Shown piece by piece: positions 1-64,000 of a DNA stretch of 64,000 nt; the stretch's first letter is position 1; each line of letters begins with the position of its first letter. Position numbers and translations under genes: made by a program. The DNA lies in contig NC_033635.1 of assembly GCF_001540865.1 (NCBI RefSeq), positions 9,861,565 to 9,925,564 on the forward strand, read 5' to 3'. This DNA comes from Ananas comosus (Eukaryota; Streptophyta; Magnoliopsida; Poales; Bromeliaceae). Under the pieces are notes generated by a model. The model saw nothing but the letters and a program-made list of their open reading frames with translations. It was not told the DNA's origin and searched no databases.

Positions 1-234
1 ACATTATTTTCACTTTTGTATTTTGTCGACTACTTTTACATACTTTCTGAAAATCACAAAGAAAAAAGAAAACAAAAAGATAAAAATGATCATTTTATTG
101 TTTTATTGGTTAAGCGTAAAGATCATTTTTTAATAATCATATCGTTTTGTTATAGTCACGAACTATATAGAAATATATGTGACAGATCATAAGTATTAAA
201 GTATTAAAAAACAACTTAAACTGTATTTTTATCT
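1..234. other. AT-rich non-coding stretch
   Basis: No ORF, RNA gene or bounded repeat is supported here. The sequence is AT-rich with short homopolymers. Confidence 0.5.
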
Positions 235-680
235 ATTAATTTATATGAATTCTCAATATTTTTTTACCACGTGGTAAATTTTTCTTCACCTTTACCACCA
301 TATGATTCTTCACCTTAAATTTTTAATTAACGTATCTAATTAATACATCTAAAATAGCCTACTACTAAACTTCCAATTAATGTATTTAAATTCTCTATTA
401 AATTTTTAATTAACTTATCTAATTAATACATCTAAAATGACCTACTATTAAACTTCCAATTAATGTATTTAAATAATTCCACTATCATTTATAATTCTCA
501 CTTTTTTCTTTCTAATTAATTTATTGCGGTCCTTCACTTAATCCATTTAAACAGTCCGCCATCATTTACAATCCTCACCTCTTCATCTTCATCTTTTCTT
601 CTAAACCATCGCCTTCCTCCCTTCCTCCCTCTCTCTCACTAATACGCGCTTGCCTCCTCTCTTCGGAGATACAAGAAAAT
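235..680 (+). repeat. Dispersed repeat copy, related in inverted orientation to 38640-39235
   Basis: Landmarks here (TTTTTTACCACGTGGTAAA, repeated CCAATTAATG, a CT-rich end) appear in the same order on the opposite strand at 38640-39235. Inside lies a direct tandem repeat of period 83 (317-399 and 400-473), with units starting AAATTTTTAATTAAC. The two copies are clearly diverged, so this is an old interspersed repeat of unknown class. No coding potential was recognised. Confidence 0.5.
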
Positions 681-2338
681 ATTTGATGTTTTTTTTATTA
701 TTAATTATTTCTATAGTTTCTATCCGCTGTGAAGCACGAGTTCTTCACTAATAATAATTATTGGAGGACTTTTTCAATTCTGTATCGTCTCATCTTGTTT
801 AAATAAACTTTCGCTTTTGGGCGATTTTTCTCAGAAAAAAAAAAAAACTTAAAGTAGGCCAGTCACTAATTTGAAGAAAATTGCTTTTTACCTATTCCAA
901 ATCGATCTTATATTGGATCAAAACTTTGTAACAATTTTTCACTTTTTCTCTAATTATATGAATGTGATTTTTGAATTCTCCAAAAATGCGTTTGCACGAG
1001 TTCTAATTTCAAGCAACAAGCACTTGTGCTATTTAGTAATATAATATATATTTTACTATTTTAATTTCTCTATTTGCTATCATGGGATTTCACATTCATA
1101 TCCCTATTGTGCCCACAAATTCTCATAATAAATTCATATTAATAATACTAAGACATGATTAGACACATAACAAGAAAATAAAGCTCCAAATTAATTATTA
1201 AAGAGTTTGTTACACTGTAGAATCGCATTCGAAAATATTGAGGAGGTGATTTATTGTATTGAACTAACATGGGCCTAATTATTTGGAACCATGCTTTATT
1301 TGCAATAAAAATAAAGAGGATCAAGTAGAAGTTTTTATGATTTAACGACGGTATCTATTTTTGAAACATTGGTCGGGAAAAGAGTTATATCTATATCTAT
1401 ATCTATACTCTATATATTATTTCTTATAGAGTTTGTTACGTAGTAATTAATTCCCCCCTTCCTTGTCCTTTTCACTCCCTGATGCTTCGCCTTCCCACCT
1501 CATCTGTACCTAATGTCTCGTCTTTCCACCTGCCCACTTTCTAGTTAATATATTCAATGATCTATTTTTATCTAAACAAATTACTTAAAAAAAAGAGTAA
1601 AATAAGATCTCTTCATACTCATTTTTATCACTTTTTTTTTTTTCTTTTTGCCTTTTCTTGGTGCACAAGAAGGGTTCAATTTTTATATTTTTCTTAATTT
1701 TTTTCTATTGTTTAAATTGTGTGCAGATTGAAATTAGGGTTCCAAGGATTGCGGCGGCGTGGCAAGGTGAAGTGAAATGGATTTGGAGTTGACGAGGCGA
1801 AAGAAGCGGTGGGTGCGGGGGGATCTGTATGGCATCGACGTAGCCGTTATCAAGGAAAAGCTCGACGCCAACAATGGTAGTGGAGGCGACGCGGAGAATG
1901 TGAATAGAGTAGTAACGATCTATTACTGCTTCTTTCATTATTGTTATATATAATTTATTTACTGTTGTAATTTTTGCTACATTTGTATATATCTGTTTTA
2001 TATTTTTTATTTATATCTGTTGATATCTCATGACAAATAAAAAAATTTTAAAATTTTAACTTTGTCGATCTTTTATCTTTTATAGCATTAGCCCGCCGCA
2101 ATACGTGGTTAACTTCACTAGTTAATAATAATGTCTCACTAAAATTCTAGTCCTTAGGCATTAGAATTCTTTAGCTTGAACTACAAATTAATTTTGCTTT
2201 AATGGCCTTACCTCCCTAAATGTTTAAATATTATTGTTTGTTTTAATTTCTTGGACTTAATTAGATAGTTGTATATGTACAAATTAACTTATTGTTACCA
2301 TCTTATAATATTGTGAGATTTTGCATGTAGTAGAATTA
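681..2338. other. Non-coding interval with a weak GC-rich exon-like island at about 1727-1938
   Basis: Most of this interval is AT-rich and empty. Around 1719-1938 composition shifts: a pyrimidine tract and TGTGCAG are followed by a GC-rich stretch with an ATG at 1777 that stays open for about 58 codons on the plus strand, and an overlapping open frame on the minus strand. Neither translation resembles a family I recognise. It could be a captured gene fragment. I see no supporting second exon. Confidence 0.25.
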
Positions 2339-2563
2339 GGGCCTGTTTGGATACTTATTTTTTTGGAGTAAAGTATAACTATGCTATGGGTGTAGGAAAA
2401 AGATCCTAAGAGGTGTTTCGATACTTCAAAAACACCCTAACAAAATAGGGTATAGTTAAACTATACCCTAAAAAATAGGGTAAAAGTAAAATTTAATATC
2501 TTCTCTGGAAAAAAAAATACTCCATTTTCGGGCCGCCACCCCACTCGCCCGACTTCCTCTCGC

Positions 2564-3080
2564 GTGTCTCTCTCCCTCCCGTTGCCCTCTCCACAGCTTC
2601 CTCCCTTCGCTGCTGCCGCTCTCACCTCAGTCGCCGCCGCCGCCGTGGATCTCGGCCACCGCCGCGGCCATACTCATCTCGCGGGCTACCGCACACATCT
2701 CGCGCTGCCACCGCCGCAGTCACGATCACCTCGGCCGCCGCCGCCACTGCACTAACCTCGGCCGCCATTTTCTCGCCTCGATCTTCTCTCGCCCCTCGCC
2801 TTGCGATGGCCAGAGAAGGGCAGCCCCATTTCCCTCCTCCAACAGGTAACAAAAAAAATGATCTGATTTTTTTTTCTTTTTTTTTTTTCAATAGGTTAGA
2901 TTTTGATTGATTCATCATTTTTTTAATTTTCGCAAGTTTTATAGGTCTTCTTCTTCTTCTTCTTCTTCTAATTTTGTTCAATAGGGCATCCCTCTTCTAA
3001 TTTATAGGTTTTCTATTTTTTTTTTTTTTAACAGGTCTTCTTCTTCTTATTTTTGTTTTTCAATAGGGCATCCCTTCTTC
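2564..3080. repeat. GC-rich CCG and CTT simple-repeat zone
   Basis: Runs of CCGCCG (about 2632-2750) and CTTCTT (about 2946-2970, 3035-3090) make low-complexity open frames on both strands. These frames are compositional and not convincing proteins. The zone lies inside the Harbinger-like relict and may be its old 5' leader. Confidence 0.5.
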
Positions 3081-3273
3081 TTCTTCTTGTAATTTTGTTA
3101 TTTTTTACAATATTTTCATATAATCTGATTTTATTTGTTTTGATTTTATTGATGACATTCTCTGATTATCATCAGTAAATTCTTCTTCAAAAAAAATGTA
3201 CAGGGATCCTCAGTTCAAGAATATAAAGTATTAGTGTAACTGTGTCAAACACTTTTTGAGATGTTTACATGAG

Positions 3274-3733
3274 TAGGGATGTCAACGGGTCGGGTTTGGG
3301 TCGGATTTTTAAAAATTCGAACCCGAACTCGAAAACCATATTAAAACCCGTACTCGGACCTGAATCCGGCGGGTTTTAAAAATCCATACCCATATCCGTA
3401 CCCGACCAAAAACCCGAAACCCGAACCCGGACTCGGACCCGGCCGGTTTTAAAAATCCATATCATTGAATAAAGATCTAAGGAATAAAAATTATTAAATA
3501 TTTTATATATTATATTAATAAATAAAAATAAAGTATGTATATATATAATTTATTCGGTTCGAGTTCGGGTTCGGATCGGGTAAATACAAAATCCGTATCT
3601 GTATCCATATCCGTCGGGTTTATATTTTCTATACCCATAACCGAATCCATACCTGTTTAGCTCGGATAAACCCGCTCCGTTCGGGTTCGGATTCGGATAA
3701 TATTTCGGGTATCTATACCCATTGACATCCCTA
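3274..3733. mobile_element. Non-autonomous hAT element with perfect 8-bp target-site duplication
   Basis: The element starts TAGGGATGTCAA and ends TTGACATCCCTA, giving 12-bp perfect terminal inverted repeats. It is flanked by identical 8-bp duplications TACATGAG at 3266-3273 and 3734-3741. The interior consists of CCCGAACCC-like direct and inverted repeats and has no transposase. The 8-bp duplication and the terminus place it in the hAT superfamily. The open frame at 3550-3738 is a by-product of these repeats. Confidence 0.9.
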
Positions 3734-3931
3734 TACATGAGTAAGGTAACTGTGGAAGAATATAAAGTTTCTATTCTACTGATTAGCTTTGAGTAACACT
3801 GAAGAAAAGGTGTGAGAAAATCAGATAAGATGATTCGGACATGTTTAATGTAATGATTGAGAATATGTCTGAAGTTTTTGTTGAAAAGTAGAAATGGTAA
3901 GTGAAGTTATAAGACTTCTTGGTTTCGGTCA

Positions 3932-4174
3932 ATGTCGAGGAGAAAGGATAAGGCAGTGAGTATTAAATTTTTTCATTCCAATTATACAGTAGAACAAATG
4001 AAAGATCAAGAGCAACAATTGAAAAAGCAATTTAAAGTTGTGAAAAGATTACTAGAGATGAGTGGCTTTGGTTGGGACGGAGATAAAAAAATGGTTTCTG
4101 CTTACTGTTTCACTACTATGTTGGAAACGCTCATGTACGGTATAATTACTTGTATTTTTAAACAAGATAAATAA
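3932..4174 (+). pseudogene. Fragment of a Myb/SANT-like (transposon-associated) protein
   Basis: The 80-codon frame contains QFKVVKRLLEMSGFGWDGDK followed by KMVSA. This resembles the C-terminal part of the plant Myb/SANT-like domain, typically KKQYxAVKxMLxxSGFGWDxxxKMV. That domain occurs in proteins encoded by PIF/Harbinger transposons and in domesticated relatives. The usual N-terminal tryptophan-rich part and downstream region are missing, so I read it as a relict. Homology rests on pattern recognition alone. Confidence 0.5.
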
Positions 4175-4465
4175 AAACATGACTACCTGCCCTTCCACGT
4201 TGACATATTTCGTATATGAAATAAGTCTTTTATCCTTCAAGCATTTGACCAGCGCTTTGAAGATCTCTTTTGCATTGTTCATCATGGTCTTCAAGAACTT
4301 CTTAAACATACATTGGTGGTTTTGTACATTATATTTCATTGTAAAATTTTTATGCTTTTTTTAAAAAAAAGTTTCCAAAGTTGTAGATATATATATAGGC
4401 CAGTAGTTGAACTATATATACAATTTCTAGTTTTAATCACAAAAGTCTCCTTTGCCGTTTAGGCC

Positions 4466-4752
4466 ACGTCTCATACTTTCTACACTTTGTCACTATTTCA
4501 GATAGAATAAAAGGAATAATTGGCCAATTATGCCGTAAAAGTTTACTAAAACAAAGTTGGCATATATATCACATTTTGCACATCCCAATATTTTATTAAC
4601 TATTGATGGTTTATTGAATAATTTTTGTTTAATTTTATATGATTTTAGTGTATCAGCTATAATTGACTTCATCTTTGAATTTGTTACCACAAAGTTGTAC
4701 AGATGAATTCAATTATTATCTCAAAATTTTGGACTTAATTACTTGAAATAAT
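4466..4752. repeat. Duplicated block, first copy (second at 8544-8833)
   Basis: The block begins ACGTCTCATACTTTCTACAC and ends ACTTGAAATAAT. It recurs almost unchanged at 8544-8833, 4,078 bp downstream in the same orientation. The first copy stops exactly at the N at 4753, whereas the second continues into unrelated sequence. It marks the left end of two tandemly placed copies of one locus. No coding function is seen. Confidence 0.85.
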
Positions 4753-4753
4753 N

Positions 4754-5095
4754 CGTGAAAAAATGAAATCATGGGACACCAAATTTCACATAATTCAATC
4801 ATGGAACACCAAGCGTGAAAGAGTGAAATCATGGGACACTAAAACGTGAAAGAGTGAAATCATGGTACACCAAATTTTTGGTGTCCTATGATTGAACTAT
4901 ATTTTTATTTTGGTGTCCTATGATTGAACTACGTTTTTATTTTGATATCTCATGATTGAACTATGTGAAATTTGGTGTCCCATGATTTCATTCTTTTACG
5001 CTTTTTGATGTCCCATGATTGAACTATGTAAAATTTGGTGTCTTATGATTTTACTTTTTCAGGCTTTAGTGTCCCTCCCAAAAGCTTCAAAAGGG
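4754..5095. repeat. Mirrored part of the AACCACAGGG foldback element
   Basis: Reversed without complement, this reads as the left half and centre of the foldback element found intact at 11990-12425, up to the base equivalent to 12330. In the window it looks like a separate foldback family with GGTGTCCC motifs. That appearance is caused by the reversal. Confidence 0.85.
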
Positions 5096-5816
5096 ATAAT
5101 AAATTGTAGATTAGCCTCATTCTCCAAGACTTAAGTTTAGTGAAGTCTGAAGATCATATTAGCTAAAGAAAGATAAATCAAATTAAGGTGTACTACCCAC
5201 ATAGTTTTTTAGAGCTCAAATGCACTCGCTCTCAGAATTGTTTTTTTAAGCCAAGCTCAGTACTGTCAGAGGATTGTATTAATTAAAGAAGGTTAAATCA
5301 GAACTCAGATTTGTTAGGCCTCTGGTTTACACTATCTTTCAAAATTTATTTTTTAAGTTTTTCAGAGACTCAAGCTCAGTACTCAGTGTAGTTCAAGGAT
5401 CGTATTAACTAAATAAAGGTAAATTAAGTTCAGCAGCTGCAATTTGTGAAAAAATGGTAAAATTTAAAAATTTCTTTAAAACAAAGCGTAATAAATTGTA
5501 ATAGTTACATATTAATTATAGTTAGATATAACAAAAATTGACAAATAGGGTAGTTTAAATTATACATTTTTCAAATAAATTATACTATCTCAAGAACTAC
5601 TAGTGAGGTAAAACTTTTTCTGTTTTAGTTCCCTTTGTAAAAGAATTACTTTACCATAAAAGAAAAAGGTCATGGTCTTTGTCAACGTACGTCTCGGATT
5701 GGGTGTAATTTATAAAGTTTTAGGTAGTCGTAGTCTTATAAGTGAATCGTTCCTCGTAGAATGGATTTCGTAAGGATGAATTAACATATGTAATTATATC
5801 CAAATCATACTAATTC

Positions 5817-7139
5817 ACAGCGCGGGGCCTAATGTGCAAAAGGCCAATGCAGCTGTTTAAGCGGCATATGTTTTTTAAAAAAGGACATATGCTTTGCTGT
5901 CGACATGGACATTTGGTATGTTATGATGTTTGTCATCATATCTCGATGATCTCATTTGTCTTCAATTTGTTTGCCTCAAGGTATATATATCAGGTTATTG
6001 TTTTTTTATGTCTCGATGAGCGTGACCGCTCAATTCATATGATACATGTACTTGGATTTTGTTTTGTAGATGAACGTCATCCCCGTGGAGATCGAGCCGT
6101 GCAGACCATCCCGATATTGAGCGCTGCGGGAACGGAGCTAGGACTAGACGCTGTCGTCGTCGGCTGCTGCTACCGAGACGTTTTTATCCCCCATTGTTGT
6201 CTCGCACTCTTGATGACATTTTTGTCCATCAGGAGTCACCCACGGCGGGAGTTGTTGAAGCCAGGTGGGTGATTCAGATGTCTTCCCTCATTTATATCAT
6301 CATTTACGTTCTTATTTTAGATGGCGATACCTAGTGATGTGATAGTACGAAATGTGATTGGTTGACATCTTTTACAGTTTAGACTGGGTTAGGTTAGCCC
6401 TGACATTCGAATGGGCAGGGACCCTGACACTTGTGTGGGCAGGGACGGGTCAACACTGATAGGTCGATGGAGGTGTGATGATCAGGCACCTCTCGTTCAA
6501 GTTGGCCGTACTCGCTGTGGTTGCGCTTTCGTGTCGTGGCCAGAGGCCTCACCGTGAGCACCCTCGATGGGTTGGTTCATACGTCATATAGAGACAGCTC
6601 GAGTTAGTCCGAAAGTTTTCGGTTTCAGTTTATTGGCTGAGTTTGACCAGATTGTTGTTTGTCCATTGCACGGGAGCCGTGTTAGGCTGCGGTTTATCCG
6701 CTATGCCCAGGTGGCAGTTGGGGCTGCCGTGGGTTGTTAGGTCTTGTCGAACTTGCGATGACATTTTTGTGTGAGCCGTAGGGTCGTGCTCGCATCGACT
6801 TTAGATTTGATAGACCCTATGAGTGATACTCCTATGACGTTGTCATATTTAATTATGTTGCCGGGGATCCCGATTTAGTCCATCAAATGTACACGGCTAG
6901 CAATAGCGCAAAAGAGGATTCAGTTTAGGTTCAGGTTGTACATATAAATCCCAAATGATTAGTACAAGAGTTTAGCCTAAAGTAATTCTATATTAGCTGC
7001 TTTAACTCGATGTGTACTATATGTTTTGACTTTTAGTATGTACAACTGATAATGCTATGAATCCTTATTTGGCTACATTGGGTGGAACGCTCGATTAGGG
7101 TCCGTCACTCCTTCAGGGCTTCGTTTCCTGTGATGTTAT
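5817..7139. mobile_element. Mirrored 3' portion of a long solo LTR
   Basis: Read backwards without complement, this is the 3' part of the LTR whose 5' part lies at 9020-11296. It ends GGGGCGCGACA, followed by CTTAA. The same five bases CTTAA precede the LTR start TGTGAGATCC at 9020, so both ends carry a 5-bp target-site duplication typical of LTR retrotransposons. The portion 5817 to about 6380 is absent from the normal copy, where the N at 11297 stands in its place. Confidence 0.85.
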
Positions 7140-7642
7140 TTTTGCGAGATATCGCTGTGAAAATTTACATCCATGTACAGTTTTTTCACGACGATCGATT
7201 TTAATGGCTGTGAAAATTTTTCACAACGATATACACCCCAGCGATCCATATATCACTGTCAATTTCTCACAGCGATATTGGATTTTCTCACGACGATTAA
7301 ATGGTTATGAATAAATTCGTAAATCGTTGGCGGCTTTGAGATAGAGCAACCGACGCCACCGCCTCCTCCTGCTGTCATTTCCGAGAAGCAAATCTTAAAG
7401 TCACTTAACTCACTTCTCTCTTCTTTTCTACCATTAACTAAAAAGAAAAAAAAAGAAAAGACAAACATTAGCCCGGTTTATCTGAGTCACACCACCCAAC
7501 TCATCTCATTAGAAAATAAAAACCAATCTAACCTGAAGTATAAATCCGTAATCATCTACACAAAAATTCAAAATCGTATTTACTCTATGAATGAATTTTC
7601 ACAGGGTTTATACACAGGGATATTAGATTAAGACAACATCAC
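7140..7642. mobile_element. Mirrored non-autonomous CACTA element
   Basis: Read backwards without complement, the element runs from CACTACAACAG to TTGTAGTG and matches the CACTA copy at 9934-10528 apart from the 80-bp duplication there. On the LTR side it has the same TCC flank as the normal copy. On the other side it abuts CTA and the leader of the ubiquitin-like gene instead of the LTR, so there is no target-site duplication. The join may be an assembly chimera through a repeated CACTA copy. Confidence 0.8.
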
Positions 7643-8022
7643 ATCCTTCGAAAGCCTCTCTCTTTATTGTCACTCATTTCATTTGCGGAGAGAAGCACCC
7701 CGGGTTAATGTGTTTTACACTCTAGGCATACTGGTTAAAGAGCCTTGCAGTGTTGATAAGAAGAAGAAAGAGTGATTCAGGAGAATAGAGACATTTAGGA
7801 GGGAGAAGAGCGATAAAAAAAAGGACACAGAGAGAGAGGGAGAGGGAGAGAGAGAGAGCCTCAACGACACCGGACACTATGAACTCAGCGACATTAACTA
7901 GATATTAATCCATGATTGATAATAATAATCTCACTAAATGTTACAAACGTACACTTGTAGTACTATAACGTTAACGACAATGAATTAACCAAATCAATAT
8001 GTATGTATATCCTTGCGACGTC
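7643..8022. promoter_or_regulatory. Mirrored leader of the ubiquitin-like gene
   Basis: Complementing this interval base by base, without reversing, gives CT-rich sequence (about 7760-7870) typical of plant 5' leaders. It then gives an AT-rich stretch ending in CGCTGCAG immediately before the ATG at 8023. CTGCAG followed by ATGG fits a 3' splice site of a 5'-UTR intron. This is inference from composition; no transcript evidence is available. Confidence 0.4.
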
Positions 8023-8340
8023 TACCGCCTTAGACATCATTTCGACGGTCCGAGACAGCAGTACCCTGGTCTTAAGCGGTCACTCTACCTCTAGTGCCAC
8101 GTCAGCCTGGTATGGCCGTTGATGCAAGAGGATCACATGCCGGTATTGTGATAACTCCTACACGACCAGCTCTAAGAGCCGGCGGCGTCCCGTCCCGTTC
8201 ACGGTTTCGGCGCCGAAAAGAAGTTACTGGATCTCAACGTCCTCGTCTTTTGGGACCGTCTGACGCCTTAGTTTGGGCCGAGGCACGACGTGGACTTCAC
8301 GTGCGTCGCCCACAACCGTGTTTGACTACTCATACTAATT
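8023..8340. CDS. Hidden ORF: ubiquitin-like-domain protein, 105 aa, in the mirrored segment
   Basis: The ORF appears only when the window is complemented base by base and read left to right, equivalent to restoring the string-reversed segment and reading its minus strand. From ATG (8023-8025) to TAA (8338-8340) it is 106 codons without a break. Residues about 22-93 look like a ubiquitin fold: MEITVQ opens it, RLFFNDLELQEQKTLADCGI and then KPGSVLHLKC align with the RLIF...LED..TL.DYNI....LHL region of ubiquitin. The C-terminus is QTDEYD, with no di-glycine, so it would not be a conjugated modifier. It may instead be a small UBL scaffold or adaptor, or the last exon of a longer protein. In the restored locus it lies just upstream of a CACTA element. 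Neither conventional strand applies, hence the dot. Confidence 0.7.
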
Positions 8341-8472
8341 CATTGAAATAAAACCAATACTAAAATCCGGGCCTAAATTTCTAGAATGGATTCTTACCTT
8401 CAAGTAAGAACAATTAAAATGACACTCGTAGTACAAACTTAAGTTTCATCGAAAAATATGAGAGGAAAGGCT

Positions 8473-8543
8473 AAAAACCACAGGGTACTAACTTGATACA
8501 CTTTAAACCACACGGTACTAAAGTGAGAAAAAAATAATTGGCA
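8473..8543. repeat. Right end of the first-copy AACCACAGGG foldback element
   Basis: Normal-orientation sequence AAAAACCACAGGGTAC onward matches 12332-12391 of the intact element. It is the direct continuation of the mirrored segment once that is string-reversed. It stops at ATAATTGGC, where the second copy of the duplicated block begins. Confidence 0.8.
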
Positions 8544-8833
8544 ACGTCTCATACTTTCTACACTTTGTCACTATTTCAGATAGAATAAAAGGAATAATTG
8601 GCGAATTATGCCGTAAAAGTTTACTAAAACAATTTGGCATATATATCACATTTTGCACATCCCAATATTTTATTAACTATTGATGGTTTATATATTGAAT
8701 AATTTTGTTAAATTTTATATGATTTTAATGTATCAAGCTATAATTGACTTCATCTTTGAATTTGTTACCACAAAGTTGTACAGATGAATTCAATTATTAT
8801 CTCAAAATTTTGGACTTAATTACTTGAAATAAT
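8544..8833. repeat. Duplicated block, second copy
   Basis: Near-identical to 4466-4752, with small indels near the centre (an extra TATAT). It continues without an N into 8834-9019, an AT-rich stretch with no recognised feature that ends in the CTTAA preceding the LTR. Confidence 0.85.
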
Positions 8834-9182
8834 TGTAAATTAAGCGCAGGAACTATCAACTGATGCAATTTAAAATGCAGGAGGGTAATTGAGATAGTTT
8901 TTTGTTTTTTGTTTTTAATTAAGCTTAATTTTTATATGCTTATAATTTATTTATTTTTTTAACTATTCTTGCTCTCACTTTTGCGCAACAAATTTTGATT
9001 GATTAATTAGTATGCTTAATGTGAGATCCTTGGTGTTCGGCTGTGGAGGTTTGTCGACAGCCATGGAGAGTGTCGGGACAAGTCCGAGTCGCGTTGGCGT
9101 GAAATAGACGCAAAACGGACTCTCTGCGACGCGAGTGTAACATTTGGCGAGAAAATCTGCAAAATAGCAGTTTTTCTGCTTG

Positions 9183-9290
9183 CTGTACCGGTACAGCCAG
9201 CGAGGTGTGCCGGTACACTTCATCAGGCTACGCGCGGATTGCTCTCGGGTTAGCCTCTGTACCGGTACACCGGCCCGTGTACCGGTACAC
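9183..9290. promoter_or_regulatory. Two pairs of ACCGGT palindromes in LTR-1
   Basis: Four copies of a palindrome occur: CTGTACCGGTACAG (9183-9196), GTGTGCCGGTACAC (9205-9218), TGTACCGGTACA (9258-9269) and GTGTACCGGTACAC (9277-9290). Within pairs the cores are 22 and 20 bp apart. The array ends 66 bp upstream of the TATA-like CTATTTAG. Such dyads suit dimeric DNA-binding proteins, which is inference. Confidence 0.75.
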
Positions 9291-9933
9291 CAGGGTAGGT
9301 AGAGGTGCATTTCAGTCTTTTCGAGCCTCGTTTGTGTCACCAGCTCTCACTCTCTCTATTTAGCCTTGTGTGGAGAGAGAGAGAGAGAGTTCCTTTGCTT
9401 CTTCTTCCTCTGTCTCACTCTCAAACCGATTGTAGGCTAGGGAGGAGCTCGGTTGGAGCTTTCGTCGCCGACGTCGCGCCGCGGAGCCGTTCGGGGATAC
9501 GGTTGCCGCCGTTGCATCGCAAGGAGGCCGGGCGAGGGTGCGTTTTCGCCGTTCTCGACGCCGCATAGAAGTTCGATTAACCTTTGAGGTGAGTGTTCCG
9601 TTGCAATTGCTTCAAGTACTTCAAGCATCATCAAATTCGAGTTATGTGTTGTTTCGCAGAATTTCGTCGTCGACCGTCAGCGTTTTGATTCGTACTCGAC
9701 GTAGGACTGTCGGATTTTGACGAGATTTGGTTCGTTGGATTCGAGACTTCGAGAGGAATCCATGAAGCCCTTATTTACTGGATTTGGTGAAGGTTTGTTG
9801 GGTCGGAATTATAGTCTTCTCTACTGCTGTTTTGAGGCAGATTTGATGCTTATTGCCGGATTCTACGTGTAGAGTTGTCGGGAGCTTGACTTCGGGCCTT
9901 TGGAGGTTTTCGGTTGATCCAGCCGGGTGTTCC

Positions 9934-10528
9934 CACTACAACAGAATTAGGTTATAGGGACACATGTTTGGGACACTTTTGAGTAAGTGTCCCATTTACG
10001 CTAAAACTTAAAAAAATATCTACTAATGCCTAAATATAAAGTCCAATCCAACCAAAAATAAAAGATTACTCTACTCAACCCACCACACCCAGTCCATTTG
10101 GCCCGATTACAAACAGAAAAGAAAAAAAAAAGAAAAATCAATTACCATCTTTTCTTCTCTCTTCACTCAATCCACTGAAATTCTAGACGAAGATCCTTTC
10201 TTGTCGTCCTCCTCCGCCACCGCAGCCAACAAGATAGAGTTTCGGCGGTTGCTAAATGCTTAAATAAGTGTTGGTAAATTAGCAGCATTTTTTTAGGTTA
10301 TAGCGACACTCTTTAACTGTCACTATATACCTAGCGACCCCACATATAGCAACNGTAAATTAGCAGCATTTTTTTAGGTTATAGCGACACTCTTTAACTG
10401 TCACTATATACCTAGCGACCCCACATATAGCAACACTTTTTAAAAGTGTCGGTAATTTTAGTTAGCAGCACTTTTTTGACATGTACCTATATTTAAAAGT
10501 GTCGCTATAGACCGTTTTTATTGTAGTG
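9934..10528 (+). mobile_element. Non-autonomous CACTA element, copy A, inside LTR-1
   Basis: The ends are CACTACAACAG and TTGTAGTG, flanked by the 3-bp target-site duplication TCC (9931-9933 and 10529-10531), as expected for CACTA (En/Spm) transposons. It carries no transposase. Related copies lie at 25196-25708, 32890-33403, 34838-35352 (inverted) and mirrored at 7140-7642. This copy is longer because it contains an 80-bp direct duplication around an N. Confidence 0.9.
10274..10434. repeat. 80-bp exact duplication flanking an N
   Basis: Bases 10274-10353 are repeated as 10355-10434, with the single N at 10354 between them. Other copies of the element have this sequence once. It looks like an unmerged contig overlap rather than biology. 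Confidence 0.85.
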
Positions 10529-11297
10529 TCCTTTGCTTCGGGACTTCCTCGCTGCCTGGGATTAGCTCGCGAGGTGGGTTATATCGGTTTATTCCTAAGT
10601 ATCGTAATAGTCAACATGTATGATTTTCAGTTTTGTATATCATGTGTAGCTCAATTTCGTCGATTATATCTTGATGAAATCCGATTTGAGAACATGATTA
10701 GTAAACCCTAAATATACATGTTGGACGTGGATTTGACTTAGGAGAAAACGCGATAACGATCGGCACATGTAAACTACCTGATTTAGCCCTAGGTGCCGTT
10801 GTATTAATTTATACTGTTGCAATATCCTCATAGTGAGTATCCCAGGTAGTTTAGATTTCAGCTACGCTCGTGCTGGGATGCCGAGTGTGTTTTTACAGTA
10901 GCGTTCAAGCTGTTCTGGATTGTTGGGTGCCGTCGGGGTTGACGGTGGACCCGTATCGCCTATTTGGCGTCGGATTGTGCCGAGGGCACGTTACCTGTTG
11001 GTTGTTAGACCAGTTTGAGTCGGTTATTTGACTTTGGCTTTTGAAAGCCTGATTGAGCTCGACAGAGATATACTGCATACTCGGTTGGGTAGCTCCCACG
11101 AGTGCCACTCCGGAGACGGGTGCTGTGCTTTCGCGTTGGTGTCGCTCATGCCGGTTGAACTTGCTCTCCACGGACTAGTAGTGTGGAGGTAGCTGGATAG
11201 TCACAACTGGGCAGGGACGGGTGTGTTCACAGTCCCAGGGACGGGTAAGCTTACAGTCCCGATTGGATTGGGTCTGTCACGCCCGGGTACCAGTGGN

Positions 11298-11989
11298 ACA
11301 ATTAAGTAGGAATGCTTTAGGTAAGATGCTCCTTGCTAAGTGAATATTCTGATGCTGATGGATTTTGAAATATTTAATGTGGGTTAGGCTCTGCATGCAA
11401 CTGTTTCTGGTACTGGAAAAAGAAAATACCATTTCATTAAGAAAATGTTTCCCTTGATTTTGTCTTTTTCAAAATGGAGTGATCATCAAGAACTCTATCA
11501 TATTAAATAAACTTTTTACATATTAAATTTGATGGGATAAACAGTTAAAAACAATATAGAATTAATATTAATTATACATTGATAATGTTAAATAATGCGA
11601 AACAAAATTTCTTTAAAAACTTAAAATGGTAAAAAAGGTGTTTAACGTCGACGACTTGAATTAAATGGAAATAAATCAATTATGTTAGGAACTTGGTGTG
11701 ACTCATGACTCGAACTCAGAGACTTTTTGAATTCTTTATTTAAAACTTTCTATCACATTTGGTCTCAGGATTATTTAGACTCAAGACTAAATTGGAAGAA
11801 ATTAGTTATGTTAGGAGACTGTCATGACTCGAACCGAATTTTTTTGTTAAGACTCTCGCTCACGTAAACTCGAGATTTTTTGATACACCCATCATGTGGA
11901 ATTAAACTAAATAGAAAGAAATCGATTATACTAGAAGTCTGAAGTGATTTGAATTCAGAACCTCTTACTCCGATTAGATGTTAAATAAT
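11298..11989. other. Unique flank of LTR-1
   Basis: The sequence right of the N continues the host sequence and is matched backwards by 5096-5786. It contains a loose repeat of GACTCGAACTCAGA- and TAAATGGAAGAAAT-like segments, with no coding potential recognised. Confidence 0.6.
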
Positions 11990-12425
11990 AGGGAAAACTT
12001 CGAAAACCCTCCCTGTGATTTCGGACTTTTTCATTTTAGTATCCTGTGGTTTAAAATGTATCAAGTTAGTACCCTGTAGTTTCGCATTTTCTTACTTTAG
12101 TACCCTGTGGTTTAAAGTGTATCAAGTTAGTACTCTATAGTTTTATTTTTGCATCAAGTTAGTATCCTGTGGTTTTATTTTTGTATCAAGTTAGTACCCT
12201 GTGGTTTTTAAACCACATGGTACTAAAGTGAGAAAGTGCGAAATCACAGGGTACTAAAGTGAGAAAGTGCGAAACCACAAGATACTAACTTGATACACTT
12301 TAAACCACAGGGTACTAAAGTAAAAAAGTGCAAAACCACAGTGTACTAACTTGATACACTTTAAACCACAGGGTACTAAAGTGAGAAAAAAATAAAACCA
12401 CAAGGAGAGTATTTGAAGTTTTTCC
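11990..12425. repeat. AACCACAGGG foldback element, copy 1
   Basis: The element starts AGGGAAAACTTC and ends with the inverted counterpart GAAGTTTTTCC. Both arms consist of alternating units TACCCTGTGGTTT and ATCAAGTTAG and their complements. Sister copies at 23622-24024 and 41396-41746 have exact 8-bp target-site duplications; here the flanks TAAATAAT and TAATTTAT agree only partly. There is no protein. An 8-bp duplication suggests mobilisation by a hAT transposase. Confidence 0.75.
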
Positions 12426-12459
12426 TAATTTATTTCGATGTTGGAACTTTCGAATTGAC

Positions 12460-13095
12460 GATTACCACCGTTGAACATAATATAGACCACTAAAAGTATT
12501 TAAAAATTAAATTTCATGTCCTTTTATATTGTTCTCTTGTATATCAAGTGAAGACAAAAAATAAATGACTAAAAATAAACATTCTTCAAAAATATTGATA
12601 GCATTCTTATAATGGAGATCAAAAGACATATTTTATTTTAAATAGTTTAAAAAATTTTCTAATCAAATTCCAATTGATTTAGATTTCTTTACACATTAAA
12701 TAATAAATAATGAGAAAACACCTTATATAGGCTACTAAAATTACAAATTTTACAATAATTTGATTATTAGGCCAATGATATCGAAAAGATTTGAAATTTA
12801 ACTTTTAAATACTTTATTTTAGCCCGAATTTTTTGTAGGGGAACTCTATTCTCTCGGATCCATTAGACACGTGCAATTAATTTTCTGTCGATACGTCCTG
12901 CGATTTGCACTTGAATTTCTTTTGTTGTGTTCAGTTAATTCAATAGCTTTTTACATTGCTTTTCGAAACGAAACTAATGGTAGATCATATTCTACGGTGC
13001 TGGTCGTCGATTTGGATGACCTATCATCAAAAATAAATTGGTAGTAACGAAGATCGTTTGCTACTATTGGTACTCTAGCCCAACTCTACTTATAT
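12460..13095. mobile_element. MITE of the TCATCGAAAATAA family
   Basis: The interior resembles 26510-27025 in order and orientation: TTGTTCTCTTGTA, a CAATTGATTT stretch, then a right end with GATCGTCGATTTG, TCATCAAAAATAAATTGGTAG and CAGCCCAACTC-like sequence. The left end is eroded. Non-coding. Confidence 0.45.
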
Positions 13096-13165
13096 GTTAT
13101 TCTTTAATTAGTTCCTATAAACATCCAACTTCTAGAGTGAGACAGTACATTTATGTGATATATGG

Positions 13166-13658
13166 GATTAGATTCAGGATACAATTAAATTGAATCGGGT
13201 TTGAAGCTCTCGTGCCGATCCGCTGTAAATTGCACAGTAAGTCTGTATGCGGGGGCCAAAAATAAAGAACAAATTAATCGGCCCTAAGTCTATTTCGATC
13301 TACTAAGAAAATAGAGCGGGAGGGAGGGACCTCTTCCTTCTTTTGATCAGTCCCGATCAACAAAAGTCTGCAAAAAATTTATTTCTGTTCTGACTCGTTT
13401 CGAACAGAGCGATAAATGGGGATAAAAAATGAGATAGAAATTAGCTGTTCCGAATCTATTCTGACTCATAAAAAAAAACAAGACAGGAAAGTTTCTCTCG
13501 GATCCGTCCGCCAAAAATATATTCCTATTCTCACTCTTTCAAATAGAGCGATGAATAAAAATAAAAAATAAGATAAAAATTATCTGCTCCGAATCTACCC
13601 TCCTGTCAAAAAAATAAGACGAAAGGATCCTGCCATATCGGTCCCATTTGCATCCCTA
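13166..13658. mobile_element. hAT-like non-autonomous element, degenerate
   Basis: The right end CATTTGCATCCCTA matches the hAT termini at 15445 and 3733. The interior has two diverged direct copies of ATAGAGCG and ATAAAAAATGAGAT segments. No clear target-site duplication remains. Confidence 0.4.
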
Positions 13659-14293
13659 GAATAGGTGGGAATATGTAGATTTTGGGCTTGGTTCCCCAGC
13701 ATTAAAGCCCTTTATTAATGAAAAGCTGTTGGTAATTGGATGCCAACTCATGCATGTGTACTGATACTGCCCTTTATATATCTATCATGTTAATTATGTG
13801 ATAAGTAGTGACCTTTCTTGTCCGAATTTTGTTTGAAAACTATTGATCATATTCCATGTGAATGCTGCTTTACATTTTCTTTTTTTTTTTAGGATAAAGC
13901 TCGTAGATAATAAGTCATTAATAAAGTAGAGTTTAAGTCTAGAAGATTCAACTATAAGATGTGCTTCGAAATATAATTATTAATTTCGATTTTGTGCCTC
14001 TGATTCGCTGATAGTGTAACGATCCGACTAGCTAACAATAATAACTGATTGGACCCAAATCATCGGCCCAAAATATTTAAGTTTAGCTATTATTACTAGT
14101 GTGTAGGTCTTTTATACTTTAATCAGAACCATTCTTTCATCCGACCCGCTATCAAGGGACGATAAGAAGAGGATTTGATAGCTAAAAAATTTTAAAAAGA
14201 ACGTTTGAGCAATTAATTCTTTTAAACAATTATTTTTTTAAAAAAATCCATCAAGGCCCGCAACCGTCATGCGGAAGGCACTCCAAATCTCTG
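13659..14293. other. Non-coding stretch
   Basis: No gene, RNA or bounded repeat recognised. Confidence 0.5.
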
Positions 14294-15025
14294 TTAGTTA
14301 ATTCGCGATTAATACGCGAATAATTCGCGTACTTTTAAAAATACGAATTAAACAGGGCGTCCCGTATTTTTTCAAAAAATTAGAAAAAAAACGCGATTTT
14401 TTCTTCAAAAATAATTATTCGCGAATTATTCGCGATTCGCGAATAAATCGCCCAAAAAATCGGCGATCCGCCGAGGGTCGCGTCGTCGCCGCTCGCGTCG
14501 TCGTCGTCCTCCGCCGCCGCCCTCGCCGGCGCCGGGAGCAAGGGCCACGGCTGCGGATCCTGTCTCGTCGCCGCTCACGTCGTTGTCGTCCTCCGCCGCC
14601 CTCGCCGGTGCCGAGAGCAACGCTGCGGATCCCGTCTCGCCTCGGTAGAAAAAAAGAAGATGAACAGGAAAAAAATCGGAGCTCATAAGACATGGATGGT
14701 GCACGCGGTCCACGAGGCCATTTCCACCTCGTGGACCGCATGAGGGGAGGTCCACAGTGGACCTATGGACCTCCCTCTCTTATATATATANAAAAATTAT
14801 AATAATAATATATATAGTATATTAATTATTATATATTTAATATATAGCCGAATTTTTTATCCCGAATTTTTAATTGGTGAACGTATAATACCCGTATAAA
14901 TCACGTATCCGAATAATTATCGAATCCGTTTTTTAACCGTATTTTTTAACGAATTTAAAAATTAAAAGACGAATTTTATTCGAATTATACCCGTATCGAA
15001 TTTTTGCCGAATCCGAATTAACTAA
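14294..15025. mobile_element. Element with TTAGTTAATTCG inverted termini and GC-rich core
   Basis: The termini TTAGTTAATTCG and CGAATTAACTAA are inverted repeats, and the subterminal zones are rich in CGAATTATTCGCG-like motifs on both sides. The core (14458-14650) is GC-rich and contains two direct copies of a roughly 75-bp unit ending GCCGAGAGCAA or GCCGGGAGCAA. The frames at 14415-14755 follow from this composition. No target-site duplication was found. The GC-rich core could be captured host DNA. Confidence 0.45.
14705..14739. repeat. Perfect 13-bp inverted repeat, 9-base loop
   Basis: GCGGTCCACGAGG, nine bases, then CCTCGTGGACCGC. A further GTCCAC/GTGGAC dyad follows at once (about 14750-14770). 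It is the strongest short hairpin outside transposon ends in this part of the window. Confidence 0.7.
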
Positions 15026-15085
15026 CTATGCTCCAAATTCTAACTCGACGTTGTCAAGTACGCAGATGTGGATAGCGCTCAATTT

Positions 15086-15445
15086 TAGGAATGTAAAGGG
15101 AGCGAATCTGGGAGCAGAAGAGGTCCCCTATCTCCTGCTCTAGTTCTTATCAAGTTGGAGTGCATTCAGAGCTGGTTAATTTTAATTCTACTTTTGACCC
15201 CCACTTACTGCTTTATTCGGTGTGGATTGGTCTGGGCGGGAGTAGATTTTTGGTGAATAGGAACGGATTAAAGGAAAGAAAGGGTCTCATACCTCCAGCT
15301 TCATTTACTTGGTAAATCAGGACAAATTTGGAGTGGCCGAATGGGTTATATTTCTTTTATATTTTCTAGTTCCCACTTACCGCCCTATTCGGAGCGGATT
15401 GAGTTAGATCGAAGTTCCGCCAACTCGGATCCATTTGCATCCCTA
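15086..15445. mobile_element. hAT-like non-autonomous element
   Basis: Starts TAGGAATGTAAAGG and ends CATTTGCATCCCTA. The flanks CTCAATTT and CTCAGTCT agree at six of eight positions, fitting an aged 8-bp duplication. Confidence 0.55.
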
Positions 15446-16436
15446 CTCAGTCTAGGGAATAGAAGGAGATCAAGACGAATAAGCAAATGCAGAAGAAGTA
15501 ACTTATACTGATAATTAGATTGATAATAGGAAAAAATAAATAAAATTTATTTTAATTATCATTCATTTGGAATTTACTACCTAATTTTTAAAGGTTTTAG
15601 TTTTACTATATGATCTTTTAATTTATTAGTGACTTTTTAACTTTAAAGTTTGAATATATTATTTATCTTTACCGATTTATTAGTATATTTTATCTAGTTT
15701 ATATATAACTAAAAATTCATTTAACTAATTGCATAAAATCTTAAATCCTGGTCTATTGTTTCGATAAGCTTTTTATATTTTTACCTTTGTAATATTCCGT
15801 AGTTTAGAAAGAAAAATCAAATCAAACTTTCTTTATCATATTGAAACAGTAAAGTCATGATCATTTGATACCATATTTCAATGAAAGAAGCAAGAATATA
15901 CAAAATTGAAAACAAATAATTTCTTTTTTCAAGTAATTTCCCTTTTCCAAAGGGCAAGAACAACATAGGATCGAATCACAAAGATGCAAATGTCTGCAAG
16001 AAAAATGTTATGGATATACGTAAAATTTCCTTCAAAACCTAGGAATATGCTGATATACTAAAATCCATGTTAGCGGAAAAAATTATGGTCCGACGCATGA
16101 TGCGATGTGGTCTGTACGCCAATGTGGCTACATCTCAAACGCAGATCGAAGAGGAAACGATTCAATGAAGTCTAAGCTTAAGGGAAGGCCTCAAGGTCTT
16201 CAGGCTCACTAGCCGTAGGTCTATCTTTGGCTTTCAGGCTTCGGCCGTTGGTCAAGTCGAAGCTAATGGAACTGGATCGACCACCGTACACTAGCGGTCT
16301 TCGAAAGGCACTAACCCTCGTAGATTGAGGTGCACAAAGTAGAAGTGCATTTGCCGGTGAGGACGAGGTGGTCCAACGATGGTCGGAATGGCGGTCGCGA
16401 ATAGCCATCGACGGGCGAGACGGTAGCTAGCTGAGC
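15446..16436. other. Non-coding stretch with a GC-richer zone at about 16080-16430
   Basis: The GC-richer zone gives a 76-codon minus-strand frame (16178-16408) with no recognisable domain. I do not call it a gene. Confidence 0.4.
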
Positions 16437-16925
16437 CAGGGTGCAGATATTCCTAAATTAGGTTAATTAGGACTAGTAATTTCTTACCCTTGATCACGTC
16501 TATTTGAATTTTAAATGTTACAATTCAAATGAGCCTACTTTTTGCATGCCAAAGTCAGATGTGATACTTGTAATTAAGGACCCGACCTTGGATCCATAAT
16601 ATTGTATAATTTCAATCACAATTTCATTTTCATCTGATGTGGGACTATTGAGATGTCACACACTTTTTTCCTTTATTTGTAGCTCGTGAATCGGATACAT
16701 CTACTCTTAACTAGGTTGCAGTAATTTCTAAATTAGGTTAGGACTAGTAATTTTTTGACCCTTTATCACTATTAATGAGCCTACTTTTTGCACGCCGAAG
16801 TCGGGTGGACTGACCTAGGATCCATACTTCCATATATTTTCAATCACAATTTCGTTTTCATTTGATGTGAGACTGTTGAGGTGTCGTACACTTCTCCGAT
16901 TCGTTAGCCGATTCACACACATAGC
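16437..16925. repeat. Imperfect tandem duplication (two units of about 230-270 bp)
   Basis: Landmarks recur in order: CCTAAATTAGG, GGACTAGTAATTT, GAGCCTACTTTTTGCA, ACC(T)(T)GGATCCATA, TTTCAATCACAATTTC, GATGTG(G)GACT. The first unit is about 16437-16690 and the second about 16711-16925. They differ by indels. Function unknown. Confidence 0.6.
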
Positions 16926-17627
16926 CCCTACCACATTTCGTTAGCCCAATATCACACATAGCCCCTGCCTCACATTTATGATCGGTGAACCGACTCTAAT
17001 ATTAAATATAATGATATGGTCTGCTAGTAATATAACTCGCTACCAAATGTAATGCTGCCAAATGTAAAGAGGATACGTAAGGAATACACAAAGAATCACT
17101 ATCATACAATAATACATACATTACCATTAATTTTTTGTACTTCGTTTTTATGCATAAGGCTACGATAATACTTCAAAAAAAGTCCAAGAAAATTGTTGTG
17201 AACGGGGACTTTTTTGATGCGGCGTATTTAATATTGAGAAGTATATATTCCGCGTCAATAAAATTCGGTATTCCATCAAGTTGGTTGGAAATTAAATGAC
17301 TAAGAAAAGATGCTGATTATTAACCAAATTATATTAACTACTCAAAGTTGGTGTTGCATGTGAGTTTGGTGATCAATTAATGATCCATTATTCACATAAT
17401 AAATGTTGGATAAAACATGTAGAAGCCTCTGGGAAATATAGGATCATATATTTTTTAGAAATGAATTGAGTTGTAAATGTGAACAAATTAAATTAGATAT
17501 CAGACTTAGAACCTTGGATACTAATTAACCATTAAGACCTTTTGCCACTTGTGTTAGGAATGGTCCGTAAATACAATATATTTTGAAATAGATTCTCCAA
17601 AGTATGCCCCAATTTTAATTGCTTTTA
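16926..17627. other. Non-coding stretch
   Basis: No gene, RNA or bounded repeat recognised. Confidence 0.5.
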
Positions 17628-18375
17628 AGGTAAATTGCATGTTTGGTCCTCAAACTATCAGTCTGTTGATACTTTGGTTTTCAAGTTTCAATTTAGGCTA
17701 AATTACATAAATCCCTCTGTCAAAATTCGATTTTTCACTTTTCCCTCCTGTTATTTAAAAACCTACACTTTGTCTTTTTGTAAGATGAAAAATGTTCACA
17801 GAGAGTACGGTGTGAACTGTGATGACAAAATAACTATTTTGCCCTTCACCATTTTGCCCCTCGGCATGTTCACAGGAAAGAAGACTGAGGGCATTTTTGG
17901 CATAAAAATATATAATAATATTTTATAAACGGAATCCAAACGGATTAGTAACGGCAGGGGGGAAGTGAACATTTTTTATTTTACAAGGGGGTAAAGTGTA
18001 GGTTTTTAAATGACATGGAGGGAAAGTAAAAAATCGGGTTTTGATATGGGGGTTTTATGTAATTTAGCCTTTAATTTATTATAATTTCTAGCTCAAATTT
18101 TTAGAATTGTTATAATTAAATCCCACAAACTAATTCAATTACTGTATTGTTGATGTAAAAGTGATGTAATATTTTAATTATTGGTGCATATCAATCACAA
18201 CACTGCTTCGTTACTTTTATTTTAATAATTCATCAATATTTAGACGGCTAAATTGGGCTATAGGACTTTATTATAATAATTTTAAAAGTTCGAGTCAGAT
18301 ATTGCAATAAATTAAAGTTTGAGGATTAAAGTATCACTCGCCTCATGGTTTGAAGACCAAACGTGTAATTTACTA
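17628..18375. mobile_element. MITE with TTTGGTCCTCAAACTA termini, host of a nested MULE-like MITE
   Basis: The left end reads TTTGGTCCTCAAACTA and the right end contains the inverted TTTGAAGACCAAA. A second copy lies at about 36400-36755. The continuity of the element is interrupted by 17696-18069. Confidence 0.55.
17696..18069. mobile_element. MULE-like MITE with GGCTAAATTACATAAA termini
   Basis: Starts GGCTAAATTACATAAA and ends TTATGTAATTTAGCC. The 9-bp flanks TTCAATTTA and TTTAATTTA differ at one base, as in Mutator-like target-site duplications. Internal landmarks (AAAATGTTCACAG, GTGTGAACTGTGATGAC, ATATATAATAATATTTTATA) recur in 39253-39893. The frame at 17635-17928 is a by-product. Confidence 0.7.
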
Positions 18376-19778
18376 TATTTTCTAAAAGGACTTAATTATC
18401 TAGGAAATCATTAAAATTAATAACTCTATCAACTATTAGTTGTTGATGGTAAATTGAATCGAAAATATCTACTGAAAAAGTATTGACAACAATTAAGTTT
18501 AATACAATCTTCATTAGATTTGAAAATTTCCAACTTAAATTGTTTGATATAATTTAAATCAAGAGAATCAAAAGTTGACAAAATATCACAAAAGAAAGAC
18601 AAAATTATAGAAACCCCCAAGTAAATACTCGCTTTTTCATGTTCTCTCTTTCTAACTTTCAAAAACGTACATTTTGTCCCTTTAAAATTTCAAAAATGTT
18701 TGCAGGAGAGTATGACGTTAAGCAGAAGGCAAAATGACCAAATCATCCTCACATCTTCTATAAGAAAAAAAAAAAAATTTTAATACATTTATATCGTTTT
18801 GAAAGACATTTTCAATATAAATTATAAGAAATTGATGGAATACCAATGGAACCCTGATGGAGAGAGGCTAAATGCAACAACTTGAAATGTTAAGAGAGTA
18901 TAATATAGATTTTTAAAAGTTAGGATGGAAAAGTAAAAAAAAGGGATATTTATCGGGAGTTTTTTTATAATTTAACACAAAAAAATGAAGGATTTAAAAA
19001 CACAGATGAAACAATTCACATTCAGGTTGGGCTGGGTTGGGTTTCATAACTCGATTACGTTGCCGCATTCGGTCCGATCCGAATTGAAGCCCGAGCCCAA
19101 CACGAGTGCAAGGAAAAATTTGGCCCGAGCTCATGAATTTCTACAAATTAATTAAAGAGAGGCACCAAAAAACTGGCCTAGGAAAAGATGATTTGCTTTT
19201 AATTTGATCCCAAGTGGTCTAATTTAAGGTATCCGCATGGAGGGACCAATCGAGCTCAATGTATTTTTTTTTGAGAGATAGGTAGCACGCTACCCATTTA
19301 CTTCATTTAGAAATAAACTTAGCTGGAAATGTGAATCAACTAGGATTCGAACTTGGGCCTCGGGTACCAACCACCAAGCCCTTTGCCACTTGCTTTAGGG
19401 ACGGTCGGTATCGGTCGGTATCGAGCTCAATGTATTTAGTTTTTCTTTTGCTGTGTAAAATGCAGCGGAAGTATACGTTCGTACTTTTTCAGAAGCAACT
19501 CGCACTAAAACGCGATAAGTTTCGGATCGTAGAGATTGATTTATGTGTTCTTGAATCATCCACGAAAGTCTTCTTACGCTGTAAATCCGCGGTAAATTAA
19601 GCTACGAACGAGCTAAATCTATAATCCACCGTTCAAGGCCCTCTAGAAACAATAGATTAATGATGGATGTGGTTTTTCTCACTCACAAGATGGTGCACAA
19701 ATTTATTACAATTTTTTGAGTATTTTTTTATTTTTTCTTGTTCTTTTTTTATAAGAGAATCGCCTGTATATTTATAAG
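18376..19778. other. Non-coding stretch with a diverged MITE fragment at about 18640-18975
   Basis: The fragment shares ordered pieces (ACATTTTGTCCC, AAAATGTTTGCAGGAGAGTA, GGGAGTTTTTTTATAATTTA) with the GGCTAAATTAC family. Elsewhere nothing is recognised. Confidence 0.4.
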
Positions 19779-20398
19779 TAGGGGTGGAACTGGGCCCGGG
19801 CCTAAACAAGGCCTGGCCCGATGGGCCATGTTTGGGCCGGGCATTGGGTATTAAAAATACAACTTTGGGTTCGGGCCGGGTTTAAAAATTTAGGCCCGAA
19901 AAAATTTTGGGCCTATTTGGGCATGTCCAAGCCCGACCCGAGCCCGACCTAAAAGCCCGATATATTAATTATCAAAATAAAATATTTAATTATATATATT
20001 ATTTATCTATAGTATATCATATATAGTATATATTGTTATTAATGATATGTACTTATATATATAAGGATATATTATATATTAACAAAATATTTAGTTCTAT
20101 TTTATGATATATTTGATGTTAGATATTAATTTCTTTGATGTGATAAAACTAAAAACAGGTATTTTATTTTAATTTTATACAAATAAAAGTATTTATGTAT
20201 TATATGATAAATGCATAAAATGGGCCTCCACAAAGCCCGATGGGTATTGGGCATTGGGCTTGGGCTTGGGCCGGGCCTTAATTTAAAAAAAATTGGATAA
20301 CAGCCCGACCCGAAGCCCAACATTTTTTTTTTGGGCCGGGCTTGGGCATAGTAATACTCGACCCAAGCCCGGCCCAGTTCCACCCCTATTTATAAGGG
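19779..20398. mobile_element. Non-autonomous hAT element with perfect 8-bp target-site duplication
   Basis: Starts TAGGGGTGGAACTGGGC and ends CCCAGTTCCACCCCTA, flanked by TTTATAAG at 19771-19778 and 20399-20406. Both ends carry GGGCCGGG- and CCCGACCC-type repeats and the middle is AT-rich. There is no transposase; the 85-codon minus frame is a by-product. Confidence 0.9.
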
Positions 20399-21385
20399 AT
20401 CCTAACAGCCTAATAGGTAAGTAGATGATTAGACTGAATCGGTTTATGATTGCTATCCTAATATAGCTAAAATATATCTCTAATTAGATTTTCAAATTAC
20501 AAACGAGATTAAATCTAGTCTAATTAGACGACATAATAACTATCAGATCGAGCCCAATCATGGACGCATCTGACTCGGTTTGACCTAATGGGAACATGCT
20601 GCATGGAATGGTTTTTGTCTACAAGAAATATAAAGCGAGAACAAACTATACGTACGTTCCAAAATGGAAAAGGTATGTACCTGGTGAGAGGGAGAGAAAG
20701 AAAAAGGTAGTTAGCTACCTACTTCCTTCGTTAAGAGAAACAAAGCAACAGGAGAGAAACACTTCCAAAGGGGGAAAAGGTTGGAAAAGAGAACAAAAAG
20801 AAGAAAGAGAAAGGGTGTAAAAAGAAAAGAATGAAGGAAAAGAGGAGTCTCGATTGCAACAGTTAGCGAGAGTGTTCGGCCCACAAATTTAACAATCCAT
20901 GAATACCTTAATTTTAGAACCTGTAATGGATTCTTCATGTTATAATCCAGTTGTTCTACACTTGTTATAGAGATAGAAATTGGTTTCATGCGTTATAACA
21001 GCCAAGTCCAGTTTCAACCTACATATACGATTTCATACCTGCAAGATTGATCATTTGCAAGTATTGATGTGATTGGTCGCATATTTGAAGAGTTGTTACA
21101 TATTTCAAACACAATAGTAATAGATAAGAAAAGTGGGAAAAAAAACATTTCGGAATTTTTTAAAAAACAGTTGGAAGAACAAAGATGTTAAAAGCAAATG
21201 CTTTCAATTAGCTAGGAAAACAAATTATTTCTGCAATTCGACCTTTAATATTTTCTACAGAGTACTATATAATTCTTATATGTATACACTCACAAACAGT
21301 TTTAAGGAATCATAAATGGCAACCATCATTGAATCTCTTTTTTCTTTTCTATTCGTTTTCCATTGAATATACACTTATCATAGAG
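20399..21385. other. Non-coding stretch
   Basis: Contains a purine-rich zone (about 20685-20850) that yields low-complexity frames on both strands. No gene recognised. Confidence 0.5.
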
Positions 21386-21832
21386 TTAGAGTAGTCCTAC
21401 GATAGATGATTATCTGAAAAATGGGGCGTCACAATTGGTGGTGTTAAGCCTAATTACCAGCTGAAAGTATGAGATAAGTTTTGGCTAAGCCAAAGTTATG
21501 CAGCGGGCAGAATGAGACTCTCCGACTGATGATTGTTATGGGTGGAGCGCGGCTCTCCATAAGATCGGCTAAGACTAGCGAGACGAGTCTCACATTGTCT
21601 GATACTTGTGAGTGTGCCTGAGCTTGACGAGAACGTTAGAACATAAAAAGGAAGAAAATGTGACACCCTTGAATTTAGAATAATTCTATATATAAGGTAT
21701 GATACGATTATATCTCCTAATCCGGTTATAGTATTTTGAGTGGCGGCTAGACCCAAGAGATTAAGAAAGTCAAGCATCCTAAGGCTAGAGTAGCACTAGG
21801 ATGGATAACCTCATGAGAAGTGGGATATCACA
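21386..21832 (+). mobile_element. Cassandra-type TRIM element, 5' LTR truncated
   Basis: The end of a 5' LTR (GGGGCGTCACA, to about 21433) is followed by an internal stretch (21434-21658) and a 3' LTR (21659-21832) that starts TGTGACACCC and ends GATATCACA. The LTR contains a decayed 5S rRNA core: AAGTCAAGCATCCTAAGGCT then TAGCACTAGGATGG. Cassandra elements are short non-coding retrotransposons with 5S rRNA sequence in their LTRs. The internal part resembles that of 60206-60427. Confidence 0.75.
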
Positions 21833-21890
21833 TTCAATTGAAATGAGGAAATTAAAACCCTAGTTATTGAACTAAAACCGTACAACATCT

Positions 21891-21895
<5 letters not shown>

Positions 21896-21935
<40 letters not shown>

Positions 21936-22002
21936 ACTTAGATAGCTCTCCATGCAAACTGAGTGTCATTCAACGGCTCATATATATATATATATATATA
22001 CA
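21896..22002. repeat. (GA)n and (TA)n microsatellites
   Basis: A GA run of about 38 bases (21897-21934) and a TA run (about 21981-22000), just beyond the 3' end of the MYB gene. Likely polymorphic. Confidence 0.85.
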
Positions 22003-22083
22003 CATATATGTACACCTGTAATTGTCCTATAAAATGCGTTTTACTTAGAACTTTGGCGCATTATATATAAAAAAAAGAAAACA

Positions 22084-22660
22084 TCAATTCAAGATTAAAG
22101 TGTCTAGATCAAGTAATCCATCTCCATCATTAAACATCAAATTCCAATCAGTGAAGTCAGTGTCCATGTCCCAGAAGGACATGGATGATTCTGCCCACTC
22201 CATGCATTGAAGCTGCTGCTGCTGTTTCATCTCCTTAGCCTTATTATTTTCTAATATAGAATTTGAGGAAGCCACTGATGCTGAGCTAGAAGATGTTGAG
22301 TAACTGCAGGAAGAGGCAGCAGAAGCAGTACCGCAAGGGATGATGATCTCATGGGGTTCCATCATGGGCACTTCATCTGTGCAAAAATCATGAGCTGCTT
22401 TGCCGTCGACGAGTTCGCCGACATCCGCGGCGAGATCGAGCTGATCACCGCTTTCGTCCTTCCGGTCAGTTGCCGAAACCCTAACCGGTGGTTGCTGTTG
22501 GTGATCGTTGTGCACTCCTTCGCCACTCGAAGGAACTATAGGCTTGTGAGTGAGGGGGTCAATCCCCATTTTTCTCAGCTTTTTCTTGATGTGCGTGTTC
22601 CAGTGGTTCTTGATCTCGTTGTCGGTTCTACCCGGTAGGTAAGACGTTATTTTAGACCAT
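22084..22660 (-). CDS. MYB exon 3 (rest of R3 and C-terminal domain)
   Basis: The 3' splice site is CTCTTGCAG before A at 22660. That A completes the Arg88 codon and [10 protein letters not shown] follows. The stop TGA is at 22084-22086. A polyglutamine-like run (KQQQQLQ) and a serine-rich run lie in the activation region, followed by [14 protein letters not shown]. Confidence 0.93.
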
Positions 22661-25600
22661 CTGCAAGAGAAAGAGCAAGATTTGTAAGCATATAATCCTG
22701 CCTATTCAGCTCGAATTTTATAGGTCCCGTCAAGTCCCGTTTAGTCCGTATCAAAAGATTGGACCAGGACCACGAATATACACATATGTCAAATAATGCG
22801 AAATAATCATTTTTCTAAAAGCTTAAGCTAGTAGGCTGTGTTTGGTTCGGATATAAGTAAGAACCGCTTGTTCCAGTGATAGATACAAATTCAGGTATAA
22901 GGAGAAACTAGATCAATTTTACGTTTGGATGAAAATTGGGTTATTTCTAGGAATAAGGTAAATAGCGTTTGGATTGTTAGATTGGAACAAAAGGAATAAG
23001 AGTTATAATTTGATATTAAAATTATTTTATCTAATTAATTAACATCAAAATATTACTTAAAAATAAATAATAAATAAATTATTACTTGTGAGATCCCAGA
23101 TAGTCCTATATATGAGATATAATATGGCTAAACTCTTAACCCGGCTTAAGCATTTTGGGTGGTGGCAAGACCCAAGAGGTTAAGAGAGTTAAGCGTGCTA
23201 GGACGGGAGTAGTCCTAGGATGGGTGACCCCCTGGAAAGTTGGAGCGTCACATTACTAATTAATTATAAATAATAAATTAATAATAATATCTATTATCTA
23301 ATTATTAATTATTAATTATTAATAATATCGATTATCTAATTATTAATAATAATTATTAATAAATAATAATAATTATTAAAAATTACTAATAATTAATTAT
23401 AAATAATAAATTAATATTATTAATAACATATTATAAATAATAAATTAATATTATTAATAAGATATTATAAATAATAAATTAATAATAATATTGATTATCT
23501 AATTATTAAAAATAATAATTATTAAAAATTATTAATAATTAAGTATAAATAATAAATTAATTTAACTAATTTATTATTTAAGTAATAAATAAATATTTAA
23601 ATATGTTAATTAGATTAATTAAGGAAAAACTTCAAAAACCTCCCCTATGGTTTCACACTTTTTCATTTTAATACCATGTGGTTTAAAATGTATCAAGTTA
23701 GTACCCTGTGGTTTCTCACTTTATCATTTTAGTACCCTGTGGTTTAAAGTTTATCAAGTTAGTACCCTGTGGTTTTGCATTTTATCACTTTAGTACCCTG
23801 TGGTTTCACACGTTATCACTTTAGTATCCTGTGATTTAAAAAACCACAGGGTACTAAAGTGATAAAGTACAAAACCATAGGGTACTAACTTGATACACTT
23901 TAAACCACGGGGTACTAAAGTGATAAAGTGAGAAACCACAGGGTACTAACTTGATACATTTTAAACCACAGGGTACTAAAGTGAAAAAAATTGAAACCAC
24001 AAGGGGGGTTTTTGAAGTTTTCCCATTAATTAACGATTCACTATTAGTAAAATTAAATTTAGATTTTAATTAACCTTGTTCTTATATATCCTGGAACAAG
24101 TTTGTTCTAGAAAAAGGGTGGAACAACAATTCTAGCCTTATGGCAGCTTATTCCATGAATCCGGAAATTACTATTTCCGGAAACCAAACACGACGTTTGG
24201 GAACAATGGGGGAAACAAGGGCTTATTCCCCCGCTTGTTTCTGAACCAAACGCTACCGTAAAGAATGATGTTTGCTAAATTAAATGAAACAATCGTTATA
24301 CTTTAAAGTTTAAGCTGATAGTGAACGCTGTTATATAAAACACTTTCCGTCACGTCTGGACTTGAGACTTTGCAAGATTCATTATGCGGTCTTGATTTAA
24401 ATGGAAGAAAATATTGTGTTTTGGAGACAATTTTTTTAGCACAAAGGTCATCGTTAAAAGCGAATAATAATTAGGGACTAAGCTTATTGTTTGTGGAACT
24501 TCGTTTTCAAGGGAACACTTTGTACCACGCCCTTAAAACCAAGTCGTTCAATCTTTTTCTCTAGTAAAGATCAAAACACTTCATTTTCAAGGGGTGCTCA
24601 ATAGTCTAAAGTATTTCACTTTTGGTTCGCCGAAAATGAAGCATAAAAAATGGCACTTATAGAAAGCGACGTTTTATAGATTGTTTGGTTTGTGAAAATA
24701 AATATGTAAGTTATTTTACGAAAGTGGATTGATAAATAAGTTCTAACTAAATTTTACTTTTTTTACTTCGACTCAAAAAATTTGAAAGTCACCGAAAGTG
24801 GAGAGCTAAGTTAAGAAGTTATATTTCATCTTAAATTTAATATTTGAATTTATTTTTAAAGTTGAAATTCACTTTAAATTTGAATTAAAACGATGATCAC
24901 ATTCTGAATTTTATTTGTAATTAATTCAACATAAAATTTTAAATTCAAATTTATGACTTTATATTTAAATTTTATTTTTTATTTTTATTTAAATTTGAAT
25001 TCTAGAATTTAAATTAATATTTAAATTTAAATTTTAAAATTTAAATTTTAATCAAATTATTTTTATCTAAGAACGTCAATTTGAACTTTGAATTCAAATT
25101 GTTCCAACTATAAATTCAAATTATTGGTTGAAATTTGAATTTAAAATTTAAACTTTTAGGTTCAAATTCAAATTCAAATTTAAATATACTATTTACACTA
25201 CAACAGAATTAGGTTATAGGGACACATGTTTGGGACACTTTTGAGTAAGTGTCCCATTTATGCTAAAACTTAAAAAAATATCTACTTATGCCTAAATATA
25301 AAGCCCAATCCAACCAAAAATAAAAGATTACTCTACTCAACCCACCACACCCAGTCCATTTGACCCGATTACAAACATAAAAGAAAAAAAAAGAAAAATC
25401 AATTACAATCTTTTCTTCTCTCTTCACTCAATCCACTGAAATTCTAGACGAAGAGCCTTTCCTGTCGTCCTCTTCCGCCACCGCAGCCAACGAGATAGAG
25501 TTTCGGTGGTTGCTAAATGCTTAAATAAGTGTTGGTAAATTAGCAGCACTCTTTTAGGTTATAGCGACACTCTTTAACTGTCACTATATACCTAGCGACC

Positions 25601-27752
25601 CCATATATAGCAACACTTTTTAAAAGTGTCGGTAATTTTAGCTAGCAGCACTTTTTTGACATGTACCCACATTTAAAAGTGTCGCTATAGACCATTTTTG
25701 TTGTAGTGAATTACATTTAATTTCAATAACGAGTTTCAATTTGAATTTGAATTCGAATAATGAATTCAAATGTTCGATTCGAATTGTGATTTAAATTCAA
25801 ATTTAAATTTAAATTTAAATATTAATTTAAATTGAGAATCCATATTTGAATTTAGAGTTTAAAATCAAATTGAAACTCGGATTTAAGTTTAAATTTAAAT
25901 TTTAAAATATAATTTTGAATTCTAAATATAAATTTAAATTGAAAATTATATTTTAAACTGTGAGTATAAGTCCCTTGTTTATATTTTCATATCTTTATGT
26001 ATAATTTAATAATTAAAATTACAAAATATTCTTTAATTTTTCACTTTATAATCAATCAAACAATCGAACTCGAAAGTCATTTTTATAAAAGTGACTTTTT
26101 TCACTTCATTTACTTTTGAGCAACCAAATATGCCCTTAGTGGGGGCTAGAATTATATGAGGAGTATTATTGTGTTATTAATTACTAATAAAAATTTGATG
26201 TTAGAGTACTAATTAATATGTACCTTAATTAGTATTTATAACATAATTTAGCAATTTAAAATATATAACGAGAAATCATTACGGTTTTAACGCTATAGAG
26301 GTAAAAAGAGTTGGACCATTGTTTGTGCGGCCTAAAAACTTATAGGGTCAATTGCATACAGGTCCCTACAAATATAGTGAAGGGACCTACAGTTTAAAGT
26401 TCAAAACTTCTGGTACAATTTATTATGTTCAACAGTGCTGATCGTCGATTCGAAGGTTTTATCATCGAAAATAAATCGATAGCAACAGAGCTCGTTTGCT
26501 ACGTGTGCGTGGATATATCAAATGAGCTCCGTTGCTATCGATTTATTTTTTATGATAAAGCCTCTGAATCCAGGATCAACATTGTTGGATATGATTTAGA
26601 AGATTTAAAGTGTTTAGAAATCAAATTTTATATTTTTTTGACATTGTTCTCTTGTACATTAATTAGGTGAATGTAAATATGAAACAGCTAAAATGAATAT
26701 CCTTCAAAAATTAATAATAGAATTTTTGTATTAAAGATCAAGGATATAAATATTGTTTTAAATAGTTTAAAAAAGTTTCTAACAAAAATTCAATTGATTT
26801 CAATTTTTTACACTGTAGCGATCATTAAAATTATAGAATTTTGTGATCCGTCCTGTGATCATTAGGACAATGGTGTCGAAAATACAAAAAATTTAATTTC
26901 TTGTTACTTTAAGTAGTCTAGATCATATTCAATAGTATCGATCATTGATTTGAAAGCTCTATCATAAAAAATAAATCAGTAGTAACGAAATTCGTTTGCT
27001 ATCGGCAGCATTCCAGCTCAACTCTCTCTCTATACATTTATAACGTTAAAATTTCGAATTGAAAAGTTCAAGTCGTATTTGGCTTTTATTTATTAAACGA
27101 GCGATCTATTTTGAGCTCATTCCAGGCCAAACTCACAAACAGCAAGTTGGCAATTACTTTATAATGCATGCATTGTATATAGGAATGTCACTAGGTTGGA
27201 TTCGGGGCGAATTCTTAATTAAAAACCCGAACCTCAATCCGACTACAAAATCTGAAACCCAAACCCAAAAATTCGAACCCCAAACAAGGCTGAAATACTA
27301 TTAATAGCACCAATGACTTGGTGCTATTAAGTTTTCCGCCCTTGGATTTAAAAATGTGCGGTTAGGATGATGTGAACCCCCTAGGATTGAGTGGGTGGTT
27401 GGTTGAATAGTATAATCTAACGGGTAAAAATAATCAAAGGGATTAATCTAACGGCAGAAAACTTGATAGCACTAACTACTTGGTGCTATCGATAGCATAG
27501 CAGTCGGACTCTATAGAACTAGGCTGAAATACTATTAATAGCACCAATGACTTGGTGCTATTAAATTTTCCGCCCTTGGATTAAAAAATGTGCGGTTAGG
27601 ATGATGTGGACCCTCTAGGGTTGAGTGGGTGGTTGGTTGAATAATATAATTTAACAGATAAAAATAATCAAAGGGGTTAATCTAACGGCAGAAAACTGCA
27701 GAAAACTTGATAGCACTAACTACTTGGTGCTATCGATAGCATAGCAATTGGA

Positions 27753-27807
<55 letters not shown>

Positions 27808-30106
27808 ATTTTTGGTTTGGGTCGGGTTTGGGTTGGGTTTGGGTTGGGTTCAGATTCGTACCAGATACAATCAAAATTCATACCCAAAATCACATCTGTC
27901 TGATTTATGCTTTTGATATCTATATCCGAATATATATTTACTATCGGGTAAATCTTGTCGGATCGTTGGCACTAACGATTAATCTCAAAAGCTCGAACTG
28001 TTAAAAATACACAATCAATTCACTTAAAGCTTATAGATACAACGCCCACGGGTCTCGATTGCGACTCAGCCTAACCAACCTCACGCAATTTTGAACATGA
28101 CTCGGTCCAACATGGTCCCCCGCCACAAAATAGAATACTGATCCATTTAAGCAAACAAATCCACTCCATTCGAATTCGAATTTTGATAAAATTTCAGGTA
28201 TCCATGTCCCCTGCCATATTTCTGTACATAGGTACAACATGTGTGTAGAGATCTAGGAAGAGAGTACCTGTTCCCGAGACGAGAATGGAGATCAATAACC
28301 AACTTTTCTTCGGAGTCAGACAGCAAACCCCTCTTTATATCTGGCCTCAGATAATTCGTCCATCTTAGCCTGCAGCTCTTTCCGCACCTCAACAAACCTA
28401 CACCATGCATGCAACATATATATCTCCGATAAACGAAAAAAGCACTACAAAAACATTAATATTTAAGGATATTTTTTTTATTTAATAATACTTAAAAGTG
28501 TTTTAAAATAGTCTAGCGTCGTATACGAAAGCGTCGGTTAAAGCGTGGCACATAATATATATATATTTAAGAGGCAATTTCATGACTACTATTGTAAAAT
28601 TTAAAAATATCATAGATACCCTTCAAAATTTTGAAATATTATCCATACCCTGTCAAACTTCATAAACTATCATGAATACCCTTCCATCACCCTCTATTTG
28701 TTTTTGTAAATTTTTATAAGATAAAATGACTTTTCTACCCCTAATTGTTGGTGAGTAAAAGTGTGTGGAGACCCCTCACCTATTCTATTTTAAAATAGAC
28801 CCTTTCAACTTTTTTTTTTATTAAGGCCTCTTAAGCTTTTAGTTTTTTTATTAGGTTTTTGCATGTAGTAAACTTTCTTAGCCGAGATATCTCATTCATT
28901 AATTTACTAATTTTTTTTAAAAAAAATTGGCTAATAAAAATCACTCAATTGTAAAAAGAAAATAAAATTGAGAAGGTGTAAATAAAAAAAATTAAAATTA
29001 AAGGGATTGTTCAAATGGCCTATAGGTGAAAGAAATTTTACGCACTTTTATTTTATTGTAGAAAATACATTTTATATGAATGTCAATTGATACTATCAAG
29101 AATTTTGGCTATCTAATTTTTTTTTTGTGTAATGTTTGTAAATTATTATATTTAAATAGAATTAATAAATAATTAACTCTTGAGGTAACATGAATATTAA
29201 TATTGACAGTTATATATTATGATAAACTATATAATTTCATAGCGAAAAAATTAAAAAGGAGCATTTTATATTTAGTAAATTATAAATATTTTATTAAAAA
29301 TTTTAAAAAGTAAAATTTAGTTAATATACAGTTCAAAATTTAGAACCAATCATTTAAATAACTTTAAATTTTTATACTTTGTTAAATTAATATTAAGGGC
29401 AAAAATGTCATTTAAAAAATAATGGATGATGTTTTTCATGGATTTTTTACCTAAAGGGCATTCATGAGTATTTTCAATATTTAGAGGGGTATTGATGATA
29501 TTTTCAATTTTAGAGGGGCATCTATAATATAATGACCTCCAAGAAGGGTACTGGTGAAATTTTCCCTATATTTAAAGAGTCGCCACGCATATATAAGTGG
29601 CGGTAAAATATATTCTGATGGTTTAAAGCGTCAGGATTTTTCAAAACTTTTTAAAATTCTGACGCTTCAAAGCGTCAAAAATTAAAAATAATAATAAAAT
29701 TTATCATTTAATAAATTGGTTTGAACAATAGATGACTTATATGATGACGTTTTTTAAAGCGTCGGTATTTGCGCCATTTGCTATAATATTATAGAGAAGC
29801 TTGGGAACGCTTTCGTCAAGCGTCGTTTAAAATACATTCTTATATTGATATTTTCTTATACTGTAGTATGAAAAAAAAAAAAAATCAGTTTTTTAGAATT
29901 TTTTTCAAATTTTATGAAAAACTAGTGTTTTTGTTTTTAAAAAAAAGAAAGTGAAACCAAAAACTCTCGTTTTTCGGGAAATCTGGGAAAAAAAAAACAG
30001 ATTTTTCTAAAAAAAAAACTATTTTTTTTAAAAAACAAACGAGCAGAAATGAATAAATTATTAAATTATAAGTTAATTTATTAATTAAATGTACATTATA
30101 GAGAGT

Positions 30107-30140
<34 letters not shown>

Positions 30141-30898
30141 TCCTTAGTTTTTCCATCCATTCGTTGTGTTATTGTCACCATTTTCTCACCTTTTCTCCAT
30201 TAGCAAAAACATTCACAATAAGATAAAAAAATTTTAAAAAAAAAAACTAAAAGTCTACGAACTTTTTGCCTAAGCACTGTAACAAAAACTAAAAAAGTTT
30301 ATTAACTTAAAACTTCATTTCAACCTTATATATCTCGGGTAAACAGAAAAAAAAAAAAAAAAGAAAGACGAAATTACAAAGAAATGATAATTGATAACTT
30401 TTAAAGAAAAAAAAATTTTTGCCATGAAGAATAATATTTTTACTAACTAGTGTGCTTAAATGAAAGATTTATCAATCAAAGGCCATGCAGAACATATATA
30501 GAAATAGCACAGGAATTATATATATACAGAGTCCGACTGCTATACTGAGTATGATCGCCTTTGTACCATAAATCGTTTTCGATGATAGTACTTTCGAATC
30601 AACAATCAATATCATTAAATATGATTTAGAATATTTCAAACTCCTATAGAAAGAGAGAGAGAGAGAGAGAGTTCACTTGGAGAAGTTCTTTAGTGCTGCT
30701 AAATTTTTCACCGTTAAATTTACTCTTTTGACTATTTTTTAGCTTATCATCTACTTAATCTTAGAAAATCACTATCATCGTAACCTCACATTCTTTCATT
30801 CAAGAGCCAAAAACTTAATAGCATCACTGACTTTGTGCTGTTAGAAACATTCCGGCCTAATATCCATGTCTCTTACCCTTGATTATATGCAACTCCTA

Positions 30899-30948
<50 letters not shown>

Positions 30949-31041
30949 GCAATGAGAGGGAAAATCCTCTTAGCTTGAAGTGATGAACAACAAACTAATA
31001 ATGGTGGTGGGGAATTGAAACAGGAAAAGTAATTAAGTTGA

Positions 31042-31080
<39 letters not shown>

Positions 31081-31271
31081 GTGTGTGTGTGTGTGTGGGT
31101 ATGTAATGATATATATATATATATATAAATATATATACCTGCTAGCTTGGGAACAGCTCTCCAAGAAGAGGGAGCATGTGTGAGCATGAAGTGGACCAAC
31201 TTCTTGTCCTCTTCAAGTGTCCATGGCCCCTTCTTCAACCCCACCTTCTCACAACATGGTCTCCTTCCCAT
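22084..31271 (-). CDS. R2R3-MYB transcription factor, 279 aa, three exons
   Basis: Coding exons are 31139-31271, 28268-28397 and 22084-22660 (133, 130 and 577 nt), joined in frame to 279 residues. The protein begins [12 protein letters not shown]2 has tryptophans at 17, 37 and 57; R3 has leucine in the first position, as usual in plants, then W89 and W108. The redox-type cysteines C49 and C53 of LLRCGKSCR are present. The domain ends in [20 protein letters not shown], typical of the group with Petunia ODORANT1 and Arabidopsis MYB20/42/43/85, which regulate phenylpropanoid and secondary-wall genes. Assignment to that group is by pattern only. The C-terminal part is serine-rich, then acidic (residues about 250-279). 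The 133/130-nt exon sizes and intron phases are canonical. Introns of 2,741 and 5,607 bp are unusually long and full of transposons, yet all splice sites are GT-AG. Confidence 0.93.
23097..23252 (+). mobile_element. Cassandra solo LTR with 5S rRNA core and 5-bp target-site duplication
   Basis: Starts TGTGAGATCC and ends GCGTCACA, flanked by TTACT at 23092-23096 and 23253-23257. It contains GTTAAGCGTGCTAGG and TAGTCCTAGGATGGGTGACC, which match the box A to box C internal promoter region of plant 5S rRNA almost base for base. It is a solo LTR and not a 5S gene, since the 5' half of 5S is absent. Confidence 0.9.
23253..23621. repeat. AT-only low-complexity tract
   Basis: Repeated TTATTAATAAT and AATAATAAATT words with almost no G or C. 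It is probably the expanded core of the surrounding element. Confidence 0.7.
23622..24024. repeat. AACCACAGGG foldback element, copy 2, with 8-bp target-site duplication
   Basis: Starts AGGAAAAACTTC and ends GAAGTTTTCCC, flanked by ATTAATTA at 23614-23621 and 24025-24032. The arms are TACCCTGTGGTTT and ATCAAGTTAG units facing their complements. Confidence 0.85.
24640..26130. repeat. AT-rich element of AAATTTAAATT and GAATTCAAATT words, with nested CACTA
   Basis: Long runs of TTTAAATTTAAATTC-like words on both sides of the CACTA copy at 25196-25708. The outer parts (TTGTTTGGTTTGTG near 24685; AACCAAATATGCCC near 26124) look like inverted MITE ends. Non-coding, within MYB intron 2. Confidence 0.5.
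25196..25708 (+). mobile_element. Non-autonomous CACTA element, copy B (MYB intron 2)
   Basis: Ends CACTACAACAG and TTGTAGTG, 513 bp, clearly the same family as 9934-10528 without its duplication. The 3-bp flanks (TTA and AAT) do not match, so the insertion site was altered. Confidence 0.85.
26425..27025. mobile_element. MITE of the TCATCGAAAATAA family plus an inverted end fragment
   Basis: GAGCTCCGTTGCTATCGATT (26523-26542) faces a preceding inverted piece (ATAAATCGATAGCAACAGAG, about 26471-26490). The main copy then runs to the CAGCTCAAC end near 27020. The 81-codon plus frame at 26425 is a by-product. Confidence 0.5.
27182..27950. mobile_element. hAT-like element split by a tandem pair of MITEs
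   Basis: The left part (about 27182-27287) has GGAATGTCACTAGG and CCCGAACC-type repeats and the right part (about 27810-27950) GGGTCGGGTTTGGGTTG repeats. Between them sit two direct copies of a MITE (27288-27525 and 27529-27752). Each opens with AATAGCACCAA, three bases, then TTGGTGCTATT, and ends with GATAGCACT...GTGCTATC. Both contain TGTGCGGTTAGGATGATGTG. Confidence 0.55.
27754..27807. repeat. (CT)n then (TA)n microsatellite
   Basis: A CT run of about 35 bases followed by TA repeats, in MYB intron 2. Confidence 0.85.
28268..28397 (-). CDS. MYB exon 2 (end of R2, start of R3)
   Basis: 130 nt. The acceptor is GTGTAG before GT TTG TTG, completing Gly45 and encoding LLRCGKSCR. The donor is AACAG followed by GTACTC, splitting Arg88. 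Confidence 0.95.
28443..29868. mobile_element. CACTA-like element interrupted by a second element
   Basis: Starts CACTACAAAAACATTAATAT; the right end is a decayed TACTGTAGTA. Interior motifs (TACTTAAAAGTGTTTTAAAAT, GCGTCGGT, TTTAAAGCGTCAG) recur at 42868-43255. About 28570-29575 is an insertion: its ends GATACCCTTCAAAATTTTG and GAGGGGCATCTATAATAT are roughly inverted, and its sister is unknown. Confidence 0.5.
29869..30530. other. Homopolymer-rich MYB intron sequence
   Basis: A- and T-runs with AAAAAACAAACGAGCAGAAATG, reminiscent of the TTTGGTT-type MITE ends at 40490-40800 and 59020-59320. No bounded element. Confidence 0.4.
30531..30855. repeat. Two MITE fragments in MYB intron 1
   Basis: AGTCCGACTGCTATAC and TCGTTTTCGATGATAG (30531-30640) belong to the TCATCGAAAATAA family. 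TCACCGTTAAATTTACTC and GCATCACTGACTTTGTGCTG (30690-30845) are an inverted fragment of the GTGCGGTTAGGATGATGTG family. Confidence 0.5.
30900..31127. repeat. (CT)n, (AT)n and (GT)n microsatellites next to MYB exon 1
   Basis: CT run 30900-30944, AT run about 31046-31078, GT run 31081-31098 and TA run about 31110-31126. The last lies about 10 bases inside the 5' splice site of intron 1. Confidence 0.85.
31139..31271 (-). CDS. MYB exon 1 (N-terminus and most of R2)
   Basis: The start ATG at 31269-31271 is chosen because it gives the conserved [18 protein letters not shown] longer in-frame start at 31331 would add 20 residues not found in the family. The exon is 133 nt, the canonical length, and ends in the first base of Gly45. 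Confidence 0.95.
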
Positions 31272-31366
31272 TAATTCTCTTTTATACTTTCCTCCTACAT
31301 ATATATATCTCTTTCTTTCTCTCTCCTCCACTCAAATTAACTCAAAATCTAGAGAGAGAGAGATCT

Positions 31367-31404
<38 letters not shown>

Positions 31405-31530
31405 GTGTGGGGGACTAGGTTGCAATAGGAACACAACCCACCAACCTTTATAACAAGCTTCAAGCCACAAATAGATGTGGTCATGGGGACAACTTACCAA
31501 CCAACTTGCTCTAAAGAAGCCCCTTTAATT
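31272..31530 (-). promoter_or_regulatory. MYB 5' leader and core promoter with TATA box and two ACCAACC motifs
   Basis: TATAAAGG (complement of 31445-31452) lies about 175 bp upstream of the ATG, leaving a leader of roughly 145 nt with a GA/CT microsatellite (about 31351-31403). ACCAACC on the plus strand occurs at 31440-31446, overlapping the TATA box, and at 31496-31502. ACCAACC is the AC-II element recognised by phenylpropanoid and secondary-wall MYBs. Auto- or cross-regulation by MYBs is inferred. Confidence 0.6.
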
Positions 31531-31694
31531 TGGTGGAGAGATTCCTTTTCTTTCTTTCTTTTTTCTTTTGTCTGAATTTTGTTAAATTATATAAAACAAT
31601 CATTATTCTCTAATAATTTAAAGCGTTAAAAACTTATATTTATTTTATGTTTTTTTATATTTGTTACTTCCCCCTCCAATCTGAAGAGATAATA

Positions 31695-32011
31695 TAGGAT
31701 GCAAATGGATCCAGATTGGTGGAGCTTTTGCCTTGATCCGGCCGTTCCGAGTGAGCTAGTAAATAGGGGCCAAAAATAAAATAAAAAATAATATATCTTG
31801 ATCTGCTTAAAAAAATAAAGTGAGAGATGATAGATTTCTTTCTTTCTTTGATTTACTCTGATACGCCAAAAAACACATACATCTCGATCCATCTCGAATA
31901 AAGTAACAAGTAGGAGCAAAAAATAGAATAAAAATAAATATGACTGGTTAAGAAAATAGGACGAATGATGAGATACGCATCTCACCTAGATTCACCGCGT
32001 TTACATCCCTA
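31695..32011. mobile_element. hAT-like non-autonomous element, degenerate
   Basis: Starts TAGGATGCAAATGGATCC and ends GTTTACATCCCTA, resembling the termini at 15086-15445. No target-site duplication remains. The frame on the minus strand is a by-product. Confidence 0.45.
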
Positions 32012-32889
32012 TAAGGGAGTTGCGTTGTCTTTTCAATGTATGAATATATTTCAAAAAAGTCAAAAGAATGCAAATTTATAATATTTTTTCCTAAGTATGT
32101 GAAAATATATTTTTTAATAAAAAGTACTTTACATTTGAAAAACTCTGCTTTCTCAGTTTGAAAATCAATTTTCCAACCAATTTTGCTTACAACCAAGTAT
32201 TTGTCACTTTGCATTACAATCCCTATTTTAATCATCAGTCACTTATTTTGTTGCAATCTTTTTCAAAATTTAAAATAATTTTATTTAAACGTAATGGAGA
32301 AATGATGGCATGACAAGTTTGTAATTTTTTTTTTACTTTTTATAGAGAAATAAATAATTTCAGGACTGATTTTCCGCACCGACAATAAAAAGTCTTCTTT
32401 GTAACAATTATTCCATATTAAGATAATAATATTTAATTAAACTTTACCTTCTATATATAGATGTTTAAAAATTTATGATCGATTAATGCCAATTCTATAT
32501 AATATTTTAAAATCTGGGTCTACGAGCGATCCATAAAGGTTACTGGATCAAGGATCACTGGTGTAACAACTTAGTCGAGCACCTAGTGAGGTCGACATGA
32601 CTTCATAAATATTTAATAATTATTTTTTAATTTTATTGTATAAAAAATATACCAATTTTATTATTCTAATTTTTTACTTAATTATAAAATGCTACTTTTT
32701 AAACCAAATTAAGTAGGAGTTTTCAAGTTTTATTTTATTTAAGACTAATTTGTGCTAATTGAAAATAAAATCAGCTAAATTGATTTTAAGAAAACGGATA
32801 TTTTAATATGACTTTATAAAAAAAACCCGATTAGTTTAGTTAAAATAGGAAAGGTTCACTAGCTAATTCGATGGTTGAACCGCCGGTTT
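32012..32889. other. AT-rich non-coding stretch
   Basis: No gene or bounded repeat recognised. Confidence 0.5.
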
Positions 32890-33403
32890 CACTACAACAG
32901 AATTAGATTATAGGGACACATGTTTGGGACACTTTTGTGTAAGTGTCTCATTTATGCGAAAACTTTTAAAAAAATCCACTAAAGTCTAAATATAAAGTCT
33001 AATACAACAAAAAATAAAAAGTTACTCTACTCAACCCACCCCACCCAGCCCATTCAGCCCAATTACAAATAGAAAGGAAAAAGAAAAGAAAAATCGATTA
33101 CGATTTCCCCTTCTCCCCTCATTCAATCGATTGAAATTCTAGACGAAAATCCCTTTCTCTCGTCCTCCTCCGCCACCGCAGCCAACGAGATAGAGTTCCA
33201 GCGGTTGCTAAATGACTAAATAAATATTGGTAAATTAGCAGCACTTTTTTAGGTTATAGCGACACTCTTTAACTGTCACTATATACCTAGCGACCCCACA
33301 TATAGCAACACTTTTTAAAAGTGTCGGTTATTTAGCCAGCAACATTTTTTTTGGCCTGTACCGACATTTAAAAGTATCGCTATAGACCGTTTTTGTTGTA
33401 GTG
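32890..33403 (+). mobile_element. Non-autonomous CACTA element, copy C
   Basis: CACTACAACAG to TTGTAGTG with target-site duplication TTT (32887-32889 and 33404-33406). 514 bp, non-coding. Confidence 0.9.
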
Positions 33404-33579
33404 TTTGAATGGTTCAAACCGCTTTTTCTGACTTATCCGGCTCAAAAAAGTTAAACTCAATAGTACCAAGAATTTGATACAATCGATAATATAGTAGCCG
33501 GCCGGACTCTATATGAATTATACTATTATACTATTAACAATACCAAACGCTTCGTATAAATAAATAAATAAATAAATAT

Positions 33580-33818
33580 ATATATATATATATATAATAG
33601 TTTTTTATTAATCTTTTTTTTTTTGAATCAAACAAGTGTAGCCGAAAAAATATTTTTCTTTTTTTACAAACCAAACAAAAAAAAGAGCATAAAAAACTAT
33701 TATATATATATATATATATATTTATTTATTATTAATCTTTTGTATATGAAATCAAACAAGTGTAGCCGAAAAAATATTTTTCTTTTTTTACAAACCAAAC
33801 AAAAAAAAGAGCATAAAA
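33580..33818. repeat. Tandem duplication of a 69-bp segment, period 124
   Basis: 33626-33694 and 33750-33818 are essentially identical (start AATCAAACAAGTGTAGCCG, end GAGCATAAAA). TA microsatellite tracts separate them. The 79-codon frame here is this duplication read as protein. Confidence 0.8.
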
Positions 33819-34607
33819 TCTTTTTCCCTCGAAAACTCCTTTCTAAACAATTAATCCCTTAGCTCTTTTGTAAACAGGCAAATAGACCTTCAATTTTTAC
33901 AATTTGATTTCATATACTTTATTAAATAATTCAAAGTTATTAATTACACAGACGTTAGATTAAATGTCATGTACATAATAATTTTATAAGACTTCAAAAT
34001 ATAAGGAAAAAAAAACTTAATTTATTTTCCTTCTAGTTTTGATAGTTGAGTATGAGGATTGAAAAATAAAGTAAACTAACTTCGATTTTTCTTTAATTCT
34101 TTTTACCTGTTATTATTATAATTTTTTTTTTTCTGTATGTATCAATGTTTTAAAAATATGATCCAATAACAACCCGGAAATATTGCTGAGCCAAAGTTAC
34201 TGGCTCAATCATTGGGTCAACAAATATGGTTAAACCAATGACATCAACATGATGTCATAAATAGATAATTATGTTTCCATTTTATTATATATAAAAAATG
34301 TATCCATATATTATTATTATTCTAATATTATACTTAATTATAGAATATTATTATTCTAGTATTATACTTAATTAAGTGATTTTAAATCGTTAGATTTTAA
34401 TAGAATTGAACTCGATTAAAATCAATCCGGTTCACTGGTTTGGTAACTAAATTGTCGTTTGGAACGGTACAAAGTGACTTTTTGAGTTATCTAGCTCAAA
34501 AAATTGAACTGAATTATTTTATAGATTGGATTATGATCGGACCAATCGAATCAATCTGTTCAATCTGATTTTTAAATTATTGGTAATATATATATATATA
34601 TATATAG
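33819..34607. other. AT-rich non-coding stretch
   Basis: Nothing recognised apart from short TA tracts near 34590. Confidence 0.5.
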
Positions 34608-35430
34608 AGTCCGACTATGATACTTGTAAAAATACCAAGCACTTGGTACTTGTAAATTTTTTACCGTTAGATCTACGCCTTTGATCATTTTAACCCATTA
34701 GATTATACTATTCAACCAACCACCCACTCAACCCTAAGGGGTCTATATCATCCTAACCGCATATTCCTTAATTCAGGAGCCGAAAACTTACAAGTATCAA
34801 TGACTTAATACTTTTAAAAATATAAAAACTCAATCCTCACTACAACAAAAACGGTCTATAGCAACACTTTTAAATGTAGATATATGTCAAAAAAGTGCTG
34901 CTAGCTAAAATTACCGACACTTTTAAAAAGTGTTGCTATATGTGGGGTCGCTAGGTATATAGTGACAGTTAAAGAGTGTCGCTATAACCTAAAAGAGTGC
35001 TACTAATTTACCAACAATTTATTTAAGCATTTAGCAACCGCCGAAACTCTATCTCGTTGGTTGCGGTGGCCGAGGAGGACGACAGGAATGGCTCTTCGTC
35101 TAGAATTTCAGTGGATTGAGTGAAGAGAGAAGAAAATATGGTAATTAATTTTTCTTTTTTTTTTCCTTTCTGTTTGTAATCGGGCCAAATGGACTGGGTG
35201 TGGTGGGTTGAGTAGAGTAATCTTTTATTTTTGGTTGAATTGGGCTTTATATTTAGTCATTAGTAGATGTTTCTTTAAGTTTTAGCATAAATAGGACACT
35301 TACTAAAAAGTGTCCCAAACATGTGTCCCTATAACCTAATTCTATTGTAGTGCCTATATATAGAGTCCGACTATGATACTTATAAAAGTATCAAGCACGT
35401 GGTACTTCTAAATTTTTTACGTGGTTGACA
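34608..35430. mobile_element. GAGTCCGACTATGATACTT MITE split by CACTA copy D
   Basis: The left part 34608-34837 begins GAGTCCGACTATGATACTTG and contains CACCCACTCAACCCTA, the complement of the motif in 27288-27752. After the CACTA element, GAGTCCGACTATGATACTTA starts again at 35363 with a CACGTGGTACTT palindrome. These are two overlapping or tandem MITE copies. Confidence 0.55.
34838..35352 (-). mobile_element. Non-autonomous CACTA element, copy D (inverted)
   Basis: On the plus strand it reads CACTACAACAAAAACGGTC to TTCTATTGTAGTG. The interior is the complement of copies A-C. Target-site duplication CCT at 34835-34837 and 35353-35355. Confidence 0.9.
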
Positions 35431-36399
35431 AGTATATATATATTCTCCATTTAGAGCCAGTGTGCGGGGCCCTTTCTTTGTTCTTATCGTATCACAAACG
35501 TGACGACACGTGTAAAGTAGGGAATGGATTTGGTGGTACGTGGCAAGTGGGACCCACGATAGTGCCACCTCATCTTCTCCCTTGTACAGTTCGCTACACA
35601 ATCAAAAGTTATGAAATATTTTTAAACATATTTTTAAATTTATTAAATATTATTTTTGCATTATAAATAAATAAATTATATTAAAAGTACCTTTCATCAT
35701 ATTTCTAATTATAAATAGTTGTATAGTATTATTTGGGATTTAATACTTTTATTTCTCACGACAAAAAAAAGAAAACTCGATTTTTGTTTATAATATTTTA
35801 TGAATGTCTTTTCGTGTATTTAAGTTTATTATTTTTTTTAGTTCAATATTTAATGTTACAGTACCCTTTTTTGAATCTATAGCTGTTATCTTTTTTGTCT
35901 AAATTAGTATAACTTTTTTTTGTGTACTATTTGTATTGTCTATTTGTTTTAATTAATTAGTTTTAATTTGGTATATATTTATTTGTATTTTAATATTTTC
36001 AAGTAAAATATCTTTAAGTTTATTAAAATAAAAGTAAAGATAATAGATGCTGGGTAAAATAAAAATTTTATCTAATTCTTAAATGTATTGTTGTCAATAT
36101 GAATATTTATAATAATTTTTCTGAATTGAAAGAATATATTTAATTTATATTGATATATTTATAGTCGTTTCTATTTAATTAAGGGTTATAGGAATGATAC
36201 ATATGAAATTAATCCTAAAAATTATTTAATCTCTAAAATGTAAGTGAGGATCGAATGGCAAATTAGGAAGGAGGGTGTAAGGATCGATCATCAATTTTTT
36301 TACAAAAAATTAAATGCATTAAATTCGTCCAAAATTTTTTTTTTTACAGATAATTATCTAATCTTTAAAAATTTCGTAACTATCATTTGTACAAGACTA
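35431..36399. other. AT-rich non-coding stretch
   Basis: Short frames at 35380-35666 and 36244-36426 show no recognisable domain. Confidence 0.45.
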
Positions 36400-36755
36400 G
36401 ATTGCACTTTTGGTCCTCAACTATAAGGCACGTGGTACTTTGATCTTCAAACTTTAATTTGTTGTAATTCTTAGGTTAAAATTTTGGATATTGTTGCAGT
36501 AAAATTCTAAGTCTAATTTAGATGACTCAATTGTATTCCCAATACGGTAATGATGTAACATGTTACTTATTACTATGCCACCAATTATAACACCTACATC
36601 ATTACCATCTTAGCAACACATCAGCATTTAATCAACTAAATTGGATACCATAGGACTTAATTATAATAATTTTAAAAGTTCGAGCTAAAAATTAGAGTAA
36701 ATTAAAATTTGGGGACCAAAGTCATTTTCGTAGTTTGAGGACCAAAAGTGTAACA
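36400..36755. mobile_element. TTTGGTCCTCAAACTA-type MITE
   Basis: Left end ACTTTTGGTCCTCAACTA, right end TAGTTTGAGGACCAAAAGT: inverted termini. Interior matches the outer element at 17628-18375, including GACTTAATTATAATAATTTT. Confidence 0.65.
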
Positions 36756-36936
36756 TTTGATGGTTAACCACCTAGGTTTACATTTTATGATTAACTTAAA
36801 TTGACTAATGTTAGGTAAATAGTCAAAAGGTAATAAAGGACACATGTCAGTGATATAAATGAGTTTTCTTAACATGGAAAATTAGCCAAAACAAACTATA
36901 ATATGCAAGCTAGGCATATATATATTTATATATAGT

Positions 36937-38345
36937 TTGACTATGGTACTTCGGGAAATATAAAAGAGTTAGTGCTTCTAACTTTTTTAATCCTTTGATC
37001 ATTAATTTCTAGTCTTCAAACTAATATTAATTCTCTCCGAAGACCACTAAACTCTACGGGGACCACTAAACTCTAGAAGGACCACTATTATTCCAATTTT
37101 ACAATACTTTAATTTAAGGGCCAAAAAGTTGAAAATACGGATTCTTTTATATTTTTGAAAGCATAACTTGTGCTGTCGAAAGTAAAGAGCTGGTAAGTCC
37201 CAGCATCGAAAACGACAATAGGACTTCTGTGCTATTAAGAGCAAGGAGGCCTCCGTGCTCCTAAATCGTTTTTAATGATTAAACTTTCGAATCGATGATC
37301 TGTTCCGTTAGATTAGATCTAGCGTATTTGAAATACCTAAATCATAAATTTTGTGATTTGTCGATATCATTTACCCAATGATCGAAAGAGTTCAAAAATA
37401 ATAATTTTTAATAGTTGATGTGTACCGTTTGCAAGTTTAATGGTGTAAAAGTATATATTGTACATTTCCTACGCTTTTGAAAATAGGGAGGCATCCGTAC
37501 TTGTAAGTTGTTTTTGATGATAAAACATCCGATTCGACGATCGATTTCGTTAGGCATGATTTACGCTATTAGAACTATCTAGAAACCAAATTTCATAATA
37601 TTTCAACATCATTTAAAGAGTAATCAAAGGGTCTCAAAAATAATTATTTTAACAGCAGATGTTGCAAGTTTTTTAAGTTCAATGGTGTAGAAGAATTCAA
37701 ATTACATAAAATATTAATAGAAAATTCTAGTAAATATCAATAGCAAGATTAATACTTTCGATTTGAAATTTGAGTCTTTTATTATTATTTTTATGAGATT
37801 TTTTTTTATTTTCAACAGTTCATTTCGAAGCTATTCGTTCACTATGCAAACGAAGTCAAAAATTTTGAAATTTGGTTTCTAGATAATTTCAATAGTGTTG
37901 ATCATGTCTAATGGAAGCAATTGCCGAATTGGATATTTTATCATCGAAAACAACTTACAAGCACGAAAACTTTCGTACTTTCGAAAGTATAGAAGTCTAG
38001 CTCTCTTTTTCTCTCCATATATATAGAGAGAGTAGGGCTACTATACTTAAGTACAAAGCCCTTCGTACTTATAAGTTATTTTCGAATATAGAGATTTCGA
38101 ATCAACAATCCATATCATTAAATATGATATAGAACATATGAAACTTCTATAAAATAAAGTTCGTAATTAAGGTAAATAATGCTGAAAAATTATAAATTTT
38201 GGTTTTTAGAAGTTTCAAAATGCTATAAATCATGTTTAACGGTATGGTTATCGATTTGAAAACCCTATCTCAAAAATGACTTATGACTACAAAGGCGATT
38301 GTACTCGTAAGAGTATAGTAGCCAGACTCTCTCTTTCTCTCTCTC
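36937..38345. mobile_element. Cluster of TCATCGAAAATAA-family MITEs
   Basis: At least three end-to-end copies occur. One spans about 37445-38012, with GCATCCGTACTTGTAAGTTG at one end and CTTACAAGCACGAAA...GTACTTTCG at the other. One spans about 38030-38335, starting GGGCTACTATACTTAAGTAC and ending GAGTATAGTAGCC. Fragments precede at 36937-37440. Ends are inverted; interiors share CATCATTTA and CTCAAAAATAA words. No proteins. Confidence 0.6.
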
Positions 38346-38354
38346 TATATATAT

Positions 38355-39235
38355 ATAGAGTTGAGCCGGAATGCTACTAATAGTATTTGAGCTCTCTTGC
38401 TATCGATTTTTTAGCCGTTAAATCTACACTTTAATTAATTATGCCCTCTAAATCATACTATTCAACCAGCCACCCACTCAACCCTAGGGAGACCACCAGT
38501 AAACTCTGGAGGACCACTATTATCCTAACCCTATAATTTTCCATCCAATGATTAAAAACTCGATAGGAAAAAAGCCTAAATACTATTAACCGCGTTTTGT
38601 AGCAGGTAGAAACTATATGAGTAATTAATAATAAGAGAACATCAAACATTCTCTTGTATATTTTACTTCCCACAGTCACTAAAGGTCCCTTACTATTAGT
38701 GACCGGAATGGGACCGACGACACTTTCTCTAGCGATGGTGATAGTGAAGATGACAACGATCCCTTCGGCCGCAGCAGAGAGGGGAGATGGGTGCACATTA
38801 GTGATAGAGGGAAGGAGGGAGACAACGGTGTATAGAGAAAGATGAGGAAGCCAGAGAAAATTGATGAATTAATTGGAGATGAAGAGGTGTGGATTGGAGA
38901 AGGCAACGGATAATTTAGATCCATTAATTAGAAGCCTGGTGGAGGAAAGGGGAAGGATCATAATGAATTAATTAGAGAGAGAGAGGTGAGAATTGTAGAT
39001 GGTAGTAGAATTATTTAGTTGCATTAATTGGAAGTTTGATAGTGGAACCGTTTAGATGCATTAATAATTGAAAGTTTGACGAAAAGAATGGAGAGGGTCA
39101 CACGCTAGCTAGTGATGGTGAAGGACAACTTGTCATAGGGAATAGAAAGGATCACACAATAGTAAGGGTAAAGAACAACTTGTCACGTGGTAAAAAATAT
39201 TAGAAATTTATATAGGTTAATAGATAGTATTCCGG
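38355..39235. repeat. MITE fragment followed by the second copy of the 235-680 repeat (inverted)
   Basis: 38355-38560 carries CACCCACTCAACCCTAGGG of the GTGCGGTTAGG family. 38640-39235 is the inverted, longer relative of 235-680, with a GC-richer part (38690-38850) and TTGTCACGTGGTAAAAAATA at its end. Frames at 38458-38924 are not recognised proteins. Confidence 0.5.
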
Positions 39236-39252
39236 CCCAATTATATATATAT

Positions 39253-39893
39253 GGCTAAATTACATAAAACATTCCTATTAATACCCACTTTTTTACTTTT
39301 CCCTCCGTCATTTAAAAACCTACATTTTGCCCCCTTGTAAAATAAAAAATGTTCACAGGAGAGTACAGTGTGAACTGTGATGACAAAATGATCAATTTGC
39401 CCCTTACCACTTTCATCTCCTCCCTCATCTTGCTCATCGCCACCTCGATCGGTCGTGGTTCTCTCCCATTTCTTCTCCACCTGCTCCCCTTCTCCGCCTG
39501 CACCCTCGGTGCCCCTCCATTTCGGCAACAATAGGAAGGAAATCGAGGTGGGCGTGGATGGAGAGGTGGGCAAGGGCAATGAGGGCGTAGGCGAGGCGGT
39601 GGAGGAGGGGAGAGGGTGTTTATAGGCGCAGACGGAGATATGGGCGAGGGCGAGGCAGCGGAGGAGGGCGAGGCGGCGAGGCGGAGAAGGGCGAGGCGAC
39701 AGGAGAGGAGGCTAAGGATATTTTTCGTATTAAAAATATATAATAATATTTTATAAACGGAACCTTAATGGGACACTTACGGTAAGAGGTGAAGTGAATA
39801 TTTTTTATTTTATAAAAAGGTAAAGTGTAGATTTTTAAATAACAAGGAATAACAATAAGCGGCTATTCAAAGGTGGATTTCTATAATTTAGCC
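39253..39893. mobile_element. MULE-like MITE carrying a GC-rich insert (Pack-MULE-like)
   Basis: Starts GGCTAAATTACATAAAAC and ends ATAATTTAGCC. The 9-bp flanks TATATATAT and TATATATGT agree at eight positions. Outer parts match the 374-bp element at 17696-18069, but about 39405-39715 replaces its short centre with GC-rich sequence (CTCCTCCC, GGCGAGGCGG repeats). Mutator-like elements that carry such host pieces are known as Pack-MULEs; capture here is inferred. Confidence 0.6.
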
Positions 39894-40844
39894 TATATAT
39901 GTGTGTGTGTTGAGGATGATTTTCTAATCTTTACCTTTAATTTATTATTACTTTTTTCTTTTTTCTTTTTTTTTTTTGGTTCAAACACTTTGTTCAAAGG
40001 AATCCAACCAGTTAGAAGATACCAAATTGGTATGTCCAGTACATCCCTGTTATTGCCGTGCATCGCACGGCTACAATTAATTTGATTGCTGTAAGTAGTG
40101 AAAATTGCCTTTTGACAAATTTCCATACAACAGTATTCCACTTTAGACATGCATCTTCCTGGATGGCGCTCACATTATTCCACATTCAATCGCTTTCTGG
40201 ACTCGAGATATTTTGATCGAGTCTAAATTTTAATATAAATTAAATTGAGAAAAAATAAATGAGACTCGATCGAAATCTCCTATGCAGATGCCATATAAAA
40301 ATAATTATTTGTTTCTAAAAACTTAAATATGACATTTAGTATTAAGAACACGAACATGATCAGCTTTAGGGTCTTGTGCAACCAAAATGACTTGTTCATT
40401 TTACTCTAATATTTTCATGTGATTTAACTCTAATTAATAGATAAAAAAAATAGGGTGTCTATTTATCATCAACATGTAACGCTTGAAGAAAAATGTTAAG
40501 CGATTGTTTGGTTTATCGCAAAAGTACAATTGTTTTTTCCAAAAAAAAAAAAAGTTCTCCATGAAAAATCTCTTTTGCAATTATTCGTCCATTTGGTTAA
40601 TTTCAAAAAAAAAGAAATTCTTTTGAAAAAAAAAATCTAAATTTAATGAAAAACTAGTACGAGAGTATTAGATTTTTACAAATCTGAAAAATATTTTTCT
40701 AAAATAAATAGATTTTTCTTAAAACAAATGGACGAAAAACTGAAAAAGAAAGTTTTTTATAAAGGAATATTTTCCTAAAAGAATTATATTTTTCACATTT
40801 TTCTGTGCGTACACTTGAAAGTAGGTATAAATTAACCTGGAGCG
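39894..40844. other. Non-coding stretch with a MITE-like zone at about 40490-40800
   Basis: The zone contains TTGTTTGGTTTATCG and several runs of A with TTTTCTTAAAACAAATGGACG. It is a low-complexity MITE relic. Nothing else recognised. Confidence 0.4.
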
Positions 40845-41365
40845 TATAAATATAGAGCCCTTCATACTCATAAGTTGTTTTCGATAATGGAGATTCTGAA
40901 TCAATAATCCACTCCGTTAAATTTGAAACTTTTAAAAACTAAATTTTATAGTTTTTTTGAAATCCTAATAAAGTTCATTAAGTGGGTATAAAATGAACGG
41001 TCAAAATTGAACGACGTCCTAAAAATGGATGATCGAATCATTCAATTTAAGATCAGAGTTATTGATCTTTATATAGGTAGTGAATAGAATTTTTTATCAA
41101 AACTTCAACCGATTCCGATTATTTTACACCGTTAAACTAGCAAGTATTCCATACCGACCGTTAAAAATTGTCAATTTTGAAACATTTTGATCGTAATACA
41201 AATGATGTAAAAAAATTATAAAATTTGATTTTTAAAAATTTTAAATGCTCTAAATAATATTTAACGTTATGGATGATCGATTCGAAAGCTTTATCATCGA
41301 AAATAATTTATGAGTACGACGACGATCGTACTCGTAAGAATATAATAACCGGACTCATAAATCTG
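40845..41365. mobile_element. TCATCGAAAATAA-family MITE
   Basis: The left end contains TCATACTCATAAGTTGTTTTC and the right end CATCGAAAATAATTTATGAG then GTAAGAATATAATAACCGGACTC. Ends are inverted, the interior non-coding. Confidence 0.55.
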
Positions 41366-41395
41366 AAAAATAATATATAAAATTTAGGGAAAACT

Positions 41396-41746
41396 TCAAA
41401 AACCCCCTTTGTGGTTTCATAGTTTCTCACTTTGCCCCCCTGTGGTTTAAAATGTATCAAAGTGCCCCCCCCTGTGGTTTCATTTTTATCTTTTCGGTAG
41501 CTTTTTCGTTAATATTTAATTAAATTATATACAAAAAACTTCTGATACCCATCTAGATTTATTAAATATTCACTTTAGTACTCTTTAATTTTAACTTTAT
41601 CACTGATTTAAGAAAAAAAAAATAATGAAATTGATAAAAAAAAAAGAGAAAAAAGAAATCACAGGGAGACAAATTGATACATTTTAAACCACAGGGGGGC
41701 ACAGTGAGAAACTACGAAACCACATGGGGTTGTTTTAAGTTTTCCC
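41396..41746. repeat. AACCACAGGG foldback element, copy 3, with 8-bp target-site duplication
   Basis: Starts AGGGAAAACTTC and ends AAGTTTTCCC, flanked by TAAAATTT at 41388-41395 and 41747-41754. It and copy 4 share a different centre (TTTTTCGTTAATATTT...ATACAAAAAACTTC), so they form a subfamily. Confidence 0.85.
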
Positions 41747-42867
41747 TAAAATTTATATCACTTTTGGACGTAGACGTAGCATTAGTGAAACTTAAATTCC
41801 ACTACAAAATTGTCAAAAAAGCTACTACTTTATACGAGCAGTTTTCATGAGAGACATGAGTACTTGTCAAGAAGCTCATCTTCTTTTTTTTGGCTACAAA
41901 TTGAAGTCAAAGTTGAGAGACTTTGAAGAGTAAAAAGTTGAAGAATATAAATATGGAGAGATCATTTTTGTTCCTTTCACTATTCGCTGACCTTTTTATT
42001 TCCTTGAAGGGTCTTTAATTTCCATCATTCATTGTCTTTCTCATTTACTTTCTTTTGTTCACACAGCATCAATCTGTCCATATCATGTATATATATTAGA
42101 TTACCACAAGGTAAGTTGTGTCACAAATATCTAAACTTTTGTCTCTTTTTTAATAACAATCTAATTAACTTATAAAAATTTTGGACCTTCCTCAATCACC
42201 GGATGAATAATATCAAAAAATTACGAAATTTATTTTCTAAATACTCAAATACATACTCCGAATCAAATCTACTGTAGCTGATCGTCGATTCGAAACTCCT
42301 GGCGTTAAAAGCACTTGGTGTTAACAACTTTTTCACTATTAGATCTACTTTTGACTATTTCTACCTCTTGGATCATACTATTTCATCAACCACCACTAAA
42401 CACTAAGAGGACCATTACCATCCTAATCCGATAATCCTTCATCCAAGAGCCTAAAACCCACAAGTACTAATGACTTAGTGTTATTAAAAACATTTTAGTC
42501 TAGTTCTATATATAAATAAAGTTAAGCTAGAATACTATCTGTAGTAAACGAGCATATTGCTACCAATTTATTTTCTATAGTAGAGTTTTCAAATCATTAA
42601 CGATCGGTGCTATTTGTTTTATATATATATATATATATATCTTATTTCTTTCCAATGTTGGAAGAGGAATATTCGTAAGCACGACTCATATTAAGTATCT
42701 CTTTTTCTTTTTAACTCATGGGACTAATACGTCCTTTCTTTAATTTAATTAACAGCTTAAGTATTTAGAGACAAACTAAAGATTTTTTTTTTTTCTAATG
42801 ACAAATCATTTAACAGTAGTTATATATGGTTTTGTTTAAGTAAGCTTGAAGTTCTAACTAGAGAAAC
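41747..42867. other. Non-coding stretch with MITE fragments at about 42296-42600
   Basis: The fragments carry AAGCACTTGGTGTTAAC and ACTAAACACTAAGAGGACCA, relatives of the GTGCGGTTAGG family, plus a TA microsatellite near 42620. No gene. Confidence 0.45.
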
Positions 42868-43255
42868 CTCTAGAAAAAAATTAACATTTAAGAACGTTTT
42901 TTTTTTTTTTTTGGTATTTAACGATACTTAAAAGCATTCCAAAATAATTTATCATCGCACTTGAAAGCGTAGGCAAATATGATGGCGCTTATTCCAAGTG
43001 TCGATAAAACATATTTTAACACTTTAAAGCGTCAGAATTTTTTGAAATCTTAATATTTTCAAGCATTGAAAAATTAAAAATAATAGTGAAGTTTATCATT
43101 TAATAAATTAGTTTGATAAAACAGATGGTTTATATAACAATGCTAGCTTTTTGAAGTGTCGGTATTTATTTGCTATATTGTGAGGATGCTAATTGGGGAT
43201 GCTTTTTCAAAGCATTATTCAAAAAGCGTCCTTATAATGAGTATTTTTTGTAGTG
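42868..43255. mobile_element. CACTA-like element, second copy of the 28443 family
   Basis: The right end TTTTTTGTAGTG is intact; the left CTCTAGAAAAAAATTAAC is decayed. The interior follows 28443-28560 and 29589-29830 in order (AAAGCGTCAG, ATTTAATAAATTAGTTTGA) without the 1-kb insertion. Confidence 0.6.
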
Positions 43256-44073
43256 TTATAATTAACATATATACATGGAGCTTTTCTTAAACCTTAATAA
43301 GTGAAATAATTAATGAGAATTAACTTTTTGTGAACATGAAATTAATGACCTGTAGGATAGGTGGCATAACCCCATTCTAATTAGTTAAAATAATAAAAAA
43401 ATAATATATAAAAAAATAATAATTTACACAAACTATATATACTAAGCTAAATTATATATAGAAGATTAATTGGTCATTTACATCATGAAGCAATCAAGTA
43501 CATATACAAAGAAATCAAAAAGAAGGGTTTGAGATTAAACTAAAACAAAATAAAAAAAAGGAAAAAAGGAAAAAAAAAAAATTTTTATAAAATGTGCATA
43601 TATGGTAGGTAGAGATTGAGAAAGCAACTAGACATTCATTTTCCTTTTAATTTACTTCTTAACTTTAATCTAATTGCTAACTACCGTAACTATTCGATTG
43701 CGATCGATATGTATGTATAATAAACAAAATAAAAGTCAAATATTCATACACATTCATCATATGCTCTCACCATTACTAGTTTTTTTTTAATTATTTAATG
43801 TGGACATTAATAGAGAATATATATATATATATATATATAATAGGGTTGACATTTTAAGATCATTTTTCTAATGGATAATAATGGATGTTTCAACTTGCTT
43901 ATCCCAAAAATTCAGCATAAATCATGTAAAACACAAACACACACAAACACAAAAAAAAAAAAAAAAAAAAAAAAAAAAANAAAAAAAAAAAAAAAGAGAA
44001 AATCTCTGACACTATTGTAATGTCTAATCCGTACATAAAATAGTACTGTGGGATTTTTTATTTTTTTATTTTC

Positions 44074-44104
<31 letters not shown>

Positions 44105-44191
44105 TCTAATTGACCCCTTGAGCTGTAGGTTTAGCAGTCACTTCATATAGTTAGGTAAGAATGAAAATTAGGTAGGATATTATTTGAAAAA
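43256..44191. other. Non-coding stretch with poly(A), TA and TTA simple repeats
   Basis: Poly(A) about 43952-43995 is broken by the N at 43980. (TTA)n lies at about 44074-44103 and a TA tract at about 43818-43840. No gene recognised. Confidence 0.6.
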
Positions 44192-44548
44192 AGGGAAAAC
44201 TTCAAAATCCCCCCCTGTGGTTTCGTGCATTCTCACTTTAGTACCCTGTGGTGTAAAACGTATCAATTTGCCCCCGTGTGGTTTCATTTTTATCTTTTCG
44301 GAAGCTTTTTCGTTAATATTTCGTTAAATTATATACAAAAAACTTCAGATAACCATCTATGTTTATCAAATATTCACTTTAGTATCCTTTAATTTTAATT
44401 TTGTCACTGATTTAAGAAAAAAAATTAATAAAATTGATAACAAAAAGAGAAAAACGAAATCACTGGGGGGCAAATTGATACATTTTAAACCACAGGGTAC
44501 TAAAGTGAGAAAGTGCGAAACCACAAGGGGGGTTTTTGAAGTTTTCCC
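44192..44548. repeat. AACCACAGGG foldback element, copy 4
   Basis: Starts AGGGAAAACTTC and ends GAAGTTTTCCC. The flanks TTGAAAAA and TTGAAAAT agree at seven of eight bases. The centre matches copy 3. Confidence 0.8.
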
Positions 44549-45369
44549 TTGAAAATATTTTGCATCCATATCTGATATTATTCGGATTTAGTTGAGTATG
44601 AATAATTTAGAGAGTGGAAATTATCCGAATAATGGAAAAAAAATGAACATATATGGATATGGATATCTAATTTTTTAATAGCATTATGTTTTATATTAAT
44701 ATTAATTAAATTAAATTATTATATTAATTCTCAATATCTCATTTTCATGGTCCATGAACCCAATATCCCAATTTTTTATTTTTCCTGTTTCAATTTTATT
44801 ATTTCAAGTTTTCAAATATCTATGTTAAAAAAGAATTAGTTTAAATTATTTAATTATTAATATGTGTGGGAAACCAAAGAGGGATCAACTTAATTGCTAT
44901 TTATGGAGAGATAAGGAGTTTAATTACTTTTTGTCGAAAGATAATCTATGTTTATGGGGAAATAAGATGATTCTTTTTGTGCTTTTCATTTATTTTATTA
45001 TGAATTGCATATAAAATTTGCATTCATATCTATTAAATCTTAAAATTTATTCCATTAGATATAGATATATAAAAATTTTGAACATGAATGTAAAACTTTT
45101 GTTGCACTGTTCCTAATACTAGTTTATATTTAAATATGCATATTAGTGTATATTATTGCCCCTCCGTTCACTAGGCAAATGATATCGAAAAACCACATAA
45201 TTTATTTTATAGGTACTTCAAATACTCTAGATTAAGTTTAAAGGAGCCGATCGACGATTCGAAAGTCGCAACATGGAAAATGACCTGGAAGCACGGAAGG
45301 CTCCGTGCTTCTAGAAGCATAGTAGCCTCACTCTATATATATAGCGTAGAGCTACTATGCTATCGGAAG
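44549..45369. other. AT-rich stretch ending in a MITE fragment at about 45150-45369
   Basis: The MITE part has ATGATATCGAAAAACC, GATCGACGATTCGAAAG and the palindrome AAGCACGGAAGGCTCCGTGCTT (split: AAGCACGGA, AGGC, TCCGTGCTT). Otherwise nothing. Confidence 0.5.
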
Positions 45370-47715
45370 TGTAAGGGAAGTGAATTCTCGAAATCCGAGG
45401 ATTAGACTTCGTCTGGAACCGACTGATTGTCGAGGATATAAGCTCCGGAAAGTCCGAAGATGATTAAATGCACGAATTGCATTAAGGAAGAGTCCGCAAG
45501 AGCATCAGTGCAAAACCTGCACTGGAGCAGATTTGCTCTCGGGGACCGGTCCCTGGCAGGGAAGGACCGGTCCCATCAGGCTGGGTTAGCAAGGATCCCT
45601 GAGGCAACCGGTCTCTGGCAAGGAGGGACCGGTTCCTGAACGTTAACCCAGCGAGATAAACCAAAATTTGGCTAAGTTCCGAAAATACTACTCTCCGGAA
45701 CCGGTCTCTCAAGCAAGGACCGGTCTCCCGGGGACCGGTCTCTCAGGCAGGGACCGGTTCCCGAACGCGAAATCCCCTCTGCCCGAATGGGAGGCTTTCA
45801 GGGACCGGTCTCCCTGAGCCGGGACCGGTCCCTTACTGCGAAAATGCCCAGTGAGGGCTGGTTCAGAGGATAAGAAGTTGAGGGGGCTAATTGCAAAATG
45901 GCCTTTAATAGAGGTGGGGGACCCCTCTTTCCCTCTTAGTTGCTCTCTCCCTCTCTCTCCCTCTTTCCCACTCTCTCTCTAGAAAGAAAAAGAAGGAGAA
46001 GAAAAAGGAGAGGAAGAAGAGGAAGGAAAAGAAGAGAAGAAAGAAGAAGAAAGAGAAAGAGAAGACTAAGAAGAAGAAGAAGGCATCTTCTTCTCTCTCT
46101 CCCTCAAGCTTGGAGCTTGTGTAGAGGTAAGCTCTAAACCCTCTAATAGTATATTTAGGGTTTGGGGTTTTTATGGTTTAGGGATGGTTCGAATGAAACC
46201 TATTGAAGCTAAAGAAATGGTTTGAGCTCGAATTTGAAGCTCGCACCACGGATTTCCTCACCGTTGCCAACCTAGGGCACGAATTTGGGATTTTTGGAAA
46301 TTTAGGGTTTTGATTTAATTTGATGGGTCGCAAATCTAATTGTTAGGTCCCTAAACGCGCCGGCGAAGACGGTTTGTCGATCCGTCGAGTGGGTGCGAAG
46401 TTATCGTCAAGGGAGACCCTCGGAGCTTCGTTCCCGCCTAGAAGGCCAACGAGGCGTCGCAAAGTCGGCGAATCGCATTCGTAGAGTCGCGACATCGCCA
46501 CAAGGTGGGGGAGTGCCATCTCGAAGCAGTCGAGCTACTTTCTATGTCTGGGTTATTATGTCGATCAATTTCATATCGTAATATAGCATTATAGGGTGTT
46601 AAATGTAATTGTGCATATCCTTGCATGCTAGTGATAGTTTGGGTTGTGGATACAATGGATGGGAACCTAGTATGCATGAGTTGAACACTATGAGATAGCT
46701 AACCCTATATGTGATGAATATGTCTAGTGTAATGAAAACGAGTGGCATCTAGTTAACAATGAACCAAGAACGAGTGGCATCTAGTTGACATTGAACTCGA
46801 GAACTTTAGTGTAGTTGAGGCACTATGAGATTGAGCAGATGAACACCTGATTCTACAGTGACACCAATCCTAGTTCGTTAGAGTGTTCCCAGTTCATGAG
46901 ATTGGATCGAGCTCACTTAGCCTGTCTGCACCTGTGGTGGTAGCGCCTCACAGGTAGTGCACTCCGGAGTTTGGCACGTGAGAGGGCCAGTGTAGTGCCC
47001 TTGGACCAGTGTAGTGTCCGCAGGCGGTCTCAAGGTAGGTGATTGCTAGCCTCCTCCCCTATGAGATTTATACACGTGAGACTATGAGCGAGCCTTGTGT
47101 TCGCCGAGAGATTGGGTAATCAGATGAATGACTCAGTTGTTGAACATAGTAGTTGATAGCTGGACATCTTACTATGAGTTCCATGCATACATTACCTTGG
47201 ATTGAGGCATTGATAGATTCTAGTTCATAGAGGTTATTATTGATAATGCTTTCAATTCTATATATCTATCTATCTGCATATCTATCTGTACCTGCTTAGA
47301 CCTAGTGGAGAGATCGGCGGAGTCGGCGGCCGAACCCACTGGGAACTATTCGTAGTTCTCACTCCACCATGTTACAGGTCCGAGCACGAGCGCCCCCGGT
47401 GAGGATCGCGGCAAGGGCGTAGCGCCCTAGTGATATTAGCAGAGGTTTACTTCCTTTTATGCATTAGTTACACCCTTTACCTATTTTGAGAGTAGATTGA
47501 TGTACAGGATGAGGTTTTGAGAGGATTGTATACATTGTACATGTATCTTGGAAGAATGTAAAAGATGAATAGTTGTACAAAGTGAATGAGTTAATAATCA
47601 AGTACATCTCTCTTTTACCACTTGTATGCTTTACTTGTGTAGCTTGCTCTTGTTTGTTTGGAACTGTTTGTGCCCTCGCTATCATTGTTTGATCATGTAT
47701 GTAAACGAGTGCATT
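45370..47715 (+). mobile_element. Long LTR (LTR-2), related to LTR-1 and LTR-3
   Basis: The probable start TGTAAGGGAAG interrupts a MITE that resumes near 47716 (GACTCGACAATCGATTCC). Shared order with LTR-1 and LTR-3: palindrome array (45542-45833), TATA-like TTTAATAGA (45904), CT-rich leader, donor-like GAGGTAAGC (about 46125-46133), CACTCCGGAG, then CTTAGACCTAGTGG...GTAGTTCTCAC. No target-site duplication was found, so exact ends are uncertain. No gag-pol. The 65-codon plus frame at 45940 is purine-rich leader sequence. Confidence 0.65.
45542..45833. promoter_or_regulatory. Five pairs of GGACCGGTCC palindromes in LTR-2
   Basis: Ten ACCGGT cores lie at 45545, 45566, 45607, 45628, 45700, 45719, 45734, 45753, 45804 and 45824. 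They fall into five pairs with spacings 21, 21, 19, 19 and 20 bp. Most extend to GGGACCGGTCCC or one-base variants. The array ends 70 bp before the TATA-like box. Confidence 0.85.
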
Positions 47716-47838
47716 TCTGACTCGACAATCGATTCCATTAGACTTGATCTACCATATTTGAATGATATAGAAAATAAATTTTATAATTTTTTGATATTAT
47801 TTATCTAGAGAATGAAAGAGTTCAAAATCAACAATTTT
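47716..47838. repeat. MITE part between two LTRs, resumes at 50549
   Basis: GACTCGACAATCGATTCC to GAGTTCAAAATCAACAATTTT belongs to the TCATCGAAAATAA family. It continues after LTR-3 at 50549 with GACAGTGGTAAGCC and AACGGTGTAGAAATATCC. Confidence 0.55.
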
Positions 47839-50548
47839 TGTCACGCCCAAGATTACTCGTTTCCCCGGGCACGCTAACAGACCTGCCATATACATAGGAA
47901 TTTTTCTTATATACGAAGCGAAGCTGTACCTGTATCTGTAATCAAACAACACTACAACCAGTAGTATAGAACTGCTAAAATAAAAGCATATAGACTAACA
48001 AAGGTTCACTACACATACATAATATCCTGGTAAACAAAAACACTCGCTCCAGCAAGATACAACCATCAGTATGTATAAGAACCAAAAACTACAACTACCT
48101 GTAGCTGGTGCTCCTTTAGCCCTGCAACTCGTCGGGAAGGGCTCTAACTCGCAACACCGTTTCCACAATCAGTAGCAGCAGTAGCAGCAGCCTCAACCGA
48201 AGCTCTGCAAATTATCCACAACTGGGCGTGAGAACTACTGCAAAAAGAAGTAGTCCTCAGTGGGTACCGCTACCGACCTCAACGGCTCACCCACTAAGTC
48301 TACAGATATATGCTTAATGATAGTAAATGAACTGAAAACAATCTACAGCTACATGCCACTATACTAACATGATCCAATACTAACTATCTGTAGAATGAAG
48401 CAGTCTCTGATCTAATCTCACTAGGGACTGTGAATACACCCGTCCCGCCTGTCGAAGCTACACAGCTACCTCCACGCTAGGCCAACCGTGGAGAGCAAGT
48501 CCAATCAGAACACAACGACACCAACGCAAATGCACAAAGCCCTACTCCGGAGTGGCACTCGTGGGCGCTACCCAACCAAGTATGCAAGCGTATCTCTGTC
48601 GAGCTCAATCAGGCTCTCACAAGTTATAGCCAAGTTAACAGGGTCTAACAACCAAACTAACGTGCCCTCGGCACAATCCGATGCAAAAACAGCAATCTAG
48701 GTCCACCGTCAACCTCAACGGCACCCGACAGTCCAGAACAGCCTAAACACTGCTGTAAAAATAAGCTCGGCATCGTAGTACGTACGTAAATATATTCTAC
48801 ATTATCCTAGGTATCCATCGTCAACAAACTGGGCGATACAAACAAACTACAGCTCCTAAGCTATACGCGTATGAAATGCGCACTAACAGCGTGGATACGA
48901 ACCGCAACATCTTCAGAAGCTATCCGAGTATCAAATGCGCACTAACAACGTGGATACGAACGCAACAGCTTCAGAAGCTATCTGAGTATCAAATGCGCGC
49001 TAACAGCGTGGATACGAAGTGCAACAGCTTAAGGAGCTATCTGATAGTTTTTAGAAACGACAGTGTAGAACTTACAGTTGAAGATTACTCGAGCACGGCA
49101 TTCCAACACGAGCTTAAATGCATTCGACACTAATCTGAGTATCCACCGCCCATAACTGCGGTGATACAAATAAACTACGGCTCCTAGAGCTAAATCTGAT
49201 AGTTTAACATATGACAGTGTAGAATCGCCAGTTTTCTCCTAAGTCAATTCTAAATCCAACATATATATTTAACTAACATTTTAAACTCCAAATTCAGATT
49301 TCAATAAGCATGCAAATCCACTAATTTGAGCTAATTAACACGATAAACAATGATCAACATACATGCCGACAACAACTAAACTTAGGAGGAAATCCGAAAA
49401 TTTTGGTAGCTTAATCATCAACCCACCTCTAGCGCGAGTCCGACAGGCTAGAAGTCGCGAAGTCACTGGGAGCCTCAGCCGAAATCACCCACCACCAGCA
49501 ACAATACTACTCCAAGGCTCTAAATACCAAAAACATCAAAATCCATTACTCTACTAAAATTCAGCACTTAAGCTTAATTTTCTCTCAATTTCAATATCAA
49601 TTTTACCTTCCAACCTCCAATTCAGGTGAGGAAAGTTCTCAAAACCAGTGAAGTGTGATGGTGTAATCTCCTCAGGTCCAAAATCCAGCTTTCTCTCAAG
49701 TTTGACCTAAGAAAACACAATAAATCCCAAATTCAGCTCAAAACCACCAACAGCTCAGAAAAATACTAAATTGATCATGCTAACCTCAATCAAATGCTGT
49801 CAAAATAGGCTCCACGAAATCTTCAGGAAGTCTTCTAACCAACAAACCAAATTTCGTTGCAATCGGAGCTCCCTACGTCGCACATGAGCCAAAACGCCTG
49901 AAGGCCGCTGCTGGAATCTGCTGAAACTGCAGCTCTCAAGTGAACTTGTGAAAATTTGGAGGATTTGACGGGCTAAAATGCAAAAATTGGGTTTCTCTGT
50001 GAAGAAGGGTGAAAAAGCTTCTCAGGGAATCGCACCCAAGCTTTTATAGAGAGGTGAAATGGTCTGATAAGCCCAAGGAACAAGAAGCACTAACCTGCTG
50101 TCCCTGCAGAACTCTGCACTTTCGGGCGCCCGAAACACTCTTCTGGGCGTCCGAAACCTCCAGGCCATACAACCACTCCTCTTCGGTTCCTCCGCCTACG
50201 GTTTGCTATGCCCCTAATGTGGTCCGACGGAACTCACCTACCACATACATGTGTCAACACAGGCGATATTCACAAAGTGAATTGTCGGACCCGCTTCCGG
50301 GCGCCCGAAACCAGAATCCGAATTGACTTCCAATTCTGCTCAGTTCAGCACTCAAGTTCTGAGTGACCCAAATCCAGTTCTGGGAGCCCGAAACTAGCAA
50401 ACTCAAGTTTTGCCTATTTGAGTGCGCCAAGTCCATTTTTGCATCCATTTCGTGCAGAAACGACTCCGACTCAGTCCAACACTCTCCAGATGTGTCGACC
50501 AGTCACTAGTACTGCAGTCAAACCTATCCAAAACTCCGGAACACTACA
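47839..50548 (-). mobile_element. Complete solo LTR (LTR-3), 2,710 bp, 5-bp target-site duplication
   Basis: On the plus strand it runs TGTCACGCCCAAG to AACACTACA, with ATTTT on both sides (47834-47838 and 50549-50553). Orientation is set by CTATAAAAG on the minus strand (50041-50049), with the palindrome array upstream of it. The 3' half is collinear with LTR-1 (CACTCCGGAG, GTGCCGAGGGCACG-like, GGGACGGGTGT). There are no internal genes, so it arose by LTR-LTR recombination. Frames at 48488-48700, 48876-49133 and 50009-50326 are not recognised proteins. Family: probably a long-LTR Ty3/gypsy lineage. Confidence 0.9.
50120..50395. promoter_or_regulatory. GGGCGCCC palindromes in LTR-3
   Basis: TTTCGGGCGCCCGAAA (50120-50135) is a 16-bp perfect palindrome. 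A variant TCTGGGCGTCCGAAA is offset 21 bp (cores 50124 and 50145). Further copies are TTCCGGGCGCCCGAAA (about 50295-50310) and TTCTGGGAGCCCGAAA (about 50378-50393). The nearest copy is 70 bp from the TATA box. Confidence 0.8.
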
Positions 50549-51838
50549 ATTTTATTGACAGTGGTAAGCCGTTTATAATTTTAACGGTGTAGAAATATCC
50601 AAATCATATAAAATTTTGACTGAAAATTTTTTATCCATACTATATATAAAAACAAATAGAAATTCTTAAAATAACAGACGAAATCAAAAAAGAAATGAAA
50701 AAAATATTTCCTACGAATGATGATAATCAATTTATTAAAATATATCTTAAATAAAAATAAACGGTTATAATCAATATGTTAAAAAATAACATTTTTATCC
50801 ATCTATAAATCTAATCCTATGAACGGTTATGATCAATTTATTAAAAAATATTTCAAATAAAAATGAATGATTTTGATCAATCTGTTAAAAAAAAATAGCA
50901 TTCCTATTCATTTATTTTACATTAAAATTAAAACTTGAGTTTAAATCGTGAATCAAATTTAATTTTTGAAATCAAATTTGAATTAATAAATAAAAAAATT
51001 AATTACAGTGGAAAAAAATTAAATTTTAAATTTTAAAGTAAATGTTAATTAAATTTTGATACTTTTAATGTAAAACACATTTAAATTTTAGATTCATCAG
51101 AAATTAAAAAATATATAAAAATATTCAATATATATAAAAAAAGAATAATATAGTATATTATAGATATTTTCTAATAAAATATAACATATAAATTTGTATG
51201 ATATTATTTTATTTTAAATTTTTGAATAAATATGATGTACAAATTTTTATTGATTTGAAATAAATTAAACTAATTATTATATGCATTTGCACATACACTC
51301 AATTAGTACTATATAAAACAATATATATCACTATTTTATATATCTAAAATTTTAATGTCATATTTTTTACTCTTTGTGATATTTTTATTTCCATCCATTG
51401 ATTTGCAGCCCTTCGATCACTAGATTAACGATATCAAAAAAATCGCTAAATTTATTTTCTGGTAACTTTAAATACTCTAGATTAAATCTAACGAAGCGAA
51501 TCGTCAATTCGGAAATCCCAGCGTTAAAAACAACTGATAGCACAGAAGCCTCTGCGCTTCTTAAAGTACATAAGCCAAACTTATACATACACGTTATTGT
51601 GGTGAGACTAAGTCAAGATTGTTTGAGTCATCTTTCCTACCAACCATAGACACCAAGTCGACACCAAAATAAAGAGGTTAGACTTTAAACTCCTATGCTT
51701 GTCCTCTTTTTATTAGTTCAAGTCTTTGAACTAAGTCAATGAGTTTTACAGGTGACCTGAAAATAACTTACCGACCATTTCTAGAGCAAGTGGCAAAGCG
51801 CTTGGTTCAGCCACGTGCGTATGTCCACGAGCAAAAAT
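50549..51838. other. MITE remainder, AT-rich stretch and a MITE fragment at about 51400-51575
   Basis: The later fragment has TCACTAGATTAACGATATC, AATCGTCAATTCGGAAATC and CACAGAAGCCTCTGCGCTTC, of the TCATCGAAAATAA family. No gene. Confidence 0.45.
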
Positions 51839-51978
51839 GACGTGAAGTGTTAGGACTGCTCCCGTTCTAACACGCTTAACTCTCTTAACCTTTTGAATCT
51901 ACCCACCCCCCCAAAATGGTTAAGCTAAGAGTTTTAACTATATTATATCTTATATATAAAACTATCTGAGGTCTGACA
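51839..51978 (-). mobile_element. Cassandra LTR fragment with 5S core (minus strand)
   Basis: On the minus strand it starts TGTCAGACCTC and contains GAGAGTTAAGCGTGTTAGAA then CGGGAGCAGTCCTA, the 5S-derived part. It is truncated before the GGATGGGTGACC box C region. A run of seven or more C/G interrupts it near 51905. Confidence 0.75.
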
Positions 51979-52612
51979 TGAAGATTTTTATTATAATCAA
52001 ATTGGAGTACAAAATATATTTTTCTCACAAATTCATAGCCCCAAAATATATCTCATACTACCTCTTATCTATCACATCAAATTTATGGAATAAATGGTAT
52101 ATTTATAATATTGACTAAACCCTAATTATATTAGGTATATACGAATATACAAAGTTTAAGAATAATCTCAATAAAATTAAGAAATCTTACGGTTTTCAAT
52201 ATTCGAGACATACGTAACAACAACTTTACCTACATTACTAAGCCAAAAGTACTAAACCTAGCTAAGACATCGAAGGGCTAAAAAATAGATCGAAAACATT
52301 GTGCAAGTTACATAAATTTTTAGAGAAGTGTAAATTTAAATCTAAGCAACCCAAAATTAAGATATAAGTCACTAAATGTGATCAAGAATATTAAAATACA
52401 TACTTATAAAATTTACGTTCCAAAAATTGATTTTCCATGCATCAAGTGATGTTAAATTAATAATACGAATTTTTCAAGAAAGAAAAATATTGAAAACTCA
52501 AAATATAGACCACCAAAACTATGAATTTTTTTATGTATCCTTTTTATAAGGATACATGAAAAAAAAATATTTCTATATATTTTCGTTAGCTCTAACTCTT
52601 TTTTAATTAACG
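51979..52612. other. AT-rich non-coding stretch
   Basis: Nothing recognised. Confidence 0.5.
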
Positions 52613-52958
52613 CAAAAACATATAGAACTTATATGAACTATAGACCATTTTGAATTAACTATTCGACCTTTTGAAATTTTAGTTTTACTACTCGACCTTT
52701 CAATTTGTTTGATTTGAATCAATCAACAGGATTTTGACTTCAAAATTTAAATACATCGTTTATCTTTATAAATTTAATTAGTATACATCATAAAATTTTC
52801 GCAACTATAAATGCAATAAAAGTAAATAATTAACTTAAATTTTCAAACCAATGGGTCGCAAACTGACTTAAATCAAACAAATTGAAAGATTAGATAGTTG
52901 ATTCAAAATAATTCATAGTTTAGATAAGTTTTATATATTTTTACCTTTAATTATTAGC
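52613..52958. mobile_element. MITE, copy 1 of the CATTTTGAATTAACTATTCG family
   Basis: The left end AACATATAGAACTTATATGA faces a right end ATAAGTTTTATATATTTTTA. Internal inverted motifs ACCATTTTGAATTAACTA and TAGTTGATTCAAAATAATTC, and TTTCAATTTGTTTGATTT and AAATCAAACAAATTGAAAG. Non-coding. Confidence 0.6.
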
Positions 52959-53851
52959 GTCAGGTTGCTATCAATATCTAAATTCACCTACCTAGCTAAT
53001 TAATTACAAGTAACAAAGTGATGCCAAATGGCTTACGCATAAGCATCACAANTGAAATTTGACGGGTACACTTATAATTATATTACACACAAGAACATCA
53101 TCAAACAAAAGGGTTTAATCAATAAATCAAAAATCTCAGTTATTACAGAAGCGCTGTGGTGGGTGACCAGATTAGGTCGAGTCATGTTTGAAATGACGAC
53201 TGGTCGACAAGTTGGATCGAATCATGTTCAAAGTAGTGCGAGGCCTGTTTGGCCTGATCACATTCATGACTCGTGCGCACCATGTATATACGCCAATCAG
53301 TGAATTGATTGCGTATTTCTAATAGCTTCAACTTTTGGGATTAATGGTTAGCCCCAATGATCCAAATAAAAATTACATCAAAGAGTTAGAAAACAACTAT
53401 TTTTTTCCTTGTCACTTTACAACTGTATGCAACATAGTTAAGTAAAAAGTGTTATTTCATTTATAAGAGGTGAAAACTAGATAATCATGCATCATTTGAC
53501 TCTAATAAATCGGCCCAGTATAATAATTATCAACTTTGACCAAAGGTGTGTGTGTGTGATCTGAGTTATTCAACATTAGAATCTCTAAACTTAATTATAG
53601 CATTTTTAACATTCCATCATGCTATCTAACTAACTCACAATGACCATAAGATTCTACTTAGAGAAAGATTAATTTAATTAATGAGGGAAAGAAATAGGAC
53701 TTTTTGTTTTTCCTTTTCTACAAAACAAAATAATTAATTACTGGGATTAATAATGATAGTCCCTACAATTTTAAATCTTACAAAGAATAATCTACATGGT
53801 TTAAAATAAACTACATATTTTAAAATAGACCCGGCCCTCAATTATATTTTT
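52959..53851. other. Non-coding stretch with the N at 53052
   Basis: A GC-richer zone (53150-53310) has no recognised content. Confidence 0.45.
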
Positions 53852-54224
53852 TAGGTAAAAATATAGAAAACTTACCTAAATTATGAACCATTTTGAATCA
53901 GCTATCTAATTTTTCAAAATTTTGATTTTACTATCCAATATTTCAATTTGTTTAATTTTAATCAATCAACGGTATTTTGACCTAAAAATTTAAGTTAATT
54001 ATTTAGTTTAATTAATTGATATATAGTTGCGAGAATTATATGAAGTATACTGACTAAATATGTAAAGATAAATAATACATTTAAATTTTGAAATCAAAGT
54101 GCCTACTGATTCAAATCAAACAAATTGCAAGATAAGATAATAAATCAAAATTTTGAAAGGCTGAATAACTAAATTAAAAACGATTCAGAGTTCATATAAG
54201 TTCTTTAGGTTTTACCTATTTTTA
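53852..54224. mobile_element. MITE, copy 2 of the CATTTTGAATTAACTATTCG family
   Basis: AGGTAAAAATATAGAAAACT to AGTTCTTTAGGTTTTACCT, inverted. It has the same internal order as 52613-52958. Confidence 0.6.
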
Positions 54225-54515
54225 AACACGGACACATTTCTAAATTTATTGTGTTATTCCCCTCCTAAATCTAATTGAGGATTTGTTAAAACTAACATGT
54301 TCATTAACTAGATCATAGATGAGATGCACAATTATTTTTGCTTTTGGTTCATACGATTGTACATGACGCATAATTTTTTTTTTTCCTTTTTTCCCCTCCT
54401 TTTTTTTCTCCTTTGTTTAATTACTACTAATTGTTTCCTCATAAATATATATGTATATAAGTGATTTATTAGTATGTCTTAAGTCTTATAGTACAAAAAG
54501 AATATTGGTATTGGT
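54225..54515. other. AT-rich non-coding stretch
   Basis: Nothing recognised. Confidence 0.5.
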
Positions 54516-54765
54516 ATTTAAAATAGTAAAAAGCTATAGTAAACGGATCACTAGCTTACCCGAGTTTTAGTTGTTTAAAGTTACTGGCATCACTCGGCAA
54601 ACGTTCAAAATATATCATATTTCTTAAAAGATAGTTTTAAAGTGCACTAAACGTATAAAGATGTAGCAATTTGAACGTTTGCAGAGTGATGCCGGTAACT
54701 TTAAATAACTAAAACTCGGGTAAGCTAGTGATCCGTTTACTATAGCTTTTTATTATTTTAAATAA
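54516..54765. repeat. Long near-perfect hairpin (about 93-bp arms)
   Basis: The left arm (54516-54608), including AAAAGCTATAGTAAACGGAT and CACTAGCTTACCCGAGTTTT, pairs with 54670-54765 (GGGTAAGCTAGTGATCCGTT and following) with few mismatches. The loop is about 60 bases. It is a foldback MITE; if transcribed it could feed a small-RNA pathway. Confidence 0.75.
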
Positions 54766-55025
54766 AAGATCCATAAGGTTTATGAGATCTAGTTCAAATT
54801 GCCTCGGCTAGCTGCTAAGCTTTCAGCGTTGTAGTTTTTGCTCGACTTTCGTGCCTTCCGAGGCATGAAGGCTATCGTATCATCGGAGTGAGAGAGGGAT
54901 ATATATATATATATATATATATAATAACACGATGTATAAATATATGAAAGCTAGAGCTTATTTATTAATTCAATATTTATCTCTCTTACTTATGCGCATG
55001 CATCACGTAAAAGGTTATGGTTGNA

Positions 55026-55410
55026 ACTTGTGGATGCATGATCTTCTTGATCTGTTATCCAACTGGCATTTGTATAGCCTTCCAATACTGCTGGATATCC
55101 ACTACAGAAAATTTCATAGTCCATTGTCTTTTTCAAATGTTTCAAAATTCTGTAAATAGCATGCCAATGTACATTACCCGGATTGCTAGTAAATCTACTT
55201 AATTTACCAACAGCAAATGCAATATCAGGCCTAGTACAAGACATAGCATACATCAAACTTCCAATAATCTTAGAATATTCTAACTGATTAATTGATCTAC
55301 CAGTATTGCGAACTAATTTTAAATTAGGATCAAAGGGAGTGGATACTAGAGTACAGTCAAAATAACCAAATTTTCTAAGAATCTTTTCGATATAATGAGA
55401 CTGCTTTAAA
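55026..55410 (-). pseudogene. Ty1/copia retrotransposon fragment (end of reverse transcriptase, start of RNase H)
   Basis: The minus-strand frame contains QSHYIEKILRKFGYFDC, YSKIIGSLMYAMSCTRPDIA, FAVGKLSRFTSNPG and PAVLEGYTNASW, which are the hallmarks of copia polyproteins between reverse transcriptase and RNase H. The aspartate of the RNase H DASW motif is asparagine here. The fragment is cut at its 5' side by the foldback element starting at 55414 and at its 3' side by the N at 55024, after which no copia sequence follows. It is inactive. Confidence 0.9.
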
Positions 55411-55413
55411 AAT

Positions 55414-55845
55414 AGGGAAAACTTCAAAAACCCCCTGTAGTTTCACACTTTTTCATTATAGTACTCTGTGGTTTAAAGTGTATCAAGTTAGTACCATGTG
55501 GTTTCTCACGTTATCACTTTAGTACCCTGTGATTTAAAGTGTATCAAGTTAGTACCCTGTGGTTTTGCACTTTATCACTTTAGTACCCTGTGGTTTCACA
55601 CTTTATCACTTTAGTACCCTGTGATTTAAAAAACCACAGGGTACTAACTTGATACAAATTAAAACCACAGGGTACTAAAGTGATAAAGTACAAAACCACA
55701 GGGTACTAACTTGATACACTTTAAACCACAGGGTACTAAAGTGATAAAGTGAGAAACCACAGGGTACTAACTTGATACATTTTAAACCACAGGGTACTAA
55801 AGTGAAAAAAATTGAAACCACAAGGGGGGATTTTGAAGTTTTCCC
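55414..55845. repeat. AACCACAGGG foldback element, copy 5
   Basis: AGGGAAAACTTC to GAAGTTTTCCC with units TACCCTGTGGTTT and ATCAAGTTAG. The flanks TTAAAAAT and TTTAAATT agree partly. It interrupts the copia fragment on the left; its right end is part of the inverted duplication that follows. Confidence 0.8.
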
Positions 55846-57212
55846 TTTAAATTATTACGTAACGCATCTTTTCGGTGGTTGAGGGGTCTTGGCAAGTTAA
55901 TGTACGGGCCAGTACGAAAAGAGAGCTCAAGAGAAAAAGTATTATATATTGGCATGTAGGCGAAAGGGAAACATATAAATAAAAAGATTATAAAGAAAAA
56001 TATCAACTTGGATGATATATAAATTTTGAGAGAGAGAAAGTAGAGTTATTATAATTTCGAAAATATTTTTGTTGATTGATATTATGGGCCTGTTTAAATG
56101 CATAGTATCTGACTCAGTATACTTCATATATTTACTCAAGTTTTAATAGAAGTAAATTGATTTTAAAAAGACATGGTATATTCATTCAAGTTGAGTTCTC
56201 AGAATATAATATAGGGCTTTTTTTGCAAATAGCCTCCTTACAAAAAATTTTTTTAAATTTGGCCCTGTCAAAAATTTATTTGCAAAAATGGCCCTGGCCC
56301 CGCCACGCAAGCGCCACGTCAGCGCCACGCGGGCGGGGCTGGGACAGATGGTTAAGTTGAACACGGTGAACCATTCACCGTGTTCAATACAAAATAGCTA
56401 TTTGTATTGGACACGGTGAACCATTTACCGTGTCCAATACAAATAATTAGACACGGTGAATGGTTCACCGTGCCTAATACAAATACCTCCAACTTAGCTA
56501 TTATTGGGGTATTTGTATTGGACACGGTGAACCATTCGCCGTGTCCAATACAAAAATCTCGTATTGAACACGGTGAATGGTTCACCGTGTTCAACTTAAA
56601 CATTTGGACCCGCCCTGCCCGCGTGGCGCTAACGTGGCGCTGGCGTGGCAGGGGTAGGGCCATTTTTGCAAATAATTTTTGGACGGGGCTATTTTTGTAA
56701 ATAAAATTTGTCAGGGGGCTATTTGCAAAAAAAAGCCCTATAATATATTACTTTTTAATTGAACTACATTATCCTATCTATATCTATATAAAATCGCACA
56801 AAAGATAGGGGACAAAAAAAAAAAAAACTTCAGAGTAAATACATGAAGTATTACCGAGTAACATACTAGGACATCTAAACAGGCCCATAATATCAATCAA
56901 CAAAAATATTTTCGAAATTCATAATAACTCTACGGTAGCAATAGCAAAAGTTAGAATATATCATCCAAGTTGCATATATTTTGAATTTCTTAATTAGGAA
57001 CTTAGGTTGGGACATAGCTAGATTATTTCCCTTTCGCATACATACAAATATATATATACTATATATATAGAGATATATATACATACTGGCCCATACATAT
57101 AACTTGCCAAGACCCCTCAACCACCGAAAAGATGCGTTACGTAATAATTTAAAAGGACAAACTTCAAAATCCCCCCTGGTGCTTGTAAATTTTTTTCACT
57201 TTAGTACCATGT
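55790..57212. repeat. 1.4-kb inverted duplication with nested palindromic core
   Basis: The arm 55790-56145 is the diverged inverse of 56835-57212. Matching pieces include TATTACGTAACGCATCTTTT, CGGTGGTTGAGGGGTCTTGG, CAACTTGGATGATATAT, TTTCGAAAATATTTTTGTTG and ATGGGCCTGTTTA. The right arm even contains the end of a foldback element copy (57154-57212). The GGGCCTGTTTA parts may be Harbinger-type termini. The spacer holds the element at 56213-56739. Confidence 0.75.
56213..56739. mobile_element. Foldback element with five ACACGGTGAA palindromes
   Basis: Starts AGGGCTTTTTTTGCAAATAG and ends CTATTTGCAAAAAAAAGCCCT, with ATAATAT on both sides. The inner arms are GC-rich (GCCACGTCAGCGCCACGC and inverse). 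The centre has five palindromes with core ACACGGTGAA, a CCA or TGG loop, then TTCACCGTGT (about 56357-56387, 56401-56443, 56448-56477, 56514-56551, 56561-56595). Frames on both strands over it (56352-56700) are translations of these repeats. Confidence 0.8.
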
Positions 57213-57395
57213 GGATTAAAAGATGTGCGGTTAGGATGATGTGAGCCCCCTAGGATTGAATGGGTGGTTGGTTGAATAGTATAATCTAACGTAATCTAAC
57301 GGTTGAAAATGATCCGAGGAGTAGATCTAACGGTAAAAAACTTACAAGCACCAAGTGCTTGGTACTTTTACAAGCACCATAGCTAGACTATATAT
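57213..57395. repeat. GTGCGGTTAGGATGATGTG-family MITE fragment
   Basis: Contains TGTGCGGTTAGGATGATGTG and a subterminal ACCAAGTGCTTGGT palindrome (about 57350-57363). Followed by TA microsatellites to about 57446. Confidence 0.65.
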
Positions 57396-57979
57396 ATATA
57401 TATATATATGATATATATATTAATATTATATATATATATATATATATTGAAAAAAAAGGACCGATTTTATGGCTTCAAAAAAGTTATATATATATTAAAT
57501 ACTTTTAAAACTAAGTAATTTAGTTCCAAGGCCCTTAATGCTCTTTATTAGCTTTGTTTAAGGTCTAATTACATTCATTTGCTAGATCAATTGGTAAGAA
57601 TGGAAGAAACACGGTAAAAACTTGTGTTTTTGTTCTTTTCAAGTAATTGATCGAATCGGGTTGGGCCGATAATGGGCTTGATTTGGCCCATCTAGAACTT
57701 CGGGCCGAGTCCAACTTGGCGCAGGCAGCGAAATATGTTAGAGTAATTTTTGGGTTATGAAATGTATGGAGACTAGGGATGTCAACGAATACGGATTATC
57801 CAAAATTTTATCTGAACTCGAATCTAAACCGAACGGAAATATCTGATGTTAAATGGATATAGTTTCGAATAAGAACATAAAAGACGAAAGCCGAATGGAT
57901 TTAGATTCGAGTATGAATTTTGTCCGTACCCGGTCCTAATCCGAACTAGATCCGAACTCAAATTGATTTTACATTACAT

Positions 57980-58075
<96 letters not shown>

Positions 58076-58107
58076 TTGTGAAGAAGAAATGCATCTAATG
58101 TTCTTTN
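57396..58107. other. Non-coding stretch with a truncated hAT end and a CT/TA microsatellite
   Basis: TAGGGATGTCAACG at 57774 is the left terminus of the hAT family of 3274-3733; the right end is missing. (CT)n about 57984-58026 is followed by (TA)n to about 58067. The N is at 58107. Confidence 0.6.
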
Positions 58108-58217
58108 CTTTTAAATAATTTATTATTTTTAATATTCTTGAAGCAGCCTATATATGAGCATCTATGCTATTATAGAAAGTGTTTGGAGGAAAAAAAAAAA
58201 AAAAAAAAAAAAAAAAG
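58108..58217. repeat. Duplicated 89-bp segment ending in poly(A), copy 1
   Basis: 58108-58196 is identical to about 61952-62040 (start CTTTTAAATAATTTATTATT, end AAGTGTTTGGAGG). Both are followed by A-runs. Copy 1 starts exactly after the N. It is either a retroposed sequence with poly(A) or an assembly overlap. Confidence 0.75.
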
Positions 58218-60028
58218 AAAACCACTGAATCCAACAAAATTCTTCATGGATTTTCATAGCTAAACGTTTTAGGGAGTGTTTGGTTCCTTAAAAAATATTC
58301 CAGAAAATAATTTTTTCGTTAGAAAAGTACTTTTAGTTCTTTTATTTGTTTCTAGAAAGAGTAGTTTTTTTAAAAAAGTAATTTTTCACACTCTATAAAA
58401 AAGAACTTTTCATTTTTAAATTTTTATCTGGAAAATAAAAGCTATGGAAAAGATGTTTTTCATGAAAAACTGTTTTGGTTCTGAAAGCTAGTTTTCTATG
58501 ATTTTCCAAAGAAAAAACCAAATAGCCCCTTATTTTTTGAAAAAAAAAATTCTTTAAGAAAATGCTATCAAATATTTATATATGGTAATAAAAAAAGGTT
58601 AAAATATATAGTATGTGATTGTTATCATTTGGATTCTATTATGGCAGTTAAGTTGTCCAAGATATTACAAGGTCTACAATATTGTCATTTTTCATTAAAT
58701 GACCAAAGTTTTTTTTTGGCTAAAATACAGATAGCCCCTCTCAATATATGCATGTTTCACTTCCCTCCCAAAATATAAAAAATATGTACTTAACCACCCT
58801 AGAAGTCAGCGAGAAATGTGAAGTACTAACAACATAAGTTAATTTTTAGAGAGAGAGTAAGTGCAAGCTTTGTTATTCAATGGATTAAATGTAATATGTA
58901 ACATATTGAAGCGATACATTTTAGCTTTTTTTCGTTTGATGGAAATAAAGTCAGCGAGAAATGTGAAGCAAATAGGCTACAAACTTAGAAACTCGGATAC
59001 GAACCATCAAGCTTTTAGGAGTTGATTGATTTTTCAGAACAATGTGAAACAAAGTTTTTCAAGTTCTAATTGTTCCCGTGTTTGATTTTAAGGAAAACAA
59101 GTAATTTTAAAAATCTTTTTTCCCATATTTCATAAAAAAAAACTAATACTCATTTTTCGAATTTTATTTTAGGAAAAGAAAAACAACTAATTTTTCATAA
59201 AATATGAAAAAAAAAAAAAGGTTTTTCATAAAAGTTCATTTTTTTAGAATTAAATGGATGAAAAACTGAAAAAAAAAAATTAAAAATATATTTTTTTAAT
59301 TTTTCGATGAATCAAACATCACAGTATCAGTATCAACGTGAATACCGGTTTCAAGTTTCAACACACTACACATAAATGCAGAGGTACACTTTTTTGCCTT
59401 TTTTTTTTTTTTTTTTCCAACNTTTTTCATTTCAATGGATTAAGTGTAATATGTAACATATTGAAGCGATACGTTTTAGCCATTCACCAAAAGAAACAAC
59501 TATTAGAAACATCTTATCTAATCTTGCCAATTTAGGATAGAACATGTTAGACCTTAACTAAATTATAATGCATTTTTAAATTGATGAATGAAGTTTAAAG
59601 GTTTTTATTTCATGACATATTCTCATGTTTCTTTAGTCAGAATTTAATGATTTATGCCAAAACAAGTATAGAACATTAATTGAATCAAATAATAGAATAT
59701 TTAGATTGCAAAAATACACCACAAAATAGCTAAAAATACTGTTGAAATCATCTGATAGGAATATAATTAAATCAAATTTAGTATAGGGTTAAGCAATAAA
59801 ATTCAAAAATTTAGAAGTTCAAATTTTTGTCTCAAAATGTACTATAGTTCGATCTAGTAGATTTAATCCATAATTTTTTACATATCTTATCAATTTTCCG
59901 AATTTCAATCAATTATTCGCTGCATGATTCCCTTTCTTCGGTGTTTATATGAATTTAATTACAACATTAATTGTACACTGTGTGTTCAAAAAGTTGTGAG
60001 AAGTGACAAAATAGATTACAAAACTACA
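58218..60028. other. Non-coding stretch with MITE-like zones
   Basis: 58269-58530 starts GTGTTTGGTTCCTTAAAAAA and ends AAAAAACCAAATAGCCCC, inverted ends. 58877-58925 recurs at about 59432-59480 (GGATTAAATGTAATATGTAA). 59020-59320 is another A/T-run MITE relic. No gene. Confidence 0.45.
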
Positions 60029-60613
60029 TGCGAGGCTTCAATATTTGGAATAGTCCTATATACAAAGTATTACAAGACTAAAATCTCTTAAAGCCAGGCT
60101 ATAACATTTTGGACGGTAGCTAGACCGAAAAGGTTAAAAGAGTTAAGCATACTTGGGCTAAAGCACTCCTAAAATGAGTGACCCCCTGCGATGTGGGGCG
60201 TCACAGTTGGCATCGACGCTAATTACCAATCGCAAGTGTAAGATGAGTCTCAATTAATGCAGAATTATTCAGCAGATATAACGAGACTCTCTATGACTGT
60301 TGTGGGTGGAACGTGGCTGGCTACCCACAAGATTGGGTAAAGCTAGTGAGACTAATCTTAAATCGCTCGATACTTGCGAGTGTGTCTAAGTCTGAAAAAA
60401 AAAACGTCCGGCTTAAAGAGAGAGAATGTGAAACCCTAGTATTTGGAACAAATCTATATATATATATAAAATATAATATGACTAAAACCTCTTAAAATCA
60501 AACTATAGCATTTTGGGTAGTGCCTAGATCCAAGAGGTTAAAAGAGTTAAAGCTGCTAGGACTAGAGTAATCCTAGTATGGGTGATCCCTTGCAAAATGG
60601 GGCGTCGTGATAT
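60029..60613 (+). mobile_element. Near-complete Cassandra-type TRIM element
   Basis: The 5' LTR (60029-60205) starts TGCGAGGCTT and ends GGGGCGTCACA. Directly after it, TTGGCATCGACGC resembles the primer-binding site TGGTATCAGAGC for initiator tRNA-Met. The internal part is 60206-60427. The 3' LTR (60428-60613) starts TGTGAAACCC and ends GGGGCGTCGTGA. Both LTRs carry the 5S-derived core (GAGTTAAGCATACTTGGGCT; GAGTTAAAGCTGCTAGGACT). No protein, as expected for this family, and no clear target-site duplication. Confidence 0.85.
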
Positions 60614-61951
60614 ATTATAATATTTTTGTACTGAAAAATATTTATTAGTATTTCTATCGCCAATATACCTGAGAAAAGTTTAAAATACTATTGACGTAGT
60701 ATAATAATACAAATAGATCAAATATATTATAATGTTTGGTACTAAAATAAAAAATTAAAAGTTTAAATGAACGTATCAAAAGATACTATAGTATGATCCA
60801 TGCTTTTTTACATTTGTAAGCAACTTTCTGAACTTATTTTGGTGGTTGGTTGTGTGGTTATTTTTTTTCAGTGCTTACGTGTCTTTACCGTTTTATTCTT
60901 CTACATATTTAAGTAGTTGAGAATAACGACAAAATTAATTTATGAAATTACATAATAATCCTCCACCAATTTCTATTTCTAAATTTCTCATTTTTGTCAA
61001 CTTTTACATTTTTTTCCTTTCCTTATTATTTTGTATTTTTCAAATGATAGCAAAAAGCTAAAAAAAGAAAATTAAGTAACATTATTTTGTTAAAGGAGAA
61101 ACAACTCATTAGCGGCATAATATTTTGTTGTTAAATCTAGTACTTAAATAGATTTAGAATAATTCTCTTCTAAATATGATAATTTTTAATGGAAGGATAT
61201 TTTGGTCATTTCACTCATTAAAGGGCTTCTGCGGTCTAACATGGGACTAGAAGCATCCAAATACATCGATGATATCGCCCATCTACACGCTTGACGCTTG
61301 TCTACCATGTATAGGCTCTCAACTTCTACAAAAACCTTGTAGGTGCATCAAACATCACCAACCACACCACTCTTTAGAAGAAATGTTATACCCATTTTCG
61401 AGAGCAAATGGGAGTAAAAATCAAAAGATTTGTAAAAAATGACGGAGTAATGTGTCTTCCACACTGTCCAAAGAAAATAATTTTTTCCGTCGAGATTCTA
61501 CTTCCATCTATTTTTAGGGGCGGATAAGGGGAAAAGCCTTCCATGGGAAGCTCGGCAACGATGACTCGTTAAGAAGCACTGATCCATCACTATATATCAT
61601 TTTTATATCTATCCGAAGGTTATAATTCTTCTCTTTAGGGATTAATTTTTTTTTTTAGATTTTAGCATTAAAAAACACCTGATAAATTATTTGATGGAAA
61701 CAAAACTAACATGTAACAGCAGACCAGAGATTTAGCATTGAGGTGTCGTTGGAAAGATCTCCACTAAAGTTTTATCCAGGGTAAAGTAGTGTTACTACTA
61801 CTCTGTCTTTCTCTTTCTCTCTCTCTCTGCATTGCGGCATTGGCACGGTTCAATCCCACCATCTTGCTGGAAAACGATCAGTCTGATGGTCCGATTGAGC
61901 CGCGCCAATATCGTATGTCAGAATTCATCTTCATCATGTATGTTTAAATAT
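60614..61951. other. Non-coding stretch
   Basis: No gene, RNA or bounded repeat recognised; short CT tract near 61805-61828. Confidence 0.5.
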
Positions 61952-62053
61952 CTTTTAAATAATTTATTATTTTTAATATTCTTGAAGCAGCCTATATATG
62001 AGCATCTATGCTATTATAGAAAGTGTTTGGAGGAAAAAAAAAAAAACAAAAGG
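61952..62053. repeat. Duplicated 89-bp segment ending in poly(A), copy 2
   Basis: Matches 58108-58196, here with normal left flank (ATGTTTAAATAT) and a shorter A-run followed by CAAAAGGGGG. Confidence 0.75.
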
Positions 62054-62739
62054 GGGAAGAATCTGATCATCTATTTTTAGAATGTCGTTAGATTTTAACC
62101 GTTCATTTTATAACTGTTTGATAAACTTTATTACGATTTTGGATAATTATGAAATATAATTTTTAAAAGTTTCAAATACTTTAGATCACATATTAATGGA
62201 GTGGATCGTCGAATCGGAAGCTCCATCATCGAAAGTGAATTAATTCAGCCGATTTTGAATTGTATCGAAGGAGAGCCTCTCAATTATTGCTCATTCTGAA
62301 ATAGCCCTAAAATTGCTTGTTTTTTTATTGTTATTTCTAACAAATTAACCAAAAGTTAAGAGGGAGTTAATAAGAAATAAAGTTGAGGGTGCTATTTGAG
62401 AATGGAATGTACTTAAGAGGGTCTTCATCCATTTTCACCACAAAAGAATCAAATTATTTTTATATGTATTTTCCCAAATTTCAAGCTCCATTGTCAATTA
62501 ATCTACTTACCTTTTCTAATAGGAAATTGCTTTTAATTGGTCCTCCAATACTTCTTTATGAGCCATTATTGTGTTTGGCTACCTCATGCCTTATTTTTTT
62601 TGTTTTTTCTTTTATTTTTTTATTTTTTTATCTTTTTTTCTGTATACCCATTAATCTAAAATTTGCTTTCTGAATAATTATTTATTAACTTTAAGTTGTA
62701 ATAACAAAGCCCTAAATTCAAGTAAATATAAAATCTTAA
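62054..62739. other. MITE end fragment (62063-62250) and non-coding remainder
   Basis: 62063-62250 is matched in the same orientation by about 63750-63940 (CATCTATTTTTAGAA, GTTAGATTTT, GGAGTGGATCGTCGA or GAGTGGATCGTCGATTCG, AGCGAATTAATTCAG). The plus frame at 62383-62673 has hydrophobic runs but no recognisable family. Confidence 0.45.
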
Positions 62740-63285
62740 AAGGAGCTAGGCTGGTATACTATCGGTAGCACGGAGGCCTCCGTGCTACCAAGTTATTTTC
62801 AATGATGTCACTTCTAAATCGCTGATCGGTTCCGTTAGACTTGATCTACACTATTAAAAGTATTTGAAAACTAAATTTCATAATTTTTTGGTATCATTTA
62901 CCTATCAAAGGAGTAGTCTAAAAATGAACGGCTGAAAATAAAAATCTCATAAAAAATGATGATAAAAGACTTAAATTTAAGATCAGAGGTACTGATCTTA
63001 CTCTAAATAGTAAAAAAAAATATCTATAAAAATTTTATCTGATTTGGATTGTTTTACACCGTTAAATTAACAAATGCATCACATCTACTATTAAAATTGT
63101 CATTTTTGAGATATTTTGATCACTAGCCAAATGATGTCGAAAAATTCTGAAATTTAGTTTTCAAATATTTTTAACAGTGTAGATCAAGTCTAATAGAACC
63201 AATCGTCGATTTGGAAACGGCATCATTGAAAATAACTTAGTAGCACGGAGGCCTCCGTGCTACCGACAGTATACCAGCATAGCTC
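62740..63285. mobile_element. MULE-like MITE with palindromic termini and exact 9-bp target-site duplication
   Basis: Flanked by AAATCTTAA at 62731-62739 and 63286-63294. The ends are long inverted repeats: GAGCTAGGCTGGTATACT at the left against AGTATACCAGCATAGCTC at the right. Inside each end lies a perfect palindrome (62764-62789, core GCACGGAGGCCTCCGTGC, and 63240-63263). A 9-bp duplication indicates Mutator-type transposition. No protein. Confidence 0.85.
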
Positions 63286-64000
63286 AAATCTTAAGTATGC
63301 ATATTGACATTATGGTCAGAATTGAGTACCTCAACATTAAACTATTATTAGTGGTTTATTTTGTTGACTACTTTATGCACCGCCGCTATAAATTGCATGT
63401 ATGATTCAGTTAAAACTCTTATATTATATTTACAGAGTCCGGCTATGATACTCTTATGAGTACGATCGTTTTCGTATTCATAAGTTATTTTCGATGATCG
63501 AGCTTTCGAGTTGACGATCCATACCATTAACGTTATTTAAAATATTTAAAATTTTTAAAAATTAAATTTTATAATTTTTTGACATTATTTATCTTATGAT
63601 CAAAAGATCTCAAAATTGATAATTTTTAATAGCCGGTATGGGATAGTTGCTAGTTTAACAATGTAAAAGAATCAGAATTGATTGAATTTTTGATAAAAAA
63701 TTTTATTTATTATCTAAATAAAGATCAATAACTCTGATCTTAAATTGAAGGATCCGACCATCTATTTTTAGAACATCGTTAGATTTTGACTGTTCATTTT
63801 ATGCCCGTTTGATGGACTTTATTATGATTTCGGAAAATTATGAAATTTATTTTTTAGAAGTTTCAAATACTTTAGATCGCATTTAATCGAGTGGATCGTC
63901 GATTCGAAAGCTCCATCATCAAAAGCGAATTAATTCAGTTTAGTTCAGTTTGGCAATCAATTTTTAAATTTTCTATTTTTCTTAGGAATTAATTTATAAT
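63286..64000. other. Short non-coding stretch, then a TCATCGAAAATAA-family MITE from about 63436
   Basis: GAGTCCGGCTATGATACTC, TATTTTCGATGATCGAGC and a right part AGCTCCATCATCAAAAGCG near 63910 define the MITE, probably composite with the piece shared with 62063-62250. Confidence 0.5.

What the first reader, a model, noticed from the sequence alone, without database searches (positions are those of the whole stretch)
4754..8472. A 3.7-kb segment is string-reversed without complement
Letter reversal of this interval reproduces window sequence in normal orientation: 6489-6508 equals 11150-11169 reversed, and 4754-5786 pairs with 12330-11298 at constant coordinate sum. A CACTA element, a long LTR, its flank and a foldback element all appear this way. 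String-reversed in place, the segment runs smoothly into 8473. DNA inversion always complements, so no known rearrangement explains it. The likely cause is data or assembly handling. Any annotation of these bases as they stand is wrong.
Basis: seen in the sequence. Interest (0 to 1): 0.95.

Follow-up and report, generated by a model that had tools for sequence, protein, structure and literature searches.

The report
Backwards-written patch in plant assembly
A 3.7-kb stretch of what looks like pineapple DNA was written back to front in the assembly without swapping to the other strand, which no known biology does, so it is a data error that hides a gene, and a second, shorter patch in the same window suggests the error was not a one-off.

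Summary
Confirmed, and an artefact. Reversed without complementing, 4754-8472 aligns to normal window sequence at 98% over two blocks of about 1 kb and to four CACTA copies (one on the minus strand) at 87-95%; as written it finds only itself and short repeat matches. Only plain reversal, not complement or reverse complement, makes the join at 8472/8473 continuous. Two further findings: (i) the plain-complement reading of 8023-8337 encodes a complete 105-aa ubiquitin-like protein, 77% identical to a pineapple protein over its full length, so the error reaches past the DNA matches and hides a gene. (ii) A second patch, 54511-54908 and probably on to 55023, is reversed in the same way. Each patch lies against or just short of a lone N on one side (4753; 55024) and ordinary sequence on the other. 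Likely cause: contig-end extension or gap filling wrote the added string in the wrong direction and left the gap open. The host is Ananas comosus or a very close relative. The program, the raw reads and the genome-wide frequency could not be examined. Biological inversion is effectively excluded.

The parts
4754..8472 (.). Patch 1: segment written in plain-reversed (uncomplemented) order
   Evidence: aligns to normal window sequence only after plain reversal or plain complement; join at 8472/8473 continuous only after plain reversal
4753..4753 (.). Lone N (unclosed contig join) exactly at the left edge of patch 1
8473..8537 (.). Start of the normally oriented contig; continues the foldback element that ends (restored) at 4754
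   Evidence: restored join aligns as one piece to 12033-12395, 96.7%
4754..5105 (.). Foldback-type repeat inside patch 1, readable after plain reversal (relatives at 11981-12435, 23609-24034, 55406-55854)
5817..7074 (.). LTR-like sequence inside patch 1, homologous by plain complement to 47839-48806 (5817-6813) and 49174-49397 (6856-7074); 'LTR' is my reading of the repeat, not a call's label
7129..7644 (.). Short non-autonomous CACTA element inside patch 1, plain-reversed
   Evidence: CACTACAA...TTGTAGTG termini appear after reversal; four normal copies in the window
8023..8337 (.). Coding sequence of a 105-aa ubiquitin-like protein, read left to right on the plain complement
   Evidence: PF00240, E 1.8e-7, above cut-off; 77% identity over full length to P0001; best match of P0001 in the window as written has E 0.42
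9934..12331 (+). Normally oriented counterpart of patch 1, itself broken by lone Ns at 10354 and 11297
54511..55023 (.). Patch 2: second plain-reversed stretch, shown for 54511-54908 and inferred to run to 55023; left edge between 54213 and 54511
   Evidence: 54214-55023 gives 0 matches as written and 0 as reverse complement, but 7 by plain reversal and 7 by plain complement, e.g. 37224-37454 (75%) and 45158-45343 (85%)
55024..55024 (.). Lone N at the right edge of patch 2; a copia reverse-transcriptase fragment reads up to it from the right in normal orientation
   Evidence: 'copia' is recognised from recall, not from a call

Best explanation
An assembly artefact. Real genomic DNA was appended to a contig end at an unclosed gap, but the added string was written in the wrong direction on the same strand (reversed, not complemented). 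For patch 1 the contig beginning at 8473 was extended leftwards; its true extension R was emitted as reverse(R), and the gap to the left contig stayed open as one N at 4753. For patch 2 the contig ending near 54.2-54.5 kb was extended rightwards and the gap stayed open as N 55024. One fault gives both patches: for example, bases collected while walking outwards from a contig end and printed in walking order (patch 2 then lying on a contig placed on the minus strand), or a read that should have been reverse-complemented being only complemented. Shown: plain reversal, the join of patch 1, the Ns, the hidden gene. Inferred: the extension/gap-filling step and the form of the fault (about 0.75). 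Unknown: which program.
For: Plain reversal (or its mirror, plain complement, for minus-strand relatives) restores homology and nothing else does. At 8472/8473, self-matches left out, 12 alignments span the join when reversed and 0 for as-is, complement and reverse complement. The 105-aa ubiquitin-like frame exists only on the plain complement. Composition agrees: with the counterpart left out of training, 14 of 14 windows starting 4501-7751 score as reversed, against 35 of 232 outside both patches; with all detectable relatives of the patches masked from training the whole segment scores -8.4, below all 138 overlapping outside windows of that size (mean 19.8, minimum 1.2). A second patch has the same defect. 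Both patches lie next to lone Ns, which are only 9 of 64,000 bases. Patch and counterpart differ mainly by substitutions, 42 of 52 of them transitions (14 mismatches and 5 gap columns in 1031 aligned bases; 16 and 0 in 920; 22 and 1 in 419), so the inserted DNA is accurate sequence of an allele or paralogue, not noise or raw long-read sequence. Contig ends here overlap without being merged: 4462-4752 repeats at 8540-8833 (95.9%) and 80 bp are exactly repeated across N 10354.
Against: No raw reads, assembly graph or other pineapple assembly could be examined; the own-genome search did not complete. The program is not identified and no published report of such a fault was found in eight searches of the held library, of which asked about the fault itself. 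Patch 2 rests on more diverged repeat matches (69-85%), its homology stops at 54908, 115 bases before the end at 55023, and its composition is not decisive. The two-state model found one reversed block (4748-8251) but was trained with the patch's counterpart and other relatives in it, and did not call patch 2; retrained with all relatives masked it called no reversed block at all, subparts of patch 1 scored only -0.1 to -2.5, and patch 2 (-3.9) was within the outside range (minimum -7.2). CpG tests were inconclusive. The left edge of patch 1 has no continuity with 4752 in any orientation, as expected for an open gap but not a positive proof.
Confidence: 0.92

Rival explanations
1. The reversal happened after assembly, in record editing, file conversion or preparation of this window, and has nothing to do with gap filling.
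For: A text-level reversal is all that is needed; the assembly record itself could not be compared.
Against: Both patches lie at assembly gaps (N 4753, N 55024), and patch 1 ends at a point where the true sequence is continuous, inside a repeat, where contigs often end. A later editing slip has no reason to respect contig structure twice.
Confidence: 0.07
2. A real rearrangement put the segment into the chromosome in non-complemented reverse order.
For: Only that the letters stand so in the window.
Against: Strands are antiparallel and polymerases copy 5' to 3' (established knowledge), so inversion always complements. The segment shows high identity to several independent elements and an open ubiquitin-like frame only when plain-reversed or plain-complemented, and both cases lie at assembly gaps.
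Confidence: 0.003
3. The resemblance is chance or comes from palindromic and low-complexity repeats.
For: AT-rich tracts give weak reversed self-matches, up to 69.8 bits.
Against: 1770 and 1588 bits, the second over sequence that is not a foldback, against at most 38.3 bits in 100 shuffles, and a full-length protein homologue.
Confidence: 0.005

Closest known systems
Ordinary misassembly at gaps (wrongly oriented contig, false haplotype duplication, unmerged contig overlaps)
   Same: Located at contig joins marked by N; duplicated contig ends nearby (4462-4752 with 8540-8833; 80 bp across N 10354)
   Different: An ordinary mis-oriented contig is reverse-complemented; here the letters are reversed without complement, which no biological or ordinary joining step produces
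Outward contig extension by gap fillers (e.g. [quoted passage not shown] passages of PMC3446322 seen)
   Same: Additions lie at contig edges and gaps can stay open, as here
   Different: No evidence that this or any named program was used on this assembly or has such a fault; a 3.7-kb addition is long for short-read gap filling (my judgement)
CACTA (En/Spm) DNA transposons, non-autonomous (family recognised from recall)
   Same: Restored termini CACTACAA...TTGTAGTG; four normal copies in the window, three of them with 3-bp flanking repeats (TCC, TTT, AGG)
   Different: The copy in the patch lacks matching 3-bp flanks (CTA against TCC), so the patch may be chimeric, or recombined, at the element's left end

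Membership tests
Plain (uncomplemented) reversal artefact | Homology restored by reversing letters, not by reverse complement | tested here: met
Plain (uncomplemented) reversal artefact | Boundary continuous with flank only after plain reversal | tested here: met
   at 8472/8473: 12 spanning alignments against 0, 0, 0; left edge is an N and not informative; not tested for patch 2
Plain (uncomplemented) reversal artefact | Native reads contradict the written order | not testable with these tools
   No raw reads held
Contig-extension / gap-filling fault | Patch abuts an assembly gap on its outer side | tested here: met
   Patch 1: exactly, N 4753. Patch 2: homology ends at 54908, short of N 55024
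Contig-extension / gap-filling fault | Pipeline of the source assembly used such a step | not tested
   Source assembly not identified; three pineapple genome papers looked up by recalled DOI were not held. MD2 v2 used LR_GapCloser (passages of PMC8774480), but its long contigs fit 9 gaps in 64 kb badly
Biological inversion | Inverted segment is the reverse complement | tested here: not met
   All 25 reverse-complement matches are the segment's own foldback part or (AG)n tracts
Ubiquitin-like protein (PF00240) | Profile score above the curated cut-off | tested here: met
   31.2 bits against 25.4 for the plain-complement frame
CACTA element | CACTA termini and 3-bp target-site duplication | tested here: inconclusive
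   Termini met in 5 of 5 copies; 3-bp duplication in 3 of 5, not in the patch copy nor at 25194

The most novel reading that the evidence does not exclude
The fault is systematic: many gap-adjacent extensions in this pineapple assembly, and perhaps in other genomes made with the same software, are written reversed without complement, hiding genes and TEs and creating spurious 'unique' sequence that all homology-based checks silently ignore.
Probability: 0.5. Interest if true: 0.5.

Novelty: not a real feature. Interest (0 to 1): 0.3.

Why it matters
As biology it is nothing. As a data-quality finding it is useful: such patches look like lineage-specific unique DNA, break genes (a ubiquitin-like gene here), and are missed by aligners that test only the two real strands. 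Screening an assembly against its own plain-reversed letters is a cheap test that found two patches in 64 kb.

Tried and rejected
CpG/GpC ratios and CpG context of transitions as an orientation test: inconclusive. The two-state composition model called 4748-8251 reversed, but relatives of the patch were in its training set; with them masked it called nothing, so I rest no boundary on it. Other low-scoring composition windows (e.g. 51501-52250, 20251-20750) show no plain-reverse homology in the window among the printed rows and I do not claim them. Looking for a database protein predicted from the as-written letters (5838-6269): 11 candidates, none at E <= 0.001. Literature on the fault: searches found 0, 0, 2, 0 and 49 papers; I saw listings only (2 of 2 and 15 of 49), and no listed title concerns this. 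Searches (21 papers, 15 listed; 0) sought pineapple assembly methods and (2) single-N joins. Papers seen in passages only: PMC8774480, PMC8824783, PMC3446322, PMC4076250. Three papers were not held.

I considered raw long-read sequence as the source of the patch and rejected it, because it differs from its counterpart mainly by substitutions. I considered 'complemented, not reversed' at the same place and rejected it for patch 1, because the complement does not continue into 8473.

Full report
WHAT WAS CLAIMED AND WHETHER IT IS THERE. The claim is that 4754-8472 is reversed as a string, without complement. I compared the segment with the window in four forms, plus strand only, E up to 1e-3 (at most 25 rows printed per form). 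As written it finds itself and eight short repeat or low-complexity matches. As reverse complement all 25 matches are its own foldback part or (AG)n tracts. Reversed without complement (41 matches) it finds 11298-12331 (98.2%, 1036 columns, 1770 bits), 10355-11274 (98.3%, 920 columns, no gaps, 1588 bits), 9934-10353 (94.5%), 25194-25708 (94.6%), 32890-33404 (87.2%) and foldback elements at 55.4-55.8 and 23.6-24.0 kb. Complemented without reversal (55 matches) it finds the minus-strand relatives, 34838-35352 (93.0%) and an LTR-like stretch at 47839-48806 (70.5%). The named 20-mer is exact.

CONTROLS. 100 dinucleotide-preserving shuffles of the segment reach at most 38.3 bits. The plain reverse of 14 other chunks of the window (8473-60538, both patches masked, low-complexity filter on) reaches at most 69.8 bits, and that hit is AT-rich simple sequence at 70%. 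In the whole-window comparison against its own plain reverse, 60 alignments pass 1e-10; all 52 of at least 60 columns, the ones printed, involve either 4754-8472 or 54511-54908.

THE JOIN. Reversing the patch in place makes its end continue into 8473: one alignment of 366 columns at 96.7% to 12033-12395. Leaving out the stretch's match to itself, twelve alignments span the join after plain reversal and none for as-is, complement or reverse complement. So the fault is reversal on the same strand. The left edge is a lone N at 4753 and is continuous with 4752 in no form.

A HIDDEN GENE. The left end of the restored patch (828 bp) has no DNA relative in the window, so it needed separate evidence. 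Read on the plain complement, 8023-8337 is an open frame of 105 codons from ATG to a stop. It passes Pfam PF00240 ubiquitin (31.2 bits, cut-off 25.4) and matches a 104-aa ubiquitin-like protein of Ananas comosus var. bracteatus at 77% over its full length, E 2.6e-43. The window as written gives that protein no match better than E 0.42. DNA homology and this frame together cover 3176 of 3719 bases; the remainder lies between or beside covered parts.

COMPOSITION. A 5-mer model trained without the patch and its counterpart scores 14 of 14 windows starting 4501-7751 as reversed, against 35 of 232 windows outside both patches. A 6-mer two-state model gave one reversed block, 4748-8251, but relatives of the patch were in its training set. 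With every detectable relative masked, the whole segment scores -8.4, below all 138 overlapping outside windows of its size (mean 19.8, minimum 1.2), but its subparts score only -0.1 to -2.5 and the two-state path calls no reversed block. So composition agrees with the homology but does not by itself place the edges.

A SECOND PATCH. 54511-54908 shows the same defect. The stretch 54214-55023 gives no match as written and none as reverse complement, but seven by plain reversal and seven by plain complement, among them 37224-37454 (75%), 45158-45343 (85%) and 51397-51560 (75%). It lies just left of the lone N at 55024; the last 115 bases before that N have no informative match. Sequence up to 54213 has normal forward and reverse-complement relatives at 52.6-52.9 kb. 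Against it: the matches are diverged repeats, and its composition is not decisive (-7.9 for 54300-55023, below 163 outside windows, but -3.9 against an outside minimum of -7.2 with relatives masked).

WHAT THE INSERTED DNA IS. It is accurate genomic sequence: against its counterpart it shows 14 mismatches and 5 gap columns in 1031 aligned bases, 16 and 0 in 920, and 22 and 1 in 419, with 42 of the 52 mismatches transitions. It even contains 597 bp (window 5787-6383) that the counterpart lacks at its own N 11297. The CACTA copy in it lacks matching 3-bp flanks, while the counterpart has TCC on both sides, so the patch may be chimeric or recombined at that repeat.

MECHANISM. Both patches have a lone N on their outer side and a normal contig on the inner side. 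That is what results if a contig end is extended into a gap, the added bases are printed in the wrong direction, and the gap is not closed. Printing a leftward walk in walking order, or only complementing a read that needed reverse complementing, both give exactly this. GapFiller, for one, adds one nucleotide at a time from each gap edge (passages of PMC3446322), and SSPACE-LongRead writes one or more N between contigs (passages of PMC4076250); nothing links either program to this assembly. Contig ends in the window overlap unmerged: 4462-4752 with 8540-8833 at 95.9%, 80 bp exactly across N 10354, and 50 bp near N 59422.

SOURCE. A MYB20/ODORANT1-like gene on the minus strand matches an Ananas comosus protein at 44/44 and 190/192 residues in two exons, so the window is pineapple or a very close relative. 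That record's contig is 128,808 bases; that this size fits the older MD-2 draft is my recollection, supported only by the scaffold N50 of 0.15 Mb for MD2 in PMC8824783 (passages). The two residue differences, one of them at an exon edge, mean the window need not be the same record. The later MD2 v2 assembly was gap-filled with LR_GapCloser (passages of PMC8774480), but nine gaps in 64 kb fit its long contigs badly. The own-genome search did not complete, so the genome-wide frequency is unknown.

VERDICT. It is not a biological feature; its worth is as a warning and as a simple screen for other assemblies. On re-checking, the composition evidence proved weaker than first written; for that I lowered the main confidence from 0.93 to 0.92 and raised the post-assembly rival from 0.06 to 0.07, and left all other scores as they were.

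Noticed in passing
54511-55023: Second plain-reversed patch, just left of the lone N at 55024; a repeat of a family with copies at 37.2, 45.2, 47.7, 51.4 and 63.8 kb among others.
   Followed up: yes
4462-4752 and 8540-8833: Direct repeat at 95.9% of the left contig's end on the far side of the patch: probably two alleles or unmerged contig ends placed in tandem.
   Followed up: partly
10274-10434: 80 bp repeated exactly on both sides of the lone N at 10354, as two contigs overlapping by 80 bp and not merged.
   Followed up: partly
11297: Lone N where the restored patch has 597 bp more (LTR-like): one N does not reflect the true gap size.
   Followed up: partly
31140-31271, about 28260-28440, 22087-22662 (minus strand): MYB20/ODORANT1-like transcription factor gene with long introns; two exons near-identical to an Ananas comosus protein whose model appears to lack part of the middle exon.
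   Followed up: partly
58876-58925 and 59431-59480: 50-bp near-exact direct repeat on either side of the lone N at 59422.
   Followed up: no
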